DNA of 64,000 bases from Semisulcospira habei (taxonomy: Eukaryota; Mollusca; Gastropoda; Semisulcospiridae). The translations under genes were made by a program, and so were the position numbers. Of this stretch, positions 1 through 64,000 are shown piece by piece. Positions within the stretch are counted from its first letter, which is position 1; every line of letters begins with the position of its first letter. The notes beneath the pieces were generated by a model, which made no database searches, had not been told where the DNA came from, and worked only from the letters and a program-made list of their open reading frames with translations. The DNA is taken from positions 19,299,103-19,363,102 of the forward strand of contig BTPG01000004.1 of assembly GCA_036245525.1 (NCBI GenBank). Reading direction: 5' to 3'.

Positions 1-1150
1 GAAAGACAATTTAAGTAGGTAGTGGCAGCCAAAATTTCATTATAACTTGAGACCTTTCTTACATTGTTTTATTAATAGAGCATTAAGAAACAAACAAACA
101 GCAAAAAAGATTTTGTAAATATGTTGATTAGTTCCTGAGATACGACATTTTAAACTTTTAGGCTTTCGTCCGTGGCCCGCCAACCTAATGAAAAGCCATT
201 TTCAGACAAGGGATACAGAGACACTTAAGAAGATACAGGCTTCATCTTTTTATTTCACAATCTGTATTATCAGGAAAGTATCAGAAACAAATATGAAAAC
301 CATAATGCAGTACAATGATGTGCAACGAGTTGCTAAAAATGGAAAAAAATAAATCGGAGCCGAGTTGACATTGCACAGAAGTCCAACTTTGTGACCATAT
401 TGTGAACAATCTTTCGCTTAAAATAACCTTTTGTGAGATGATTTTAACAAATATATATACAAAAAGTAAGCCTATTTTTTTTCAGACTGTAATATACATA
501 AACCGTTCTGATAGAATGTGCCAAAGTCCAGAAAATGCTCAAAATGACATGCCGCGGACATGAGCAACGACGCGCAACACAAAAATTAGCATAACTTCTG
601 AACGCCTTGATGGATTTTCATGCGGTTTGGACACAAGTCAGAATATATATTCTGCTGCAATATTAGAGAAAATCACTTTCATACATCATGTCATTCATGT
701 TGAACATGCTACAAATAAAATAAAAGTATCATCGACAACATGTTGAAAGCACAAATATGACTGAAAAACTTTAACCAGTATGCAGATTTTGAGGCCATTT
801 AGCACAGAGGAAAAAAAGGATATTCAGTTATGATTATGAACAGAAAAAAAGATGTAAAGAGACACCTGGAAATAATGTACGTCATAATTATATTGATAAA
901 TATATATGTCTAAAATAGCAGCTCGGCTTGATCTGAACCTTGCGAGACAGTCTGCACAGTCAAAGGACAGATGTAAGGACCAATGAAACCAGCTCACTGC
1001 TTGAGCAATGCAATCAGCACTGAACAAAAATGCACACTACAGCAGAGTGTTTTTGAAATGTTGGTAACTAATGGTCTCCGATGTTTGCGGCAAAAGTAGT
1101 TGCATCATCGACACTTTCTTGAAGCTTCATCACTTTGTTTGCCGTATGGT
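1..1150. other. AT-rich non-coding stretch
   Basis: No gene, RNA or recognisable repeat is seen here. The only open frame (824-1027, minus) is short, low in complexity and has no family character. Confidence 0.5.
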
Positions 1151-1540
1151 TTAGTTTCTGGAAAGTGTCCCTTTCGTATACTGTCTCAAGCGAGCTGTGA
1201 TGCTGTCGTGGTTGATCTGGAGTCCCTCTAATCTCACTTTAACAAGACTCAGCTGATGTGTCCTTTTGGTTAAAACTTGCTGCAAAGTCCTCATTTCAGC
1301 CTGAAACTTGATATTAAGTGTTTGATTTTCCTGCTCCACTTTTTTAATGCGATGCCGCACACTGGTCAGCTCCTTCCCCAACTGCTGAATGGTCAGTGTC
1401 ATGCCTTTTCTTTCAGAATCCAATGTCGTGGTGGTGTTACCTAGTTCTGCTGGATTAAACGCTGCCACAATGCTAGAATCCAGTGTTTCCGCCCAAAACG
1501 AATCTACATTCCCCTTTTTCAGCGAATGAGTCGATTCTTA
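1151..1540 (-). CDS. Possible 3' exon of a host gene, coiled-coil C terminus
   Basis: The minus strand is open from about 1540 to a stop at 1151. The frame contains a Trp/Phe-containing segment (FWAETLDSS) followed by about 80 residues of charged heptad-like sequence (LTIQQLGKELTSVRHRI and onward), which reads as a coiled coil. There is no good ATG in the frame (the nearest start is a GTG), so it is better read as a terminal exon than as a stand-alone gene. It lies in the same orientation as the candidate exons at 1667-2062 and 2765-2824, but I could not find a splice path linking all three in phase. I do not recognise a family. Confidence 0.35.
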
Positions 1541-1666
1541 AAGTTGCACACTTTTACAACCCTCCTCCTCATTGCTGCAGCGGTCACAGTCTGCTGGGTC
1601 AATCTGAACCACCACCTACACATCATTTCGAATTTAGAGCCTTCGCATTTTCTAAATGACTCCAGG

Positions 1667-2062
1667 TCAAGAAGTAAGCCTTTTGTTGGCGACTGTAGTG
1701 ATGCCAGGTGGCAATCGCCTGTCAAAAGTTGCTGTCTGGTGATGCCAAGTTGGTGTAGGTGTGGTCCTACACGTCGTGTCATGACGCTTCTTCATAAAAT
1801 CCTCTTGCAGTTGTATAGTGTTCTGCTTTTCCCAGTTTAGCTTTGTCTCAGGCACCAAACATCTCAGACGACTCTCTGTCAAGTCCGGAAAAAGGTTCCA
1901 AAAAAATGCTGGTGCGTCATCAAAAGTCTTGTCACACTCTTCATTCAGAAGATAAACTTGAAGTGAGTTATCAAGTGCACTGAAGGTGGGCAGGTCATGG
2001 CGCCTCCCCCTCCCTTTGGCTAGGAAGACTTTCTTGAGTACAGTGTACGCCTCATCACCACC
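1667..2062 (-). CDS. Possible internal exon of the same host gene
   Basis: On the minus strand a pyrimidine-rich tract ending in TTTTAG (around 2063) is followed by a frame that stays open for about 130 codons to a TGA at 1667. The frame begins GDEAYTVLKKVFLAKGRG and includes DAPAFFWNLFPDLTESRLR, which has the composition of real protein. The frame needs a preceding exon ending in phase 1, while the nearest candidate upstream exon (2765-2824) ends in phase 0, so an exon is missing or the model is wrong. The internal donor is not clear. No family recognised. Confidence 0.35.
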   Translation of the reverse strand, partial: GGDEAYTVLKKVFLAKGRGRRHDLPTFSALDNSLQVYLLNEECDKTFDDAPAFFWNLFPDLTESRLRCLVPETKLNWEKQNTIQLQEDFMKKRHDTTCRTTPTPTWHHQTATFDRRLPPGITTVANKRLTS

Positions 2063-2764
2063 TAAAACAAAGGAGGTTGTTTAGTTAAATATAATGTTAA
2101 TCAGTTTAAAAATACTGGAGGTTGTTTTGTTAAATATAATGTTAATCAGTTAAATAATACTGGCGGTTCACTATCAACATCATGATGACTTAGAGTATGG
2201 CTCTTTACACAAACAGTACTATTGTCATTGTTTACCTTAAACATCTTTTGAGGAGGAAGATTTAATTAGGCCTAGAGTAAAGAAAAATAAAAAGCAGGGT
2301 ATTTTGATCATGCTGAGTGTGACTAATTATTTATCTCAACAAAAAAAACGAAGAGAAATGATGAAATACTGGCCGCTCTGAGACCTATTTTGTCAATGTC
2401 GCATAGTCGCTCATCAAATTATCTGCCCCTGGCTGTTATCACTCGCTTCGATGCCCGACAGTTAAACTTGAATATAACCATAACAGATGAGCATCGACGT
2501 TTGAAATTAAATAGGAAAGTGATAAATGCATTTACAAATACATTACTAAGCAGCTAATAAAGCTAACTGACTTCTGTAGTGAAGTATTTTCCTATATTCA
2601 ATGGCACTTTCCATCCAAAGAAAGATGCGATGATCAATGAGGCTAAACGCAGTGATAGAAGGATGTGTATGCAAGAATTCCGAAGAATAATAAACGAAAT
2701 AGTTTCTAAACCATACAAATGACAATATAGCATAAATCTGCAAAGCGATTAAGCTTTTACTTAC

Positions 2765-2824
2765 GTAGTTTTCTTGCAATTTCCTCGAAAGTGGAAGTAC
2801 CGGTTCGTCTTCAGTCGTCGCCAT
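2765..2824 (-). CDS. Possible first coding exon (20 codons) of a host gene
   Basis: On the minus strand ATG at 2824 sits in the context CAAAATGGCG, a good animal start context, and begins MATTEDEPVLPLSRKLQENY. The frame is followed directly by a consensus donor (GTAAGT, 2764-2759). An upstream in-frame ATG exists at 2884. The Polinton target duplication begins 81 bp upstream of this ATG, so the element would sit in the promoter or 5' UTR of this gene. The intron towards 2063 would be about 0.7 kb. Confidence 0.35.
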
Positions 2825-2904
2825 TTTGAATTGAAGTCGCGCGCAACGTGATGTGGGAAATTCCTCAAGCAGATTTTCCACCACATTTGCATAATTTAGC
2901 CTCT

Positions 2905-2910
2905 AACACC
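2905..2910. repeat. Left 6-bp target site duplication of the Polinton
   Basis: AACACC immediately precedes the left TIR and is repeated immediately after the right TIR (19771-19776). Six-bp duplications are the family norm for Polintons/Mavericks. Confidence 0.93.
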
Positions 2911-3147
2911 AGAGAGAGAACAATAGAGTCCCGATAGACAATGAATTCAATAGAGCCGCATCAGTCATTAATTTACATCATTTTTTAATATCATATTTTT
3001 GGCCCCAATTTTACCCCCGTTAATTCTGAATCAACCCTTTGATTTTTAAAAACTGACAAGCATGACTGATGCGGCTCTATTGATCTGATTATCTATCGGG
3101 ACTCTATTGTTCTCTCTCTATAACTATTGTCTCTGTCAATACCTAAT
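2911..3147 (+). repeat. Left terminal inverted repeat of the Polinton (237 bp)
   Basis: It is the reverse complement of 19534-19770: identical over 2911-3139, one mismatch at 3140, then seven more matching bases. Positions 2911-2970 and about 3061-3118 inside the repeat are themselves inverted copies, so the TIR folds into a long hairpin with a loop of about 90 bp. Confidence 0.93.
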
Positions 3148-3264
3148 CATTTACCTGATCAAGTGATGCCAAGTGAAACTTAATACTTATTAACAAGTTG
3201 CAACTAACTTTTAGGAACCTGCAGAGGTAACCTTTAAGTGTGTTGTCATAAGAACTTATTAATT

Positions 3265-3333
3265 ACTTACCCTAAGTTCTTACAAGTACTTACCCTAAGT
3301 TCTTACAAGTACTTACCCCAAGTTCTTACAACA
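3265..3333. repeat. Three 23-bp direct repeats next to the left TIR
   Basis: The unit begins ACTTACCCTAAGTTCTTACA and starts at 3265, 3288 and 3311, the third copy with a C for T change. It lies between the left TIR and the first gene and has no counterpart at the right end. Function unknown; a regulatory or replication role is only a guess. Confidence 0.8.
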
Positions 3334-3404
3334 ACTTGACTCAAGTCCCAAGACACTGAGACAGTTTTACCAAGATACAAGGACAATAAAAAAACTTTTT
3401 TTTC

Positions 3405-3497
3405 TCAGTAGTACTCTGGAGGTGGTGCAGATGGGACTAAATAATCAGGCACAAGTGGTGTAAGTGGCATGGCATTTTTCTGTGAAGTGTATGACAT
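3405..3497 (-). CDS. 30-aa micro-protein with overlapping PSAP and PPxY late-domain motifs
   Basis: ATG at 3497, TGA at 3405-3407. The peptide is Pro-rich and ends ...LVPSAPPPEYY, so a PSAP motif (the P(T/S)AP type known to bind Tsg101/ESCRT-I) runs into a PPEY motif (the PPxY type known to bind Nedd4-family WW domains). These are the classical short budding or trafficking motifs of viral structural proteins. The start lies 26 bp from the stop of the next gene on the same strand, the same spacing as between the other genes of this block (27 and 21 bp). It is too short for statistical ORF calling, so reality rests on the motif pair, the spacing and the position. Conservation in related elements would settle it. 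Confidence 0.6.
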   Translation of the reverse strand: MSYTSQKNAMPLTPLVPDYLVPSAPPPEYY

Positions 3498-3523
3498 TAA
3501 TAAACGATTACCAAATCTGATTT

Positions 3524-4210
3524 TTATTTGTTTAAAAGATTGTGTAGTTTTTCTGTGGTTTCCTGTACCCCTATCTTTTTTCCCTCTGCTAAAAAACTAG
3601 CCTTCAGTTCTTCAACATTTACGGGAGATTGACTACGCATCTTATTCTGTATTTCAGATTTTTGTTTCTTGTAATTATTTAAATCATCCTGGACTCTCTT
3701 AAATTCTTCGTCATCAATAAAATTATCGTTTAATGCCTTACTGATAATAAGTTTCATACTGCTCAGCTTTGCACCAGCCAGCGTACTCAATGCTTCATGT
3801 TTCTGTAATTTTGTGTGAAACCTCTTGTTCAAGGCCTCCAAACCAAAACAAGCCAGGCATGTAGCAACGCTAACAGCCTCAACTGCTATTCCAGCCAAAC
3901 TCCCAATTCCTGTGGCGAACAGAACGATACCCCCTACAGAACATGAAGCTGAAACTGCACCAATAGCCATAGAAGTGTTTTGAACAGAATTAAATACTGA
4001 CTTATACCTCCTTTTGCACCGTGAGTACTTAGCCTCCTCACTCTCCAAATATTTCAAAGCTTCTGTAATATTTATTAATCTGAATGCATCTGTCTGTAAT
4101 GTTTTATCTGAAGCAATTGGCATATGTGGATCAGGCGCAAGTGTTGTTTTAGTCGTCACATTTGTTTCAGTCGGATCAAGCGTTGGTAGTTGCGGATAGA
4201 AGTTTACCAT
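3524..4210 (-). CDS. Polinton-associated protein with central hydrophobic segment (228 aa)
   Basis: Starts at ATG 4210 in the A-rich context shared by the element's genes. Residues 1-60 are Thr/Pro-rich and polar. Residues about 80-125 form a long Gly/Ala/Ser-rich hydrophobic stretch broken by Cys, long enough for two membrane passes or a membrane-inserting hairpin. Residues 130-228 are helical and charged (KLQKHEALSTLAGAKL; DDEEFKRVQDDLNNYKKQK). From memory the combination of hydrophobic centre and KHE-type helical tail recurs in Polintons of cnidarians and molluscs, but I know no assigned function. It is the second gene of the leftward block, 27 bp from its upstream neighbour. A virion or membrane role is inference. 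Confidence 0.88.
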   Translation of the reverse strand: MVNFYPQLPTLDPTETNVTTKTTLAPDPHMPIASDKTLQTDAFRLINITEALKYLESEEAKYSRCKRRYKSVFNSVQNTSMAIGAVSASCSVGGIVLFATGIGSLAGIAVEAVSVATCLACFGLEALNKRFHTKLQKHEALSTLAGAKLSSMKLIISKALNDNFIDDEEFKRVQDDLNNYKKQKSEIQNKMRSQSPVNVEELKASFLAEGKKIGVQETTEKLHNLLNK

Positions 4211-4237
4211 TTTTTTATTGACAAATATTTTTTTTAT

Positions 4238-5113
4238 TTAATCAGCAATTACATTTTGCAACTCTTCAAAAGTATACAATTTGCTGGCATAATAAAATGC
4301 AACAAGATCAATGTGTTCAAGGTTTATGTAAGTTAGACGAACAAAAGTTGTTTTGTCGACCACCACCTTGACAGCTGGAACACTGCTCGAAACATTAATA
4401 ACATCATTATTTTTTGTAATAGCAATAAAGACCTTTGATGATTCTGTTACTGTTTCATCCCATGTAAGTTTAATTCCTTGTGCAATTTGAGCCTCTTTAG
4501 CAGTAGCAACAGATTTCATGATAATTTCAAATACTATTGTCACTTCTCTAGCCATGACTAAGCTTGCTGGCATAAACACAACAGAAGTATCTGATCTACC
4601 CTTTCTAGCTGTAAGAAGATACCGCCGTTTCTCATAATTTTCAACTTTCAGTTTTTCTCTACTATTGTTGTCTGGGGCAAAGCTTGGAACAAGACTTACA
4701 ATAAGCGGCCCCGAGTTAACAACCTTCCTAAACACTAAGGCGCCTTCATCATCAGTGTATACATAAGGACTAATAAATTCCAACTTTATGTCCCAGTCAA
4801 TTGTTGGAGGTGGTGCAGGCACAGGTGAAACAACCCACTTACTACCCACATGTATTAAGTTGTAAGGCGCATTATTTACGGGTGGAGTAGGTACAGTAAC
4901 ATCACGTAGCTGACCAAGTTTAGGAATCTGTTTTTCACCGTCTTTCATGTCAACAATTACTTTCCTCTTGTACATGCCAAAGGAATCAAGTTCAAAACCA
5001 TATATTTCTCCAATTTCTCCCTCCTTCTCAAAATCCTGGACGTCTGCCAAATCTTTCAATTCTGTTACTGGACATGCAACTGGTATGATTCTCGACTTTG
5101 GACCACCACTCAT
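4238..5113 (-). CDS. Polinton gene of unknown function (291 aa)
   Basis: ATG at 5113 (MSGGPKSRI), stop at 4238. The protein is soluble-looking, mostly beta-type in composition in its second half, with a Pro-rich linker (PVPAPPPTIDWD) at about residues 98-109. It has no signal peptide or membrane segment and only one Cys, which makes an adenain-type cysteine protease unlikely. It follows the penton-like gene by 21 bp and precedes the hydrophobic 228-aa gene by 27 bp, so co-expression as part of a structural-gene block is likely. Fibre, spike or minor capsid roles are possible but nothing in the sequence proves one. Confidence 0.85.
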   Translation of the reverse strand: MSGGPKSRIIPVACPVTELKDLADVQDFEKEGEIGEIYGFELDSFGMYKRKVIVDMKDGEKQIPKLGQLRDVTVPTPPVNNAPYNLIHVGSKWVVSPVPAPPPTIDWDIKLEFISPYVYTDDEGALVFRKVVNSGPLIVSLVPSFAPDNNSREKLKVENYEKRRYLLTARKGRSDTSVVFMPASLVMAREVTIVFEIIMKSVATAKEAQIAQGIKLTWDETVTESSKVFIAITKNNDVINVSSSVPAVKVVVDKTTFVRLTYINLEHIDLVAFYYASKLYTFEELQNVIAD

Positions 5114-5134
5114 TTTTTATAAACAAAAATAAAA

Positions 5135-5830
5135 TTATTTAATTTCCAACACAACACTAAAATCATGCATAAGAACTGGTTTGTCATCCTGATTAGTTAC
5201 AGATATACTCAGTGACTCAAAGAAACTAGAACCTAATTTCTTATACTGTGCAGGAAATCTAGCAACCACACTTTCACAATAGGGTGCAGTTCCAGTCGGC
5301 ACACATCTCAACAAAGTCGAAGGCTTTCCATTGTGTACATTCTCAGTTGTGTTCAGTTCTTTCAAATAAACATTTAGTACTGTATGTACTGACAAATGAA
5401 CAGGATATTTTCCAGTCAATTTTCCATCAATCATCTCTATTTTCCAAAGCTTTGTTTTAGCTTCAGTTTCATTTATTAATCCAAGTAATAATAGAAGATC
5501 ATCTGAAAATGTTATCCTACGCTCAGAAGAAAATTCTAATGTAACAAGTAAGTTAGCTGGATTTAAAGTTGCTTTAATTTTTATTTTACTTTGAAACCAG
5601 TTAGCTAATGTACAAAAGTCATAATACCCAGATGTTATTTTATGGTTCTCAATAGGAGAGGATTCATTACTAACAGATACATAATAATTTATATCATCTG
5701 TTACATTAAACCATTTTACACTATAAAACATTTCATGGATAGCTACAGTCTTGCTACCATCACGATTATCAATCCCATTAGTTAACCACACTGGTTTGCT
5801 TGTGTCAAGATTTGTTAATGTGATAAACAT
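5135..5830 (-). CDS. Putative minor capsid (penton-like, single jelly-roll) protein, 231 aa
   Basis: ATG at 5830, stop at 5135. The protein is dominated by short alternating beta strands and ends SLSISVTNQDDKPVLMHDFSV and a few residues more, which matches the pattern I know from the C terminus of Polinton and virophage penton proteins (a strand, a D..G/D..P turn, and a final hydrophobic strand). Length (about 230 aa) is close to that expected of a single jelly-roll penton. It starts 23 bp from the divergently transcribed gene at 5854, so the two share a very short promoter region. The family call is made by pattern, not by alignment; a structure prediction would decide. Confidence 0.7.
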   Translation of the reverse strand: MFITLTNLDTSKPVWLTNGIDNRDGSKTVAIHEMFYSVKWFNVTDDINYYVSVSNESSPIENHKITSGYYDFCTLANWFQSKIKIKATLNPANLLVTLEFSSERRITFSDDLLLLLGLINETEAKTKLWKIEMIDGKLTGKYPVHLSVHTVLNVYLKELNTTENVHNGKPSTLLRCVPTGTAPYCESVVARFPAQYKKLGSSFFESLSISVTNQDDKPVLMHDFSVVLEIK

Positions 5831-5853
5831 TTTTATTATCTCATATAAAAAGG
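5831..5853. promoter_or_regulatory. Divergent 23-bp intergenic region with shared A/T-rich start signals
   Basis: Only 23 bp separate the start codons of the penton-like gene (minus) and the 418-aa gene (plus). The minus start has TTATTTTTA-type sequence reading as AATAAAAATG on its own strand, the motif seen before most starts of the element; the plus start has ATAAAAAGGATG. Confidence 0.55.
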
Positions 5854-7110
5854 ATGGAATTTAAATCACCAACAAGCGTTACTACAAACGCATTTCAATT
5901 TAATGTGAATGCCAAATACAATGCCGCACCTACTTATGAACAGAAAATAATTCAACTAAACCAGCTTGATATAGCTGTAAGCGAACAAGATTTATTTCAA
6001 GTGAAAGTACCAAATCCATTTGACCAATATCTAAACCCTCCAATAACAGATGATGCTACTGCAAGAAAGTGGTCTTCAAGCCCACTACAGATGTTTCAAA
6101 ACCAACTCAACTTTGCAATACTATGTTCAACTACAGGCTGTGGTGTTTCATTTACAGACCACTTGAATCACTCAAACAAACTGATTAGATCTGTGTATCG
6201 TTTCCATGTTTATTACCAGCTTAGACGTATACTGTCAGAACTTCATACACCACTGCCCACTGAATCCAGTTTCAACAGGTTTAACAACCCCATGGATATG
6301 AAAGCGTTTGAACGCATCTGTAATGAATTTAACATCAGTCCCCGGTATGACTTCACACAAAAACTTGATGATCACAAAGGCATGGGTACATTGTATTATG
6401 CTATGAGTCACAGACAATACCCTCAAGATTACTACCCTGGTTACACTTCATTCTCATCAAAATCACAAGTCTGGATAGGATCAATAGAGCAGAAGCAGTC
6501 AAACGCATGGACCACATTTATTTTAGATAAATCTGACGGGTTTACTCAAGCAGGAGTTGAGCGCGTAAATGAGTCTATCAGAACATATGTCTGGTGTATA
6601 CTAGGAGCACAATCACTAACAAAATCAAACATTTTGAATGGAAGTGGTAAATTTGAAGCACAAAAACAGTTTCTTGCAAATCTTGAAGATTCAATTAACT
6701 CAACAGTTGATCTCCCATCTAGCATACAGCGCTACCAAAACGTACTCAGATATGCCAGATCGAAAGTTGACTTTGTAGTTGGCACGGGGTTATACATGTT
6801 ACCATCTGATCTTCAACTCCAAATGGGTACAATAACAAATTATAATAATGAAATCATTGTTGCAGGTGTTGGCCAGAAATTAGGACTCAATCAATCTGTA
6901 AACTTGGGTGCCACAACCACACATGTACAGCCGTTAAAATCATTACAGACGGTAACACCTCCAGCCCCGGCCCCGGCCCCAGCCCCATCACCGGCACCCA
7001 TACAACCAGTACAGTCAACACCAACCCCTGACACACATGAGTCAGAACGAACTGCATTAGTAATTGGATTAACAGGACTAGGAGTATTACTTCTTTATCT
7101 GTTTCATTAA
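5854..7110 (+). CDS. Large probable virion protein with Pro-Ala linker and C-terminal membrane anchor (418 aa)
   Basis: ATG at 5854, TAA ends at 7110. Residues 1-360 are soluble and include conserved-looking blocks such as ARKWSSSPLQMFQNQLNFA, the STTGCGVSFTDHLNHSN segment, and FNRFNNPMDMKAFERICNEF. A Pro-Ala repeat (PAPAPAPAPSPAP) near residues 368-380 forms a flexible linker, and residues about 402-418 form a single hydrophobic helix at the very C terminus, a tail-anchor arrangement. From memory a homologous large protein accompanies this type of Polinton in cnidarians, also without assigned function. Its 3' end overlaps the opposing gene by 24 bp. A virion surface or assembly role is inference from size and company. 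Confidence 0.88.
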   Translation: MEFKSPTSVTTNAFQFNVNAKYNAAPTYEQKIIQLNQLDIAVSEQDLFQVKVPNPFDQYLNPPITDDATARKWSSSPLQMFQNQLNFAILCSTTGCGVSFTDHLNHSNKLIRSVYRFHVYYQLRRILSELHTPLPTESSFNRFNNPMDMKAFERICNEFNISPRYDFTQKLDDHKGMGTLYYAMSHRQYPQDYYPGYTSFSSKSQVWIGSIEQKQSNAWTTFILDKSDGFTQAGVERVNESIRTYVWCILGAQSLTKSNILNGSGKFEAQKQFLANLEDSINSTVDLPSSIQRYQNVLRYARSKVDFVVGTGLYMLPSDLQLQMGTITNYNNEIIVAGVGQKLGLNQSVNLGATTTHVQPLKSLQTVTPPAPAPAPAPSPAPIQPVQSTPTPDTHESERTALVIGLTGLGVLLLYLFH

Positions 7111-8337
7111 ATAACCCACCATCAACCCTCCTACTGTAACCAAAAAGACCCACACATGTTCTGCCATAAACCCAACTACCTTTGCCGCTGTACTAATCAA
7201 CCAACTGACAACAGAGCCTATAATGCCAGGCAACGCGTCCACTGCTTTCAGAGCCAATTTTTTTAGCAAGTCTGATATGTGAGACAGTTGTTTTTTTACC
7301 CATGACTGTAAATCTTTTGGATCTGTGGGAGCCGGTGGGCCCGGTGCTGGGGCCGGGGCTGCACCCCCACCACTGCCAGAGACAGCCAACACAACAGTAC
7401 TTATAATAAACCCAAGAGCTGTAATTAAACTAGCAATTGTGATACCCTGTTCTCTGAAAAGTGTTTTAAGTCTCTCAGCCAGAGTAGTGTCTTCGTGAAG
7501 TATTTTCTGAATAGTTTCTCTAATTCTGTTGACCTGTGATTTCAGTTTTTGTCTTCCAATACTAATCACTTCTAACCGTCCTGATCTTTCTATCTGCAAA
7601 TCATTTAATCTGTGCTGTATTCTCTCTTTCATTTCTGTGTCAAGATTTCCATTGTCTGCTGTAGCCAGTTTCTCTTTTTCACGTTCTATGTGTTTATCAA
7701 GCTCACCTAGTTTGGCAACATTGTTTACCATCTCACCTCTTATCGTCTGCAGTGATTTATCCAATCCCATAATCTCCCTCATTGACAAAGGTGGATCGTC
7801 TATTGTTTTCATAGCATCATTTAATTGACCTTCAGTAAATGAAGTTTCTTGTATCACTGTGTTTGCTATTTCTGGTAGGCTTGTTACTGGTGCCATTTCA
7901 ATCTCTTGCCCTGTTGGCAACTTTGTTTGCGTGTCGTGAAGAACACTAGCCAGTCTAGGCGCAAGCGGCGTGACAGGAGACCCACCAATACCAAGTTGAC
8001 GCAAGGCACCAATACCACCTTCATTTTTTATTGTACTTAAAGCCCTAAACCTACTAGGGTCTTTTTTGTTAGTCAATAGTACTTTTCCTTTGTCAACAGT
8101 GTTTAAATATAAATGACCCTTGCCATCAAGTTCAAACTGATTAGGGTCTACGTTGTCTGGGCGTCCACCAACATGATCATAAAATGAGTTCACTTTGGTT
8201 TCTAAAAGTTCGTGACGTAAACTGTAAATATTTCTTGTACCAGTCATATCTACCATATCTGTCATATCTGTTGTATTACCAAAATCATACGTGTCATCCA
8301 TTTCAAAATCTTCATGATTAAATCCTCCTGCTGCCAT
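7087..8337 (-). CDS. Coiled-coil protein with Pro-Ala linker and amphipathic/hydrophobic C-terminal region (416 aa)
   Basis: ATG at 8337, stop at 7087. Residues 1-60 are acidic (DMTDMVDMT repeats). Residues about 170-290 are predicted coiled coil (LGELDKHIEREKEKL, RQKLKSQVNRIRETI). Residues 297-319 are hydrophobic (GITIASLITALGFIISTVV), followed by a Gly/Ala/Pro linker (320-340). Residues 345-410 are helical and amphipathic to hydrophobic (LLKKLALKAVDALPGIIGSVV, then two membrane-length stretches). This layout suggests a protein that oligomerises and inserts in or disrupts membranes. Similar proteins recur next to this capsid type in other invertebrate Polintons (from memory). It is transcribed away from the capsid gene, whose ATG is 40 bp away. 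Confidence 0.87.
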   Translation of the reverse strand: MAAGGFNHEDFEMDDTYDFGNTTDMTDMVDMTGTRNIYSLRHELLETKVNSFYDHVGGRPDNVDPNQFELDGKGHLYLNTVDKGKVLLTNKKDPSRFRALSTIKNEGGIGALRQLGIGGSPVTPLAPRLASVLHDTQTKLPTGQEIEMAPVTSLPEIANTVIQETSFTEGQLNDAMKTIDDPPLSMREIMGLDKSLQTIRGEMVNNVAKLGELDKHIEREKEKLATADNGNLDTEMKERIQHRLNDLQIERSGRLEVISIGRQKLKSQVNRIRETIQKILHEDTTLAERLKTLFREQGITIASLITALGFIISTVVLAVSGSGGGAAPAPAPGPPAPTDPKDLQSWVKKQLSHISDLLKKLALKAVDALPGIIGSVVSWLISTAAKVVGFMAEHVWVFLVTVGGLMVGYLMKQIKK

Positions 8338-8377
8338 TGTTTTATTAATTTATTATTTTTTATTGTGCATAATAAAA

Positions 8378-9664
8378 ATGACACAGTCTTACGGATCAAA
8401 GTTAGACCCATACAGAAAACTACGTGAGCCCCTGGGTGTTAAGGGCATAAGACAATCAATCGTCATCACGAACAATCCAAGTACCATAGACCAGAACCAA
8501 ACACTTACAGTCAAGTTTCCAAACCTAGGCCCCAGTGACGTTATTGTTCCTGGCACTGCACGCCTAGCATTTAATATTGAACTATCATCAGACGCAGATG
8601 TAAACAGAACACTGGTTGACAATCTTGGCAGAGCAATTGTTAGAACTATTAAAGTAAAACTTGAAGGACAGGAAGTGTTTAGTCTTGACGACGCAGATGT
8701 GTTCTACTGTTACAAAGATCTTTGGCTCACAAGAGAAGAACGAGAAGACCGTATTTACCAAGGCATACAGTCAGATAATGTTGGTAAACTTCGAATCAAT
8801 GCCGGAGACAAAACAACTACTGGGGTACCAAAGGAAGTTATTATAGCAGAAACATATGGAACCAGATTTTACATTCCACTTGAGTTTGAAATCCTAACAG
8901 CACATTTGCCTTATTATCAAGGGGCACTGAATGACCGTCTGAGCTTTGAACTAACTTTCAATGACTACTCCAAAGTTATAAAATCATCTGCCACAGATGC
9001 AACATACAAGATCTCTAACATTTCCTTGGAATATGAAATTGTCACACATATTGAACTAGCCAGACTCATACAAAATCAGTACCAGTCAAGACTTCCAATT
9101 TATTATGACCGTGTGATTAGGCATAGTTTAATACCCAAAGACAAAAGCGACCCAATGTGGAACATAAACTTGAACACGCCTGCCAGGTCACTGAAAGGTA
9201 TTCTTATGTTGTTTGTTGAACCGGTGAGTCCATACAAAAGAGATTCAGAAAAATTCTACAATCCTAAGATTACACATTTGTCCTGCACTATTGAAGGCCG
9301 CCCTAATCAAGTGTACGCTTCAGGAATGTTACCTTATCAACACTATGACGAAACCACAAAGTATTTTGCGGGTGGAAGGATTAGAGATAAACCTGCAAAC
9401 ATTGCGTGCAAAGATCTACATCTGTATGATGTTAGGATTGGACAATACCTGACAAACAAGTATGCACTGTGGCTAGATCTTCGTAGTACAGATGACGATT
9501 ACCTTCATGGGTCAGGACGAACTGTCGAGAATGGTAGTGATGGGATTACAATTCAGATACAAAAGAAGGTTGAAACTGCTGCAGCCATAAACATATATTT
9601 GTACCTGATATATGACGCACAACTCAATATACAAGACAGTAGACTAAGTGGACACATATATTAA
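8378..9664 (+). CDS. MCP: Polinton major capsid protein, double jelly-roll type (428 aa)
   Basis: The start is set at ATG 8378 (MTQSYGSKLDPYRKL), in the shared AATAAAAATG context, rather than at an upstream TTG. The sequence shows two successive beta-rich halves: the first with FPNLGPSDVIVPGTARLAFN, the second from about residue 215 with the block SLKGILMLFVEP. It resembles the capsid family that is annotated in many invertebrate genomes after the C. elegans protein F54H12.2. The family forms hexon-like trimers of an icosahedral particle. It is followed 19 bp later by the packaging ATPase, and lies opposite the penton-like gene in the element, matching the usual morphogenesis module. Confidence 0.9.
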   Translation: MTQSYGSKLDPYRKLREPLGVKGIRQSIVITNNPSTIDQNQTLTVKFPNLGPSDVIVPGTARLAFNIELSSDADVNRTLVDNLGRAIVRTIKVKLEGQEVFSLDDADVFYCYKDLWLTREEREDRIYQGIQSDNVGKLRINAGDKTTTGVPKEVIIAETYGTRFYIPLEFEILTAHLPYYQGALNDRLSFELTFNDYSKVIKSSATDATYKISNISLEYEIVTHIELARLIQNQYQSRLPIYYDRVIRHSLIPKDKSDPMWNINLNTPARSLKGILMLFVEPVSPYKRDSEKFYNPKITHLSCTIEGRPNQVYASGMLPYQHYDETTKYFAGGRIRDKPANIACKDLHLYDVRIGQYLTNKYALWLDLRSTDDDYLHGSGRTVENGSDGITIQIQKKVETAAAINIYLYLIYDAQLNIQDSRLSGHIY

Positions 9665-9683
9665 AATTATATTGTGTATTAAA

Positions 9684-10295
9684 ATGAACCGGGGCTTAAT
9701 GACACTCGACCCCCACTGTGGATTGTTTTGTGGTGCCACAGGGTGTGGTAAAACTGAATTTGTACTTAACCTCTTACAAACAAGATACATACACCACTTT
9801 GAAAACATTGTAATATTTTGTCCTACAATCAAACACAACAAAGCTTATCACAACCGTTTATTCATTTGGACTGACAGCAACATATACTTAGTCGACCCTG
9901 AGAAAAAACTGAATGACTACCTACAATATTTTTACAAGCAATTTGAAGGACAGCCAACATTGTTTATTGTTGATGACTGCTCCGCAGAGAAAGACATTGT
10001 CAAGAAGAGAAACACTTTGGCAGAACTTGCCTTCAGTGGCAGACACGCAAATGTTAGTGTATGGATTCTCACTCAGAAATATAATGCTGTACTGAAAGAT
10101 TTTCGAGAACAGTTAAAGTTTATCTGTTTGTTTTACTGTAAGGATCGTGACAGCTTCGAAGACTGTCTCAGAGAGAATGATGTCATACCAAATAAGCATG
10201 AACGTGATGATGTAAAAAATAAACTGAAATCAACTAAGCATCTAAAGCTCATTTTAAAGACAGATCAGCCCACAGGGTATGGGTTAGTAAATTAA
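9684..10295 (+). CDS. A32-like (FtsK/HerA superfamily) DNA-packaging ATPase, 203 aa
   Basis: The true start is ATG 9684 (MNRGLMTLDPHCG, preceded by TTAAA), not the upstream GTG that would overlap the capsid gene. Walker A is GATGCGKT at residues 17-24; Walker B is TLFIVDD ending at residues 97-98; ILTQKY at about 129-134 fits the glutamine-containing motif that follows Walker B in this family. The family pumps the viral genome into preformed capsids using ATP. Length is in the range of virophage and Polinton packaging ATPases. The position directly behind the major capsid gene supports the role. Confidence 0.93.
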   Translation: MNRGLMTLDPHCGLFCGATGCGKTEFVLNLLQTRYIHHFENIVIFCPTIKHNKAYHNRLFIWTDSNIYLVDPEKKLNDYLQYFYKQFEGQPTLFIVDDCSAEKDIVKKRNTLAELAFSGRHANVSVWILTQKYNAVLKDFREQLKFICLFYCKDRDSFEDCLRENDVIPNKHERDDVKNKLKSTKHLKLILKTDQPTGYGLVN

Positions 10296-10323
10296 TTTTT
10301 GTTTTTTAAAAATAACAATATAA

Positions 10324-10851
10324 ATGAACCCTGATGAAATCCTTCTATTGAATGATATCAATGCTGTAGAGAACAAAGACTTAGACTCTAAGAAACAGCG
10401 GCTTTTGTCTGTGATTGTCTCAGGCAAATCAAAGGCTTATCTAGGAAGACAATACATGACAGAGGATATTGAATCTCTTACGGCTGACGAACTAATCAAG
10501 CTTCATTCAAAATATGAGAACCACATTGCCTCACTAATGACACGTGATTTGAGTCGATCTCTTGTATGCCTATACACAAAAGCAGTGAGTCACTTTCTAC
10601 CTGTGGATAGTGACAGTTTATCACACGACCTTGAAAGCAATCCTATTGTTTCAAGTTCAATTGGCAAATTAGCATGTGTCATGTTTTACAAGTTTGGAAA
10701 TTACCTTGCACCTGTCGTAACCCTTCTTGTTACTGGGAGCCATATTGATTTCTCAAAAATAAATTTTACTGCAGAAGAAAATGGACGAAACCCAGATGAC
10801 TCCACAACCGAACCCCGACCCTGTTTTGACACAGGTTCAAACTGTGACTAA
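10324..10851 (+). CDS. Conserved Polinton protein of unknown function (175 aa)
   Basis: ATG at 10324 in the context AATATAAATG, 28 bp after the ATPase stop. The segment YLGRQYMTEDIESLTADELI is followed by HSKYE and a helical region, and about 40 residues near 120-145 are moderately hydrophobic (FYKFGNYLAPVVTLLVTG). From memory this pattern (a hydrophobic LAP motif and a D-E-L helix) recurs in small proteins of cnidarian Polintons. The tail (residues 150-175) is low in complexity because it overlaps the next gene, whose ATG at 10781 lies inside it by 71 bp in another frame. Confidence 0.85.
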   Translation: MNPDEILLLNDINAVENKDLDSKKQRLLSVIVSGKSKAYLGRQYMTEDIESLTADELIKLHSKYENHIASLMTRDLSRSLVCLYTKAVSHFLPVDSDSLSHDLESNPIVSSSIGKLACVMFYKFGNYLAPVVTLLVTGSHIDFSKINFTAEENGRNPDDSTTEPRPCFDTGSNCD

Positions 10852-11254
10852 GGTTAAAAGTCCGGGGAGGGTTGAGGCTGGAAAGAGAGTAGCTGCATTG
10901 AACAAACAAAGAAAGTTAGAACTACTGCAAAAGGTACATGTAACTGACCCACAGTCAATAACATCATTGGTGACACTACCGTCAGGACAGCCAGGTCCGT
11001 CACACCCTCATCAAAGTGAGAGACAAACAACTAAGTCTGACCCTCGCCCTGACCCTGACCCCGAACCTCAATCAACAAAATATATAATTGCCGGATTTGT
11101 TGTCGGATTTGGTTACGTAGGTTATCAATTATACAAAAAATACAAACCACAGACTCGTACAGTGACCAAAAAATCAGACACTCCAAAAACAAAACCAGAA
11201 GTCGCCACATTACCAGTAACATCCAAAGCCGTTGACCCATTTTATATGCAGTAA
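10781..11254 (+). CDS. Small Polinton membrane protein with KxPGRVxAGKR motif (157 aa)
   Basis: ATG at 10781 (MDETQMTPQPNPDP), overlapping the previous gene by 71 bp. Residues 26-44 read KSPGRVEAGKRVAALNKQR, a basic motif that I associate with a recurrent small Polinton protein family. A Pro/Asp-rich spacer (residues 70-98, with PDPDPEP) is followed by one membrane segment at 101-117 (YIIAGFVVGFGYVGYQL) and a basic tail. A basic N terminus with one anchor could tie DNA or capsid to membrane, but that is inference. AATAAA directly follows the stop (TAAATAAAAA at 11252). Confidence 0.83.
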   Translation: MDETQMTPQPNPDPVLTQVQTVTKVKSPGRVEAGKRVAALNKQRKLELLQKVHVTDPQSITSLVTLPSGQPGPSHPHQSERQTTKSDPRPDPDPEPQSTKYIIAGFVVGFGYVGYQLYKKYKPQTRTVTKKSDTPKTKPEVATLPVTSKAVDPFYMQ

Positions 11255-11290
11255 ATAAAAATATTATTTTAATTTTTCTTGCCTTAGAAA

Positions 11291-11521
11291 ATGAATGACT
11301 CAAAGAACATGATGAACCTTGTGTATCACTCTGCCGTAATCAGTGGATTAGCAGTAGCTTATTCTATGCTGGGGAAAAGTCTACTCAAAATGAAATCAGC
11401 AGACTTGAGTAGACTTGATTTCGAAGACAGTGCTAAGCTAATTGTAGTTGTCACAGCGTCGATTGCGACAAAAGATTTTCTTGTCAAGCAGGGAATTATT
11501 CCAGAAAATGTTTCTATGTAA
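11291..11521 (+). CDS. Small conserved Polinton membrane protein (76 aa)
   Basis: ATG at 11291, stop at 11521. The pattern is compact: an N-terminal hydrophobic helix (AVISGLAVAYSMLGKSLLKM, residues 15-34), an acidic link (ADLSRLDFEDSAKL) and a second hydrophobic helix ending KDFLVKQGIIPENV. Very similar small proteins, with a VAYxMLGK-type helix and a QGIIPE ending, recur in cnidarian Polintons as I remember them. The family has no known function; a two-helix membrane or capsid-cement role is possible. The stop is followed by TAAATAAAATAAATATG, so the 3' end and the next start are only 11 bp apart. Confidence 0.85.
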   Translation: MNDSKNMMNLVYHSAVISGLAVAYSMLGKSLLKMKSADLSRLDFEDSAKLIVVVTASIATKDFLVKQGIIPENVSM

Positions 11522-11532
11522 ATAAAATAAAT

Positions 11533-11967
11533 ATGGCGACGATAGCTATTATGATTGGGGGAGCGATGGTTAACGCATTGGCTTTCAGTGGCTCAAACTA
11601 TCTCTTTTCAAAAATGGGTAGAGAAGAATCAGCAGAGGAAATGAAACGTCACAATGAGGCAACAGAAAAACTTGCTCAAGCCCAGCAGGAATATGAAAAG
11701 AATAGAATTGAGAAACTTGATTTCATCAATGAAAAACTCAGACTTGAAGGCCACGCACAACATACGTTTTCAAATACAGACGAAGCAATCAGGGAATATT
11801 TTCTTGTCACAGGTGAAGACATGTCTATCCCAAAACCGAAACTAAGTGACTATTACAAACCAAGCACACAACAAAGAAACGGGGAGATAATCTTTGTTCT
11901 AGTGGGAATGACATTTGTTTATTTTACAGGAGTTTTCATTGCTAGAAAAAATGGCAGCCGAAAATAA
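11533..11967 (+). CDS. Conserved Polinton protein with hydrophobic ends and coiled-coil middle (144 aa)
   Basis: ATG at 11533. Residues 1-26 are hydrophobic (IMIGGAMVNALAFSGSNYLF), residues 32-72 form a charged coiled coil (EEMKRHNEATEKLAQAQQEY), residues 85-112 contain REYFLVTGEDMS and LSDYYKPS, and residues 118-137 form a C-terminal membrane helix. The NALAFxGSNYLFS start and the LSDFY/YxPS block are, from memory, hallmarks of a family that recurs beside the small 76-aa gene in other Polintons. It overlaps the integrase start by 17 bp. Function unknown; both ends in a membrane is the simplest reading. Confidence 0.86.
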   Translation: MATIAIMIGGAMVNALAFSGSNYLFSKMGREESAEEMKRHNEATEKLAQAQQEYEKNRIEKLDFINEKLRLEGHAQHTFSNTDEAIREYFLVTGEDMSIPKPKLSDYYKPSTQQRNGEIIFVLVGMTFVYFTGVFIARKNGSRK

Positions 11968-12925
11968 ACTATCAAAAATATATTACTCTCCATCAGGCTA
12001 TTGGAAAGGAGCAACAGCTATTCAGAAATTACATGCCGCTGTGGGCGGTGATATAACACTCAATCAAGTCAAACAATGGTTACAGAGACAAGCAATTTGG
12101 CAGATATATCTCCCTGCTCCAAGAAAGATAACAAGACCCCATTTTGAAAACACTACCCCCAATGACACACACCAAATGGACCTCCTGTTCTTACCCCATG
12201 ACACAATAAGAAAGAAACGATACAAATATGCATTAACTGTTGTAGACATTGCTTCAAGGTACAAAGATGCTGAACCCATATCTGACAAAACAGCCAGTAC
12301 AGTTGCTACAGCATTAACAAAAATATATGGTCGAGGCCCTTTAAGATACCCCAGACTAGTGCAGGTTGATGATGGATCAGAATTCAAAGGTGCTGTTAAT
12401 CAGTTATTTGCTAAGCATGGTGTACTGGTCAGACGAGGCATTCCAGGTGTGCACAGATCACAGGCAATTGTAGAGAACTTTAACAAACAGTTGTCAGAGA
12501 GACTTTTCAGTTACCAGTATTCTAAGGAACTCATGCATGACACCCGGAACACTGAGTGGGTTAAGAGATTACCACATGTGATAAAAGCAATGAACGATGA
12601 AGGACATCCTAAGCCTGCTGATGCTATTAAATTGAAATCAATTACAGAGCCAAAAACAATGTCAACCCAGGCACCGCTTGCACCAGACACAAGCTTGTTT
12701 ACTAAACAGGTGAGATATTTATATCAACCCGGAGAGGCCGAGAACGACGTAAAGCGCAGGGCAACAGACCCTATCTGGTCAACGTCTGTACACAATATAA
12801 AAAAAATAATTCCCGGTCCAGACGCAACAATATATTATCTGTATGACCCTGCACCCCAGAGGGCATTTGTCAGAGAAGAATTACAGATTATTCCCCCAGA
12901 CACCGTTACTCATTTCAGTAACTAA
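11951..12925 (+). CDS. INT: Retroviral-type (rve) DDE integrase of the Polinton (324 aa)
   Basis: The start is ATG 11951 (MAAENKLSKIYYSPSGYWKG), in the context GAAAAAATG; the upstream TTG in the same frame is not needed. The rve core is present with catalytic D77 (THQMDLLF), D140 (LVQVDDGSEF) and E175 (SQAIVENFNK), a D,D-34-E spacing. The C-terminal part (residues 240-310) is beta-rich and basic, like the SH3/chromo-type DNA-binding tails of these integrases. The enzyme joins the linear element ends to host DNA and makes the 6-bp staggered cut that gives the observed duplication. Its 3' end overlaps that of the polymerase gene by 45 bp. All three catalytic residues are intact. Confidence 0.95.
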   Translation: MAAENKLSKIYYSPSGYWKGATAIQKLHAAVGGDITLNQVKQWLQRQAIWQIYLPAPRKITRPHFENTTPNDTHQMDLLFLPHDTIRKKRYKYALTVVDIASRYKDAEPISDKTASTVATALTKIYGRGPLRYPRLVQVDDGSEFKGAVNQLFAKHGVLVRRGIPGVHRSQAIVENFNKQLSERLFSYQYSKELMHDTRNTEWVKRLPHVIKAMNDEGHPKPADAIKLKSITEPKTMSTQAPLAPDTSLFTKQVRYLYQPGEAENDVKRRATDPIWSTSVHNIKKIIPGPDATIYYLYDPAPQRAFVREELQIIPPDTVTHFSN

Positions 12926-15900
12926 GTCGTCAATTAATTCATCAACCAGTTCATCACAAATGTCTTCAGATAACTTGAGCCTGTAATGACCTGGTGCATA
13001 AGCTTTTTCCTTAGTGTGAAAAACACGTTTCGTGTCTCCAACTGCAAGTGACTTCTTATGTGTTTGGATCATTTCAAGATTATGTTTGTTTGATCTCAGT
13101 GACTTGTTTGGATAATCAGGCATCAATGCACCATCTAACACTTGCTTGTAATGTTCATGACGTATGTCTTTATTTTTTATTGCTGTTTTTTTAATTCCTT
13201 TGGCTTTCGACTGACTACCCTTCTGGTGCAGTATAGAATACATTTTTGATCTCAGTCCAACATACTCAACTATTGGCACACCATTTAGTTCATCCTTAAA
13301 CTTACCAGGCACTTTTTTGTTTTGTGTGCTAAACAGTGGATGATCCTTAGGGTAGTCAGATGTGTCATACATGTGTAACTCTGTTTTCATGTCTTCGTAA
13401 AAGTCTTCAGTACACACATCAATGATCATAGAGTCAGTGTCAGTGTATAGCAGACGGCAGTCAGGATACTTTGGTTTGAAGTAATCATAATAAAATTCAA
13501 GCATCAACAGTTTTGACAACTCAAGAATTGCCATACCAATGAATACTGGCTTGTCCAGTTTGACAATCTTTTTTTTGAGTGACACAGCATACAATGATGA
13601 ATGAAACTCTTTGTACCCTGTGTACTGTGGCTTACCTGTAAGTTTAATTGCGCCCAATTCAGTTGTGACCAGTCTCACATCTTTTCTGTGATGAGGATTT
13701 TCCATAGTCTTGCCAAAACAGGCATTGTTCATAAGCTTAAAGAAGTCTTTGTCAAATGCAGTGTTGCCGTCTCTGGCACGGAGGGTTGTGTTCTTCATTA
13801 TGTAATCTTTCATGAAAGCACTCTGATCAAATTGAATGCCTCTGTGAACTTTCTTTAGTACTAACCCATGTCTGATGTAAAACTGTAACAAGCGGTAGTG
13901 ACAAACGTAATTGAATTTGTCATTTAGATTTGGCACAAGTTTAGTGTCTTCTTTTTTCCCTGTCATACTCATTTTCTCAACAGCTAATGGATAATCATTA
14001 TGGTAATCGTGTAGGTGGTGTGGGTACTCCAGGTCGACTTCAAAGATCCAACCCTTCGCGTCGTTTCGGTCAAGATTCATAATATTGTTAGTTAACCCTG
14101 ACTCTGTTACATCATACTGTGACAAATCATGCAGACAAAAGTTTTTCAAGGGCAATAATTCACACATTGCCCAGCCATACAAATTATTAGCGTCAAGGTA
14201 CGTAATGAATGACCTTGACCCTGGGCTTGAGGGGTCAAAGGTGTCCAGATATTTATTGTTGGCTCTGGCATAGTTGTTCGCTGCAATACTAATCCCACCC
14301 CTCAATCCACGTTCCACCATTTCACCCATCGTACGATCAGACAACAGGTCTATAGATATCTTACTGGATTTCAAAAATGCATCCCACGTCATGCCAGGAC
14401 TAGTTATGTAACAGGCAGGGTCAAGCTTGTAGTGTAACAACCCCTTTTCACGGTAACTTTCAAATACGTCTGCTAGCAAACAAACGTCAGCTTTTAAGTA
14501 CTGATCATGATAGTCACCAATTGTTTGACACCCCAACTTCCCCCACGCATCAAGTGCGTGTTGATATTCAGAGTCAGAAATACCTTTTCCAGTTAGTGTA
14601 GAATAAAATTTCTCTTTTGGTGGCAGTCTTGTTTCTTCAAACACAACCCAGTGATCAATGTACTCATACGGATAGACTCCTTTCTTGATCAAGTCTGGTT
14701 CAAAATATTTACTTGTTATTGGATACTCAGTCAGTCCTTCTGCCAGACTAGCCAACCCTAAAGACAAATGTTGCATGGAGTCATAAAATGCTAATTTATC
14801 TAATCTAAAAGTCAAGTATTTCTCAGTTGTCTGGGCAATGCAACTTATGTTTTTGTACGACTCATCTACAGCCTGCATGATAATGTGTGAATCGTACCCT
14901 TTGAGATTGTGGAAAAAGATTGGCAGTTTGTATGTCTTGGGATCTGTTTTTAATAATAAGTTACAATTGTTATGAGCAGCTCCTCTGTAACGCCCAGTTA
15001 TGTGATCGTGGTCACGAACTTTATCACATCCTAAAGGCTGTTCACAAATCCAACACGTCTCAGCTGTATCAAATTTCAGTTTGTCTTCTTCTGTCATCAC
15101 CAAAGGCATCTGACATGTTGTGAGATACTGTACTACCTGACTATACAGATGTCTCATTTCTGTTAAAAACAGACATGCTGCATTTTCACCCCTGTAGATA
15201 ACAGGCTCTGAATGAAGACCGTCTGACCTAACAATAATGTATCCAAAAGAACACACCACTTGGTCACTCAGTTTTATAGTCTTTGGTAATGACTCTGGAA
15301 CAGGACCGTCATACGGAACTACTAATGATTCAAAATCTGCGTACACTACAAACGACAGCTTTTGCTGATTCCCATAGTTCTTAAAATACACTTGACTACC
15401 AGGCTCTGGATACTTAAGTACAGTTTGAATGTCATCAGCTGACCTGCAGTGTAAAACATGTTTGTGTGCCACAGCAATAGAGGAAAACCTCTGTAAACAT
15501 CTATTACAAAATTCCTGTTTGCCCTTGTGTTTTGTTGTATGATTATGAATTAGACGTGACATATTCCTAATAATTGTGTAGTGAAAGTTATTGTCATCTC
15601 CGATTAGCAACATGTCAACATGCTTATTTTCTGACTGACCATAGGTTGGTGCCAGTGCTGATACTCTAATGGGTTGTAACTTGTCAACAGACACATTATC
15701 CCACACAAACACATTTACAGATATGCCAGGATTTAATTTTTCAAACAAGTCTATGTCCTCTATTTTAACAGGGAACTCAATGCCACTAAAATCGAGTTCC
15801 TTTACAAATTTGGTGTAGTTAGAAACACGTTCAGGTTTTATTTTTACAAAGTGTAGTTTAGCAAGCACACACCACATGAAACAATAGTTGTCATTGTTCT

Positions 15901-16357
15901 GAATGTTGACGACAGCCTTTTTGTTTACTACTTCTGTTGGCAGTGGCAACCATGCTTTACCTAATATAGGATGATACCTAGACTGCTTTAGTTGTAGTTC
16001 ATGTACATGACCTTCGTGCCAGCCAGACCCCTTCATTCTTGCACTGTCAATTGCTTGTAGAAAGTCTGGTAATAGTCTGTCTCTGAACACGTTCTCCACC
16101 TCCGGTTCTCTTCTTGTGTTAACAGTGTGTTGTCTTGTTGATATGTACGAAACAATCACCTCACCGTCGACCCTAGTGAATTCGATTTTTGCAACAATCT
16201 GAATCTTTACACTGCCTGTAAGAAGATTTTGTTGTATGACAGAAAAAGAGTTTTCTATTGATTCATAGACATTATTAGTATTGGATATGGGTAAGTTTGT
16301 TGTGTGAAACACGTTTCTTAAACCAGATGAGCCAGGGCTTTGAGCATTGTCCGTCAT
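12881..16357 (-). CDS. POLB: Protein-primed family B DNA polymerase (1158 aa)
   Basis: ATG at 16357 in the context TAAAAATG, TAA at 12881. Residues 284-304 carry a C-x2-C...H-x3/4-C zinc-finger-like motif. Exonuclease motifs are YADFES (D341, E343), FFHNLKGYD (484-489) and YLKADV (D624). Between Exo I and II, residues 435-465 hold C-x2-C...DHDH...HNNC, resembling an HNH/endonuclease VII-type site. Polymerase motif A is LDANNLYGWA (D722), motif B KLMNNACFGKTMEN (877-886) and motif C YTDTDS (D973, D975). The N-terminal 280 residues are unassigned and could hold the terminal-protein region. Proofreading and polymerase residues all look intact. The enzyme would copy the linear element from its TIRs. 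Confidence 0.95.
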   Translation of the reverse strand: MTDNAQSPGSSGLRNVFHTTNLPISNTNNVYESIENSFSVIQQNLLTGSVKIQIVAKIEFTRVDGEVIVSYISTRQHTVNTRREPEVENVFRDRLLPDFLQAIDSARMKGSGWHEGHVHELQLKQSRYHPILGKAWLPLPTEVVNKKAVVNIQNNDNYCFMWCVLAKLHFVKIKPERVSNYTKFVKELDFSGIEFPVKIEDIDLFEKLNPGISVNVFVWDNVSVDKLQPIRVSALAPTYGQSENKHVDMLLIGDDNNFHYTIIRNMSRLIHNHTTKHKGKQEFCNRCLQRFSSIAVAHKHVLHCRSADDIQTVLKYPEPGSQVYFKNYGNQQKLSFVVYADFESLVVPYDGPVPESLPKTIKLSDQVVCSFGYIIVRSDGLHSEPVIYRGENAACLFLTEMRHLYSQVVQYLTTCQMPLVMTEEDKLKFDTAETCWICEQPLGCDKVRDHDHITGRYRGAAHNNCNLLLKTDPKTYKLPIFFHNLKGYDSHIIMQAVDESYKNISCIAQTTEKYLTFRLDKLAFYDSMQHLSLGLASLAEGLTEYPITSKYFEPDLIKKGVYPYEYIDHWVVFEETRLPPKEKFYSTLTGKGISDSEYQHALDAWGKLGCQTIGDYHDQYLKADVCLLADVFESYREKGLLHYKLDPACYITSPGMTWDAFLKSSKISIDLLSDRTMGEMVERGLRGGISIAANNYARANNKYLDTFDPSSPGSRSFITYLDANNLYGWAMCELLPLKNFCLHDLSQYDVTESGLTNNIMNLDRNDAKGWIFEVDLEYPHHLHDYHNDYPLAVEKMSMTGKKEDTKLVPNLNDKFNYVCHYRLLQFYIRHGLVLKKVHRGIQFDQSAFMKDYIMKNTTLRARDGNTAFDKDFFKLMNNACFGKTMENPHHRKDVRLVTTELGAIKLTGKPQYTGYKEFHSSLYAVSLKKKIVKLDKPVFIGMAILELSKLLMLEFYYDYFKPKYPDCRLLYTDTDSMIIDVCTEDFYEDMKTELHMYDTSDYPKDHPLFSTQNKKVPGKFKDELNGVPIVEYVGLRSKMYSILHQKGSQSKAKGIKKTAIKNKDIRHEHYKQVLDGALMPDYPNKSLRSNKHNLEMIQTHKKSLAVGDTKRVFHTKEKAYAPGHYRLKLSEDICDELVDELIDDLVTEMSNGVWGNNL

Positions 16358-16448
16358 TTTTATTTGTCCGACAAAATAATAAAATAAAAAAAATTACTGC
16401 TGTCACACCATATGTAATACTGTATTATCTGTAGTTATGATAAACAAG

Positions 16449-16817
16449 TCAACTACTATTCTGGTGTTTGTCCTGCAGGTGCAAAATTACTTTATTGAAC
16501 GTAACACTTTCAATATAACAATGTAGTTTTCTTATTTGATTAAATATGTCTTCACACAGTACCTCAAACCAACGCAAGTGGCCACTGTTAGCATTATAAA
16601 CTTTAAAAGCATTTGTCTTAAGATCAACAGTCTCATAATCATAACCTGGTAATCCATCTGAATATTCCAGAGTAACATTATATGTCGTGTATATCCTTAT
16701 TGACGGTGTTGAGAGTTTAAAGCTGGGTCCAAACACACGTGTTTTTAAGTCAGTAAAGTGCATAACATCTTTGAAGCATTCTGTAACATCAAACACTTGG
16801 GTTTGTCTGTCTGTCAT
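16449..16817 (-). CDS. Small Polinton gene of unknown function (122 aa)
   Basis: I place the start at ATG 16817 (MTDRQTQVFDV), because it has the same start context (TAAAAATGAC) as the polymerase gene and its first residues echo those of the polymerase (MTDNAQ). The frame stays open upstream to a second ATG at 16910, which would give 153 aa. The protein is beta-rich (TPSIRIYTTYNVTLEYSDGL), with two Cys and no membrane segment. It lies 91 bp upstream of the polymerase gene on the same strand and could be transcribed with it. No family recognised. Confidence 0.75.
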   Translation of the reverse strand: MTDRQTQVFDVTECFKDVMHFTDLKTRVFGPSFKLSTPSIRIYTTYNVTLEYSDGLPGYDYETVDLKTNAFKVYNANSGHLRWFEVLCEDIFNQIRKLHCYIESVTFNKVILHLQDKHQNSS

Positions 16818-16910
16818 TTTTATTAGACAAACAAAAGAATAATTGTTATCAAGCAAAATCATGTTTTCTAGGAAATTACACTGAATAGTAATTTTATACG
16901 TTTGCACCAA

Positions 16911-17222
16911 TCAGCTATGTTGTCAGTAACGTTTTACATTTACACTGTGTTACTGCTTCTATGTAAGCTAAATGGATTTAGATTCAAACCACAGACACAC
17001 TCACTCAGGTATAAAACTCTATGCATTTCCTAGTCAATGACATAAGGGGCATAAACACTTGAAAGATTTAACCACTGTACAGAGTTGTCTCCCATAGACT
17101 ATATGTTGCATACCCAAGTTGGTAGACAACTGCGTCACTGATTTGTGAGTGAGTATTCATTGAGGATATCCTGTTTATGTGTAGCAAGGATAATGATTTC
17201 AGGTATGTTCATTTTGTAGTCT
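16911..17222. other. Gene-free region inside the Polinton
   Basis: No gene is seen between the 122-aa gene and the first TG tract. Confidence 0.6.
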
Positions 17223-17243
17223 TAGCTCAGTGACATGTCTATT

Positions 17244-17244
<1 letters not shown>

Positions 17245-17301
<57 letters not shown>
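17245..17301. repeat. (TG)n microsatellite
   Basis: Nearly pure TG dinucleotide run inside the Polinton. Confidence 0.95.
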
Positions 17302-17303
<2 letters not shown>

Positions 17304-18076
17304 ATTGGATTATGCAGAGATTCAGAAATCTTTACAGTTGACTCAAACCCAATAAAAAAACAGTGGCTCTTGAGAATCTCGCCATGCTCATAAGAATCTG
17401 TGATCGAGTGGGCTACTGAAAATGTACAATAAAACATGTGTTATTTATGTTCTCATAGAAGGGATTTAGTAGAGCAGACGACTCATAGCGTCACTCAGTT
17501 ATACAAAAGACACTGTGAACCGAACCCTAAAATAACTGAACTGAGTGTTGAGCTGTGTATTGATGTACACTGGCGTGTAGGTGTTTTATGTAAACATGTT
17601 CTGTGTGCGTGTGTGTACATATGTGTGTGTGTGTGCGTGTGTGTCAGTGCGTGTGTCAGTGCGTGTGTGTGTTTGTGTTTGTGTTTGTGTGTGTGTGTGT
17701 GTGTGTCATTGGATTATGCAGAGATTCAGAAATCTTTACAGTTGACTCAAACCCGATTAAAAACAGTGGCTCTTGAGAATCTCGCCATGCTCATAAGAAT
17801 CTGTGATCGAGTGGGCTACTGAAAATGTACAATAAAACATGTGTTATTTATGTTCTCATAGAAGGGATTTAGTAGAGCAGACGACTCATAGCGTCACTCA
17901 GTTATACAAAAGACACTGTGAACCGAACCCTAAAATAACTGAACTGAGTGTTGAGCTGTGTATTGATGTACACTGGCGTGTAGGTGTTTTATGTAAACAT
18001 GTTCTGTGTGCGTGTGTGTACATATGTGTGTGTGTGTGCGTGTGTGTCAGTGCGTGTGTCAGTGCGTGTGTGTGTT

Positions 18077-18108
<32 letters not shown>
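17301..18108. repeat. Two tandem copies of a ~404-bp unit with TG-rich ends
   Basis: GTCATTGGATTATGCAGAGA occurs at 17301 and again at 17705, and the following 270 bp and the TG-rich tail match almost base for base (one indel of about 2 bp). Both copies end in (TG)n-type sequence, and the whole array sits between TG runs, as expected from unequal exchange or slippage between microsatellites. Open frames here are by-products of the repeat. Confidence 0.93.

Positions 18109-18173
<65 letters not shown>
18109..18173. repeat. (GA)n microsatellite following (TG)n
   Basis: About 64 bp of pure GA directly after a TG run at 18084-18111. Confidence 0.95.
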
Positions 18174-18175
<2 letters not shown>

Positions 18176-19533
18176 ACCGTTTGATTTCACAAACCAGACA
18201 TGAGTCCATAACCACTTGTACAAAATCACCCCTTCTTTCAAATTATGATGTCCCCCTGTTGATTATCTAGCATTTTAAAAGGCTGTATTTATGAAAAGGC
18301 CTTTGACGGCTTGTGCCCGAATTGAAAAGAAATGGAATGCCGCCGCTATTGAAAAGCGCGGTGTGAGGGTAACACAAAAGGCGATCAACCGTGACACTAG
18401 CCGGCAGCTCAGGCTTACGGTACAATTATACTGACATGGGTGTCTGTAAGTGTGTCTGTTTGTTTATGCATCTGTTTGTTTGTGTGTGTGTCTGTTTGTG
18501 TGTATTCATGTGTGTGTTTGTGTGTGTGTTCATGTATGCATGTGTGTTTGTGTGTGTGTTCATGTATGCATGTGTGTTTGTGTGTGTGTTCATGTATGCA
18601 TGTGTGTTTGTGTGTGTGTGTAATAGCACACACATCTATACTGAATTTAAAATCAGGCCTCTCTCTGTTTAAAGTGGCTATGTGACATGTATTTATGGTA
18701 AAATGAGTCATTCATGTTACCTACAGACGGTACCAAAGGTAACAACACAAACATTAGTAAGCAGACGGCAGGCCCATTCAGCCAAACAAAAGAGCGACGA
18801 CATTATCGCTTGAACATTATGTCGAAATTTTTATTCATAAATCTTGGGAGGGTCCATAAGTTGGGCAGAGCATTCGAAACTGAAATGCTAATCTATACGT
18901 TGCTCGTGGCAAATGAACACGTCAAGACCCTCAGTCTCCTCATAATGTGCGTCCTAAGAGTACAGCTGACTGAAACGTTGTACAACGGAAGTCAAGCCTG
19001 GAGTCTTGGGGGCTCTTGAGGATCTGTTGTTTATGTACTCAGACAGGTGTCTGTTTAAAGCAGTGAGTAATGTGTCTATTTTCAGCTTGAAAGCGTAGTA
19101 ACAGACTAAAACAAGTACACCATTTACGGGCGAGTGAACTATAGCTCGAGTCAGGCATCAGTTATGCACCCAAAAGAAATATCTTACAATCTGTGTGTGT
19201 GGGTGTTTGCGTGCTTGTGCGTGTGCACGTATATTTGACTTGTTATGTTTCAGAGTCGTGCTTAAACAGAGCCAATTCTATATTGTTTGCACTGAGCGGT
19301 CCCCCTGCCACAACACAATTCTATAGGCCTTTTGACGCGTGACGTGTGAATGGCGCTGTGAAAGCTTTTACCCAACTCATTGAAAGAGGGTTTGGCATTG
19401 AGTCTTGTCATGCGTGAACTGAAATGATATGTGTGGGACATAGCATGTGAGTTTTTCGGAAATCGACTCTGGCAGTATTGAGAGAAACGGTCATGTAAAA
19501 GTTAATGACCGTAATTAGTAATTAATTAAGGTC
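18174..19533. other. Gene-free right arm of the Polinton
   Basis: No convincing gene. The 101-codon frame at 18714-19019 has no family character and no A-rich start context. Positions 18511-18620 hold 3.7 copies of a 30-bp GT-rich unit (TGTGTGTTTGTGTGTGTGTT plus CATGTATGCA). Confidence 0.6.
18511..18620. repeat. 30-bp tandem repeat, about 3.7 copies
   Basis: Unit boundaries at 18511, 18541, 18571 and 18601; each full unit ends CATGTATGCA. Confidence 0.93.
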
Positions 19534-19770
19534 ATTAGGTGTTGACAGAGACAATAGTTATAGAGAGAGAACAATAGAGTCCCGATAGATAATCAGATCA
19601 ATAGAGCCGCATCAGTCATGCTTGTCAGTTTTTAAAAATCAAAGGGTTGATTCAGAATTAACGGGGGTAAAATTGGGGCCAAAAATATGATATTAAAAAA
19701 TGATGTAAATTAATGACTGATGCGGCTCTATTGAATTCATTGTCTATCGGGACTCTATTGTTCTCTCTCT
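19534..19770 (-). repeat. Right terminal inverted repeat of the Polinton (237 bp)
   Basis: Reverse complement of 2911-3147 with one mismatch. Like the left TIR it contains an internal inverted pair (19563-19620 against 19711-19770). Confidence 0.93.
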
Positions 19771-19776
19771 AACACC
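19771..19776. repeat. Right 6-bp target site duplication (AACACC)
   Basis: Direct repeat of 2905-2910. Confidence 0.93.
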
Positions 19777-22700
19777 ATTCGATAGATTTGACGTTCCTCT
19801 ACAAAATGGTACCCAGATGTGTGTTTTTATACGTTCTGTTTTGCTAAAAAAACGAAAATTTGTTCTTATTTTTGTGGAAAAACTACAATATTTCATGTGT
19901 GTATACAAAAATCACCAAACACCTTATACCAGTTTGAAGCTGACATCATGACCCACATTTTGATACTAAATATAGCTGTGTAGCGTGTGTGTGGTAAATC
20001 TGCTGGCTTGTTGAATGGAGGGATCGTGTAGGCGCTTACGCGAAGCAAACGCCGGGAAGTCAGCTTGCGGCTCGCGCAAGCCGAAACACATGCTATAAAA
20101 GTTTATTTTTTCTGTTTTTTCACACAAACAAAACATATATCATATTATCATCATTGGAAAGAGGAAAGGACGTATATTATTTTGACATAAGAATGAAAAC
20201 AATCGGTGCAGTAGATGCATGATAAATTTGAGTTGAAGTTGGCACAAAATGCAGCGATTTTATGCTTGATGGTAGCCTACTGGCGAGGCTGCCACTACCT
20301 AATTTAAGCAGAAGCCTGGAGCTCAAAGAAAGCCTCAGAACACAGGGTTGATACAGTTTGTTTGTTTTTTAAAAAAAAGGTCACCTGTAGCAATTCAAAT
20401 AAGCTTCAGGCTACTGGAAACTTCACAATGGTTGTCCGACAGATGACCTTTAAATTTGGAGTTCATTGGCAGCTTTTCAATTGAGGGACAACTGAAACTT
20501 ACCTCGGGCTACTATTTAGTACTAACTTTTCAGTTTTTAAGTCCCTTCTATATAGAAGGAACTTTTTAGGATGGGTCGCAGTGGGGCGAATTTAATAGCA
20601 TGTCCATGATGTCAAAGGCGGACAAGCCTAAACCTCTAACAATTGAAGTAACAAGATAAAAATTACGTCATGTCTAGTTATGCAAACCCCGCTGCTGAGC
20701 GTACATTTGGCGTGAAGCGCCTTATATGTATGTGTATGTATATAAACAAGAGAATCTCCGATATTTCTGTACACACAAGCTTGAAACTTGCCGAAATACT
20801 TTCTTAAAGGGGTGGCTAAGAGTAAGAGAGCCTCCAAGCATATTGTAATTAAATGTCTTATTGGAGACATAAACAACTGTTTATAGGAAGTCGGTTGACC
20901 CAGATTAGAGTCTGTAATTTTTGTCATATTTTTGTCATATTATACATTTACTTGAACTTTTGGATGTATATATATAGCTAGTTTGGAGAAAGACACTGGA
21001 TGAGTTCGTTAGCCAGCTTTGTATACTCTCAACTTCTTTAGTATTAATAGCAAAAATTAATTCTTTTCAGAAAAGAATTAAAACAGTAAAAAAGCTTGAC
21101 TTCTACTCCTCCTAGAGAAAGTCAGACAGTGTCGGTGACGTAAAAGAGGCAACTCTGTCACCACATGGACATTAACATAATACTCTAAATATGATGCCAA
21201 CGTAATGTTCTCTCTCTCTCACAAACATGCGTGCATCTCCAGGAGGAATAGATGGGCGCATGAGAATCTATGCCTCTTGGAGATGTTTGGAGCACGTGCG
21301 CACTCACACATCGACGTGCTTTCAGAAGAGCATGCAAGTGAGGCGTGTACTTTAAGTCAACCTGCTTTCACACAGATTATAGCAAGACGGAAATTGTACC
21401 GTGAAGTTCTTGTTTTGTCAACATTTTCTCAAGCCTATGAAGCGAAAGTGAAACTCATATCACGTAAAATATAAAATTACGTAAAACTAAAACATACGTC
21501 ATGACAACTGACGTTTGAATATTTGAAAAAAATCAATGACGCGTATGTCCTGCGCCCCTTATAGAAATCACTGACGCATTGGCAGATCTGCGAGACTTTT
21601 TCAATAGGAGATAATTCAACATCAGAATCTGGTCAAAGACGAAAGTAAAGACCCTTGACAGCGAGGACAGCTCTCATTATATAGAAGAGACTTTGTGGTT
21701 ATGGTTCGTCCCATCTTGTAGTTGTATCAGATCTTGCTTCTTGGTTGCCATGCCCCATTAAGGCTTTCTTCGCCCCTGGATAGAGACAGAGAGCGAGAGA
21801 GAGAGAGGGAGATAGTGAAGTCGAAAAGGGGTAGGGGTGTGAGCCGATACAATTATTCGAAAGGACTTACACGTTTGAACTAAAAGAAAATTACGTTAAA
21901 AGAAGCCAACCAGCAGCAGGACAAATAAAACTGAAAAAAATTATCGAAATCGGAATAGTACTTTTAACACGGTATTTAATATAAATACTTTAAATATATA
22001 TATATTACAGTACACATTGGCATATGAGGTTACCTCCGTAACGTTAATCCATGCATTTTAAATGCACTGGAAACCTGTCCTTTCAGTTTTGTGGCCATCT
22101 CACACTTCGCGCCAAATTCCAAATGAGAGTGCCTTCCCTTGGTGTAGGCAAAAGTTGTATCGGCACAGTCCAAAAACTCAGATTTTCTTGCCGGGATAAG
22201 AAAGTAAGTTGTAGCCGGACACACTGGATTGTTTTAATCCAACGGGACGGCAGTTTATTGTATGTTATTTACTGAATAGTTAGTGGACACATTGGAATGA
22301 CATGAAAGCTTGACCTGTGACCTCACAGGGTTACATCGGTGTGTCACTGTGTTCATCAGTGTGAGACGACACAACTTTGTCACAGGTAGGTGTGTAGTGG
22401 CTAGTGCCTTATTTGCCTGTACCAGTTTAAAAATGTATCAAATTTACTAGGACATGTAATACGGTGTTTTCTTCAATTACATGTACTTGCGCAGTTCATT
22501 TGTTGTTGTGGATACGATTTAGTCTTTGATATTATATCCATAGCGGAAATAACTAGTAATGTTTACTTAACCTAAGTCTGTAGGAGGGTGCGGAACATTC
22601 TTCCTTCCCGGATACGTGTCGTCAGACACTGTATGTATATAGGTATTCGATGTACATTATTTGAAGTCTGTATTGAATATGTTGTGTATATTTTCACGCG

Positions 22701-23270
22701 TTGATACAGCACCATGCTGGAATGCCGAATTTTAACCACACATATCATAAGGCTCATGAGCTTGAAAATTAGCAAATTGAAATTGTCATTGTGGCGATAA
22801 GAAGAAACGCTAGTAGTAGTACTCTGTGACTCGCACTTCATATTAAATATTTTCTTGAATACCTCTGATATTATCATTCGACTCTTGTGGTATGTGTGCC
22901 TCATTAAAAGGTATGAAAAGGCATCCAAAATTTGACACACAAAAAAATGTAGAAAGCACTAGGCGTTTGAAATTGATAGCTTGGTCTAGTCTGCTTCTGA
23001 AGATGCCAATAGATCTACATTTGTTATAATAAATCAAAGATCCTGCACTAAAATTTAAAAATAGTCCCCCTAAAAAAGCCATATAGATATAATATTACAT
23101 GTGTCACGTATGGTGTTACAAACTCACATAATACAACATTTACTTATTACAAGAAGGTGATTAAAAGACAGTTAAAATCCTTTCTGCTGGAGATAGTACT
23201 TGCCTCACACATGATAAATATATGTTTGTCTCTCCAGTTTTTATTGGTTTGTCACAAGTCAAAGACTAAA
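19777..23270. other. Non-coding flank with diverged repeat pieces
   Basis: No gene seen. Positions about 20645-21060 share diverged blocks with 37890-38270 (for example ACAAGATAAAA...CATGTCT, and a block with GAGTTYGTTAGCCAG), so this is an old repeat of unknown class. The rest has no structure I can name. Confidence 0.45.
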
Positions 23271-23274
23271 GTAA

Positions 23275-23697
23275 TAATAATAATAATAATACCGTTATTA
23301 TATAGATGCTTTTTCTCAATTTTGGGTGAATCGACTCAAAGCGCCGTGAACTGAAACCCAACACGTACACTCACGTAACAGACACAGATTTACGCCATTT
23401 AAGACAAACACAGTACAAGACAGACGAAGGGCCAGTTCAGCTACTGAAGTTACAGAGATTTTTGATCGCTTGTATTTGAAATTTGTAAAGTGGCCTGAAA
23501 CCGGTACCAAAGTGGGGTGGGGGGGGGGGGGGTGGGGGTGGAAGAACCGGAGTACCCGGAGAAAGAACCCCTGACGGTCCACCCGAATTAACGGTGACAC
23601 TTACCAGAGGAGAAAAGTCCGACGCCGGAACCTGGTATCGAACCTCGCACCTTTGGCATTGGTGGCAGGCGCCTTAACCACTGCGCCACGGGGCGTC
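23275..23697 (-). mobile_element. tRNA-derived SINE
   Basis: On the minus strand the element starts near 23697 with a tRNA-like head: an A box (TGGCGCAGTGG, 23688-23678) and a perfect B box (GGTTCGATACC, 23644-23634). The body follows, and the 3' end near 23275 is an (ATT)n tail. A G run at 23514-23533 interrupts the body. It is not a tRNA gene: the anticodon region does not fold and a 350-bp body follows. Related 3' pieces lie at 25911-26137 and 47930-48190. Confidence 0.85.
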
Positions 23698-23851
23698 ACA
23701 GTGTAATGCACGCTATGGTTTCTCAGTATACAATTAATATGCTTGAAATTGATTGCTTGTGTACACATTTCTGTAGAGATCATGTAAATTTGTAATTTGT
23801 ACCTCTTTTCCACTCTTTAGTCACCAACAGTGGAGAATAACTCATAATCAT

Positions 23852-24140
23852 TTTTTGGCTCACATCCGATGGCAAAAGTAAGTCTATGTAATAGGCCAGT
23901 GCTCGTCCATCCTGTCTATGGTAAACTTTAACATTGGCATTTTCTTGGAGACTATATATATTCAAGCCACAGTCTTCAAACTTGGCCCAGTGGTAAGATG
24001 TGGCAAGACCTTTCTAAACATACTGATATCAGTGCCCTCTTTCAAAGGTCAAGGTGATGGGGATCCAGAAATAGGTCAAAATTGCCATATTTTCAGGAAA
24101 GTCAAGGGTCACAAGAGGTCCAGAATTAGGTAAAACTAGA
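23852..24140 (+). repeat. Repeat C, 5' part
   Basis: Begins TTTTTTGGCTCACATCCGAT and continues with blocks shared with 31590-32750, 37187-37890 and 44107-45873 (AACTTTAACRTTGGCATTTTC, GGCAAGACCTTTCTAAACAT). Confidence 0.75.
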
Positions 24141-25532
24141 TGGGATGAAATAACCCACAACGTCCCTTCTATATGAGAGCTGCCCTCGCTGTCAAAGGTC
24201 TCTACCTTTTTTCTTTGACCTGATTCTGACGTTGAATATCTCCTATTGAACAGGATGAGGATTTTAGACGTAGCATTCACCCAGTTCAGTTGTTTTAACC
24301 TGGTTGGTATTTTTCTTGTGTCATACCCTGTGCATTTCATGCAAAGCTACTTGAAATGTTTGCTGATAACATGATAAGTGAACACAGTTGGATTCAACAT
24401 ACTGCCCAGCGTGCTAAAGGTCATAGGGCCAACATCGGCAGCAGTGGCCTGCTTGTGCGTGGACCAACTGCATCCCATGTCAGGATGGGTTCTGGGTGTG
24501 TACTGGGTGGGTAATCTTGGATATATATTAAGTACACCTGCCTTGCAGGCCTTGTCTGCCTGTAAATGTGTAATTGTACCTTATCCATGATATTTTATCA
24601 GTGTACAGTGTTCACACAGGTATTTTTATGCATGCTGATGCATTGGATTTAAATAGACCAACCTGATGAGGCAATGCAAAGATTATAATTGACACACTAG
24701 CTACCACCTCCCCCCCCCCTTACACACACACACAAACACACACATGAACACTTTATCAAATATAATTCAAATATATATGTGTTGTAGTGGGAGCTAATTT
24801 TGTGTACTTAGGCCAGTCTATACAGTGTGCATGTATTTTGCATGCGATCATTACATACACGCCTATATGCATGTACCTATAGATACATTGAAACAGGCCT
24901 GGCTTTATGCAGGCAGTTTAGCACTGCATGCATGAAGTCTTTTTCTGTCAGGTGAAAAGTTCATGGATCAAAAAAAAAAAAAAAGAAATAGGGGGAACAG
25001 GGTACCAGGATGACCTATATGCATGCACCTATAGAAACATTGGAACAGGCTGGTATGCAGGCACTTCAGCACTGCATGCGTTTAGTCTTTTTATATCAGG
25101 TGAAAAGTTCATGGATAAAAAAAGAAGATTAAATTACCGGGAAAGGATCGAGGTACCAGGCACGTACTCACGCTGGTTGGTTTCTTATTTCACACCTTAA
25201 ATCTGTTCAGCTGTAACTTGTAAACTTGTACCTGTTATTTTAACCCTTATTCTGGGGTGGACACCGTGAACACACTCAACTGCTCGAGGCATAGTTCCAC
25301 ATGAGTCCATGACTATGACAGTTTCTGAATTGCAGTCAATGTCCGCTGGTAGTAAAGGGGTTGATGTATAAGTCTCCATGTTTTCATCATGCTCATAATG
25401 TGCCCAGCAGTAAAACACAAGGCACAGTGAACAAAAAGTCATTGGGTTTTAGCGCCCGACATCGGCCGTTGGCCTGCGCACAACTGTATGTGGGCCAAGG
25501 ATGTATAAGGTTGGGCCAATGACGCAGTTTGC
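24141..25532. other. Non-coding stretch
   Basis: No gene seen. A partial direct repeat (TATGCATGYACCTATAGA...AGGTGAAAAGTTCATGGAT) occurs at about 24863-24970 and 25018-25115. Short A-, C- and CA-runs are present. Confidence 0.5.
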
Positions 25533-25762
25533 TTAACCCATATCATACTGAGGCTAAAAGCTTCAAATGTGTACACTGCCATATGCAAGCTACATTATAG
25601 TACTTACAGTTACAGGTAAGGATATAGATCAATAGCTTTAGTTCAAGGGTGGTGCCAGAATAGCTTGGCGCCTAGAGGCGCCAAGCTATTATGGCACTAC
25701 CCTTGAACTATTTTAGTCACACTTATTTCACACACTGGTGTATTCCGAATGATAAGTGTTAA
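25533..25762 (-). mobile_element. MITE family A (TTAA type), copy 1
   Basis: Bounded by TTAA on both sides (25533-25536 and 25759-25762). Ends are TTAACCCATATCATACTGAG and the complement of the TTATCATTC end. The centre is a palindrome around GGCGCCTAGAGGCGCC. Confidence 0.85.
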
Positions 25763-25851
25763 TAGTCTAGTTAGCCCATTATGTCATAAGGCTGAATTTT
25801 AAAAGTTGTTTATTGTCCTATGAAGGCTACATTACAGATCAGCAGATAGAT

Positions 25852-26302
25852 CAACCAGTTTAGTTTATCCCCAACACCCTACAGCAGCAGATGGATGGAC
25901 CATGATAATTAATAATAATAATAATAAGCGCATTAAATAGGCGCTTTATCCCAATTGAAAATCGGCTTAAAGCGCCGCCGCGAACTGAACTCAACAACCA
26001 CGCTCACGTGAATCACATGCATTCATTCACACACTGTACATAAACACAGAACGTTCATGTGGTGCTAAGGGCAAGCTCAAGCGAGCTACTGAAGTTTTGG
26101 AAATTTGATTAAGTGGGCTCAAATTGATACTAAAGTTGATAATTCAAGGGTAGTGTCAGATTAGTTTTGCACCTTCAGGCGCCAAGTTAATCTGGCACTA
26201 CCCTTGAATTATCATAGTCCATCCATCTCCTGCAACTGGTATATAATTGTTAAGCGACACCTCCATATTTCAGAAATGTGGCATTGGGGCTAAATGGGTT
26301 AA
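25852..26302 (+). mobile_element. MITE family A-prime, split by a SINE
   Basis: The left part (25852-25910: CCCCAACACCCTACAGCAGC) and the right part (26138-26302, ending in TAAATGGGTTAA) make one family A-prime copy. A 3' SINE piece (25911-26137) interrupts it, flanked by the duplication GATAATT (25904-25910, 26138-26144). Confidence 0.8.
25911..26137 (-). mobile_element. 5'-truncated SINE inside a MITE
   Basis: An (AATAAT)n tail is followed by the SINE 3' body (GCGCATTAAATAGGCGCTTT and the AAAGCGCCGCCGCGAACTGA block, compare 23330-23350). The tRNA head is missing. A 7-bp GATAATT duplication flanks it. Confidence 0.8.
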
Positions 26303-26346
26303 GATAAAAGTCATGGTGTCATTTACTCTCATACTACATAAGATCT

Positions 26347-26553
26347 TTAACCCTTATCATTCAGAATACACCAGTGTGTCAAATAAGTTTGACTAAAATA
26401 GTTCAAAGATAGTGCCAGAATGGTTGGCGCCTCTAGGTGCCAAGCTATTCTGGCACCATCCTTGAACTAAAGCCGTTGGTCTAAATCCTTATCTGTAAGT
26501 ACTGTGGCAGTGTACAAATTTGAATCTTTTAGCCTCCGTATGATATGGGTTAA
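26347..26553 (+). mobile_element. MITE family A, copy 2
   Basis: TTAA at both ends. Starts TTAACCCTTATCATTCAGAA and ends TATGATATGGGTTAA, with the central hairpin. Confidence 0.85.
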
Positions 26554-26728
26554 TTAAGATAAAAGTCATGGTGTCATTTACTTTTATACTAAATAAGATC
26601 TTTAAATCTTTTAAATATGTACCAGAAACTTCCTTGTACAATGTGCATGAGCGGAAGCAGTACTGAGTGTACATGTACTAGTACTGTACGTACACCTTCA
26701 AATGTGATTTTCCTTACTGTGTTTGCAG

Positions 26729-26840
26729 GTACTTGAATTGACATCACGCAGGATGAAATTTTCTCTCCTTTTCTGTGGATTCCTCCTAGTATGGCATCCT
26801 GGCAATGTTTTTGTGAGGTCAGATGCTCCTGCACTTGCAA
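26729..26840 (+). CDS. First coding exon of a putative secreted protein (signal peptide)
   Basis: A TTTGCAG acceptor at 26722-26728 precedes 24 bp of 5' UTR and ATG at 26753. The 29 complete codons begin MKFSLLFCGFLLVWH, a textbook signal peptide with a basic n-region and hydrophobic core. The exon ends in phase 1 at a perfect donor (GTAAGT, 26841-26846). The phase fits the Ser/Thr-rich exons at 43204 and 45892, whose frames need one preceding base, so I propose that they belong to the same gene, across a long repeat-filled intron. A family A MITE begins right after the donor hexamer. Confidence 0.55.
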
Positions 26841-26846
26841 GTAAGT

Positions 26847-27072
26847 TTAACCCTTTTCATTTGGAATACACCAGTGTGTGAAATAAGTTTGACTAAAATA
26901 GTTCACAGGTAGTGCCAGAATAGCTTGGCGCCTCTAGGCGCCAAACTATTCTGGCACTACCCTTAAACTAAAGCCATTGGTCTATATCCTTATCTGTAAG
27001 TTCTATAATTTAGCTTGCATATATGGCAGTGTACAAATTTGAAGCTTTTAGCCTCAGTATGATATGGGTTAA
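26847..27072 (+). mobile_element. MITE family A, copy 3, abutting a splice donor
   Basis: TTAA (26847-26850) follows directly on the donor GTAAGT of the signal-peptide exon. The copy ends GATATGGGTTAA at 27072. Confidence 0.85.
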
Positions 27073-27506
27073 GTTATGAAGTGATATTTACATAAATTTA
27101 CAGTGATTTTTTTACATCAACTGATTCACTACTAATGCATAACAACAAGTGAACGGTTGATCATAATAGTTCAGGAGTTGTGCTTAGTGACAAAGAAATA
27201 ACTAAGGGTGTAAAACAATGGCCAAAACTGCATTTCCTCATAGTCATAGTCATAAACATGATAAAATCTCGATGGATTCAAAATGCACATTAACATAACA
27301 AGAATTACTTATTTAATTAAGTTTAAATGAACTTTTAACCCTTATCATTCAGAACACACCAGTGTGTGAAATAAGTTTGACTAATATAATTCAAGGGTAG
27401 TGCCAGAATACCTTGGTGCCTCTAGGTGCCAAGCTATTCTGGCACCACCCTTGAATTAAAGCCATTGGTCTATATCCTTATCTGTAAGGACTATAATGTA
27501 GCTTGC

Positions 27507-30410
27507 TGTCACACCAGGGAGGAAGAATATATACCACTCAGAATATTTGGATATTTGTTCGATTTTAATAATTTGATCTTCTCATTCGCACGACAAACAA
27601 TAGACAAGACGTATACAAACCTACGCAATATTCACTCAATTCATACATGCACCTGTAACTCACGCACACCCTTAACCTTTCGTACAATGTTCACAGCACT
27701 AACCACACATCCTACACTTATTGTTCCACTACGATGTCACATCTCCGCAATGTCTGTCGATAATAACTGACACTAATTAATGCTTAGATCCTCGAACGAT
27801 CAAACAGTTTGATTACTCCGACCGTGGATAAAGATGGATGTAGCGTCGCTGCTGTTGATTCGGCCACACCACTGGTCGAATAATCCGGCGCACTGTCTCT
27901 CGCGATGACACGTCGAAGCTCCACACGCACACCGTCAGGATCAACTTGTTATCTCGTACACCACGTTGATTAATTACATTCCCACATGAAGCATACACAA
28001 ATCCAACTTCTCAGCTGGTGATAGGGGAGGGAAGCATCTATAACACATACAAAACGTATCTCTCCATAAGAAATCCGCCATTGCTAAAAAGTTACTTCCG
28101 CCGGAATGACGACACTGTAACGATGACGACCGTTAACGGCTTCCGGACGTTGTCGCCGATTCCCGATCGTTTCCGACATCGAATAAATATTAAATAACAG
28201 TCAATCCAAAATATCATGCACACACACGAATACGACATATTTCCGCACAACACATAACCTCTCACCACGATACGAATTATTCATTTCAAAATCAACAGGC
28301 TCTACAAAACGTTTCGATCATTCCATTCATCCCCGCGCGCCGATCGCCAGACGACACCGCAAACTCGCCGATGCGCGCCGAATATCATACAATCTCAGAT
28401 CTAGAGCCGAACAACTAATACATTTTCTGAATCTACTACTTAACAAACGCGAATCAGCTATATAATAAACAAATACATACCCAAAGATGCGTGAAGTAAA
28501 CCTTCGACTGTTTCAGGCCTGTCTGCCCATCTTGGCCGTTGGACAAGGTCCGGTACTCGTTACTCTAATCAGTCGATCTGGTTACTAGTCTCAACCAGCT
28601 CAACCTCCATCTCACCGCCAACAACCTCCTCAGTCCATTCCAGTCTGCCTATCGCAAACATCACAGCACTGAAACAGCCCTTCTACATATCTTAAACGAG
28701 CTGCTTCTCTCCACTGACTCTGGCAACATCTCCCTTCTTACACTACTCGATCTCTCTGCCGCCTTTGACACTATAGACCACTCTATCCTCCTCCACCGAC
28801 TCCACCACTCCTTCGGCATCACTGACTCTGCTCACTCCTGGTTTCTCTCCTACCTCTCTGACAGACAGCAGTCCGTCACCATCAACGGCGTCTCTTCCAA
28901 CCCGGTAACGCTCTCATGCGGAGTTCCACAGGGGTCCGTCCGGGGCCCGGTCCTTTTCACACTCTACACCTCTCCTCTGTCCAACATCATCCAGTCTCAC
29001 CGCATACACCACCACCTCTACGCTGACGACTCACAACTGCAAGACAAAGACAAACTCGACAACACTCAGTCACTACTGACTCGCACGGCTGACTGCTACA
29101 AAGACGTGAAAAACTGGATGACAGCAAACAAGCTGAAACTGAACGATGACAAAACGGAAGCCATGCTGGTAGGCACTCGCCAAAAACTCTCCCAGCTCCC
29201 TCCCTCTCTCCACCTTCAACTCGATAGCACCCCCATCTCCCTCTCTGACTCGGCCAAGAACCTCGGCGTCATCCTCGATTCCTCTCTGTCCATGACCAAC
29301 TTCGTCTCCGCCACGACCCAGGCATGCTATTTCCACCTTCGCCGCATCAGTCAGATCAGAAAATACCTCACTACCGAAGCTGCCACCAAACTTGCTGTCT
29401 CTCTCATCTTATCTCGCATCGACTATTGCAACTCTCTCCTTTCCGGTCTCCCTCAATCCACCATCTTCACTCTCCAACGCGTCCAGAACAATGCTGCCCG
29501 CCTCGTCCTCAGAAAGAAAAAATCCGACCACATCACACCCCTGCTCAAACTCCTTCACTGGCTCCCCATCCCCCAACGCATCCAATACAAAGTTCTGTCT
29601 CTCTGCTACAAATCCCTGAACAACTGCGCTCCTGCCTATCTCTCCAACTTACTTCACCCCTACACACCTTCCCGCTCCCTCCGCTCTGCCTCCGACCCTC
29701 TCCGCCTCCACATCCCTCGCACCAAACTTAACACTTTCGGTCCCCGCTCCTTCTCCGTCTACGGTCCATCCATCTGGAACACTCTCCCACTCTCTCTCCG
29801 TCAGAAACACTCTCTCTCCTCCTTCCAGTCCGCCCTCAAAACTCACCTCTTTCAACAGTTTTAGCACTAGATCACCGCACTCCCCACCCCAAGCTGACCG
29901 TCGTAATGTATTTCACTGTTTGTGGTACGTGAGTCATTGTCTAAAGCGTGCGCATGCGTGCGCGAGTTGTGAGTGTGCGCTTAGAGTTATAATTATTATA
30001 AGATAAGCGCATTATAAATACCGTAATTATTATTTTTTTATTATTATTATTATTATTATTAGTCGTAGTTCTTAAACTACAAAATTTTACGTACCACTGT
30101 ACTGAGCATTCTGCTCTCAATCGTCTATTCTACCATAGACCATAACACGGCATTTCTCTGCCCACTACACCTCACAAAAAAACAACTTTTACTCGAGAGC
30201 AAAATCTCTCCTGACTGACTGTCTTCCAAACGATTCACAGTGACGTAACTCTTCAAACCAACATCCTACGTCACATGTTCCAAACACACATCTTACGTCA
30301 CATGTTCTTGACGTCACTAAAAAGTACATGCCATGACCGCAACACACAACAAAGAACGAAAGTTCTCCACGAAAGAAGATACTGCATAATGATTAAAATA
30401 AATTGTGACA
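27507..30410 (+). mobile_element. Probable solo LTR (TG...CA ends, 5-bp duplication) containing a LINE
   Basis: The insertion starts TGTCACACCAGGGAGG and ends AATTGTGACA, is flanked by the 5-bp duplication CTTGC (27502-27506, 30411-30415), and has AATAAA 8 bp before its end. TG...CA ends with a 5-bp duplication are typical of LTR retrotransposons. No second LTR or gag/pol is seen, so after removing the LINE (28585-30061) a solo LTR of about 1.4 kb remains. A TIR-bearing DNA element is the alternative. Confidence 0.6.
28585..30061 (+). pseudogene. 5'-truncated CR1/L2-like LINE with reverse transcriptase
   Basis: One frame is open from about 28588 to a stop at 29864. It shows RT motifs LLDLSAAFDTIDHSILLHRL, CGVPQGSVRGPVLF and HLYADDSQL, then the thumb/connection region (NLGVILDSSLSM, RIDYCNSLLSGLP, LLHWLPIPQRIQYK) and a C terminus ending in a helical THLFQQF. 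The catalytic YADD is intact, but the endonuclease and the first half of the protein are missing. A GC-rich 3' UTR and an (ATT)n tail follow to 30061. Codon use is strikingly C-rich compared with the flanks. The upstream boundary is set where the protein similarity begins. Confidence 0.85.
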
Positions 30411-30629
30411 CTTGCATATGGCAGTGTACAAATCTGAAGCTTTTAGCCGCAGTATGATATGGGTTAAATAATGTTACTAGTACACTTCAAATATTTTCAT
30501 TGATGTGCACAGTTTATGTGTGTCAGGTCTACTGACTACTGGGTACATGTATTCTTATGCCATCATGATGTGGTAATGAACATTTTTCAAATGCAAAGTG
30601 TATTTTAGGGACTGCAATCTTGGTTTAAT

Positions 30630-31588
30630 AATAATAAAGGAGATTTGTTAAGCGCTTATTCTAAAAGTAGCTCTAAACACTAATACAATGAAAATGCTAA
30701 CAGCTAACATGCACACACACACACACACACACACACACAACATACGTAGACACACACACACACATAGTGGTGATGAATTGTGCATGGCTCTGGAAATGAA
30801 CTAAAAGGCAGCATTGTAGAGGTGGGTTTTGAGAAGTGATTTAAATGAAGAGAGCGTTTGACCGTTACGGACAGGGGCGGGGAGGCTGTTCCAAGTGGCG
30901 GGGCCAAGATGGGAGAAGGCACGACCGCCACCACGTGTTTTACATTTGAAATTGGGAAGGCGAAATTCACGTGTGTCGGAGGAAGAGCGGAGGGTGCGAG
31001 ATGGAGTATACAGATGGAGTAAGTCAGAGATATAAGCAGGAGAAGTCAGGTTGATAGAGTTGAAGCACATGCAGGACAGTTTATACAGAATGCCTTCTTG
31101 TAAGGGCAGCCAGTGGAGTTTCTCAAGGGCATGGTGGATATGATCACGCTTACGCACGCACAGAACTAAATGGGCAGCACTGATTTGCACTCTCTGCAGT
31201 TTATCTAGCTGGGTTTTAGGCAGGCCGAAAAGGAGGGAGTTACAGTAGACTAACCCTGATAAAACAAAGGAGACAAGGATTTTGGTTGCTTCGGGTGTCA
31301 GATACTGTCTAACACTACTAATGTGCCAAAGTTCAATAAAAGCTGATCTGCACATATGACTAACATACTTATCCATTTTGAGGCCTCTGTCAATGTAAAC
31401 ACCAAGGTTTTTGACACTGTCAGAGAAAGTGATTTGATTTTGACAGAGATGTGATTGGGAAGACAGGACAACTGCGAAAGACACAAACCAGCTGTGATAA
31501 ACATGGACTCTGTTTTACCATCATTTAGCTGGTGTTTATTTCTAATTATCCAGTCTTTAACTGGATCCTGTTTTTGGTACATGTGCAA
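30630..31588 (-). pseudogene. Second 5'-truncated LINE fragment (RT C-terminal part)
   Basis: The minus strand encodes, with a frameshift near 31440, the end of the RT protein: WIIRNKHQLNDGKTESM, then SVKNLGVYIDRGLKMDKYV, LVYCNSLLFGLPKTQLDKLQ, LHWLPLQEGILYKL, LHLYTPSRTLRSSSDTREF and a THLYNAAF-type end at 30801. It is from the same broad family as the LINE at 28585 but diverged. The RT catalytic core is absent. A CA microsatellite (30713-30770) and an AAT-rich tail mark its 3' side, and it abuts repeat C at 31589. Confidence 0.82.
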
Positions 31589-31589
31589 A

Positions 31590-32750
31590 GCAAAAGTAAG
31601 TCTGTGTTCTGGCCAGTGGTCGTCCGTCCATCATCTGTCCTTTGTTGTCCGCCATTGGCCGTCGTCCATTGCCAACTTTAACGTTGGCATTTTCTCGAAG
31701 ACCATTCAAGCCACAGTCTTTAAACTTTGCCCAAGGGTACTTTGTGGCAAGACCTTTCTAAACATACCAATTTGAGTGACCTCTCTCAAAGGTCAAGGTC
31801 ACAGGAGATGAGGAAATAGGTTAAAAATAGCCATATTTGGACACAATTTATTTTTTCTCAAGTATCATTTACAACTTTAGACCCATACTTGATACTAAGA
31901 TACCTGATGGTAAGACCTTTCTATGCATACTAATTTGGCTGACCCATCAGTAAGGTCAAGGGTCATAAGATCAGGAAATAGGTCAAAATAGCCATATTTG
32001 ACAAAAGATGTTTTTTTCTCAAATACTATTCACAACTTCAAACCCAAACTTGGTACAGAGATACCTGATGGTAGGACCTTTCTATGCATACTAATTTGGA
32101 TGACCCCTGGTAAAGGTCAAGGGTCACAAGAGGTTGGCAAATTTGTGTAAAATGCCATTTTTGATAGAATTGTAGTTTTTGTCAACATTTTTGTAAACTT
32201 TTCAGTCAAATGTGGCTCAATGCTAGCTGACGATAAGACCTTCCTATGCATGCTAATTTAGTTGACCCTTCACAAAGGTCAAGGGTCAAAGGATGATACA
32301 AAAATAGGTAAAAAAATAGCCATATTTTGACCAAAAAATATATGTACATAAATTCTATTTTCAACTTCAAACTTGGTACAGAGATACCGGATGGTAAGAC
32401 TTATCTACGCATACTAATTTGGATGACCCCTTGGAAAATTAAAGGGTCACAGGAGGTTGGTAAATGTGTAAAAAATGTCAAATTTTGTTTAGAATTGTAG
32501 TTTTTATCAAAGTTTTTGCAAACTTTTCGATCAAATTTGGCATGAGGGTTGCTGATGGCAAGACCTGTCTATGCATACTAATTTGAGCGACTCGTTGCAA
32601 ACTTCAGGGGTCAGTGGGGTTTGACAGATGTGTGAAAAATAATTGTGAGAAAACATGGATTTCACTGGTGCTAAAGCCAGCCCTTTACTTATTGTCACAG
32701 AGATCATGCATGTGAGCCATACGGGCTTTGCCTTTTTTTGTTGTTACATG
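31590..32750 (+). repeat. Repeat C, full-length copy with ~155-bp internal monomers
   Basis: Starts with GCAAAGCAAAAGTAAGTCTG and ends near ATGTGAGCCATACGGGCTTTGCCTT (32700-32730). Inside, the block ACCTGATGGTAAGACCTTTC...GCATACTAATTTGGATGACC...GGTCAAGGGTCACA recurs about every 150-190 bp (31900, 32070, 32230, 32390, 32550). Confidence 0.85.
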
Positions 32751-35740
32751 TGAGTACCTGCATTTGAATGAATGTATGTGAATGTGTAACTGAATGACAC
32801 TTAACCTGTAATATATTTATTGATTGATGTGGTGAACCAAAAAACAAACATTTTTTTCCTCTTCTGTGGACAATCTATCTATCTATCTATATCCCGTAGT
32901 CTTGCTGACCGTTGGGGCACCACTGATGACTTTGCAACCAGCTCCCTCCATGGACCTCACCGGTGCGCGCATTTTCAGCCAATCAGAAAATAGAAAAAAA
33001 TTGCCGCAGCGCGGTTCTGTTGCTGGGTGGCACAAGCCTTCCCGTAACTAAGCAAGGAAATAGCGAAGCGCGATACTGTTTGTGCGTATACATTTCACTG
33101 AAATGGTCAGGCATTGCCTTTGCGGTACCTGCAATGGGGACGAAAGCTACCCTAAAACCATCAAAGAAAAGCTTCTGGCCTTTTTCCCTCCTGAAACCAA
33201 CGCAATGAGCTGAATAAAACTGAACTAGACCGCACACTGATCATCTCAACATCGGGATACTACCCCCCAAGAGGACAAGAGCAAACGCAGAGCTGTTTGT
33301 ATGCGGTAAGTGTCATTTTCTAGATTGTTCTGAAAATGGTTACAATTCACTTGCTGAAGTGGTACATAATTCAGCGATCGAGTTATCATGGCCGGAACGT
33401 ACTGTGGGCCGACAATAATGTGCAATCACTTGCTATCAGGCAGTGCCGCTACACTGATCTGCACACTCATTTGGGATGTGTGATTTTAAATATGGAATTA
33501 ACTCTCCAGAAACACCATAACCAAAGGTGTATGCCCTTACGTTTCTTCAGTTTGCACTCTCTCACTCACTGTAACAAATCACGACAAGCACAAATCGACA
33601 CATCACTTCTACAGTAACACATTTAATCAGATATATTTATGATGAGCATATATTAATGCAACGTTTTTCTTCTCAGCATTTGTGGGATGGCGAACCCAGT
33701 GAGTTGCACCCCTACCCATTCCAGCAGACGAGTCACCTGCCTACAAATCCAGACTGCTCACAAATGGGGGCAGTACAGATTCCGGCTGTAAAATCTTTGC
33801 AGGAAGATCAAGTCTTGTAACATACACCTGACACGGTAGCTGGCAAGTGTGGGGCAACGGAACAATGATGCAAGGTTATCTTTGTGTATCTATGCTGACA
33901 ATAACAGCAGAGGTGCATACCTAACATTTCGCTTACACTCTGTGATGACATTTCACTTTCCAAGTCAGACTTTCTTTGTTCTTTGTAGAACGCTGACAGT
34001 GTGAAACAGTGAAGCCATGAATGGAATGTCTGGTGTGATTTGCGATACATTTACATCCCTTTGGGTAATAACAATAATGTTATATTTAGCTAGCCTTGCA
34101 CCTGCGTGTGGTTGGAATATGATTTCTTCAGTCCCACGCTGGTGTTGTCAGCTAATTTCACACAAAATCCTGGTAACTGACATGCCTCGAGTATGGTGTA
34201 ATTTCTGGATACGGGTGGGCATTTGACTTTGATTATGCCTGTCTGGCCATTGTCGCACACTTTGAATTGCTGCTAGAAATAGAAACTGGATTAACCATAA
34301 TGCTGCGCCTGTCAAGAGGTACTTCTAAATATTTACTCTTGGCAGTGTCCTCATGTCGTTTACATAAAATGTGGCTGCAGCTGAGAAAAAAGTGTGTGAA
34401 CAGATTCTGTCAAGACATTTGTCAGAAACGTTTGCTTTTCTATTTAGATCTATGTGGAAGTTTCATGTTGCTAGTTTTTTTTTGTTTGTTTTTTCCCTCT
34501 ACCCAGTAATTAGCACTGGTCAGTTCTCTGTTCTTTCCTCACGTTTCTCAGGATTTGGACACTAACTGGTCAAGCAAAGACGTTCCAGTTCTTGTAGGAG
34601 ATCAACTGGGGACCTCGTTGTGACACACATGTCAGCGACCCTGTTGATTCCCTGGCATTGGCTCGCTTTTCAGTCTCCTGGTCTGTGGACAAATATTGAG
34701 TGCAGCTTTAGAAATACTTTTGACGTTTTAAGTTAATCATAAACATATACTGTTTATAATTTTTGTAAGTTTCTCTTTTAGGGATTTCACCATTAGACTA
34801 CCTGGCCATCACTGCAGAGTGCAAATTCTTAAATAGCAAGCTAGAAGATAACGATAGACCTGCTGGAGGAGGAGATCAGATCAAGAATTTGAAAATCTGA
34901 ATTCATCTCAAGGCTGTAAAGAACTAAAGGTGTGCAGACGCAACCAGCAGAAGAAGAAGTATTTGGAGTGGACTTTGTGAGAAAAAAGGAGAGACAACTA
35001 AACAACCTGCTCCAGTTCTACACTGCATTAACATATGTTTGTGTTTTGGCCTTTTTTTGGTCAATTTTGATGCCAAATAGTCAATTTTTTAAGCACAAGT
35101 ATAGTGAAAAAGGGCAGACTTTTAGCACCTACCAAAAACCAAACATACGTTAATGCAGCTGTAGCACAGCCACATGATAGACTGTTTCTCACTCTTTGCT
35201 GATTGAGAAATTTTGAAGACTTCATAATAAAATGAAAATGAGTTTTGAATCTAGTATTCCTATGCTATCAAATTGTGTCACTGTAAATCAGCCATTTACA
35301 ACCTGAACCCTTATTTCTCTGTGTGTTGTGTTTTGGCATGTGAACCACTTATATTCCAGAATAAAATATAATTTACCAGTTAATAATAGTTTTGATTTTA
35401 TTTTAGGTAATGCTTACTTCTTGCTTGTGTTGGTGTGGCATGTTATGGGCCTTTTCGTCCGCTTCTCCGATGGCCTGGCTAGCACACCATGGTTTTATTA
35501 TTGGGACAGATGCAATCTTGGTACCTTTTCATATTGCTGCTCACCAGGCTTGTGGCATGCCCCTGCAGCTCAGTCGATTAGGCACATGGGTCAAACAGTT
35601 TAGCTGCCTTGAAATACTGAAGAGATTTCTGAAGCCCAATGACATGAGAACAGTGACTATTGAACCTGAAATACAAATCATACATGCATGGTTATTTATT
35701 AATAATCTCTCTTTCCCTCTCTCCTCTCTCTTTCACTCAC
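32751..35740. other. Non-coding stretch without recognised gene
   Basis: Several frames of 60-90 codons exist but none shows a domain, codon bias or splice structure I trust. Confidence 0.45.
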
Positions 35741-35743
35741 TCA

Positions 35744-35823
<80 letters not shown>
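35741..35823. repeat. (CA)n microsatellite
   Basis: About 80 bp of CA. Confidence 0.95.
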
Positions 35824-35824
<1 letters not shown>

Positions 35825-36339
35825 CGATTCTATTTGTGAGCGAAAATAATCAGCTCAGCCTGACACTGAACACAGCCAGCAATAGAGAGCGCTGAGCAGC
35901 ACTGCCATCCTGCTACGATGAGACAAGATGGACAAAAATGGCTTGGATAAGTGTGCTATTTTATTTTTAAGCAACACCAATAACAAAAACACCTACCCGG
36001 CTCTGCAGGCACTGACAGCTTCTGTGACCTGTGCTTGCTGATGCTCATTTTCCACGTACAGTTTGTGTGGATCGGCGCTGCGTTCTTAGATCTGCGACCG
36101 GCGGTCAACACGGATGCAACTTGAACGGAATCACTGCCAGTTGTGTGATAAATACGAACAGCATCAATGAAACTTGATGCAAACTTGCTTTGCCTGGATC
36201 TAGAGCCGTTTTTGACATATATTTGTGTCCTGGCATAAATGTAGGCTTGTAGAATTTGCAACGCATTCAGTCGAATCGCGCGCGCTATCCGTCCACCAGA
36301 GGCCAAGGGACAGGAATGCTTGTGGCACCCAGCAACAAT

Positions 36340-36640
36340 TGCTAGGGGGCGTGGCGTTTGTGGCGCGTGAGGTCCATTCCTCTCTGTTCTCTGCCATTCT
36401 CAGCGTATCGCGCCAGCTTCAGTCCTGTCCACTCTGAGATATTGTCCTCCCATCTTTTCCTCTGGCTTCCTGTCCTTCGTCCTCCTTGCACAGTACCTTG
36501 CAGGATTGTTTTGGCAAGCCCTGCTGAACGAGTGACATGCCCATACTACTTCAGTTTGCGTTTTTTCACAATGGCTAATAGGTCTTCATATGGCCTGATT
36601 CTGCTTCCCACTTCCTTCCTGAGAATAATAAAGTATTGTT
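36340..36640 (-). pseudogene. Degenerate 3' end of a LINE
   Basis: The minus strand, across several frame breaks, reads like the C terminus of a common LINE protein: a region rich in Arg/Lys with KMGGQYL...VDRTEAGAI and then AENREEWTSRATNATPP. No catalytic part remains. Confidence 0.6.
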
Positions 36641-36683
36641 AAACTTATTGTAATTATTCTGAACAATTTCTGTCACTGAGTCC

Positions 36684-36906
36684 TTAACCCGTATCATTCG
36701 GAATACACCAGTGTGTGAAATAAGTTTGACTAAATAGTTCATGGGTAGTGCCAGAATAGCTTGGCACTCCTAGGCGCCAAGCTATTCTGACACCACCCTT
36801 GAACTAAAGCCCTTGGTCTATATCCTTATCTGTAAGTACTTTAATGTAGCTTGCATATGGCAGTATACAAATTTGAAGCTTTTAGCCTCAGTATGATATG
36901 GGTTAA
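36684..36906 (+). mobile_element. MITE family A, copy 5
   Basis: TTAA at both ends, TTAACCCGTATCATTCGGAA at the start and the central hairpin at 36747-36800. Confidence 0.88.
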
Positions 36907-36935
36907 ACTTGTAAAACTCTTTAGATGTACATCCA

Positions 36936-37042
<107 letters not shown>

Positions 37043-37186
37043 TTTTGTGAGTCATGCAGTGACAGAAATTATTTTGGAATAAGTAATTATTATGCTATCA
37101 TTTTGGATTTTCATTGGGATTTCCGTTTAGAAAATGCGTGGTTTTCCCCATCGTTTTACACATTGTCTTTTGTTTGGACATAGAGG

Positions 37187-37890
37187 TTTTGGCTCATGTG
37201 CGATAGCAAAAGTGAGCCTATGTAATCTGTCGTCTGTCCAGCGCCTGTGGTAAACTTTAATGTTGTCATTTTCTTGGAGACTTTTCAAGCTTCAGTCTTC
37301 AAGTGTACTTTATGGTAAAAGCTTTCTAAACATACCAATTTCAGTGAACTCTCTAAAAGGTCAAGGTCACGGGGTCCAGAAAGGGGTAAAAAATATCCAT
37401 ATTTTGACACAAATTGTTTCTCAAATACTTTTTTCAACTTCAAACCCAAACTTGGTATAGAAATACCTGATGGTAAGGCCTTTCTATGCATACTAATTTG
37501 GATGACCCCTGAGAAAGTTCAAGGATCACAGGAGATCGGCAAATGTGTGAAAAATGCGAGTTTTTGAGAAATGTAGTTTTTATCAATGTTTTCGCCAACT
37601 TTTCAGTCAGATCTGGCACAAAGGTAGCTGATGATAAGACCTTTCTATAATACTAATTTAGTGGTTTCCTCGCAAAGTTCATGGATCGTGTGGGGGTTCA
37701 GAAATAGGTTTAAAAAAATAGCCATATTTTGACAAAAACGTTTTTTCTCAAATAATATTTTCAACTCCAAGCCCAAACTTGGTATAGAGTTACCTGATGA
37801 TAAGGCCTTTCCATGTATACTAATTTGGATAACCCCTCAGAAAGGTCAAGGGTCACAGGAGGTCAGCAGATGTGTGAAAAATGTAGTGTA
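37187..37890 (+). repeat. Repeat C, 3'-truncated copy
   Basis: Starts TTTTGGCTCATGTGCGATAG, contains three monomers and stops near 37885, where another diverged repeat (compare 20645) begins. Confidence 0.8.
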
Positions 37891-38349
37891 GTAACAAGAT
37901 AAAATGACATCATGTCTGGCTACGCTGGCATTGTTGTTGGAACGCAGATCTAGCGCCAGAGCGCCCTATGTGTGTGTGTGTGTGTGTGTGTATATGACAG
38001 TGACTAGAGCCCATGTTTGTGGATGGATAAGTTTGAAACTTTAGGATATTGTCTTCAAAAGAATTATCTCAAGTCATTTTTAAAAAAAAAATTTAATTAG
38101 TTTTTACATGATGACCATTTCACACAAACCGGGATCCGCATTAGAGCCTGCAATTTTTCTTATTCTCACTAGATATTTTGCATATAGCCAGATTAAAGAA
38201 AGACATTGAATGAGTTTGTTAGCCAGAATTGTACCTCTTTAACTTTTTTAATGGTAATTAATTCATTTTTGAATATTTTCAAACCATGTTTCACTCACCA
38301 AAAAGTCAGCCCTGGAAGATGCTGTGTGGCTGGAAGAGACCCTTGCGTG

Positions 38350-40110
38350 CCTGTCACTGTGATGAAACTCTATGCTCATGCATAGTGTTAACACAGTAGG
38401 GTAAATACGGTACAGTTTTGTCAACGGTTTGTTTGTGCCGGTAGTCCGTGAGGCCCGTGGCCCACGTGGAATTTCTAAGGAACGTTTAACACGGGGAGTT
38501 TTTAGTGAGTTCTAGGCGGAAGCTCAGTCTGTCAGAGGGCTAAATACATTAGTACGGGCTTTATTGTCAGAGGGTACGGATGTGTGTGAGATAGCTAGCC
38601 CGTATTCCAAGACTCTGAAACCTAGAATTCAGGTATGTTTCTATATGTATTATTGATAGTTGCTTAGTTAAAGACGGTATGCGTTGGTAAGAGTAATTTG
38701 GTTGTATAGTGTTGACCGGTTTGGTTCAGTTATGTTGGTTTGGAATTCAGTGAGGTAACCTGTGTTTTTCGTATATAGTTATTTACCGAGATGGATAACT
38801 AAGGAATGTGAGGTGTGTATGCCAAGTCGCTATGAAGGTAGTATGTGGTTGGTTAAGCATAGTCTTTCCAGTGTAGAGAATAGTGTATGGCGAGAGTGTT
38901 CGGTTATAGTCTGTTTCAAGGTAGTGACAGAGTTATGGGGGTGTTACGAAAGTAGTCTGGGTTATGAAGCACGTGTGTGTGAATGAACGTGTGAGTTATT
39001 TGTATCAGCCAGGTTATGTAATGTTTCTCATATTATCCAATATGTGTGTGTGTTTAGCAAGTGTTACGATTTGGGACCTTGTTGTTGTTTAGAGTGCTTG
39101 TCGGAGAGAGAGAGCGACAGACGCCGAGACATCAGTCACCAGGACCTAATGCGAGGTCATCTCTCCAGCTCTTCACTCGGGGAGTGAGCGGCCGGTGCCA
39201 AGACACTTGGGTCACAGCGAAGATACAGTACGAGTAACGAGGACGTCCACGATACGAGAGACAGGACGACTCGAGGAGCGTACGAGAAAGGACTTGCACG
39301 CCTAGACGTGAAAGGACCGAGCGTAACCAGGCGAGAACACCAAACATATTGGATAGTGAGAGACTAATACCTAGCCTGGCAGTGATATTGTGTGTATGTG
39401 GATGTGGTGTTAAGATGTGATAGTGGGAAAGAAGTGGTGTATATAGTTGTGATAGTCTGTGAGTATTTTCTTATATTGTTTATTTTGTATAAAAGTTACG
39501 TTAGAAAGGGAGCCCGTGTGTTGAGTTTTTACCGCATGAATGCGCCCGTCTGAGTCAGTGGCGGTGTATGCGTCTGTTGTGCGAGAGTCCGTGCTTACGA
39601 CTGGGGGCAAGTCTGCGTGCGTTACAGTCACGACTCGGATGATGACAGTGACATAAAAGGGCCAAACACATCAGTGTTATACAATGTTTCTAACTGACTC
39701 AAAGCACGAAAAGTCAGTGTTATACATGGGTATGGGTTGAAGCAATGCTCTCTATTTCTGACAGATTGATTTAGGCAGACATTCTCTCTATATTTGTTAT
39801 GATGTCTGCGAACATATTGTGGAAAATTTGGGAAAATGCATGCAGTATAGAAAAGGCTTTGTGGACATGGGTCATCCCATCTTCTTCTTCTTTAGAAAGA
39901 CTGTGGCTATGCAAGCCCACAAAAAGAATATCTGGCGTCATGTGTGTCAGTGTTTGTGTGGATTTGAGTGGGGGAGGGGAGGGTGGGTGGGGGGGGGGGG
40001 AGGGGAGAGATGAATAAAAAATATAAGCTTAAAAGAAAGTGAATGTTCCTAAAGAAAATCGCATGATTGATAAACAATCCAGACCATGATTGATAGACTT
40101 TGGGATGAAA
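38350..40110. other. Non-coding stretch, possible LTR-like or DIRS-related sequence
   Basis: No gene. Positions 39166-39210 (CTCTTCACTCGGGGAGTGAG and what follows) closely match 61267-61308 inside the second DIRS element, and a TATAAAAG-like box is at 39489. Ends TGTCACT (38352) and AGTGACA (39653) are inverted, but no flanking duplication is seen. Confidence 0.35.
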
Positions 40111-40440
40111 TCCTCATCTTGTTATCAAAGTTTTTGCCAACTTTATGGACAGATTTGGCACAAAGGTAGCTGATGATAAGACCTTTCCATGTATGCTTAT
40201 TTAGTCGCCCCCTCACAGACGTCAAGGGTCATGGAAGGTTGACAAATTTGTGAAAAAGTATATATTTATATATTTTGAGAAAACTTTTATTTCACTTGTA
40301 CAAAAGCCAGTCCTTTACTTTAAAATGTTTAGATATTTGAACACTTGCTCAGTTCAGTGACCTGTTGGAAAGGTCAAGGTCACACTTATTATGTGGATTG
40401 GTCATACACATGAGTCATAAGGGCTTTGCTTTCTTGTTTC
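40111..40440 (+). repeat. Repeat C, 3' end copy
   Basis: Matches the last monomers and ends CACATGAGTCATAAGGGCTT. Confidence 0.75.
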
Positions 40441-40492
40441 TTTCATGTAGTAATGCGGTGCATGCGGCATTTGTGTGCGTGTGCGAGCGTGC

Positions 40493-40494
40493 AG

Positions 40495-40526
<32 letters not shown>

Positions 40527-40533
40527 GTGTGTG
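40493..40533. repeat. (TG)n microsatellite
   Basis: TG dinucleotide run, with one interruption. Confidence 0.9.
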
Positions 40534-41815
40534 ATAGATATATAAAAGAGAGGGAGATGTTAAGGTCAAAGCACAGAGATGCACTGTGATTTCAGATCCA
40601 TGAAAAGGTTTTAGGAATGACCTTATATTTCCTTGGGCGTCAGCCCTTCAATATAAACACAATGCCTACACTGCCCAAGCTCTTCTAACATTCGTTATTA
40701 GCGTTTAAAGTACATGTACCTAAGTATGCATTCATAGTTTTGTGTTTTGACAAGATTGCTACTAATGCTAGCTCTCTTGTCTGCATCTTTAAAACCAAGT
40801 GCATGTTTTAAAGGGTTTCAAACAGCCACAGATTTGGAAAGGCCAGCCATTCTTGCACTGAACAGTCAAACTGAGACTGATCTGCATTTGCAGGTATTGA
40901 TTATGCACCAGCCATAACACGAAAATGCAGCCTCATGCCATAACATCTGTTTTTCAAAATCTGTTAGGGTCATTAGCACTTAGAACAAAAAACACATGCA
41001 GGGGCCCAAAGGACATTTTCTTTAGTATTGTCATCGTTCTGGTAATGCTTTCTGCACCCATAATTGAACAGCCAAGCTCCGCGTTTTTGAGCCAGCCTGT
41101 TCTCTATGACTGTAGGCATTCCTATAAGTTTTATGGGCAGGCTCACAATATTTACCATGCGTATCTTGAAACTGTACTGAGATGATTTATTCCACTATAA
41201 TTCATTAAGTTACATAGTTGGTAATTGTAAAATCAAAAGAAAAGAAAGTCCACACTTTCTTTGCAAAATAATAATATCTGAAGACAAATTTTAGCACCAT
41301 TTGTGTTTGTCATCGACACACCAAATGAACTATGGCAGTCTGGGCATGCAGCAGGAACACACCTGTAATGGCAATTTTTTATCTTGAGACAGCCGTTATT
41401 GGGTCAGTCTATTTTTAGCTCAGCGTTACTTGTGCAGCCTTGTGCAGAGTTTATAGAACAGAGCTGAAGTCTTTGTCTAATTACTTGATATTAAGAGGAT
41501 ATGTGCTGAACTGAATTCTCCTGTGTTTAAATAAAGCATATCTAAGTAAGTAGGGTGCGGTAACCATCTGTTGCAGAAGTGAACATTGCTTTGAACAGTT
41601 ACGGTGGTACAGGGCTTTTAAGAGCTTAAATTGCCATTTTTGTTTTGTCTTCTCACCAGTGTTTTATGACATGATATATAAAATCAGATTAAACAAACTC
41701 TGTTCATATTTTGAATTGCTGATTTTTTTTTTTTAATTAATGTTGTTCATGGAAAATAACATGCCAAGTGTCAGTAGAAGCAGCCAGTATGCGGGTGAAT
41801 TTCTGGGTTAACGTA
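40534..41815. other. Non-coding stretch
   Basis: No gene or named repeat seen. Confidence 0.5.
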
Positions 41816-41896
41816 TTAACTCTTTTGAGATGTGCCACATCCGGATTCACGGCTTTACACCGTGAATCCGGATGCGGCACTTCTTGAAAGAGTTAA
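41816..41896. mobile_element. MITE family D, 81-bp hairpin with TTAA ends
   Basis: TTAACTCTTT...AAAGAGTTAA with long inverted arms (CACATCCGGATTCACGG against CCGTGAATCCGGATGCGG) and a 7-nt loop. Its right TTAA is also the left TTAA of the next MITE. Confidence 0.88.
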
Positions 41897-42263
41897 CCCA
41901 TTTAGCCCAGATCGACCATCATAATTCAAGTGTAGCGCCAGATTAGCTTGATGCGATCTTGGCGCCTGATGGCACCAAGCTAATCTGGCATTACCCTTGA
42001 ACATCATGGTCAACCCATCTCCTGCAACTGGTACTTCGTCATTCAGTGACACCCTTCAAAATTTGGGAAATGTGGCCTTGGGGTTCAGTGATCCCTTAAC
42101 TCATTCTACCCCAGACACACCACAGCAAGATATGGATAGGCGCCAAGCTATTCTGGCATCACCCTTGAACTATCATGGTCGATCTGTGTCCTGCACTGCA
42201 ATGTAGTCGTCGGAGGTCAACGGCAAAATTTGGGGATTTCGGTCTTGGGGTACAATGAGTTAA
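41893..42263 (+). mobile_element. MITE family A-prime: one copy plus a second partial copy
   Basis: First copy from TTAACCCATTTAGCCCAGAT (41893) with hairpin 41925-42003. A second copy lacks the left hairpin arm, resumes at 42141 (CGCCAAGCTATTCTGGCATC) and ends with TTAA at 42260-42263. Confidence 0.75.
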
Positions 42264-42402
42264 ACTTACTGCAGTGTGTGTTCACGGTAGCTTAGTGATT
42301 TTGCCTCAAACGCTATCTCATTTTGTGATAAAGATTATAATGTATGTATCTCTTTATGATCTCCCAAATAAGCTGATTAGTTTCTAAGAAATTTTTGGGA
42401 TA

Positions 42403-42581
42403 TTAACCCTTTTAGCCCCAACACACTATTAGCAGGAGATCGACCATGATAATTCAAGGACAGTGCCAGATTTGGCATCATCCTTAAATTATGGTCAGTT
42501 TATCTCCTGCTGCTGGCACATAGTTGTTAGGTGAGATATCCCAACACATTTTCAATGCAGCCTTGGGGTTAAATGGTTTAA
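42403..42581 (+). mobile_element. MITE family A-prime with deleted hairpin centre
   Basis: TTAA at 42403 and 42578. The left arm up to GTGCCAGATTTGGCATCATC is present, but the GGCGCC centre is missing. Confidence 0.8.
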
Positions 42582-42789
42582 CCCTCTTAACCCCAAGGCC
42601 CCATTTCCAAAATTTTGGAGTTGTCACCTGACAACTACATACCAGTTACAGGTGATGGATGAACTATGATAATTCAAGGGTAGTGCCAGACTAGCTTGGC
42701 GCCTTCAGGCACCAAGCTAACCTGACACTACCCTTGAATTATCATGGTCCATCCATCTCCTGCGGTAGGGTCTTGGGGCTATGGGTTAA
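42578..42789 (-). mobile_element. MITE family A-prime, inverted orientation
   Basis: TTAA at 42578-42581 (shared with the previous MITE) and 42786-42789; CTTGGCGCCTTCAGGCACCAAG hairpin centre. Confidence 0.83.
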
Positions 42790-42986
42790 GTTAATTTCTT
42801 GCCTTTTAAAGTTAGCTACTATTTGACCATCCCATCTTGTGAAAAAAGGTCATATTTCAGTGTCATTTATAGTTATGTCTTGGACAGGTTTCCTGTTGCC
42901 AGACTGATGCCTGGTGAGCGAAAGGTCTTTAGGCATATTTCAGCCTTAGATGCTCTCGCGCTTTTGCATTGTGACTGGAGTGTGTC

Positions 42987-43075
42987 TTAACCTTTTGGCT
43001 GTCAGCAGTTTTTGTTGCGATGGTTCCTGCGGGAATCATCGCAACAAGAACTGCAAGTGACGGCCAAAGGGTTAA
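42987..43075. mobile_element. MITE family B (89-bp hairpin)
   Basis: TTAACCTTTTGGCTGTC...GGCCAAAGGGTTAA with arms around GATGGTTCCTGCGGGAATCATC. Confidence 0.88.
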
Positions 43076-43203
43076 CCACAATAATGCACAGTCTTTTGGG
43101 ATTCCTCCAGCACTACACTAATGTGAAACACAAATAATGGGTGGCTGATAGGTACTGTATTATGCTGAGTCTGATGTGTTATGTGAGTTTGTTTTTTTAT
43201 CCA

Positions 43204-43476
43204 CAGCACCAGCAACACCAGCAACAGATGCATCAACAAAAGCAGGTGCTGTTCCTACTACTACTATAGCGAAAACAACAACAACAGGTGCTGCTCCTGC
43301 CACTTTTGCTACCACAAGTATTGCAACCACAAGTATTGCAACTGTCAGTTCTGTTGATCCTAAGCAGAGTCCCACAAGTCCTGGTTCCTCTGCTCCCTCA
43401 AGCTCCACAGGTCCGTCAGCCGGAACAACAACAAAAAACGCAACTGTTACAGGCACACCATCATCTTCATCATTGC
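43204..43476 (+). CDS. Ser/Thr/Pro/Ala-rich (mucin-like) exon
   Basis: The exon follows a good acceptor (TTTTTTTATCCACAG, ending 43203) and enters in phase 1. It encodes about 90 residues of APATPATDAST and TTTTGAAPATFATT type, the composition of O-glycosylated stalks. The donor is most likely at 43477 (GTAAGG), which keeps phase 1 and fits the next exon. Thr-rich sequence continues beyond the donor to about 43600 and again after a MITE at 43680-43800, so a longer alternative exon is possible. The frame continues that of the signal-peptide exon at 26753. Confidence 0.6.
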
Positions 43477-43599
43477 GTAAGGCGAACACCGCATCGACAT
43501 GTACTGTGAATCTCGCAGCATCCACTGCTGTCATGACTGTTTCTCCTGCTTCTACCCCTTCACATATTGCTGCCAGCACACCAACAACAAAACCAGCTG

Positions 43600-43679
43600 C
43601 GGACCCTTTGGCTGTCGGTAGCGTTTTTTGTCGTGAGTGTCCTCACGACAAAAAACGCTACCGACAGCCAAAGGGTTAA
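43600..43679. mobile_element. MITE family B, near-perfect hairpin
   Basis: ACCCTTTGGCTGTCGGTAGC and its inverse complement (43654-43677) form arms of about 34 bp with only 6 nt between. It splits a Thr-rich coding-like region; left TTAA is lost, right TTAA present. Confidence 0.88.
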
Positions 43680-44106
43680 CACAACAGCACCACCTGCGAC
43701 AACACAAGTACCACCTGCTACAACACAACAGCGCCACCTGCTAGAACACACACACGCACCACCTGCTACAACACAACACCACTCGCAAAAGATGAACACA
43801 ACCAATCTGACACCTGCTTATCAGTACACTGTGAATGGGCTATGTACTTGGCAGGTTTCTGGCTTCTAGATTAGTGAGAGAAAGGTCTTTGGACATATGT
43901 CAGCAGCCTCAGTTGACTCGTGCACATTGGCCTGAGGACTTATTACTTTCTCAATGGTTTCCTTCATACCGGTAACCACAATGGTGAAATATGTGTCATT
44001 CTTTCAGCACCACCATAATGTGAGTGCAATAACACAAACACAAATTAAGGGGTCTGATTGTATGGCTGACAGGTAAGGCATCATAGTGAGTGATCTGTAA
44101 TGTGAT

Positions 44107-45873
44107 TTTTGGCTCAAGTGCAAAGCAAAAGTGAGTCTGTGTTCTGGAGTGGTCGGCCATCCGTCGGTCTTGTCATCCATGGTAAACTTTAACGTTGGCA
44201 TTTTCTCGCAGACTATTCAAGCTACAGTCTTCAAACTTGGCCCAAGGATACTTTGTGGCAAGACCTTTCTAAACGTACCAATTTCATTGACCTCTCCCAA
44301 AATTCAAGGTCACAGGGGATCAGGAAATATATCAAAAATAGCTATTTTGGGACATAATTTATTTTTTCGCAAATACTATTCACAACTTCAAACTTGGTTC
44401 AAAGATACCTGATGTTAAGACCTTTATACGCACACTAATTTGGTTGATCCCTCGAAAAGGTCAATGGTAACGAGCTCAGGAAATAGGTCCAGAATAGCCA
44501 TATTTTTACAAAAGATGTTTTTTTTTCTCAAATACTATTCACAACTTTTATTATTATTATTATTATTATTAAAAGATGTTTTTTCTCAAATACTATTCAC
44601 CCCCCACCCAGGTCCGCCCTGGTGGACTTGGGTGGGGTTAACTACTTTTTAGTTCCCAGGCTCACCCTGGTCAGCCTCACAGAGTGGGTTTCCTTTCTAC
44701 TCTGGGGCATGTGTTTCTGTCTAACCTTGGTCCATTCACCTTATTTTCCTTTTTTAAACTCTCCCTACTGTCTGCGCTGCCTGCTCTTCATATTGGATGT
44801 GTGTTGCTAAATGGTCTTAGCTTTATTTAGGCCCCATGTTGTAGGTTTATTTAACGTATTTGACCGGCTGGCGACATACATTCAATTTTCTGTTTATTTA
44901 TTTTTTTTCACAAACAGTGCAGGCACGTCCTGAGAAAGTCTTGTTGCTGTCGAGACGTTAAGCAATGTACAATCAATCAAATACTATTCACAACTTCAAC
45001 TTGGTACAAAGATACCTGATGGTAAGACCTTTCTATGCATACTAATTTGGTTGATCTCTCGAAAAGGTCAAGGGTCACAAGAGCATCAGAAATAGGTCCA
45101 AAATCGCCATATTTTGACAAAAGATGTTTTTTTTTCTCCCTAAAATACTATTCACAACTTCAAACCCAAACTTGCTACAGAGATACCTGATGGTAAGACC
45201 TATATATGCATACTAATTTGGATGACCCCCTCAAAAAGGTCAAGGGTCACAAGAGCTCAGGAAATAGGTAAAACAATTGCCATATTTTGACAAGAAATGT
45301 TTTTTCTCAATTACTATTCACAACTCCAAACCCAAACTTTGCTTCAGAGATAACTGATGGTAAGACCTATGTATGCATACTAATTTGGATGACCCCTCAG
45401 AAAGGACAAGGGTCACAAGAGCTCTGGAAATAGGTAAAGAAATAGCCATATTTTCACAAGAAATGTTTTTTTCTCAATTACTATTCACATCTTCAAACCC
45501 AAACTTGCTACAGAGATACCTGATGGTAAGACCTAGCTATGCATACTAATTTGGATGACCCCTCGAAAAAGTTCAAGGGTCACAAGAGGTTGGCAAATGT
45601 GTATAAAATGCCAATTATTGTTGTTATTATCTACATTTTTGCCAACTTTTCAATCGAATTTGGCACAAAGGTAGCTGATGATAAGACCTTCCTATGTATT
45701 CGAATTTAGTCGACTCATCGCAAAGGTCATGGGTGTTTCACAGATGTGTGAAAACTGATGACATTTTGAAAATAAACATGGATTTTGTTAGTGCAGAAGC
45801 CATCCCTTTACTTATTGTCAGACATGTTTGGACCGGTCATACACATGAGCCATAAGGGCTTTGCCTCTCTTGT
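44107..45873 (+). repeat. Repeat C, longest copy, interrupted by a SINE-like element
   Basis: Starts TTGGCTCAAGTGCAAAGCAA, carries at least seven ~155-bp monomers and ends CACATGAGCCATAAGGGCTT at about 45863. The SINE-like element at 44601-44978 interrupts it. Confidence 0.85.
44601..44978 (+). mobile_element. Element E (SINE-like, 378 bp, AATC tail)
   Basis: Starts CCCCCACCCAGGTCCGCCC, ends with CAATGTACAATCAATC, and is flanked by the 13-bp duplication AAATACTATTCAC (44588-44600, 44979-44991). A second copy with the same 5' end is at 58120. Confidence 0.85.
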
Positions 45874-45891
45874 TTGTTTTGTTTTTATCAG

Positions 45892-46251
45892 CATCACCAG
45901 CACCATCAACACCAGGAGGTACTATACCATCTACGACGAAGGCCACTAGTCCGAGTTCCCCTACTCCTTCAGCTTCAGCCAGTGCCACAGTTCCGTCTCT
46001 GACGAACGCACCTAGTACATCTAAACCATCACAGAGTGTGACTATAACTACCACGCCAGATCCTGCAGTCTCCACAGCATCTTCTGCTGCACAAGGTCCT
46101 ATCACTACTGTTTCGTCTGTTACTACCAGTAGCAGTGCAACTACAGCACCCAGTGTGGCTCCTACCACCACTACTCCTCCCACCAGTGATGTCTTCATCA
46201 GCGAGACTAATTTGCTCCTGGCTGACATCAGTTTCTTCGTGGAGCTGAGTG
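45892..46251 (+). CDS. Second Ser/Thr-rich exon leading into a folded domain
   Basis: Acceptor TTTTTATCAG ends at 45891; the exon enters in phase 1 and ends in phase 1 at a perfect donor (GTGAGT, 46252). About 90 residues of SPSSPTPSASASATVP-type stalk are followed by FISETNLLLADISFFVELS, which looks like the start of a folded beta-rich domain. It joins in frame to the exon at 49178. A repeat C copy ends 20 bp before the exon. Confidence 0.65.
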
Positions 46252-46263
46252 GTGAGTATGCTT

Positions 46264-46302
46264 TAACCCTTTGGCTGTCGGTAGCACTTTTAGTCAAGAT
46301 TT
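46264..46302 (+). mobile_element. Half copy of MITE family B
   Basis: TTAACCCTTTGGCTGTCGGT only 7 bp past the splice donor; the right arm is missing. Confidence 0.65.
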
Positions 46303-46880
46303 TCATGATTCAAAACTTTATTGTGTGAGTCTGGCTGACAAATTTTCTTTTGTTGGGATCATTATGCTAAAACATCAATAAAGGATAGTCACAGTAGTCA
46401 TAATTGTATTGCAACAGAATGTACAAGCATTGTTAAAGTATCACTACCGCCGTAACTGTTCAAAGATGCACTTCTGTAACAGAAGGTTACGAAACGCTAC
46501 ACACAGGTCTAGTTATGGTTCATTTAGACACAGGAGAATCCAGTTCAGCACTTGTCGTCTTTTTATCAAGTAATCAGACAATGACTCCACTCCATTCTAT
46601 AAATACTACGCTATCAGTACAAGAAATAGCTAAAAATAGATTGACACGCTAACTGCACCGCAGAATAAATAACTGCGATTAAGCGTGTGATTTTGCTGCG
46701 TGTCCCAACTGCTGTTAAAGTTCATTAGGTGTGTTGACAAGACATAAACACAAATGGTGCTGAAATGTGTCTTTCAAATTTACGCATAATGCTATTTTAC
46801 ATAGATACATTTAGAATAAACTATAATATCACAGTAATTCGGAGTTTATCATCATCACCTGTACACACTGACACCTGCAG

Positions 46881-46972
<92 letters not shown>

Positions 46973-47058
46973 CCGCACACCTGGCCAATTGTACCTTCTC
47001 GTGGAATTTACACATGTTGCTATATATATGCTAAATAAAAATAAGAATCTTGTTAAAG
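46303..47058. other. Intronic, non-coding, with (CA)n at 46881-46971
   Basis: A (CA)n run of about 90 bp is the only feature. Confidence 0.6.
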
Positions 47059-47074
47059 AATATTGTAAGACAGG

Positions 47075-47175
47075 AATCATCACAACAAAAAGCGCTATTG
47101 ACAGCCAAATGCAAAGGCCCAATCCTTTAGGATTCATGGTGATACAAAGTGTTTCTGATGGCTAAAGGGTTAAGG
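47075..47175. mobile_element. Diverged MITE family B
   Basis: CAGGAATCATCACAAC...GGCTAAAGGGTTAAG; arms degraded. Confidence 0.5.
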
Positions 47176-47460
47176 AATTTTGATCAAAGATGTGCGTGCC
47201 AAATGTGTAAAATGCCATGATATAACCATCAAAAAAGGATGACATTACATAAAACATTGGATCAGACAGACAAGGACCCAATGAAAATAAAGCAAGCCCA
47301 GAACAAATGGTTACAATGCAGTTTATTAATATTTCAGGTTAAATCCTTTTTCATGATAGACATACAAACCAGTACACAATTTTGAAATTATCTTTTCATG
47401 AAGAGAACGTGTAACAAGCACCAGACAGTTTTGTTTGTTTACTTTTTCTTCTGAAGAGTG

Positions 47461-47674
47461 TTAACACATTTAGCCCCAGGACCCTGCAGCAGGAGATGGA
47501 CTGATCATGACAATTCAAGGGTAGTTCCAGATGAGCTTGGCGCCTGAAGGTGCTAAGTTCATCTGGCATTACCCTTGAATTATCATGATAAATCCATCTC
47601 TTACAACTGGCACATAGTCGTTAGACAACACCTCCAAAAGTTTGGAAATGTAGCTGTGGGGTTAAGAGGGTTAA
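47461..47674 (+). mobile_element. MITE family A-prime
   Basis: TTAA at both ends, TTTAGCCCCAGGACCCTGCA start and hairpin at 47516-47580. Confidence 0.85.
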
Positions 47675-47929
47675 ATGCTTTTTTTCTTGGTTATTTCATT
47701 GACATGCAGTCCCTGCTCAGCAAAGAAAGAAACATTTAAGAAAACCCAGGACTTTTGTCCTGTTTTTCTGAAGGGTCTCTTCCGTGTTAATTACTTCCTT
47801 CCTTGTGTATGCGCGTAGTGTTTGGTATTTATTGAATTTCAGTCCTATGCCCAAGTGTTCCCCTATGTGATTGGGCCACGGTGTTTACTTTGTTGTTTCA
47901 TGAGGTGGATCATGACATATATCTTGACA

Positions 47930-48190
47930 TCCCCCTCAGCTTTGGTACCGGATTCAGGCCACTTTATAATTTCAAATACATTTCCGAAAATTCATTATTT
48001 AGCTGAGCTGACCTTTCGCACAGGTGAATGTCCTGTGTTTGACTTGTACTGTGTTTGTCTTCAGAGTGAATGCACGTGTTTCACATGAGTGTGCATGTTG
48101 GGTTCAGTTCGCACCGCTTTGAGCCAATTTGCAGAATTGGGTAAAGTGCCTATATAATGACTGGTATTATTATTATTATTATTATTATTA
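47930..48190 (+). mobile_element. SINE 3' body with (ATT)n tail
   Basis: Plus-strand match to the SINE at 23275-23697: GGTACCGGATTCAGGCCACTTT, TTCAGTTCGCACCGCTTTGAG and the final (TTA)n tail. The tRNA head is missing. Confidence 0.75.
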
Positions 48191-48823
48191 TGTACCAGTC
48201 AGACTCATTGTCATGGGCTCAAGCATTTCACAGTAGGGAATATAATGTGCACTGGTCTCTGGCTCCCACAGGGATGCCTGATGAGCAGAGGTCCTCAGGC
48301 CAACATCAGTCTGAGCTGGCTACGCACGGATTGAGCCAGCTAAAGCTGATGTCGACCCATGGATCTTTTACTGACCAAGTGACTTTTTTTAACAAGTCTG
48401 TATAAATTCAGCACTACAATGACATGATTTTGAATAAAACACTCTGACTTATGGCTCCCAGGTTCTGCAATATGCTGAGGCTGAACTGTTTGCATGCTGT
48501 AAAGGAGATAATTATGCATTTTCCATTCCTTTTCATTGTAGTCTCATAGTTTAATGTCTCAGTCTTCTAGTCTGCCTTGCTTACAACATATCAAACAGCT
48601 TCCATCATAGATTCATCAGATGTAGCAGCTATCTCAGCCATAACAACTTGTAATTATCAATTCCCTAATTAGTAGCTATCTCAGCCACAACAACTTGTAT
48701 TTATCAATTCCCTAATTAGTATCTTGTACAAGATGCTACCTTTCTGTACGGTACTTGCATTAAAAAAACTGTTAACAAGAATTGCTAGTCAACATGAACG
48801 TTACTACTTTTCACATATTGAGC

Positions 48824-49037
48824 TTAACCCATTTAAACCCACAGTCGCATTTCCCAAATTTTGGAGGTGTCACCTAACAACTGTGTGCCAGTTGCAGGAG
48901 ATGGATCAACCATGAAAATTCGATGGTAGTGCCAGATTAGCTTGGCACCTGATGGCACCAAGCTAATCTGGCACTACCATTGAATTTTCATGGTCGATTG
49001 ATCTCCTGCTGTAGTGCGTCAGGGCTAATTGGGTTAA
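48824..49037 (-). mobile_element. MITE family A-prime
   Basis: TTAACCCATTTAAACCCACA start, hairpin GCTTGGCACCTGATGGCACC, TTAA end at 49034. Confidence 0.85.
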
Positions 49038-49177
49038 AGATGCACTTACTCTTTATGCACTGCCTTCACACAATGCTGGGATTACACTGGAAAAACACAC
49101 AACCAATGTTGTTTTTTTGCTTTTCTGTTGTAATAACATACTGTACATTGTATGCTACTGCCTTGATTCCTGTATAG

Positions 49178-49314
49178 GTCCTGCCAACAAAAGCTTGTCA
49201 GGCATTACCCTGGTGGTGTATAATGCCACTGGCAACACTGAGCTAGAAAATGTGACGTTTACCACTGAAGACAAGCTGAACACTAATGGGCTGTACATCC
49301 ACAAGCTGAAGAAT
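49178..49314 (+). CDS. Internal exon of the putative mucin-like gene
   Basis: Acceptor TGTATAG ends 49177; GTGAGT donor at 49315. With one base from the previous exon it gives 46 codons (GPANKSLSGITLVVYNATGN...LYIHKLKN), containing two N-glycosylation sequons of N-x-S/T type (NATG is close; NVTF is one, NKS another). It ends in phase 0 and joins the exon at 51238. Confidence 0.7.
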
Positions 49315-49787
49315 GTGAGTAAATCAACAATTTGTTTATTCGCAACCCACCCCTCCCAAGTACACAAAATGTCCATGGGCTGGCTTAATTCACGTGCATT
49401 GGGCTGGCACATAGTCAAACTGCGGCCAGCATTAGCCTAAGACTCCCGTTTGGCTAGGGATGAGGTAACAGATATTGGGAGGACTTGACAGTGCTGACTT
49501 TCACTGTGCGTCCATTTGCTTACTGGTTAGGGATGAGTAAAAGTTGTGTTGGGGAGACTTGTTAGTGCTGACTTTTGCTACAACTGCTGCTGACAGGTAA
49601 AGATAATGCTGGGTGCATCAGCATTATCTTTAGGGTCAGCGACAGCCTCAGCAAAAATGTTACCTAATTAGCTAGGAGGGGAGAAGGGATTGTTAACTGT
49701 TACAATGTTTGCCACTAGATGAGTGATTGTTTTACTAGTCGAACCTGTCTAAAGCGACCACCCACTGGACCATCGAAAGTGATCATC
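49315..49787. other. Intron with a small hairpin
   Basis: Arms TAAAGATAATGCTG (49598-49611) and its inverse (49619-49632) with a 7-nt loop; otherwise featureless. Confidence 0.55.
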
Positions 49788-49992
49788 TTGACCCTTTTAG
49801 CCCCGACATACTACATCAGGAGATGGGCCGACCATGATAATTCAATGGTAGTGCCAGATTAGCTTGGCGCCTAAAGGCGCCAAGCTAATCAGGCACTACC
49901 ATTGAATCATCATGGCCGATCCATCTCCTGCAACTGGTACATCATGACCCCTCCAGAGTTTGAGAAATGTGGCCTTGGGGTTAAATGGGTCC
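49788..49992 (+). mobile_element. MITE family A-prime
   Basis: Hairpin around TTGGCGCCTAAAGGCGCCAA; TTAA ends mutated. Confidence 0.8.
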
Positions 49993-50234
49993 AACAAGTG
50001 GTCTCCTTACACAGAGTCATCAAAGGAACAGAATAAAGACCTGGGACCAAAAATCGGTTGTCTGCTTAGGCAGTTGGTCGCTTTATACAGGTGGTTGCCA
50101 CGACAGGTTTGACTGTCTTGGAATGACCACCTGACCTCTTTATGTTCCTCCTTTTATTTTAAACTGATGAAGTGAATTCAGTTACATACTGTCACATTTG
50201 TGAGTGTGTGTTTAACTTACATGTCATTTCAGCA

Positions 50235-50321
50235 TTCCCCCCCCCCCCCCCCCTTTCCTCCTCCCTCCTTTCTCCACTCAGGACCAAAAGTTGGGGGGGT
50301 GGGGGGGGGGGGGGAAACTGG
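50235..50321. repeat. Poly-C tract facing a poly-G tract
   Basis: A run of 17-18 C (50236-50253) and G-rich runs at 50294-50316 could pair or form quadruplexes; assembly errors are common in such tracts. Confidence 0.85.
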
Positions 50322-50372
50322 TTGCTGAAGTTTTCTTTTGTCTTTCATCTGTGCGATAGTTGTGATATTCTT

Positions 50373-50465
50373 TTAACCCTTTGGCTATAGGTATCGGTTT
50401 TTGTCATGATGATTCCTAGAAGAATCATTGTGACAAAAAACTGCACCTGACATCCAAAGGGTTAA
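50373..50465. mobile_element. MITE family B
   Basis: TTAACCCTTTGGCTATAGGT to CCAAAGGGTTAA; TTAA at both ends. Confidence 0.86.
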
Positions 50466-50577
50466 TTAATGCTGATGGACTAACACTGGCACTGTACTAA
50501 TCAGGGGCCCCCAGGTGTTTTATATGTAGCCTTCTGTACATCGGAAGTAATTTTCTTATCAACGATATTTGTTTCTG

Positions 50578-50663
50578 TTAACCCTTTGGCTGTCAGTAGT
50601 GGGTTTAGATATGATTCCTGCAGGAATCACAACAAAAATGGCTACCGCCACCCAAAGGGTTAA
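50578..50663. mobile_element. MITE family B
   Basis: TTAACCCTTTGGCTGTCAGT to CCCAAAGGGTTAA. Confidence 0.86.
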
Positions 50664-50947
50664 TCTCTCATTATGTGTACTAAATTTAGTCAAACAGGAA
50701 ACAAAAGAACATATAAGTTTGTGATTATGACTTTATGGGCTGTCTTGGCGTTCTTTTCGTAAGGGAGGTTTCAGTCAGGATGGGGTCAATGGCGCGGGTG
50801 GTATGAGTTGCCTTGTTGATGGGCTTCACCTGTGCCAACCCATCCAACATTTTGTTTTGTTGGTTTTTTTTGTTGTAAATTGTGGAATGGTAGGGTGATT
50901 GAATGTGAGTTGCATCTGTGATGGCAGAACAACTTTTGCTTTGCAAA

Positions 50948-51164
50948 TAACCCATTTAGCCCCAACACCCTACAGCAGGAGATGGATTGACCATGGTAAT
51001 TCAAGGGTAGTGCCAGATTAGCTTGGCACCTGAAGGTGCCAAGCTAATCTGGCACTACCCTTGAATTATCTTGGTCAATACATCTCCTGCAACTGGCACA
51101 TGGTTGTTAGGTGATACCTCCAGAATTTGGGAAATGTGACTGTACTGTGGGTTCTATGGGTTAA
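50948..51164 (+). mobile_element. MITE family A-prime
   Basis: TAACCCATTTAGCCCCAACA start, perfect hairpin arms at 51002-51066, TTAA end. Confidence 0.86.
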
Positions 51165-51237
51165 TTTCTGTTATAGCAACAATCAGGTGATCTGGAACAT
51201 AGAAAAGAAGAAAAAAAAACACCGTTTTTTTCTTCAG

Positions 51238-51416
51238 GACACTTGGAAAAACTTGGATACAGCTTTGTTGGTTTTGTACAAACCTATCACCTCTGGCGGG
51301 AAAGTGATGAATTCTATCATCGCCAGTGGGTCAACTAGCGCTGCAAACAGCGTTTCCCCTGCCCTCAAGGAGAAGCTGGGCTTGAATAACAAGCTTATCA
51401 TCATTGTCAACAAAAG
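51238..51416 (+). CDS. Internal exon of the putative mucin-like gene
   Basis: Acceptor TTTTTTTCTTCAG ends 51237 and donor GTGAGT starts 51417. The frame enters in phase 0 and encodes 59 codons (DTWKNLDTALLVLYKP...KLIIIVNK), leaving phase 2. No stop, good composition, and continuity with the exon at 49178. The extracellular part appears to be a beta-rich domain of a kind I do not recognise. The next exon is not visible before the DIRS element. Confidence 0.7.
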
Positions 51417-51795
51417 GTGAGTTGTACAGGGACCACCCCAGTGTGCAAAAGATCATTGGGCCACTGTTTGCCTGCACACGGCTATATGTATCCATGCACA
51501 TCCATGTGCTGACAAACTTCGACGGATAACCTTTGCATGCTGGGATCACACTGATTGCTGCAGACTTCCATAGGCCAAATGCAGAGCCAATAGAAAAATG
51601 TTACAAAACCTTTAAAAAATACGCGTACAGCTTGACAATTTATGTACAAAACCTGTATTTCACATTGAAGTGGTTGGACGATAGAGCCTGCATGAACTCA
51701 TTATAGGGGCCCCACATCCATAGCTGTGAAAGTGTTATATAGCATGCCGCCTGCAATGCTATATGACACTTTCGCAGCTATTAATGCAGGGCACC

Positions 51796-52008
51796 TTAAC
51801 CCTTTCAGCCCTGACGTACTACAGCAGGAGATGGGTCGACCATGATAATTCAAGGGTAGTGCCAGAATAGCTTGGCGCCTGTCAGTGCCAAGCTTATCTG
51901 GCACTGCCCATGAATTATCATGGTAGATCCATCTCCTGCAACTGGTGCATAGTCATTAGATGACGCCTCCAAATTTCGGAAATACGGCCATCATGCTGAA
52001 TGAGTTAA
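51796..52008 (+). mobile_element. MITE family A-prime
   Basis: TTAACCCTTTCAGCCCTGAC start, hairpin CTTGGCGCCTGTCAGTGCCAAG, TTAA end at 52005. A smaller hairpin of unknown class precedes it (51717-51787). Confidence 0.83.
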
Positions 52009-52759
52009 TAGAGTTAATTATTTCCCCAATCAGTTTCTGAAGTGTCAACCTTTAGACCATGAACAGACATTGTTTGGAAACCTGAAGCAGGCCAAATCTG
52101 CGCATGTTTTGTTCCACTGTTCTTGCCGAAACAAGTGCAATGTTGACCCCTTTTCTAATGCAGTCTTCTTTGCAGTCTATCACCTACATGAAACACACCA
52201 GGGATAAGTTTTTTTCTCAAGATTTGTCCATCCCACTGACACACGGCCTTACGTTTTTTCTGTCCCTGTCAAAATTTGTCCGTCAAATATGGAGATTTTT
52301 CCATTAATGGAAAGCCTGGATCAACCTTGATAGTTGAACTCACTGGTGGTGGCAGAATAGTTTGATGTCTCTTTGCTCAAGTGCACTACACAGGGCTCCC
52401 GTTTTAGTATGTCTGTGCTTCTGTTACGCACTGAAACTCAAAATCACATACTGAAAATGTAACGAAGGGGTAGGCAGACGCACTGTAATTCAGTACACCT
52501 GTGTCCGAGACGCATTGTCCTTGTGTCATTATGTGTATCTTAACAGTGTCAGTCGTTCTGTTTTTAGTGATGAGTTGGCTTGCTTTGCTGTGACTGCATT
52601 CAAAATCAAATCGGTTCTGGGGTCCATGAGAGTTTAACTGGATGGGGAATATGTTAGTTTTCGAGTGGTTTGATCATGTCTGTTACAAAGTGTGCACTGC
52701 ATGTTGAACGCATTATTTGCTGTGACGTTAGCCATTCGTACCATTATGGGATGCACCAT
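52009..52759. other. Non-coding stretch up to the DIRS element
   Basis: No gene or repeat recognised. Confidence 0.5.
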
Positions 52760-52966
52760 CATTTATTTTCTCAAAATCATTACTGACGGCATTACTACTA
52801 GGAATGCTTCGCTTAGCTTAACAATTTTAGCCCCAAAACAAACTCGTGTACGTGATGACAGGGGAGGCAATCACAAGTGGTGTCGTTACCAGGACACCCA
52901 GAGTGGCCTCCCCTGACTCCCTATCCGGTGGCGCGCTCACCGTTTTCTGCCAGTCTCTTCGCTTAG
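52760..52966 (+). repeat. Left inverted repeat of the DIRS element
   Basis: TACTGACGGCATTACT through GCGCGCTCACCGTTTTCTGC is the inverse of the right repeat; the outermost 21 bp (CATTTATTTTCTCAAAATCAT) are unique to the left end and reappear inverted in the internal complementary region. Confidence 0.88.
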
Positions 52967-53253
52967 CATCACCAGGACAGGTCGTGTGCGTTTCGTGCTC
53001 CGGCTTTGGTTAGGTGGATTACCGTTGTGTACTGTGGACACTTAGATTTATGTGTTTTGGACTTTCGTGGACGTTGGTGCATTGTGTTGTGCTTGGATTA
53101 CATACATGTTCTGTGGATTACGTGGTGTTGGGTTTTTCTGTGGGATTATCGGTTTGAACCATGTCAAGGTAAAGTATCGGTTACTACCTCTAACCTGTTT
53201 CGACCGGGCAGTGGCGGTGACCAGGCGGTGATGAATGCAAGCCGACCGGGAGC

Positions 53254-54412
53254 ATGGTTCTTTTTCGGAGGTTCCCCGCTCTCACTTTGGTCTGTTTTTC
53301 TGTCCTTTGTTACAGTGCTCAGGTACGGACATGCACCAAGTGTGGCGCCTTCCAATGGCCTAGCGATGGCCATAATGTCTGCCTACCCTGCTCGGGCTGC
53401 TCCTCCGGTTGGACGTGTGGCGAGTGCGGGACTTGGGAGGAAGAAAAATGGTCACAGCTGTGGGCGTTTTACCGGAGGGAGAGACCGGCGCCGCTCTCAC
53501 AGCTGAAGTAAAAAAAGGACGCTACAGTCGGGCAGAAGAAGGCAGAACCTTACGGAACTGTGCGTAAAAGGGGTCTACTACCGCCTCCGGTGCCTCGGGG
53601 AAAAACTACTCCACCCTGTGCGGATGAATGAGCCTAACATTTCGGATCGGGGCTTGCCCCCCATTCAAGCCCGGGCACCAAGAGCTCCACCCTGCCTCGT
53701 AGAGGCCCCGGATATGCTCGACTGCCAGCGATGGGGTTCGTCCCCTAGGCATGTGTCGGCATTTGGAGCTCGGTCCCCCCACAGTAGAGAGGTTGGGCGA
53801 GATTATCACCCCCCCCCCAGGTGAAAGACAGAGAGAGAGAGAACCCAAGCGGGGGACCGCCCCCTCTGAGAGGAGAGTGCCCGCTAGCCTTAGGCCGGAC
53901 CAGCACCGTCACCGAGCCGCGTCTACTACGCACCTCTCGTGGACGGACAGGAAAGAGAGCCACAGAATGAACTCTACACCTCCACCCCGCCGCTTTGAGG
54001 GCCCAGATATGCGAGACCGTCCGCGACGAGATTCGTCTCCTAAGAACGTTTCTGCATACGGAGCTCAGGCCCTGTGGAAGGAAATCAGAAGACAAGATAG
54101 TCTAAGACATGGTAATGTTTTCGAGACCAAAGCCCTAACCCCGGAGGACGGACGTTCGGGCAGCCTACGGGACAGGTTCGTCGTTTTTTGGTTGAGGCGT
54201 CTCAGCTCATTGCATCCTTCCTTCCCCCTGAGTGCTGCCCTCCGTCTCCACCTACGAAGAGGAAGGCTTTGGCTATGGTCGACGCTCCCCGACAGCCCAA
54301 GAGATTTAAGTCCATAACTCAACCCCCGGGCTTCAGAGACTTAGTGGAGGCTTTCTCAGCGCGCCTGCTACGGGACGATTTTGGGGGTCAAGGCTTCTTT
54401 TCGGACGCCTGA
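53254..54412 (+). pseudogene. gag-like region of the DIRS element
   Basis: A Cys/His-rich finger (CTKCGAFQWPSDGHNVCLPC, then CSGCSSGWTCGECGTW) is encoded at 53333-53450, preceded by an acceptor-like TTTGTTACAG at 53309-53318. Arg/Pro-rich segments follow in changing frames (53618-53824, 53751-54317, 54188-54412), with a repeated RRDSSPKNVSAYGAQ / RWGSSPRHVSAFGAR motif. PKRFKSITQPPGFRDLVEAF near 54295-54350 has a counterpart in the second DIRS element (63610-63660). No intact frame spans it. Confidence 0.6.
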
Positions 54413-55259
54413 TGGCCGACGGGGATGGACTCGTTAGGACTGGTATGCTGGCCACTCACAGGCGTTTTCCTGTCCTCTTCCGGCGGTGGACAAGAAGGTG
54501 GTTATACAGTCAGGACCACTGCACAGCACGCGGATGCAAGTAGCAAAAGCTTTGGACAAGATGGCGTCTTTCGCCCGCAACTCGTTGGCTTGCTCGGAGT
54601 TCCTGGAGATGGCGACGCAGTCGGTAGCCAAATGTCTGAAGACACATGGGACCTCTCCGCTTCGTCACAGCTTAGAGATGTTCACAAGGTATTAGTAGCA
54701 GCGAATAGGGCGGCATTCCATGCCTCGGCTAACTCCATGGCGGCGGCGATCAACTGCGACCTTACGCGTAGGGACGAGATGCTCGGACGTTGCCACTCAC
54801 TTCCGGCTGCTGTGAAGACTCAACTGCGCCAAGCGCCCTTCAGCGGGGAGCTGTTATTTGGACCAGCGTGACAGAAGGTAAAGGAAGCAAACAAGGAGCT
54901 GTTTCATCTCACTTTCAGTTGGCCCACAGAGCAGTGGGTCGCGCCCTGCATTTCACCAGACCCGCCGCCTCGCGGCCCCCTAGGAGTCATGGGGGCACCT
55001 GTTCCCTGCCCACGCATTTGCGCGCTTTCCCCGCACCCTCCCCTACCTGGACCAGCAGCACCAAGCAGCGAGGGCACGGCCGGGCTCGCTGACCGGCCTT
55101 TCATTCTCCCGCCGACTCTTGTAGGGTCTCCGGTCGGCGGGAGACTAGCTCTCTACAGCAGCACATGGCATCTGCTGTTTCAGGACGACCCTTGGATTCT
55201 TTCAACCATCACGGAGGGACTGAGGATCTCCTTCCAGTCGTCACCTCTGTTGTGACACT

Positions 55260-56880
55260 CCCCCCTGCGGACTCGGGAGCCAGGGGATCGGGACAAGGCA
55301 GCAGCACTGCACGACGAGGTGTTGAGGCTACTACAGAAGGAGGCCACAGAGGTGGTCGATCGTCAAGACACCCCAGCCTTCTACAGTCGGCTGTTCCTCA
55401 TTCCCTAGCCGGGAGCCAAGTGGCGGCCAGTAATAGGCCTCTTGGCGTTAAACAAGTACATTGTGGCTCCACGATTCCGGATGGAGACAGCCAGAGCCCT
55501 GCGGTCGGCGGTGCAACCCCAGGATTTCGCCGTGAGTCTCGAACTAGCGGACGCGTATCTTCACGTACCCATACACCCATCTGCCCTTCGCCTTCCACGG
55601 GGTAATGTATCAGTTTCGGGCTCTCCCATTTGGACTCAACCTCAGCCCTTGGGTCTTCACCAGGATAATAGACGGAGTCATATCCAGGTTTCGAGCCTCC
55701 AATTACCTAGACGATTTACTCCTATGCTATGGAACCAAGGGGTTCAAGCATTGGAAAAGGACAGAGACGGCCTTCTGGCACTGCTCGTCGGCTCGGGTTC
55801 CTCGTCAACGGAGGCAAGTCCGACCTCATTCTTTCTCACCGGTTTATCCACCTTGGCATGGAATTCTTGACCGATCTCAACCAAATCAGACTTCCCGAGA
55901 AGCAGATCCTGAAGATAGAGGAGATGGCGCGACAAGTCCTAAGCGCTCAGGCGCTTCCGGTGAGGGTCTGGCTAGAGCTGTTAGGACTCCTAAGCACAGT
56001 GGCGGACCTGTTTCCTCTCAGCAGGCTTTACACCCGACCGATACAGCTCCATCTGCTTCTGCACCGGCGCCCCGCCTCAGGACAATTAACTACCTTGGTA
56101 CCAGTCTCGACACTTGTCAAGTCTCATCTCCAGCGGTGGACGGACAAGTCGTGGCTAGCGTCAGGAGTTCCCCTAGCCTCTCCGCCTCCTCAACTCTCCC
56201 ATCTGCATGGACGCGAGCCTCTCCGGTTGGGGGGCTCATCTGCTTCCAGAGTTCACCACGACATCGGGCAGTTGGACGAGGGATCAAGCGAGCAAGTACA
56301 TCTACTGGCAGGAGATGAAAGCAGTGTGGCTCGCGCTCACCCACTGGGAGCAATGTCTCACGTGTCAGGAAGTCCTCGTACCCTCCAACAGTGGTGGCCT
56401 ACATTCAGAATCAAGGCGGGACGCGTGCGCCTTCCCTCTGCATCTTGGTGTATCAGGTCTTCCTGTGGTGCAGAGATCAAGGAATTACGCTACGGGCACG
56501 ACACATCCCCAGACATCTCAATGTCCTCGCGGATTCTCTCTCCCGCCATGGACAGCTACTTCACACAGAGTGGTCTCTGCGACAAGACATCTTCCAGATG
56601 ATCTGCACGCGATGGGAGACCATGTTGATCGACCTCTTCGCCAGGAGGTGGAACAACAAACTACCGCTTTTCGTCTCCCCCATCCCGGACCCGCTAGCTT
56701 GGGCCTTTGGGACGGATTTCTGGCATACGCATTCCCTCCGACAGTACTAGTCCCGAAGGTGCTCCAGAAGCTCAGAGGCAGCAACTCAATCGTCATCCTG
56801 GTAGCCTCCTTCAGCTGGGCCAAGAGCTGGACCACAGACCTCCTGAGCCTCGCCACGGATACCCCGATGAAGCTCTGACA
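55260..56880 (+). pseudogene. Reverse transcriptase-RNase H of the DIRS element, with frameshifts
   Basis: RT blocks: LALNKYIVAPRFRM and LELADAYLHVPIHP (near 55440-55580), YQFRALPFGLNLSPWVFT (from 55608) and NYLDDLLL (near 55705, the catalytic DD). RNase H blocks: MDASLSGWGAHLL (56207), WQEMKAVWLAL (near 56310), AYIQNQGGT (56397) and ADSLSR (near 56530). An in-frame TAG is at 55406-55408, and frame changes occur near 55590, 55760, 56200, 56385 and 56715. Catalytic residues remain visible but the copy cannot make the enzyme. Confidence 0.88.
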
Positions 56881-56885
56881 ACAGC

Positions 56886-57998
56886 CGCTGTTCCATCCAT
56901 GCCCGGAACGACTGCTGTTACACGCCTGGAGACTGTCTGGACGGCCCTCGCAGCTAGAGGTTTCTCAGGTGCAGCAGTGGAAGCTATCACAACAGCCCGG
57001 AGGGATTCTATCCATAGTGTCTATGAGGGAAAGTGGCGAGTACTCCAGGCTTGGTGCGCAGAGGAGCATCTCTCCCCCACGGACTTGACTCAACCACAGC
57101 TGGCCGAGTTCTTCCTTTGGCTTTTCACCAACCAGAACCTGGCCCCCATTACTATACAAGGATATCTAGCAATGGTGGCAGACACTTATCGACACTTGGG
57201 CTGCCTGGACCCGGGTGCCTGCAGAGACCTGGCAGACCTTATGGCGTACTTTGATCGACAACGACCGGCATCCCGTTCGCTAATTCCACGGTGGGACATG
57301 GCCTGGGTCCTCACCTGGCTCAACTCAGATTGGTTTGAATCTTTGAATATGGCTCGACTTGGAGATCTAACCAGGACGACCTGCTTCCTACTCGCCCTTG
57401 CCTCAGCTTCGCAGATCAGCGAGATACATGCCTTCTCGGTGCGACCGTCATGTCTCCAGCGCCGGGCCGACGGCTCGGTGCAGCTCCTCACCGACCCTAC
57501 GTTTCTGGCCAAGAACCGCCTCCCAGCATCGGCCCCCAAGTTTTCACCATCCGTCCTCTCAGGACGACGGAACAGAACGGGGACTCCAGCTTACAGGACC
57601 CCCTCAGGGCGCTTAAAGTTTACCTGCGCAGAACAAAGCTGCTAAGACAAGGGCGCTTGCACCTATTGCTGCCCTTGGCTCCAGGCAGACGAGACATTTC
57701 TGCACAGACGATCTCATCCTGGCTCTGCTGGGTGATACGGGAGGAATACAAAGAGCTCGCCCCTGAACAAGCCAAGACCTTGCGTATCAGGGCACATGAA
57801 GTCAGAGCAGTGGCAGCGAGCATCGCCTTTGACCGCAACTGCGCAGTCAGCGACATTGTGGCAGCTGTGGGTTGGCAGGCCGAGTCTACCTTTGCCCGCT
57901 TCTACCTACGAGACCTGTCCGGCCAGCGCGACAACCTGGCCTTACTGGGGGGCATATCGGCGGTGCAGCACTCCCTCCTGGCGCCTCTGGTGCCATAG
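56886..57998 (+). pseudogene. Tyrosine recombinase of the DIRS element, one frameshift
   Basis: An N-terminal core-binding-like domain (YEGKWRVLQAWCAEEH, TIQGYLAMVADTYRHLG) is followed by the catalytic domain. The box ALASASQISEIHAFS has Gln where the family has its first catalytic Arg. The frame shifts near 57550-57600. The H-x-x-R box (RAHEVRAVAAS) and the Tyr (FARFYLRDLSG) are present before the stop at 57998. The enzyme inserts the circular cDNA; this copy has lost both frame and the first Arg. Confidence 0.88.
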
Positions 57999-58119
57999 GT
58001 AATGCCTAGCTAAAATTGTAGGGAGTGGGTGCATAGGGTGGGACCCTCAATTTTACGCGCAGAGGCGCTTGAGCGTGGGACAGGTGGCCCAGGACTTGCG
58101 GCACCCTCCTCCTATTCGC

Positions 58120-59110
58120 AGCCCCACCCGGGTCTGCCCTGGGGGACTTGGGTGGGGTTAGGTATTTTTTAGTTCCCAGGGTCACCCTGGTCAGCCCCAG
58201 AGGGTGGGTTTTTCTCTCTATTCTGGGGCATGTGTTTCTGTCTACCCTTTGTCCATTCACCTGTATTTGCCTTTTTAAACTCTCCCTACTGTCTGCACTG
58301 CCTGTAGCTCTTAATATTGGATGTGTGTTGCTAAATGGTCTTGGCTTTATTTAGGCCCAATGTTACTTTACTTACGCCTGTCACCCCTACCCGGGTATAG
58401 GCCGTCGACGAGAGACCTCCAGCAACTCCTGTCCTGTGCTTCTCCTTCGATTCTACTCCAGGTGGTTCCCAGTCTCTTGATGTCTGCTTGGAGGTCTCGA
58501 CGCCAGGAGTTTCTCGGCCTACCTCTTTTCCTCTTTCCCTGGGGTTTCCATGACAATGCCTGCCTAGTGATACTGGAAGCTGGCTTTCTCAGACTGTGAC
58601 CGATCCATCCCCATCTTCTTCGCCCAATTTCATTCTCCGCTGTTATCTGCTCTGTTCTCTCCCAGAGTCTGACGTTGCTGATCTTCTCTGGCCAGTGGAT
58701 TTTCAAAATTCTTCTAAGGCAACTGTTCATGAAGGTCTGTACTCTGTTGACTGTGGTTTTTGTCAATCTCCATGTCTCTGCTCCATATAGGAGAACTGCT
58801 TTTACACTGGAGTTGAAAATCCGGACTTTGGTGTGTTGTGACAGCTCTCTGGAACTCCACACTTTTTTCAACTGGAGAAAGGCTGCTCTGGCTTTACCGA
58901 TTCGTGCTCTGACATCTGCATCAGTGCCGCCTTTTTTGTCTATGATGCTCTTAGGCCCAATGTGCTAGGTTTTTATAACGTATTTGACCGGCTGGCGACA
59001 TACATTCAATGTTCTGTTTATTTTATTTTTTTTTTTCACAAGCAGTGCAGGCACGTCCTGAGAAAGCCTTGTTGCTGTCGGGACGTTAAGCAATGTACAA
59101 TCAATCAATC
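58120..59110 (+). mobile_element. Element E (SINE-like) nested in DIRS, itself split by a LINE
   Basis: Starts AGCCCCACCCGGGTCTGCCC and ends with an (AATC)n tail at 59110, flanked by CTCCTATTCGC at 58109-58119 and 59111-59121. The body matches the copy at 44601-44978 on either side of the LINE fragment. Confidence 0.88.
58364..58950 (-). pseudogene. 5'-truncated LINE fragment nested in element E
   Basis: The minus strand encodes a RT C terminus: RARIGKARAAF, KVRIFNSSVKAVLLYGAETW, LRRILKIHWPEKISN, EIGRRRWGWIGHSLRK and KRGRPRNSWRRDL, with a stop at 58368. The 13-bp duplication TTAGGCCCAATGT flanks it (58351-58363, 58951-58963). The RT core is missing, so it is a typical dead-on-arrival copy. 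Confidence 0.9.
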
Positions 59111-59127
59111 CTCCTATTCGCCATTCT

Positions 59128-59240
59128 TCTTAGTAGTAATGCCGTCGGTAATGATTTTGAGAAAATAAATGAATTTTTCTCTAAAATGTATTTAAAAAAA
59201 AACAAACTTACCGATGGCATTACTCAGAGGTCCCTCCCAC
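59128..59240. repeat. Internal complementary region of the DIRS element
   Basis: TAGTAGTAATGCCGTCGGTA at 59133 and the 25 bp after it are the inverse of the left outer end, and ACTTACCGATGGCATTAC (59207-59224) plus the sequence before it are the inverse of the right outer end. The two parts meet head to tail, as in DIRS1 circles. Confidence 0.85.
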
Positions 59241-59265
59241 CTTTCCCGCTTGCCGCAGTCGAGCT

Positions 59266-59489
59266 AAGACTCAGAGACTGGCGGGAAACGGTGAGCGCGC
59301 CACCGGATAGGGAGGCAGGGGAGGCCACTCTGGGTGTCCTGGTAACGACACCCCTTGTGATTGCCTCCCCTGTCGTGACGTGCCGGCTCCCGAGTTTGTT
59401 TTTGGGCTAAAATTGTTGAGCAAAGCGAAGCATTCCTAGTAATGCCGTCGGTAAGTATTTTTCAAAAAAATAAATTTTAGAGAAAAATT
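59266..59489 (-). repeat. Right inverted repeat of the DIRS element
   Basis: Inverse of the left repeat from GACTGGCGGGAAACGGTGAG to GTAATGCCGTCGGTAA; the outermost 35 bp are unique to this end. Confidence 0.87.
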
Positions 59490-59776
59490 AATTTTGCATT
59501 GACTTTCAGTCTTGAGCTGTGTTAAATTGACCGATTTTCATTGAAGGAATGACAGAGAAAATGCAAAAGAAGCTCGAATGCTGCGGTTTTCTACATGCCG
59601 CTTGTCAGATTCTGTCATTGCCTTCCCTTAGGAGAAAGTCCAACTTCAACGATGCCATGTAGGGCCAGAGAAGTTACTGGGCAGTTTGCGGCACTGCTGC
59701 TCTTTCCGAGTTCTTGGTTGTGTATGTTCCAATGACTTCCGCAGGATGACTTCAACACGATGAAGGCACATGAATG

Positions 59777-59791
59777 ACGTGTGTGTGTGTG

Positions 59792-59836
<45 letters not shown>
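59777..59836. repeat. (TG)n microsatellite
   Basis: TG run of about 58 bp with one CG interruption. Confidence 0.93.
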
Positions 59837-59839
<3 letters not shown>

Positions 59840-59951
59840 AGAGATTATCAGTCTCTCAGAGAGAGTGAGACAGGCATTTTCATGATTAACTCTCCAGCAA
59901 AAGAGAATCAGCATCATGGAAAGAACACACAGACGCACCATCACAACAAAT

Positions 59952-60176
59952 TTAACCCATATCATACTGAGACTAAAAGTTTATAAATTTGTACACTGCC
60001 ATATGCAAGCTACATTATAGTACTTACAGATAATGATATAGACCAGTGGCGTTAGTTCAAGAGTAGTGTCAGAATAGCTTGGCGCCTCTAGGCGCCAAGC
60101 TATTCTGGCACTACCCTTGAACTATTTTAGTCGAACTTATTTCACACACTGGTGTATTCCGAATGATAAGGGTTAA
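59952..60176 (-). mobile_element. MITE family A, copy 6
   Basis: TTAA at both ends, TTAACCCATATCATACTGAG start, central TTGGCGCCTCTAGGCGCCAA. Confidence 0.88.
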
Positions 60177-60587
60177 ACAAGAAAGAGAGTGTATACCCTC
60201 TACAATTTACACCTGGGTGTCTACAGACCCCTTACGCTGTTGTGAAAACAGGAGCCCTGCTAAAACAAAATATGAATAAATCATAATAGGTGAAGGGGGG
60301 TGCCAGCATATCTGGACACCTGTGCCCTGAACACATTGAATCCTAAGATCACAATCCCCAAAAGTAAACTTTGTCCTGTAAAGAGTACATTACAGCTCAA
60401 TGGATAGTTTAACCATGGTAGTTCAAGACTGGTGCCAGGATAGCTAGGTGCTAAGAGGCGCTAAACTATGCTGGCACCATCCTTGAACTATCGTGGTCAA
60501 ATCGTCGATCCATATCTTAGTCGTTGTAGTTTACGTGTTGGGGCTGAGAGGGCAATTCTTGAAGTTTGATTATGTAGCTTCATGTGT

Positions 60588-60770
60588 TGACCCATTTAAA
60601 TCCAAGGCCGCATTTCTCAAATTATACAGGTGTCACCTTGTGACTACCCTGGTATGTACCTACAGCAGGAAATGGATCGATTATAATAATTCAAGGGTAG
60701 TGCCAGATTAGCTTGGTTGATCATAGTTGATCCATCTCTTGCTGTAGTGTGCTGGGCCTAAATGGGTTAA
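60588..60770 (-). mobile_element. MITE family A-prime with deleted hairpin arm
   Basis: TTAA at 60767; GGTAGTGCCAGATTAGCTTGG is followed directly by the distal flank. A related diverged hairpin lies at 60410-60500. Confidence 0.7.
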
Positions 60771-62099
60771 TGAGCAGTTTCTTTTATTTCTTGGTGCAAA
60801 CTGGTGAGATAAGTCTGGCAGAAAAAGGGTTAACTATTATGGATGTCTTAAGGGACAAGACCCACATTTGTTTTCTCAAAACACATTACCGATGACATTA
60901 CAATTAGGAAGATACATCTAGCTTACCAATTTCAACCTAAGAACTTGTTGTGTCCATACACAACCAGGGAGGCTACTCTAGGGTGGCGTAACCATGGGCC
61001 CCCAGAGTAGTCTCCCATCCCTCCCTATTCTGTCACATGTCCAGTGGTGACATGCCAGTCTATTCGCTTAGCTTAACGTGAACGGTTGTGTTCAAGCCTA
61101 CTGGACCTTCGGCTGTGTACGGTGTGATCGGTCGTTTCGTTACTCGTGGTTTTCTTCGCTCTTGGACTCCGTTGAGGCGAGGGTTGCCTCTGCTTGGTTG
61201 GTTATGCCTTCTAGGACTTCTTCCCCTTGGCCAGTGGCCTCACCGAGGGACCTATGGCAAGGCCTTTCTTCACTCAGGGAGTGAGCGACCGGTGCTGAGA
61301 CACCCGGGTCATCAGGGACGGCGCCATGCACCGTTCGTGGCAGGTACCCTCCGGCCTCGCAGCTATGATAAGGTAAGGCCTCAGTTCATGCCCTCGACCG
61401 GCGCTGGGTGGCCCGGCCAGCGGCATCGACCGTGGACGCTTTATGCTTGTACGATCCTTGGCTGCTTGAAGAAGAAATTTTCGAAAGCATGGTGAAGCAG
61501 TGTAGCGCGATGGAAGCGTGCTCGGCTGTTACCAGGGGCCGTAGACCACACTTGGGGTAACCATGATGGTTCAGCGGTACATTTTCCTGTCGGCCACTGA
61601 TCTTCCGAGCTGTTCTGATTATACGATATTGTCCTGTGCAGGCACATTACAGGCCCAAGTACTTACCTGTAGATGTCGGGTTTTTGTTTGAAGCGTGCCT
61701 GGCGGGACCTCAGGGGCCCCTCGCCCGGCCGCCTTGCATGTTGCTATGTGTTGCAGCTGCCAAGCACGCGCCTGCCCACAGTGCATGGACTTCCTATGAC
61801 CGAGCATTGCTCATGCGGTTGCCTCCCCGTTTCCGGTTGTGCCTCCGGCCGCGCCTGCGAAAACCTGCGCCGCCTGGGTGGAGTAACTTGGCCGCAGCCC
61901 TGATGATTCCTCGGCGCAAGCAGGACCTGCTGACAATGCACCCTGTACTGGCATGAGACCAACCACCCGCCATGGCGGCTCCCACCTTGCCAGGAGGAAG
62001 GACTAGAAATGGACCTTGGTGAAAAAACGACACGTGAGGCCCAGACCCATCCTTCAGGTCCCCAGATTTGTCTTCTTGGTTCCACGGTGCCCACTCGGA

Positions 62100-62960
62100 C
62101 CTAGCCCGCCCGCTCCCCTTGGGAGACCAGCCAACAGTGCGCCCGCCTCAGTGAAGCTGGCCACAGCGACTTCTGTCACCCCATACCACGACTAATGGTA
62201 CACTCGCAGAACCAGACGACGATAGGAGAGCCTGCTCGCTCGGACCTGGCCCCCCCACTCTTCGGAGGAGACCGGCCGGCAGCGCCCTTGTTCGCCCTGC
62301 TTGGCGATGACTAACACTTCGGGCCCAGACACACCCTACGGGAAGGCTCGCCCGCTTTGACCGGCAATGCGCCTGCCTCATTGAGGCTGGCCACAGCGAC
62401 TTATGTCGCCCCATACTACGATTGATGGCTCACCCGTGGAGCCAAACGACAATACGAGTGCCTGGCGTCCCCACTCCCTGGAGGAGACCAGCCTGCAGCG
62501 ACCACACGCTGCAGTGACTGACCCTCCAGCCCCGGACGCGTCCTACAAGAACTGCCCGCCCGCTCCCCTACGGAGACAAACTGGCAGTGCGCTCGCCTCT
62601 CTGAGGCCGGCCATGGCGACCTACGTCGCCCCATCCTTCGTCCTATGGCACTCCCGCTATGCCACTCCCCTATCAAGACCGGCCGGCAGTGCGCCCGCCT
62701 CACTGAGGCCGGCCAAGACGACCAACGCCGCTCCATCCTTCGACCTACGGCACTCCTGCTATGCCAGATCATGCTAAGATTATCCGGCGCGCCTGCTCCT
62801 GGCAAACATCTGGCTGGCAGCGACGTCGGTCGACCCGCTCTGCGGCGAGTGACCCTCTGGCCCCTGATGCGTCCTATGAGAACAACCCGCCCGCTCCCCT
62901 ACGGAGACCGGCTGGCAGTACGCCTGCCTCGATGAGGCCGGTCCACAGCGACCTACATCA
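62100..62960. repeat. Degenerate GC-rich tandem repeat in the second DIRS element
   Basis: Blocks of the type GACCGGCCGGCAGTGCGCCC...TGAGGCCGGCCACAGCGACC...GTCGCCCCATCC recur at about 62122, 62262, 62362, 62572, 62675 and 62905, spaced roughly 100-210 bp and diverged. Confidence 0.7.
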
Positions 62961-63347
62961 CCCCGTACCACAAATTTGGCTAGCCCGCTATACTGGACAA
63001 GACTTTGGAGTTCCCGGTGCACCTCTCCTCGGCCAACAATCATGCCACTGGGGATGCCTGGCTCTCGGCGGTGCGCCGATGTTCAGCAACGTCGGGCTCG
63101 GTGAGCTCTTGGATGGCTGTCCACCTGGGATTGCCAAGGGCTGTTGACGTTAGAGGCTGGCCTGCTCCGTCTTCGGTCGCCCCGCACAGCAGTGTTCGAC
63201 CGACCCTCGGATCCTGGACGCTCCCTGATGCCCTGCCCGGTGGGACCGCTCTTCGTTTGGTGACGCTGAGACGCACGGCTATCCCACACTACCGGACCCG
63301 ACAGGCCCGCTCCCTTCGTCACTCCCCGCTCCACTGGCCTCCCCCCG

Positions 63348-63851
63348 ATGGCGACGAGGTCCCCAGCCGGCTACCGGAGGGCTCTGTCGCGACACTCCTC
63401 GGGTGTTAGCAGTGGGCCTACTCCTTCCGACATGCGTCCTCTGGACAGCCCTGCAGCACCAACGGCCGTCCTGGCTCTTAGGACAGATTCCCTGCGGAAC
63501 CTGGATGGGCCAGCGTGTCTGCTTGCAGCCTGTCTTCCCTCCAGAGTCCTGCCCACCGTCCCCCCACCCCAGATGGGGGCGTCGGCCGCTTATTGCCGCC
63601 TGACAGGCAAGAGATTCAAGTCCCCCCTCCAGTCTCCGGGCTTCCGGGACCCCGCGGACTTGTCATCCACCTGTGTGCAGCAGGGCAGCGGGCCCACCTT
63701 CACCCCTGCTAAGGATGGCCTGCCGGACTGGCCATCTCCTTCCGTCAGGACTGGTACCAGGCCGTTCCTGCCCAGGCCGTTCCTGCCCCCTACCGCTGGT
63801 GGACCCAGCAGCGCAAGTATAGGCGGGCAGTGCCCAAACTTCACAGCGTAA
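63348..63851 (+). pseudogene. gag-like segment of the second DIRS element
   Basis: A 167-codon Pro/Ser/Ala-rich frame in which RFKSPLQSPGFRDPADLSS aligns with the PKRFKSITQPPGFRDLVEAF segment of the first DIRS. No zinc-finger region is recognised upstream, and the frame has no clear start. Confidence 0.5.
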
Positions 63852-64000
63852 CCTCCCCCACAGCTGGACAGGACAGTGACCTTCGTCTGTGACTCCCTGG
63901 CCTACGCTGGATTCCTGTGGCGTTGAAGGCAGCAGTGGTCCAGCGCGTCAAGGACTCCTTGCTCCCGTCCTTCTCGCCCCTCCTGAGAAACTTCCTCGCC

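Follow-up and report, generated by a model that had tools for sequence, protein, structure and literature searches.

Introduction

The heptamer U UUU UUA is of the HIV-1 gag-pol type, and −1 frameshifting is usually, though not universally, accompanied by a stimulatory RNA structure downstream of the slippery site. The late motifs described as classical number three, P(S/T)AP, PPxY and YPxnL, in the account of one source (PMC6874086). For adintoviruses, a preprint (PMC11071296) presents Penton ORFs with cysteine-rich tails and a −1 frameshift predicted by KnotInFrame, and it defines a class of membrane-active capsid core proteins named 'Macc'. As put in one account of Maverick/Polinton elements, their particles have yet to be observed (PMC8097293). 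Our literature search, which covered sources other than the main adintovirus paper, returned no report of a Polinton with PPxY or other late motifs in a product of programmed ribosomal frameshifting.

Here we analyse a Polinton contained in a 64-kb window (the whole stretch of DNA under analysis), in which a virus-related mobile element appears to hide budding signals of the enveloped-virus type in the second frame of a membrane-protein gene. As with the late domains of enveloped viruses, all three motif types would occur in one product of a 228-aa gene, two of them adjoining at its extreme C-terminus and under selection, and the 228-aa protein has a hydrophobic core of the membrane type. In contrast to a retroviral Gag or the matrix protein of an RNA virus, however, the carrier is a Polinton protein; the −1 frame holds two of the three motifs, and the binding is putative. 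The arrangement shares with the HIV-1 gag-pol type of frameshift a canonical heptamer in the 0 frame, an open −1 overlap, a position near the 3′ end of the gene and an alternative C-terminus; it differs in that a search for a conserved stimulatory hairpin or pseudoknot came up empty, and in that the extension contributes motifs for protein binding instead of an enzyme. Unlike the adintovirus Penton case, as presented in the preprint, it concerns another protein and comes with evolutionary evidence and late motifs. With adenovirus protein VI and 'Macc' proteins the 228-aa protein has in common that it is encoded by an adenovirus-related element, has a long hydrophobic stretch and is associated with a NEDD4-type PPxY, whereas it gives no sequence match to them in Pfam, its family also has P(S/T)AP and YPxL, its PPxY is seen only in the shifted frame, and its location in a capsid is putative.

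Results and Discussion

The element and its copies

The insertion spans positions 2911-19770 of the window. Its terminal inverted repeats (left, 2911..3147; right, 19534..19770; 237 nt each) are 100% complementary, and each adjoins a copy of a 6-bp target-site duplication, AACACC, on the left at 2905..2910 (read directly from the sequence) and on the right at 19771-19776. Because it encodes a retrovirus-type integrase (11951..12925, plus strand; rve, E 9.6e-11) and an A32-type packaging ATPase (9684..10295, plus strand; Pox_A32, E 9.9e-15, within ORF 9648-10295), both of which are Polinton markers, we take it as a Polinton, and the long inverted termini and the 6-bp duplication of the target site are in keeping with this assignment. 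ORF 12881-16357 (1158 aa) is polymerase-like and the candidate for a protein-primed B-family DNA polymerase, with a YTDTDS motif visible by eye; it gave no polymerase match in Pfam, NCBIfam, PHROGs or PDB sequences. A candidate double jelly-roll major capsid protein at 8378-9664 was likewise without a match in Pfam (searched with ORF 8363-9664), NCBIfam, PHROGs and PDB sequences.

Some minor features of the element were recorded alongside. Residues 425-469 of ORF 12881-16357 form an endonuclease VII-like stretch (PHROGs, and Pfam below the cut-off). A smaller inverted repeat of 58 nt (2911-2968 and 3062-3119, 93% complementary) sits inside the terminal repeat, and at 17356-18058 a 403-nt tandem duplication, with two 300-nt stretches that are 100% identical, adjoins microsatellite-like repeats. 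An ATAAAA-type sequence lies no more than 12 nt from the ATG in 9 of the 14 element ORFs between 3524 and 16817, which looks like a common expression signal very close to the start codon.

Four related queries of the host genome (2.0 Gb) returned 9768, 8556, 9664 and 7221 first-look candidates, with 150 scored per query; for the 228-aa protein, the query with 9768 candidates, all 150 of those scored were matches. The host genome contains very many such Polintons, in diverged lineages; vertebrate Mavericks are described as mostly low-copy (PMC8097293).

The reported ORF lies in the −1 frame of a longer gene

The first-pass annotation had described a minus-strand ORF that ends in PSAPPPEYY and lies between the left terminal inverted repeat and the first large gene, with a 26-nt gap, and translation bears this out. 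The 30-codon ORF (3405..3497, minus strand) translates to MSYTSQKNAMPLTPLVPDYLVPSAPPPEYY followed by a stop; it is placed between the left repeat (2911-3147) and the 228-aa ORF, which ends at 3524, with 26 nt (3498-3523) between the two ORFs. The codons for PSAPPPEYY (3408..3434, minus strand) bring a TSG101-type PSAP and a NEDD4-type PPEY side by side. When all six frames of the 64-kb window were searched for P(S/T)AP followed by PxY with zero to four residues between, this ORF was the single match, and P(S/T)AP and PPxY were absent from all 14 longer ORFs of the element that were scanned.

The reading frame of the 30-codon ORF is the −1 frame of the 228-aa gene (3524..4210, minus strand). 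An in-frame heptamer T TTT TTA (U UUU UUA in RNA; 3590..3596, minus strand) precedes the 0-frame stop by 70 nt, and from it the −1 frame stays open for 61 codons, through the 0-frame stop, to PSAPPPEYY. The 0 and −1 frames are thus both open over 3527..3596 (minus strand), and the −1 extension of 61 residues with its stop takes up 3405..3590 (minus strand), the reported ORF being the part of it downstream of a non-conserved ATG. In the window the −1 stretch open upstream of the 0-frame stop is 70 nt long and begins at T TTT TTA, with a −1 stop directly 5′ of the heptamer, and in most loci of a second, diverged lineage it is 85 nt long and includes the same heptamer. Since the −1 frame is open far upstream of the ATG, back to a conserved slippery heptamer, the motifs most likely stand at the C-terminus of a variant of the 228-aa protein made by frameshifting, and the 30-codon ORF is real, yet most likely not a separate gene.

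Conservation and selection of the tail

We compared 89 host-genome loci including the window, of which 77 are distinct over 750 nt; the 12 others were dropped, the 750-nt stretch of each being identical to another. Leaving out three loci with a moved 0-frame stop (L017, L032, L033) gave the 74 loci used for counts of codons and overlap stops, and leaving out L033 gave the 76 loci (38 pairs, not chosen on the tail) of the codon-position tally. For pN/pS, 24 representatives were taken from 58 loci picked for the heptamer and an intact ending, and 19 of these remain when five with a stop in the core are set aside. Six further loci, which belong to the window's own clade, were fetched later through a query of the host genome with the homolog P0013 (150 places) and stand outside all main tallies. 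The tail evidence covers one host genome.

The layout of heptamer, open −1 frame and motifs recurs across copies and across two diverged lineages of that genome. The first-pass annotation had tied its reading to the motifs being conserved in related elements and to a dN/dS-type signal, and within the host genome both are found. In the −1 reading, both the PSAP-type P(S/T)AP and PPxY are present in 56 of the 77 distinct loci, at least one of them in 65 and neither in 12, and exactly PSAPPP(D/E)YY occurs in 54 of the 76 copies not picked for an intact tail. Five of the six further loci have both motifs; the tail frame is broken in L090. This broken tail and the loss of motifs in 12 of the 77 loci are as expected for decaying copies.

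In the 27 nt of the motif, differences fall 5/6/78 at the first, second and third −1 codon positions (38 pairs, 76 loci; chi-square p 2e-26, with pairs that are only roughly independent), compared with 51/54/49 in the 45 nt upstream of the motif and 33/11/38 in the 27 nt past the stop. With 78 of 89 differences at third positions, in 76 copies that were not selected for an intact tail, the ORF is more than a chance occurrence. The linker up to PSAP has no position bias (53/46/56). Past the 0-frame stop, pN/pS of the tail is 0.38 in the −1 frame versus 0.80 and 1.07 in the other frames, in a set of 24 representatives that is biased to intact tails because the loci were picked for the heptamer and an intact ending. 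In the overlap of the same representatives, pN/pS points to constraint on the 0 frame (0.32) but not on the −1 frame (1.07). The pN/pS values and position counts together indicate that the overlap serves the 0-frame protein and is only kept open in the −1 frame, and that the far end of the tail is kept as a peptide.

That the overlap is kept open is also seen in its stop codons, which among the 74 loci, not picked for an open frame, number 2 in 1702 codons of the −1 frame versus 307 in 1628 of the +1 frame; farther upstream in the 228-aa gene the −1 frame has 319 stops in 3040 codons (19 representatives). When synonymous codons of the 0-frame protein were randomised in seven representatives, 3.6 to 19.5% of trials were free of a −1 stop. 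Judged from these comparisons, the motif peptide is under strong purifying selection in the −1 frame. At the level of sequence evolution in this one host genome, the data show that the tail is read in the −1 frame, with selection acting at the motif, and that the heptamer and the open overlap are kept, the linker being kept open only.

Routes into the −1 frame

In 71 of the 77 distinct loci TTTTTTA precedes the stop by exactly 70 nt, and three of the six that lack it are those with a displaced 0-frame stop (L017, L032, L033). It is present in all six further loci, and in one, where the overlap differs by 3 nt, it stands at −73; its identity in 19 of 19 representatives is no evidence, because these were picked for the heptamer. 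Across the 74 loci with an unmoved stop, the Leu codon is TTA in 74 and the Phe codon TTT in 72, and the codon before them ends in T in 72 (TCT in 52, AGT in 16, AAT in 3, TTT in 1). Each of 11 other mostly-Leu columns in the last 110 codons uses more than one Leu codon (at −75 the second codon is found in one locus only), and two of the three other mostly-Phe columns have TTT in 74 of 74 loci, so that fixation stands out for TTA but not for TTT. In this AT-rich element similar in-frame heptamers are not rare, with four in the 228-aa gene and one to four in eight of 13 other genes; T TTT TTA at 3596-3590, which fits the canonical X XXY YYZ pattern when read in the 0 frame, is singled out by its position and conservation. 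A second heptamer, T TTA AAC (3530..3536, minus strand), adjoins the stop in the window's lineage and is not conserved. We rejected a slip at this site: other lineages have AGC or GGC, and the upstream overlap that is kept open also contradicts it.

We think it probable that −1 frameshifting on the 228-aa gene gives a product whose C-terminal end is this peptide, and that the motifs of the peptide recruit ESCRT. The majority of ribosomes would make the 228-aa protein, in which an N-terminal YPxL is followed by a long hydrophobic core and a C-terminus that is presumably helical. Some would instead slip back by one nucleotide on U UUU UUA, after codon 207, and replace the last 21 residues with the 61-residue tail to give a 268-aa form ending in PSAPPPEYY. 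Frameshifting would in this way set the share of copies that bear the PSAP and PPEY pair. We infer that the shift is ribosomal and that some share of ribosomes slips.

No conserved RNA structure was found downstream of the heptamer in an alignment fold of 23 representatives (consensus energy −0.61 kcal/mol), and nine single folds gave z values of −0.50 to 1.21. A crude pseudoknot scan of eight loci yielded a fair candidate only in the window and in L084 (2 and 3 of 40 shuffles were as good) and nothing in the other six (13 to 40 of 40). The absence of a conserved structure is the main weakness of the ribosomal reading, and the best-placed alternative requires none. By this alternative, TTTTTTAG at the heptamer would serve as a 3′ splice site, with the upstream exon coming from the 228-aa gene or from another gene; the sequence resembles a pyrimidine tract with AG, and both the TTA in 74 of 74 loci and the G that follows it in 73 of 74 suit a splice acceptor. 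A matching donor is harder to find: over the 185 codons scanned, no GT dinucleotide that is conserved in 17 or more of 19 representatives has the phase for −1 entry here. C would be tolerable at two third positions within the T run, yet none of the 74 loci has one. This speaks only weakly against splicing, since TTT is the usual Phe codon here and Ser codons ending in C are scarce at several columns too. On balance we consider splicing unlikely.

Six bases is a short run for slippage by Pol II, which counts against a polymerase that would add one base on the T6 run in some transcripts without involving the ribosome. The run is kept in 71 of the 77 loci, one extra U would lead into the same frame, and the lack of a conserved RNA structure would fit. 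Slippage on T6 does not account for the final A of the heptamer, which is present in 74 of 74 loci though TTA and TTG alternate at other Leu columns, and we regard this route as very improbable. Even less credible is a separate small gene, as in the first-pass annotation, whether its own ATG would be reached by reinitiation or from its own promoter. The ATG of the window does start a 30-codon ORF 26 nt past the upstream stop, but a conserved ATG for the tail frame was not found: two of the 58 intact-tail loci are free of Met in this frame, and in the others the first Met falls at nine different places, which argues against an ATG-started gene. This gene would also leave unexplained why the −1 frame runs open into the 228-aa gene for 70-85 nt upstream of the 0-frame stop, back to the conserved heptamer, and its ATG has no ATAAAA-type sequence nearby, unlike those of 9 of the 14 other ORFs. 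A chance ORF within a decaying repeat, which the many copies, the broken tails in some and the lack of both motifs in 12 of 77 loci might suggest, is refuted by the counts of overlap stops (2/1702 versus 307/1628) and by the third-position bias of motif differences among loci taken irrespective of their tail (5/6/78), and we give it practically no weight.

The 228-aa protein and its homologs

The ribosomal frameshift being our preferred route, the protein that it would extend deserves description. The 228-aa protein is under purifying selection in the 0 frame. Near its N-terminus it has YPQL (4187..4198, minus strand), a YPx(L/I) motif of the ALIX type, and residues 79-128 (3827..3976, minus strand) form a long hydrophobic stretch (above 1.3 in a Kyte-Doolittle window of 19) that is possibly a membrane hairpin. 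YPx(L/I/V/M) is kept in 74 of the 77 host-genome loci.

Protein databases yielded 23 homologs, down to about 28% identity, and 22 of these were taken as having an N-terminus. In the first 40 residues, YPx(L/I/V/M) is present in 21 of the 22 versus 0.67 expected by shuffling, and P(S/T)AP occurs near the N-terminus in 8 of the 22 versus 0.04 expected; the 22 are not independent, as five are 149-aa proteins (the two inspected are near-identical) and P0013-P0015 are mutually close. Neither the N-terminal YPx(L/I) of the 228-aa protein nor the N-terminal P(S/T)AP of its relatives figured in the first-pass annotation. The TSG101-type motif is thus N-terminal in some relatives and, in the window's lineage, lies in the −1 frame beside the NEDD4-type motif. 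The N-terminal P(S/T)AP is present and the heptamer-encoded F-L absent in P0005-P0008, whereas F-L is present and the N-terminal P(S/T)AP absent in the window protein and in P0002-P0004, homologs at about 62% identity. As a separate observation, the distant homologs P0013-P0015 and P0018 have YPxL beside PSAP, within two residues, near the N-terminus.

For the 228-aa protein, searches of Pfam, NCBIfam, PHROGs and PDB gave no family beyond weak, chance-like matches. Scans of viral contigs (with six queries) and of genome contigs revealed no relatives, and a phage collection held no relatives of P0018. The window protein and 17 relatives were scanned in Pfam without a match to the adenovirus protein VI family; distant kinship of the 228-aa protein to protein VI is possible.

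Putative function of the late motifs

The 228-aa family is best read as a membrane protein with late motifs of the ALIX, TSG101 and NEDD4 types, of which the last two would be reached through −1 frameshifting. All three, P(S/T)AP, PPxY and YPx(L/I), are conserved at the residue level. The protein would sit in a membrane by its hydrophobic core, and its ends would recruit ALIX (YPxL), TSG101 (PSAP) and NEDD4-type ligases (PPEY), and hence ESCRT, in the service of particle release or trafficking. YPxL is also compatible with a YxxPhi sorting motif. A UEV domain of the TSG101 type is matched twice in the host genome (best E 1.8e-19). The first-pass annotation had proposed a dedicated 30-aa adaptor gene that recruits ESCRT or ubiquitin ligases; the adaptor gene is not sustained, its ATG not being conserved, while PSAP and PPxY are kept by selection and point to ESCRT and NEDD4 recruitment, and this selection on the motifs strengthens the ESCRT part of the proposal.

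ESCRT-mediated release appears the simplest function, with trafficking during entry as the chief alternative. Here the motifs would act as does the PPxY of adenovirus protein VI, which recruits Nedd4 ligases during entry of a non-enveloped virus (PMC2841620), and the related adintoviruses are described as having adenovirus-like virion proteins (PMC11071296). Three motif classes together, however, are rather a mark of proteins that act in release, retroviral Gag being an example, and an entry role, which would bear on function only, strikes us as rather unlikely. The topology in the membrane, the partners bound and a role in release are likewise inferred. More specifically, and only tentatively, this Polinton membrane-protein family may serve specifically as a release factor that recruits ESCRT and has late motifs of up to three classes; in the window's lineage, −1 frameshifting would dose the TSG101- and NEDD4-type pair, much as retroviruses dose Gag-Pol. 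These Polintons would then exit cells in or through membranes.

A late-motif protein that is conserved and shows measurable selection on its motifs is evidence that the elements are kept as something that engages the membrane machinery of the cell, in the manner of viruses, and it makes the exit of Polintons from cells, or their movement within them, concretely testable. ORF listings may overlook functional C-termini of such elements because these lie in a shifted frame.

Among the other proteins of the element, those encoded at 5854-7110, 7087-8337 and 11533-11967 each end at or near a hydrophobic, tail-anchor-like segment (from the translations, by eye); three such proteins would fit a particle that bears membrane proteins.
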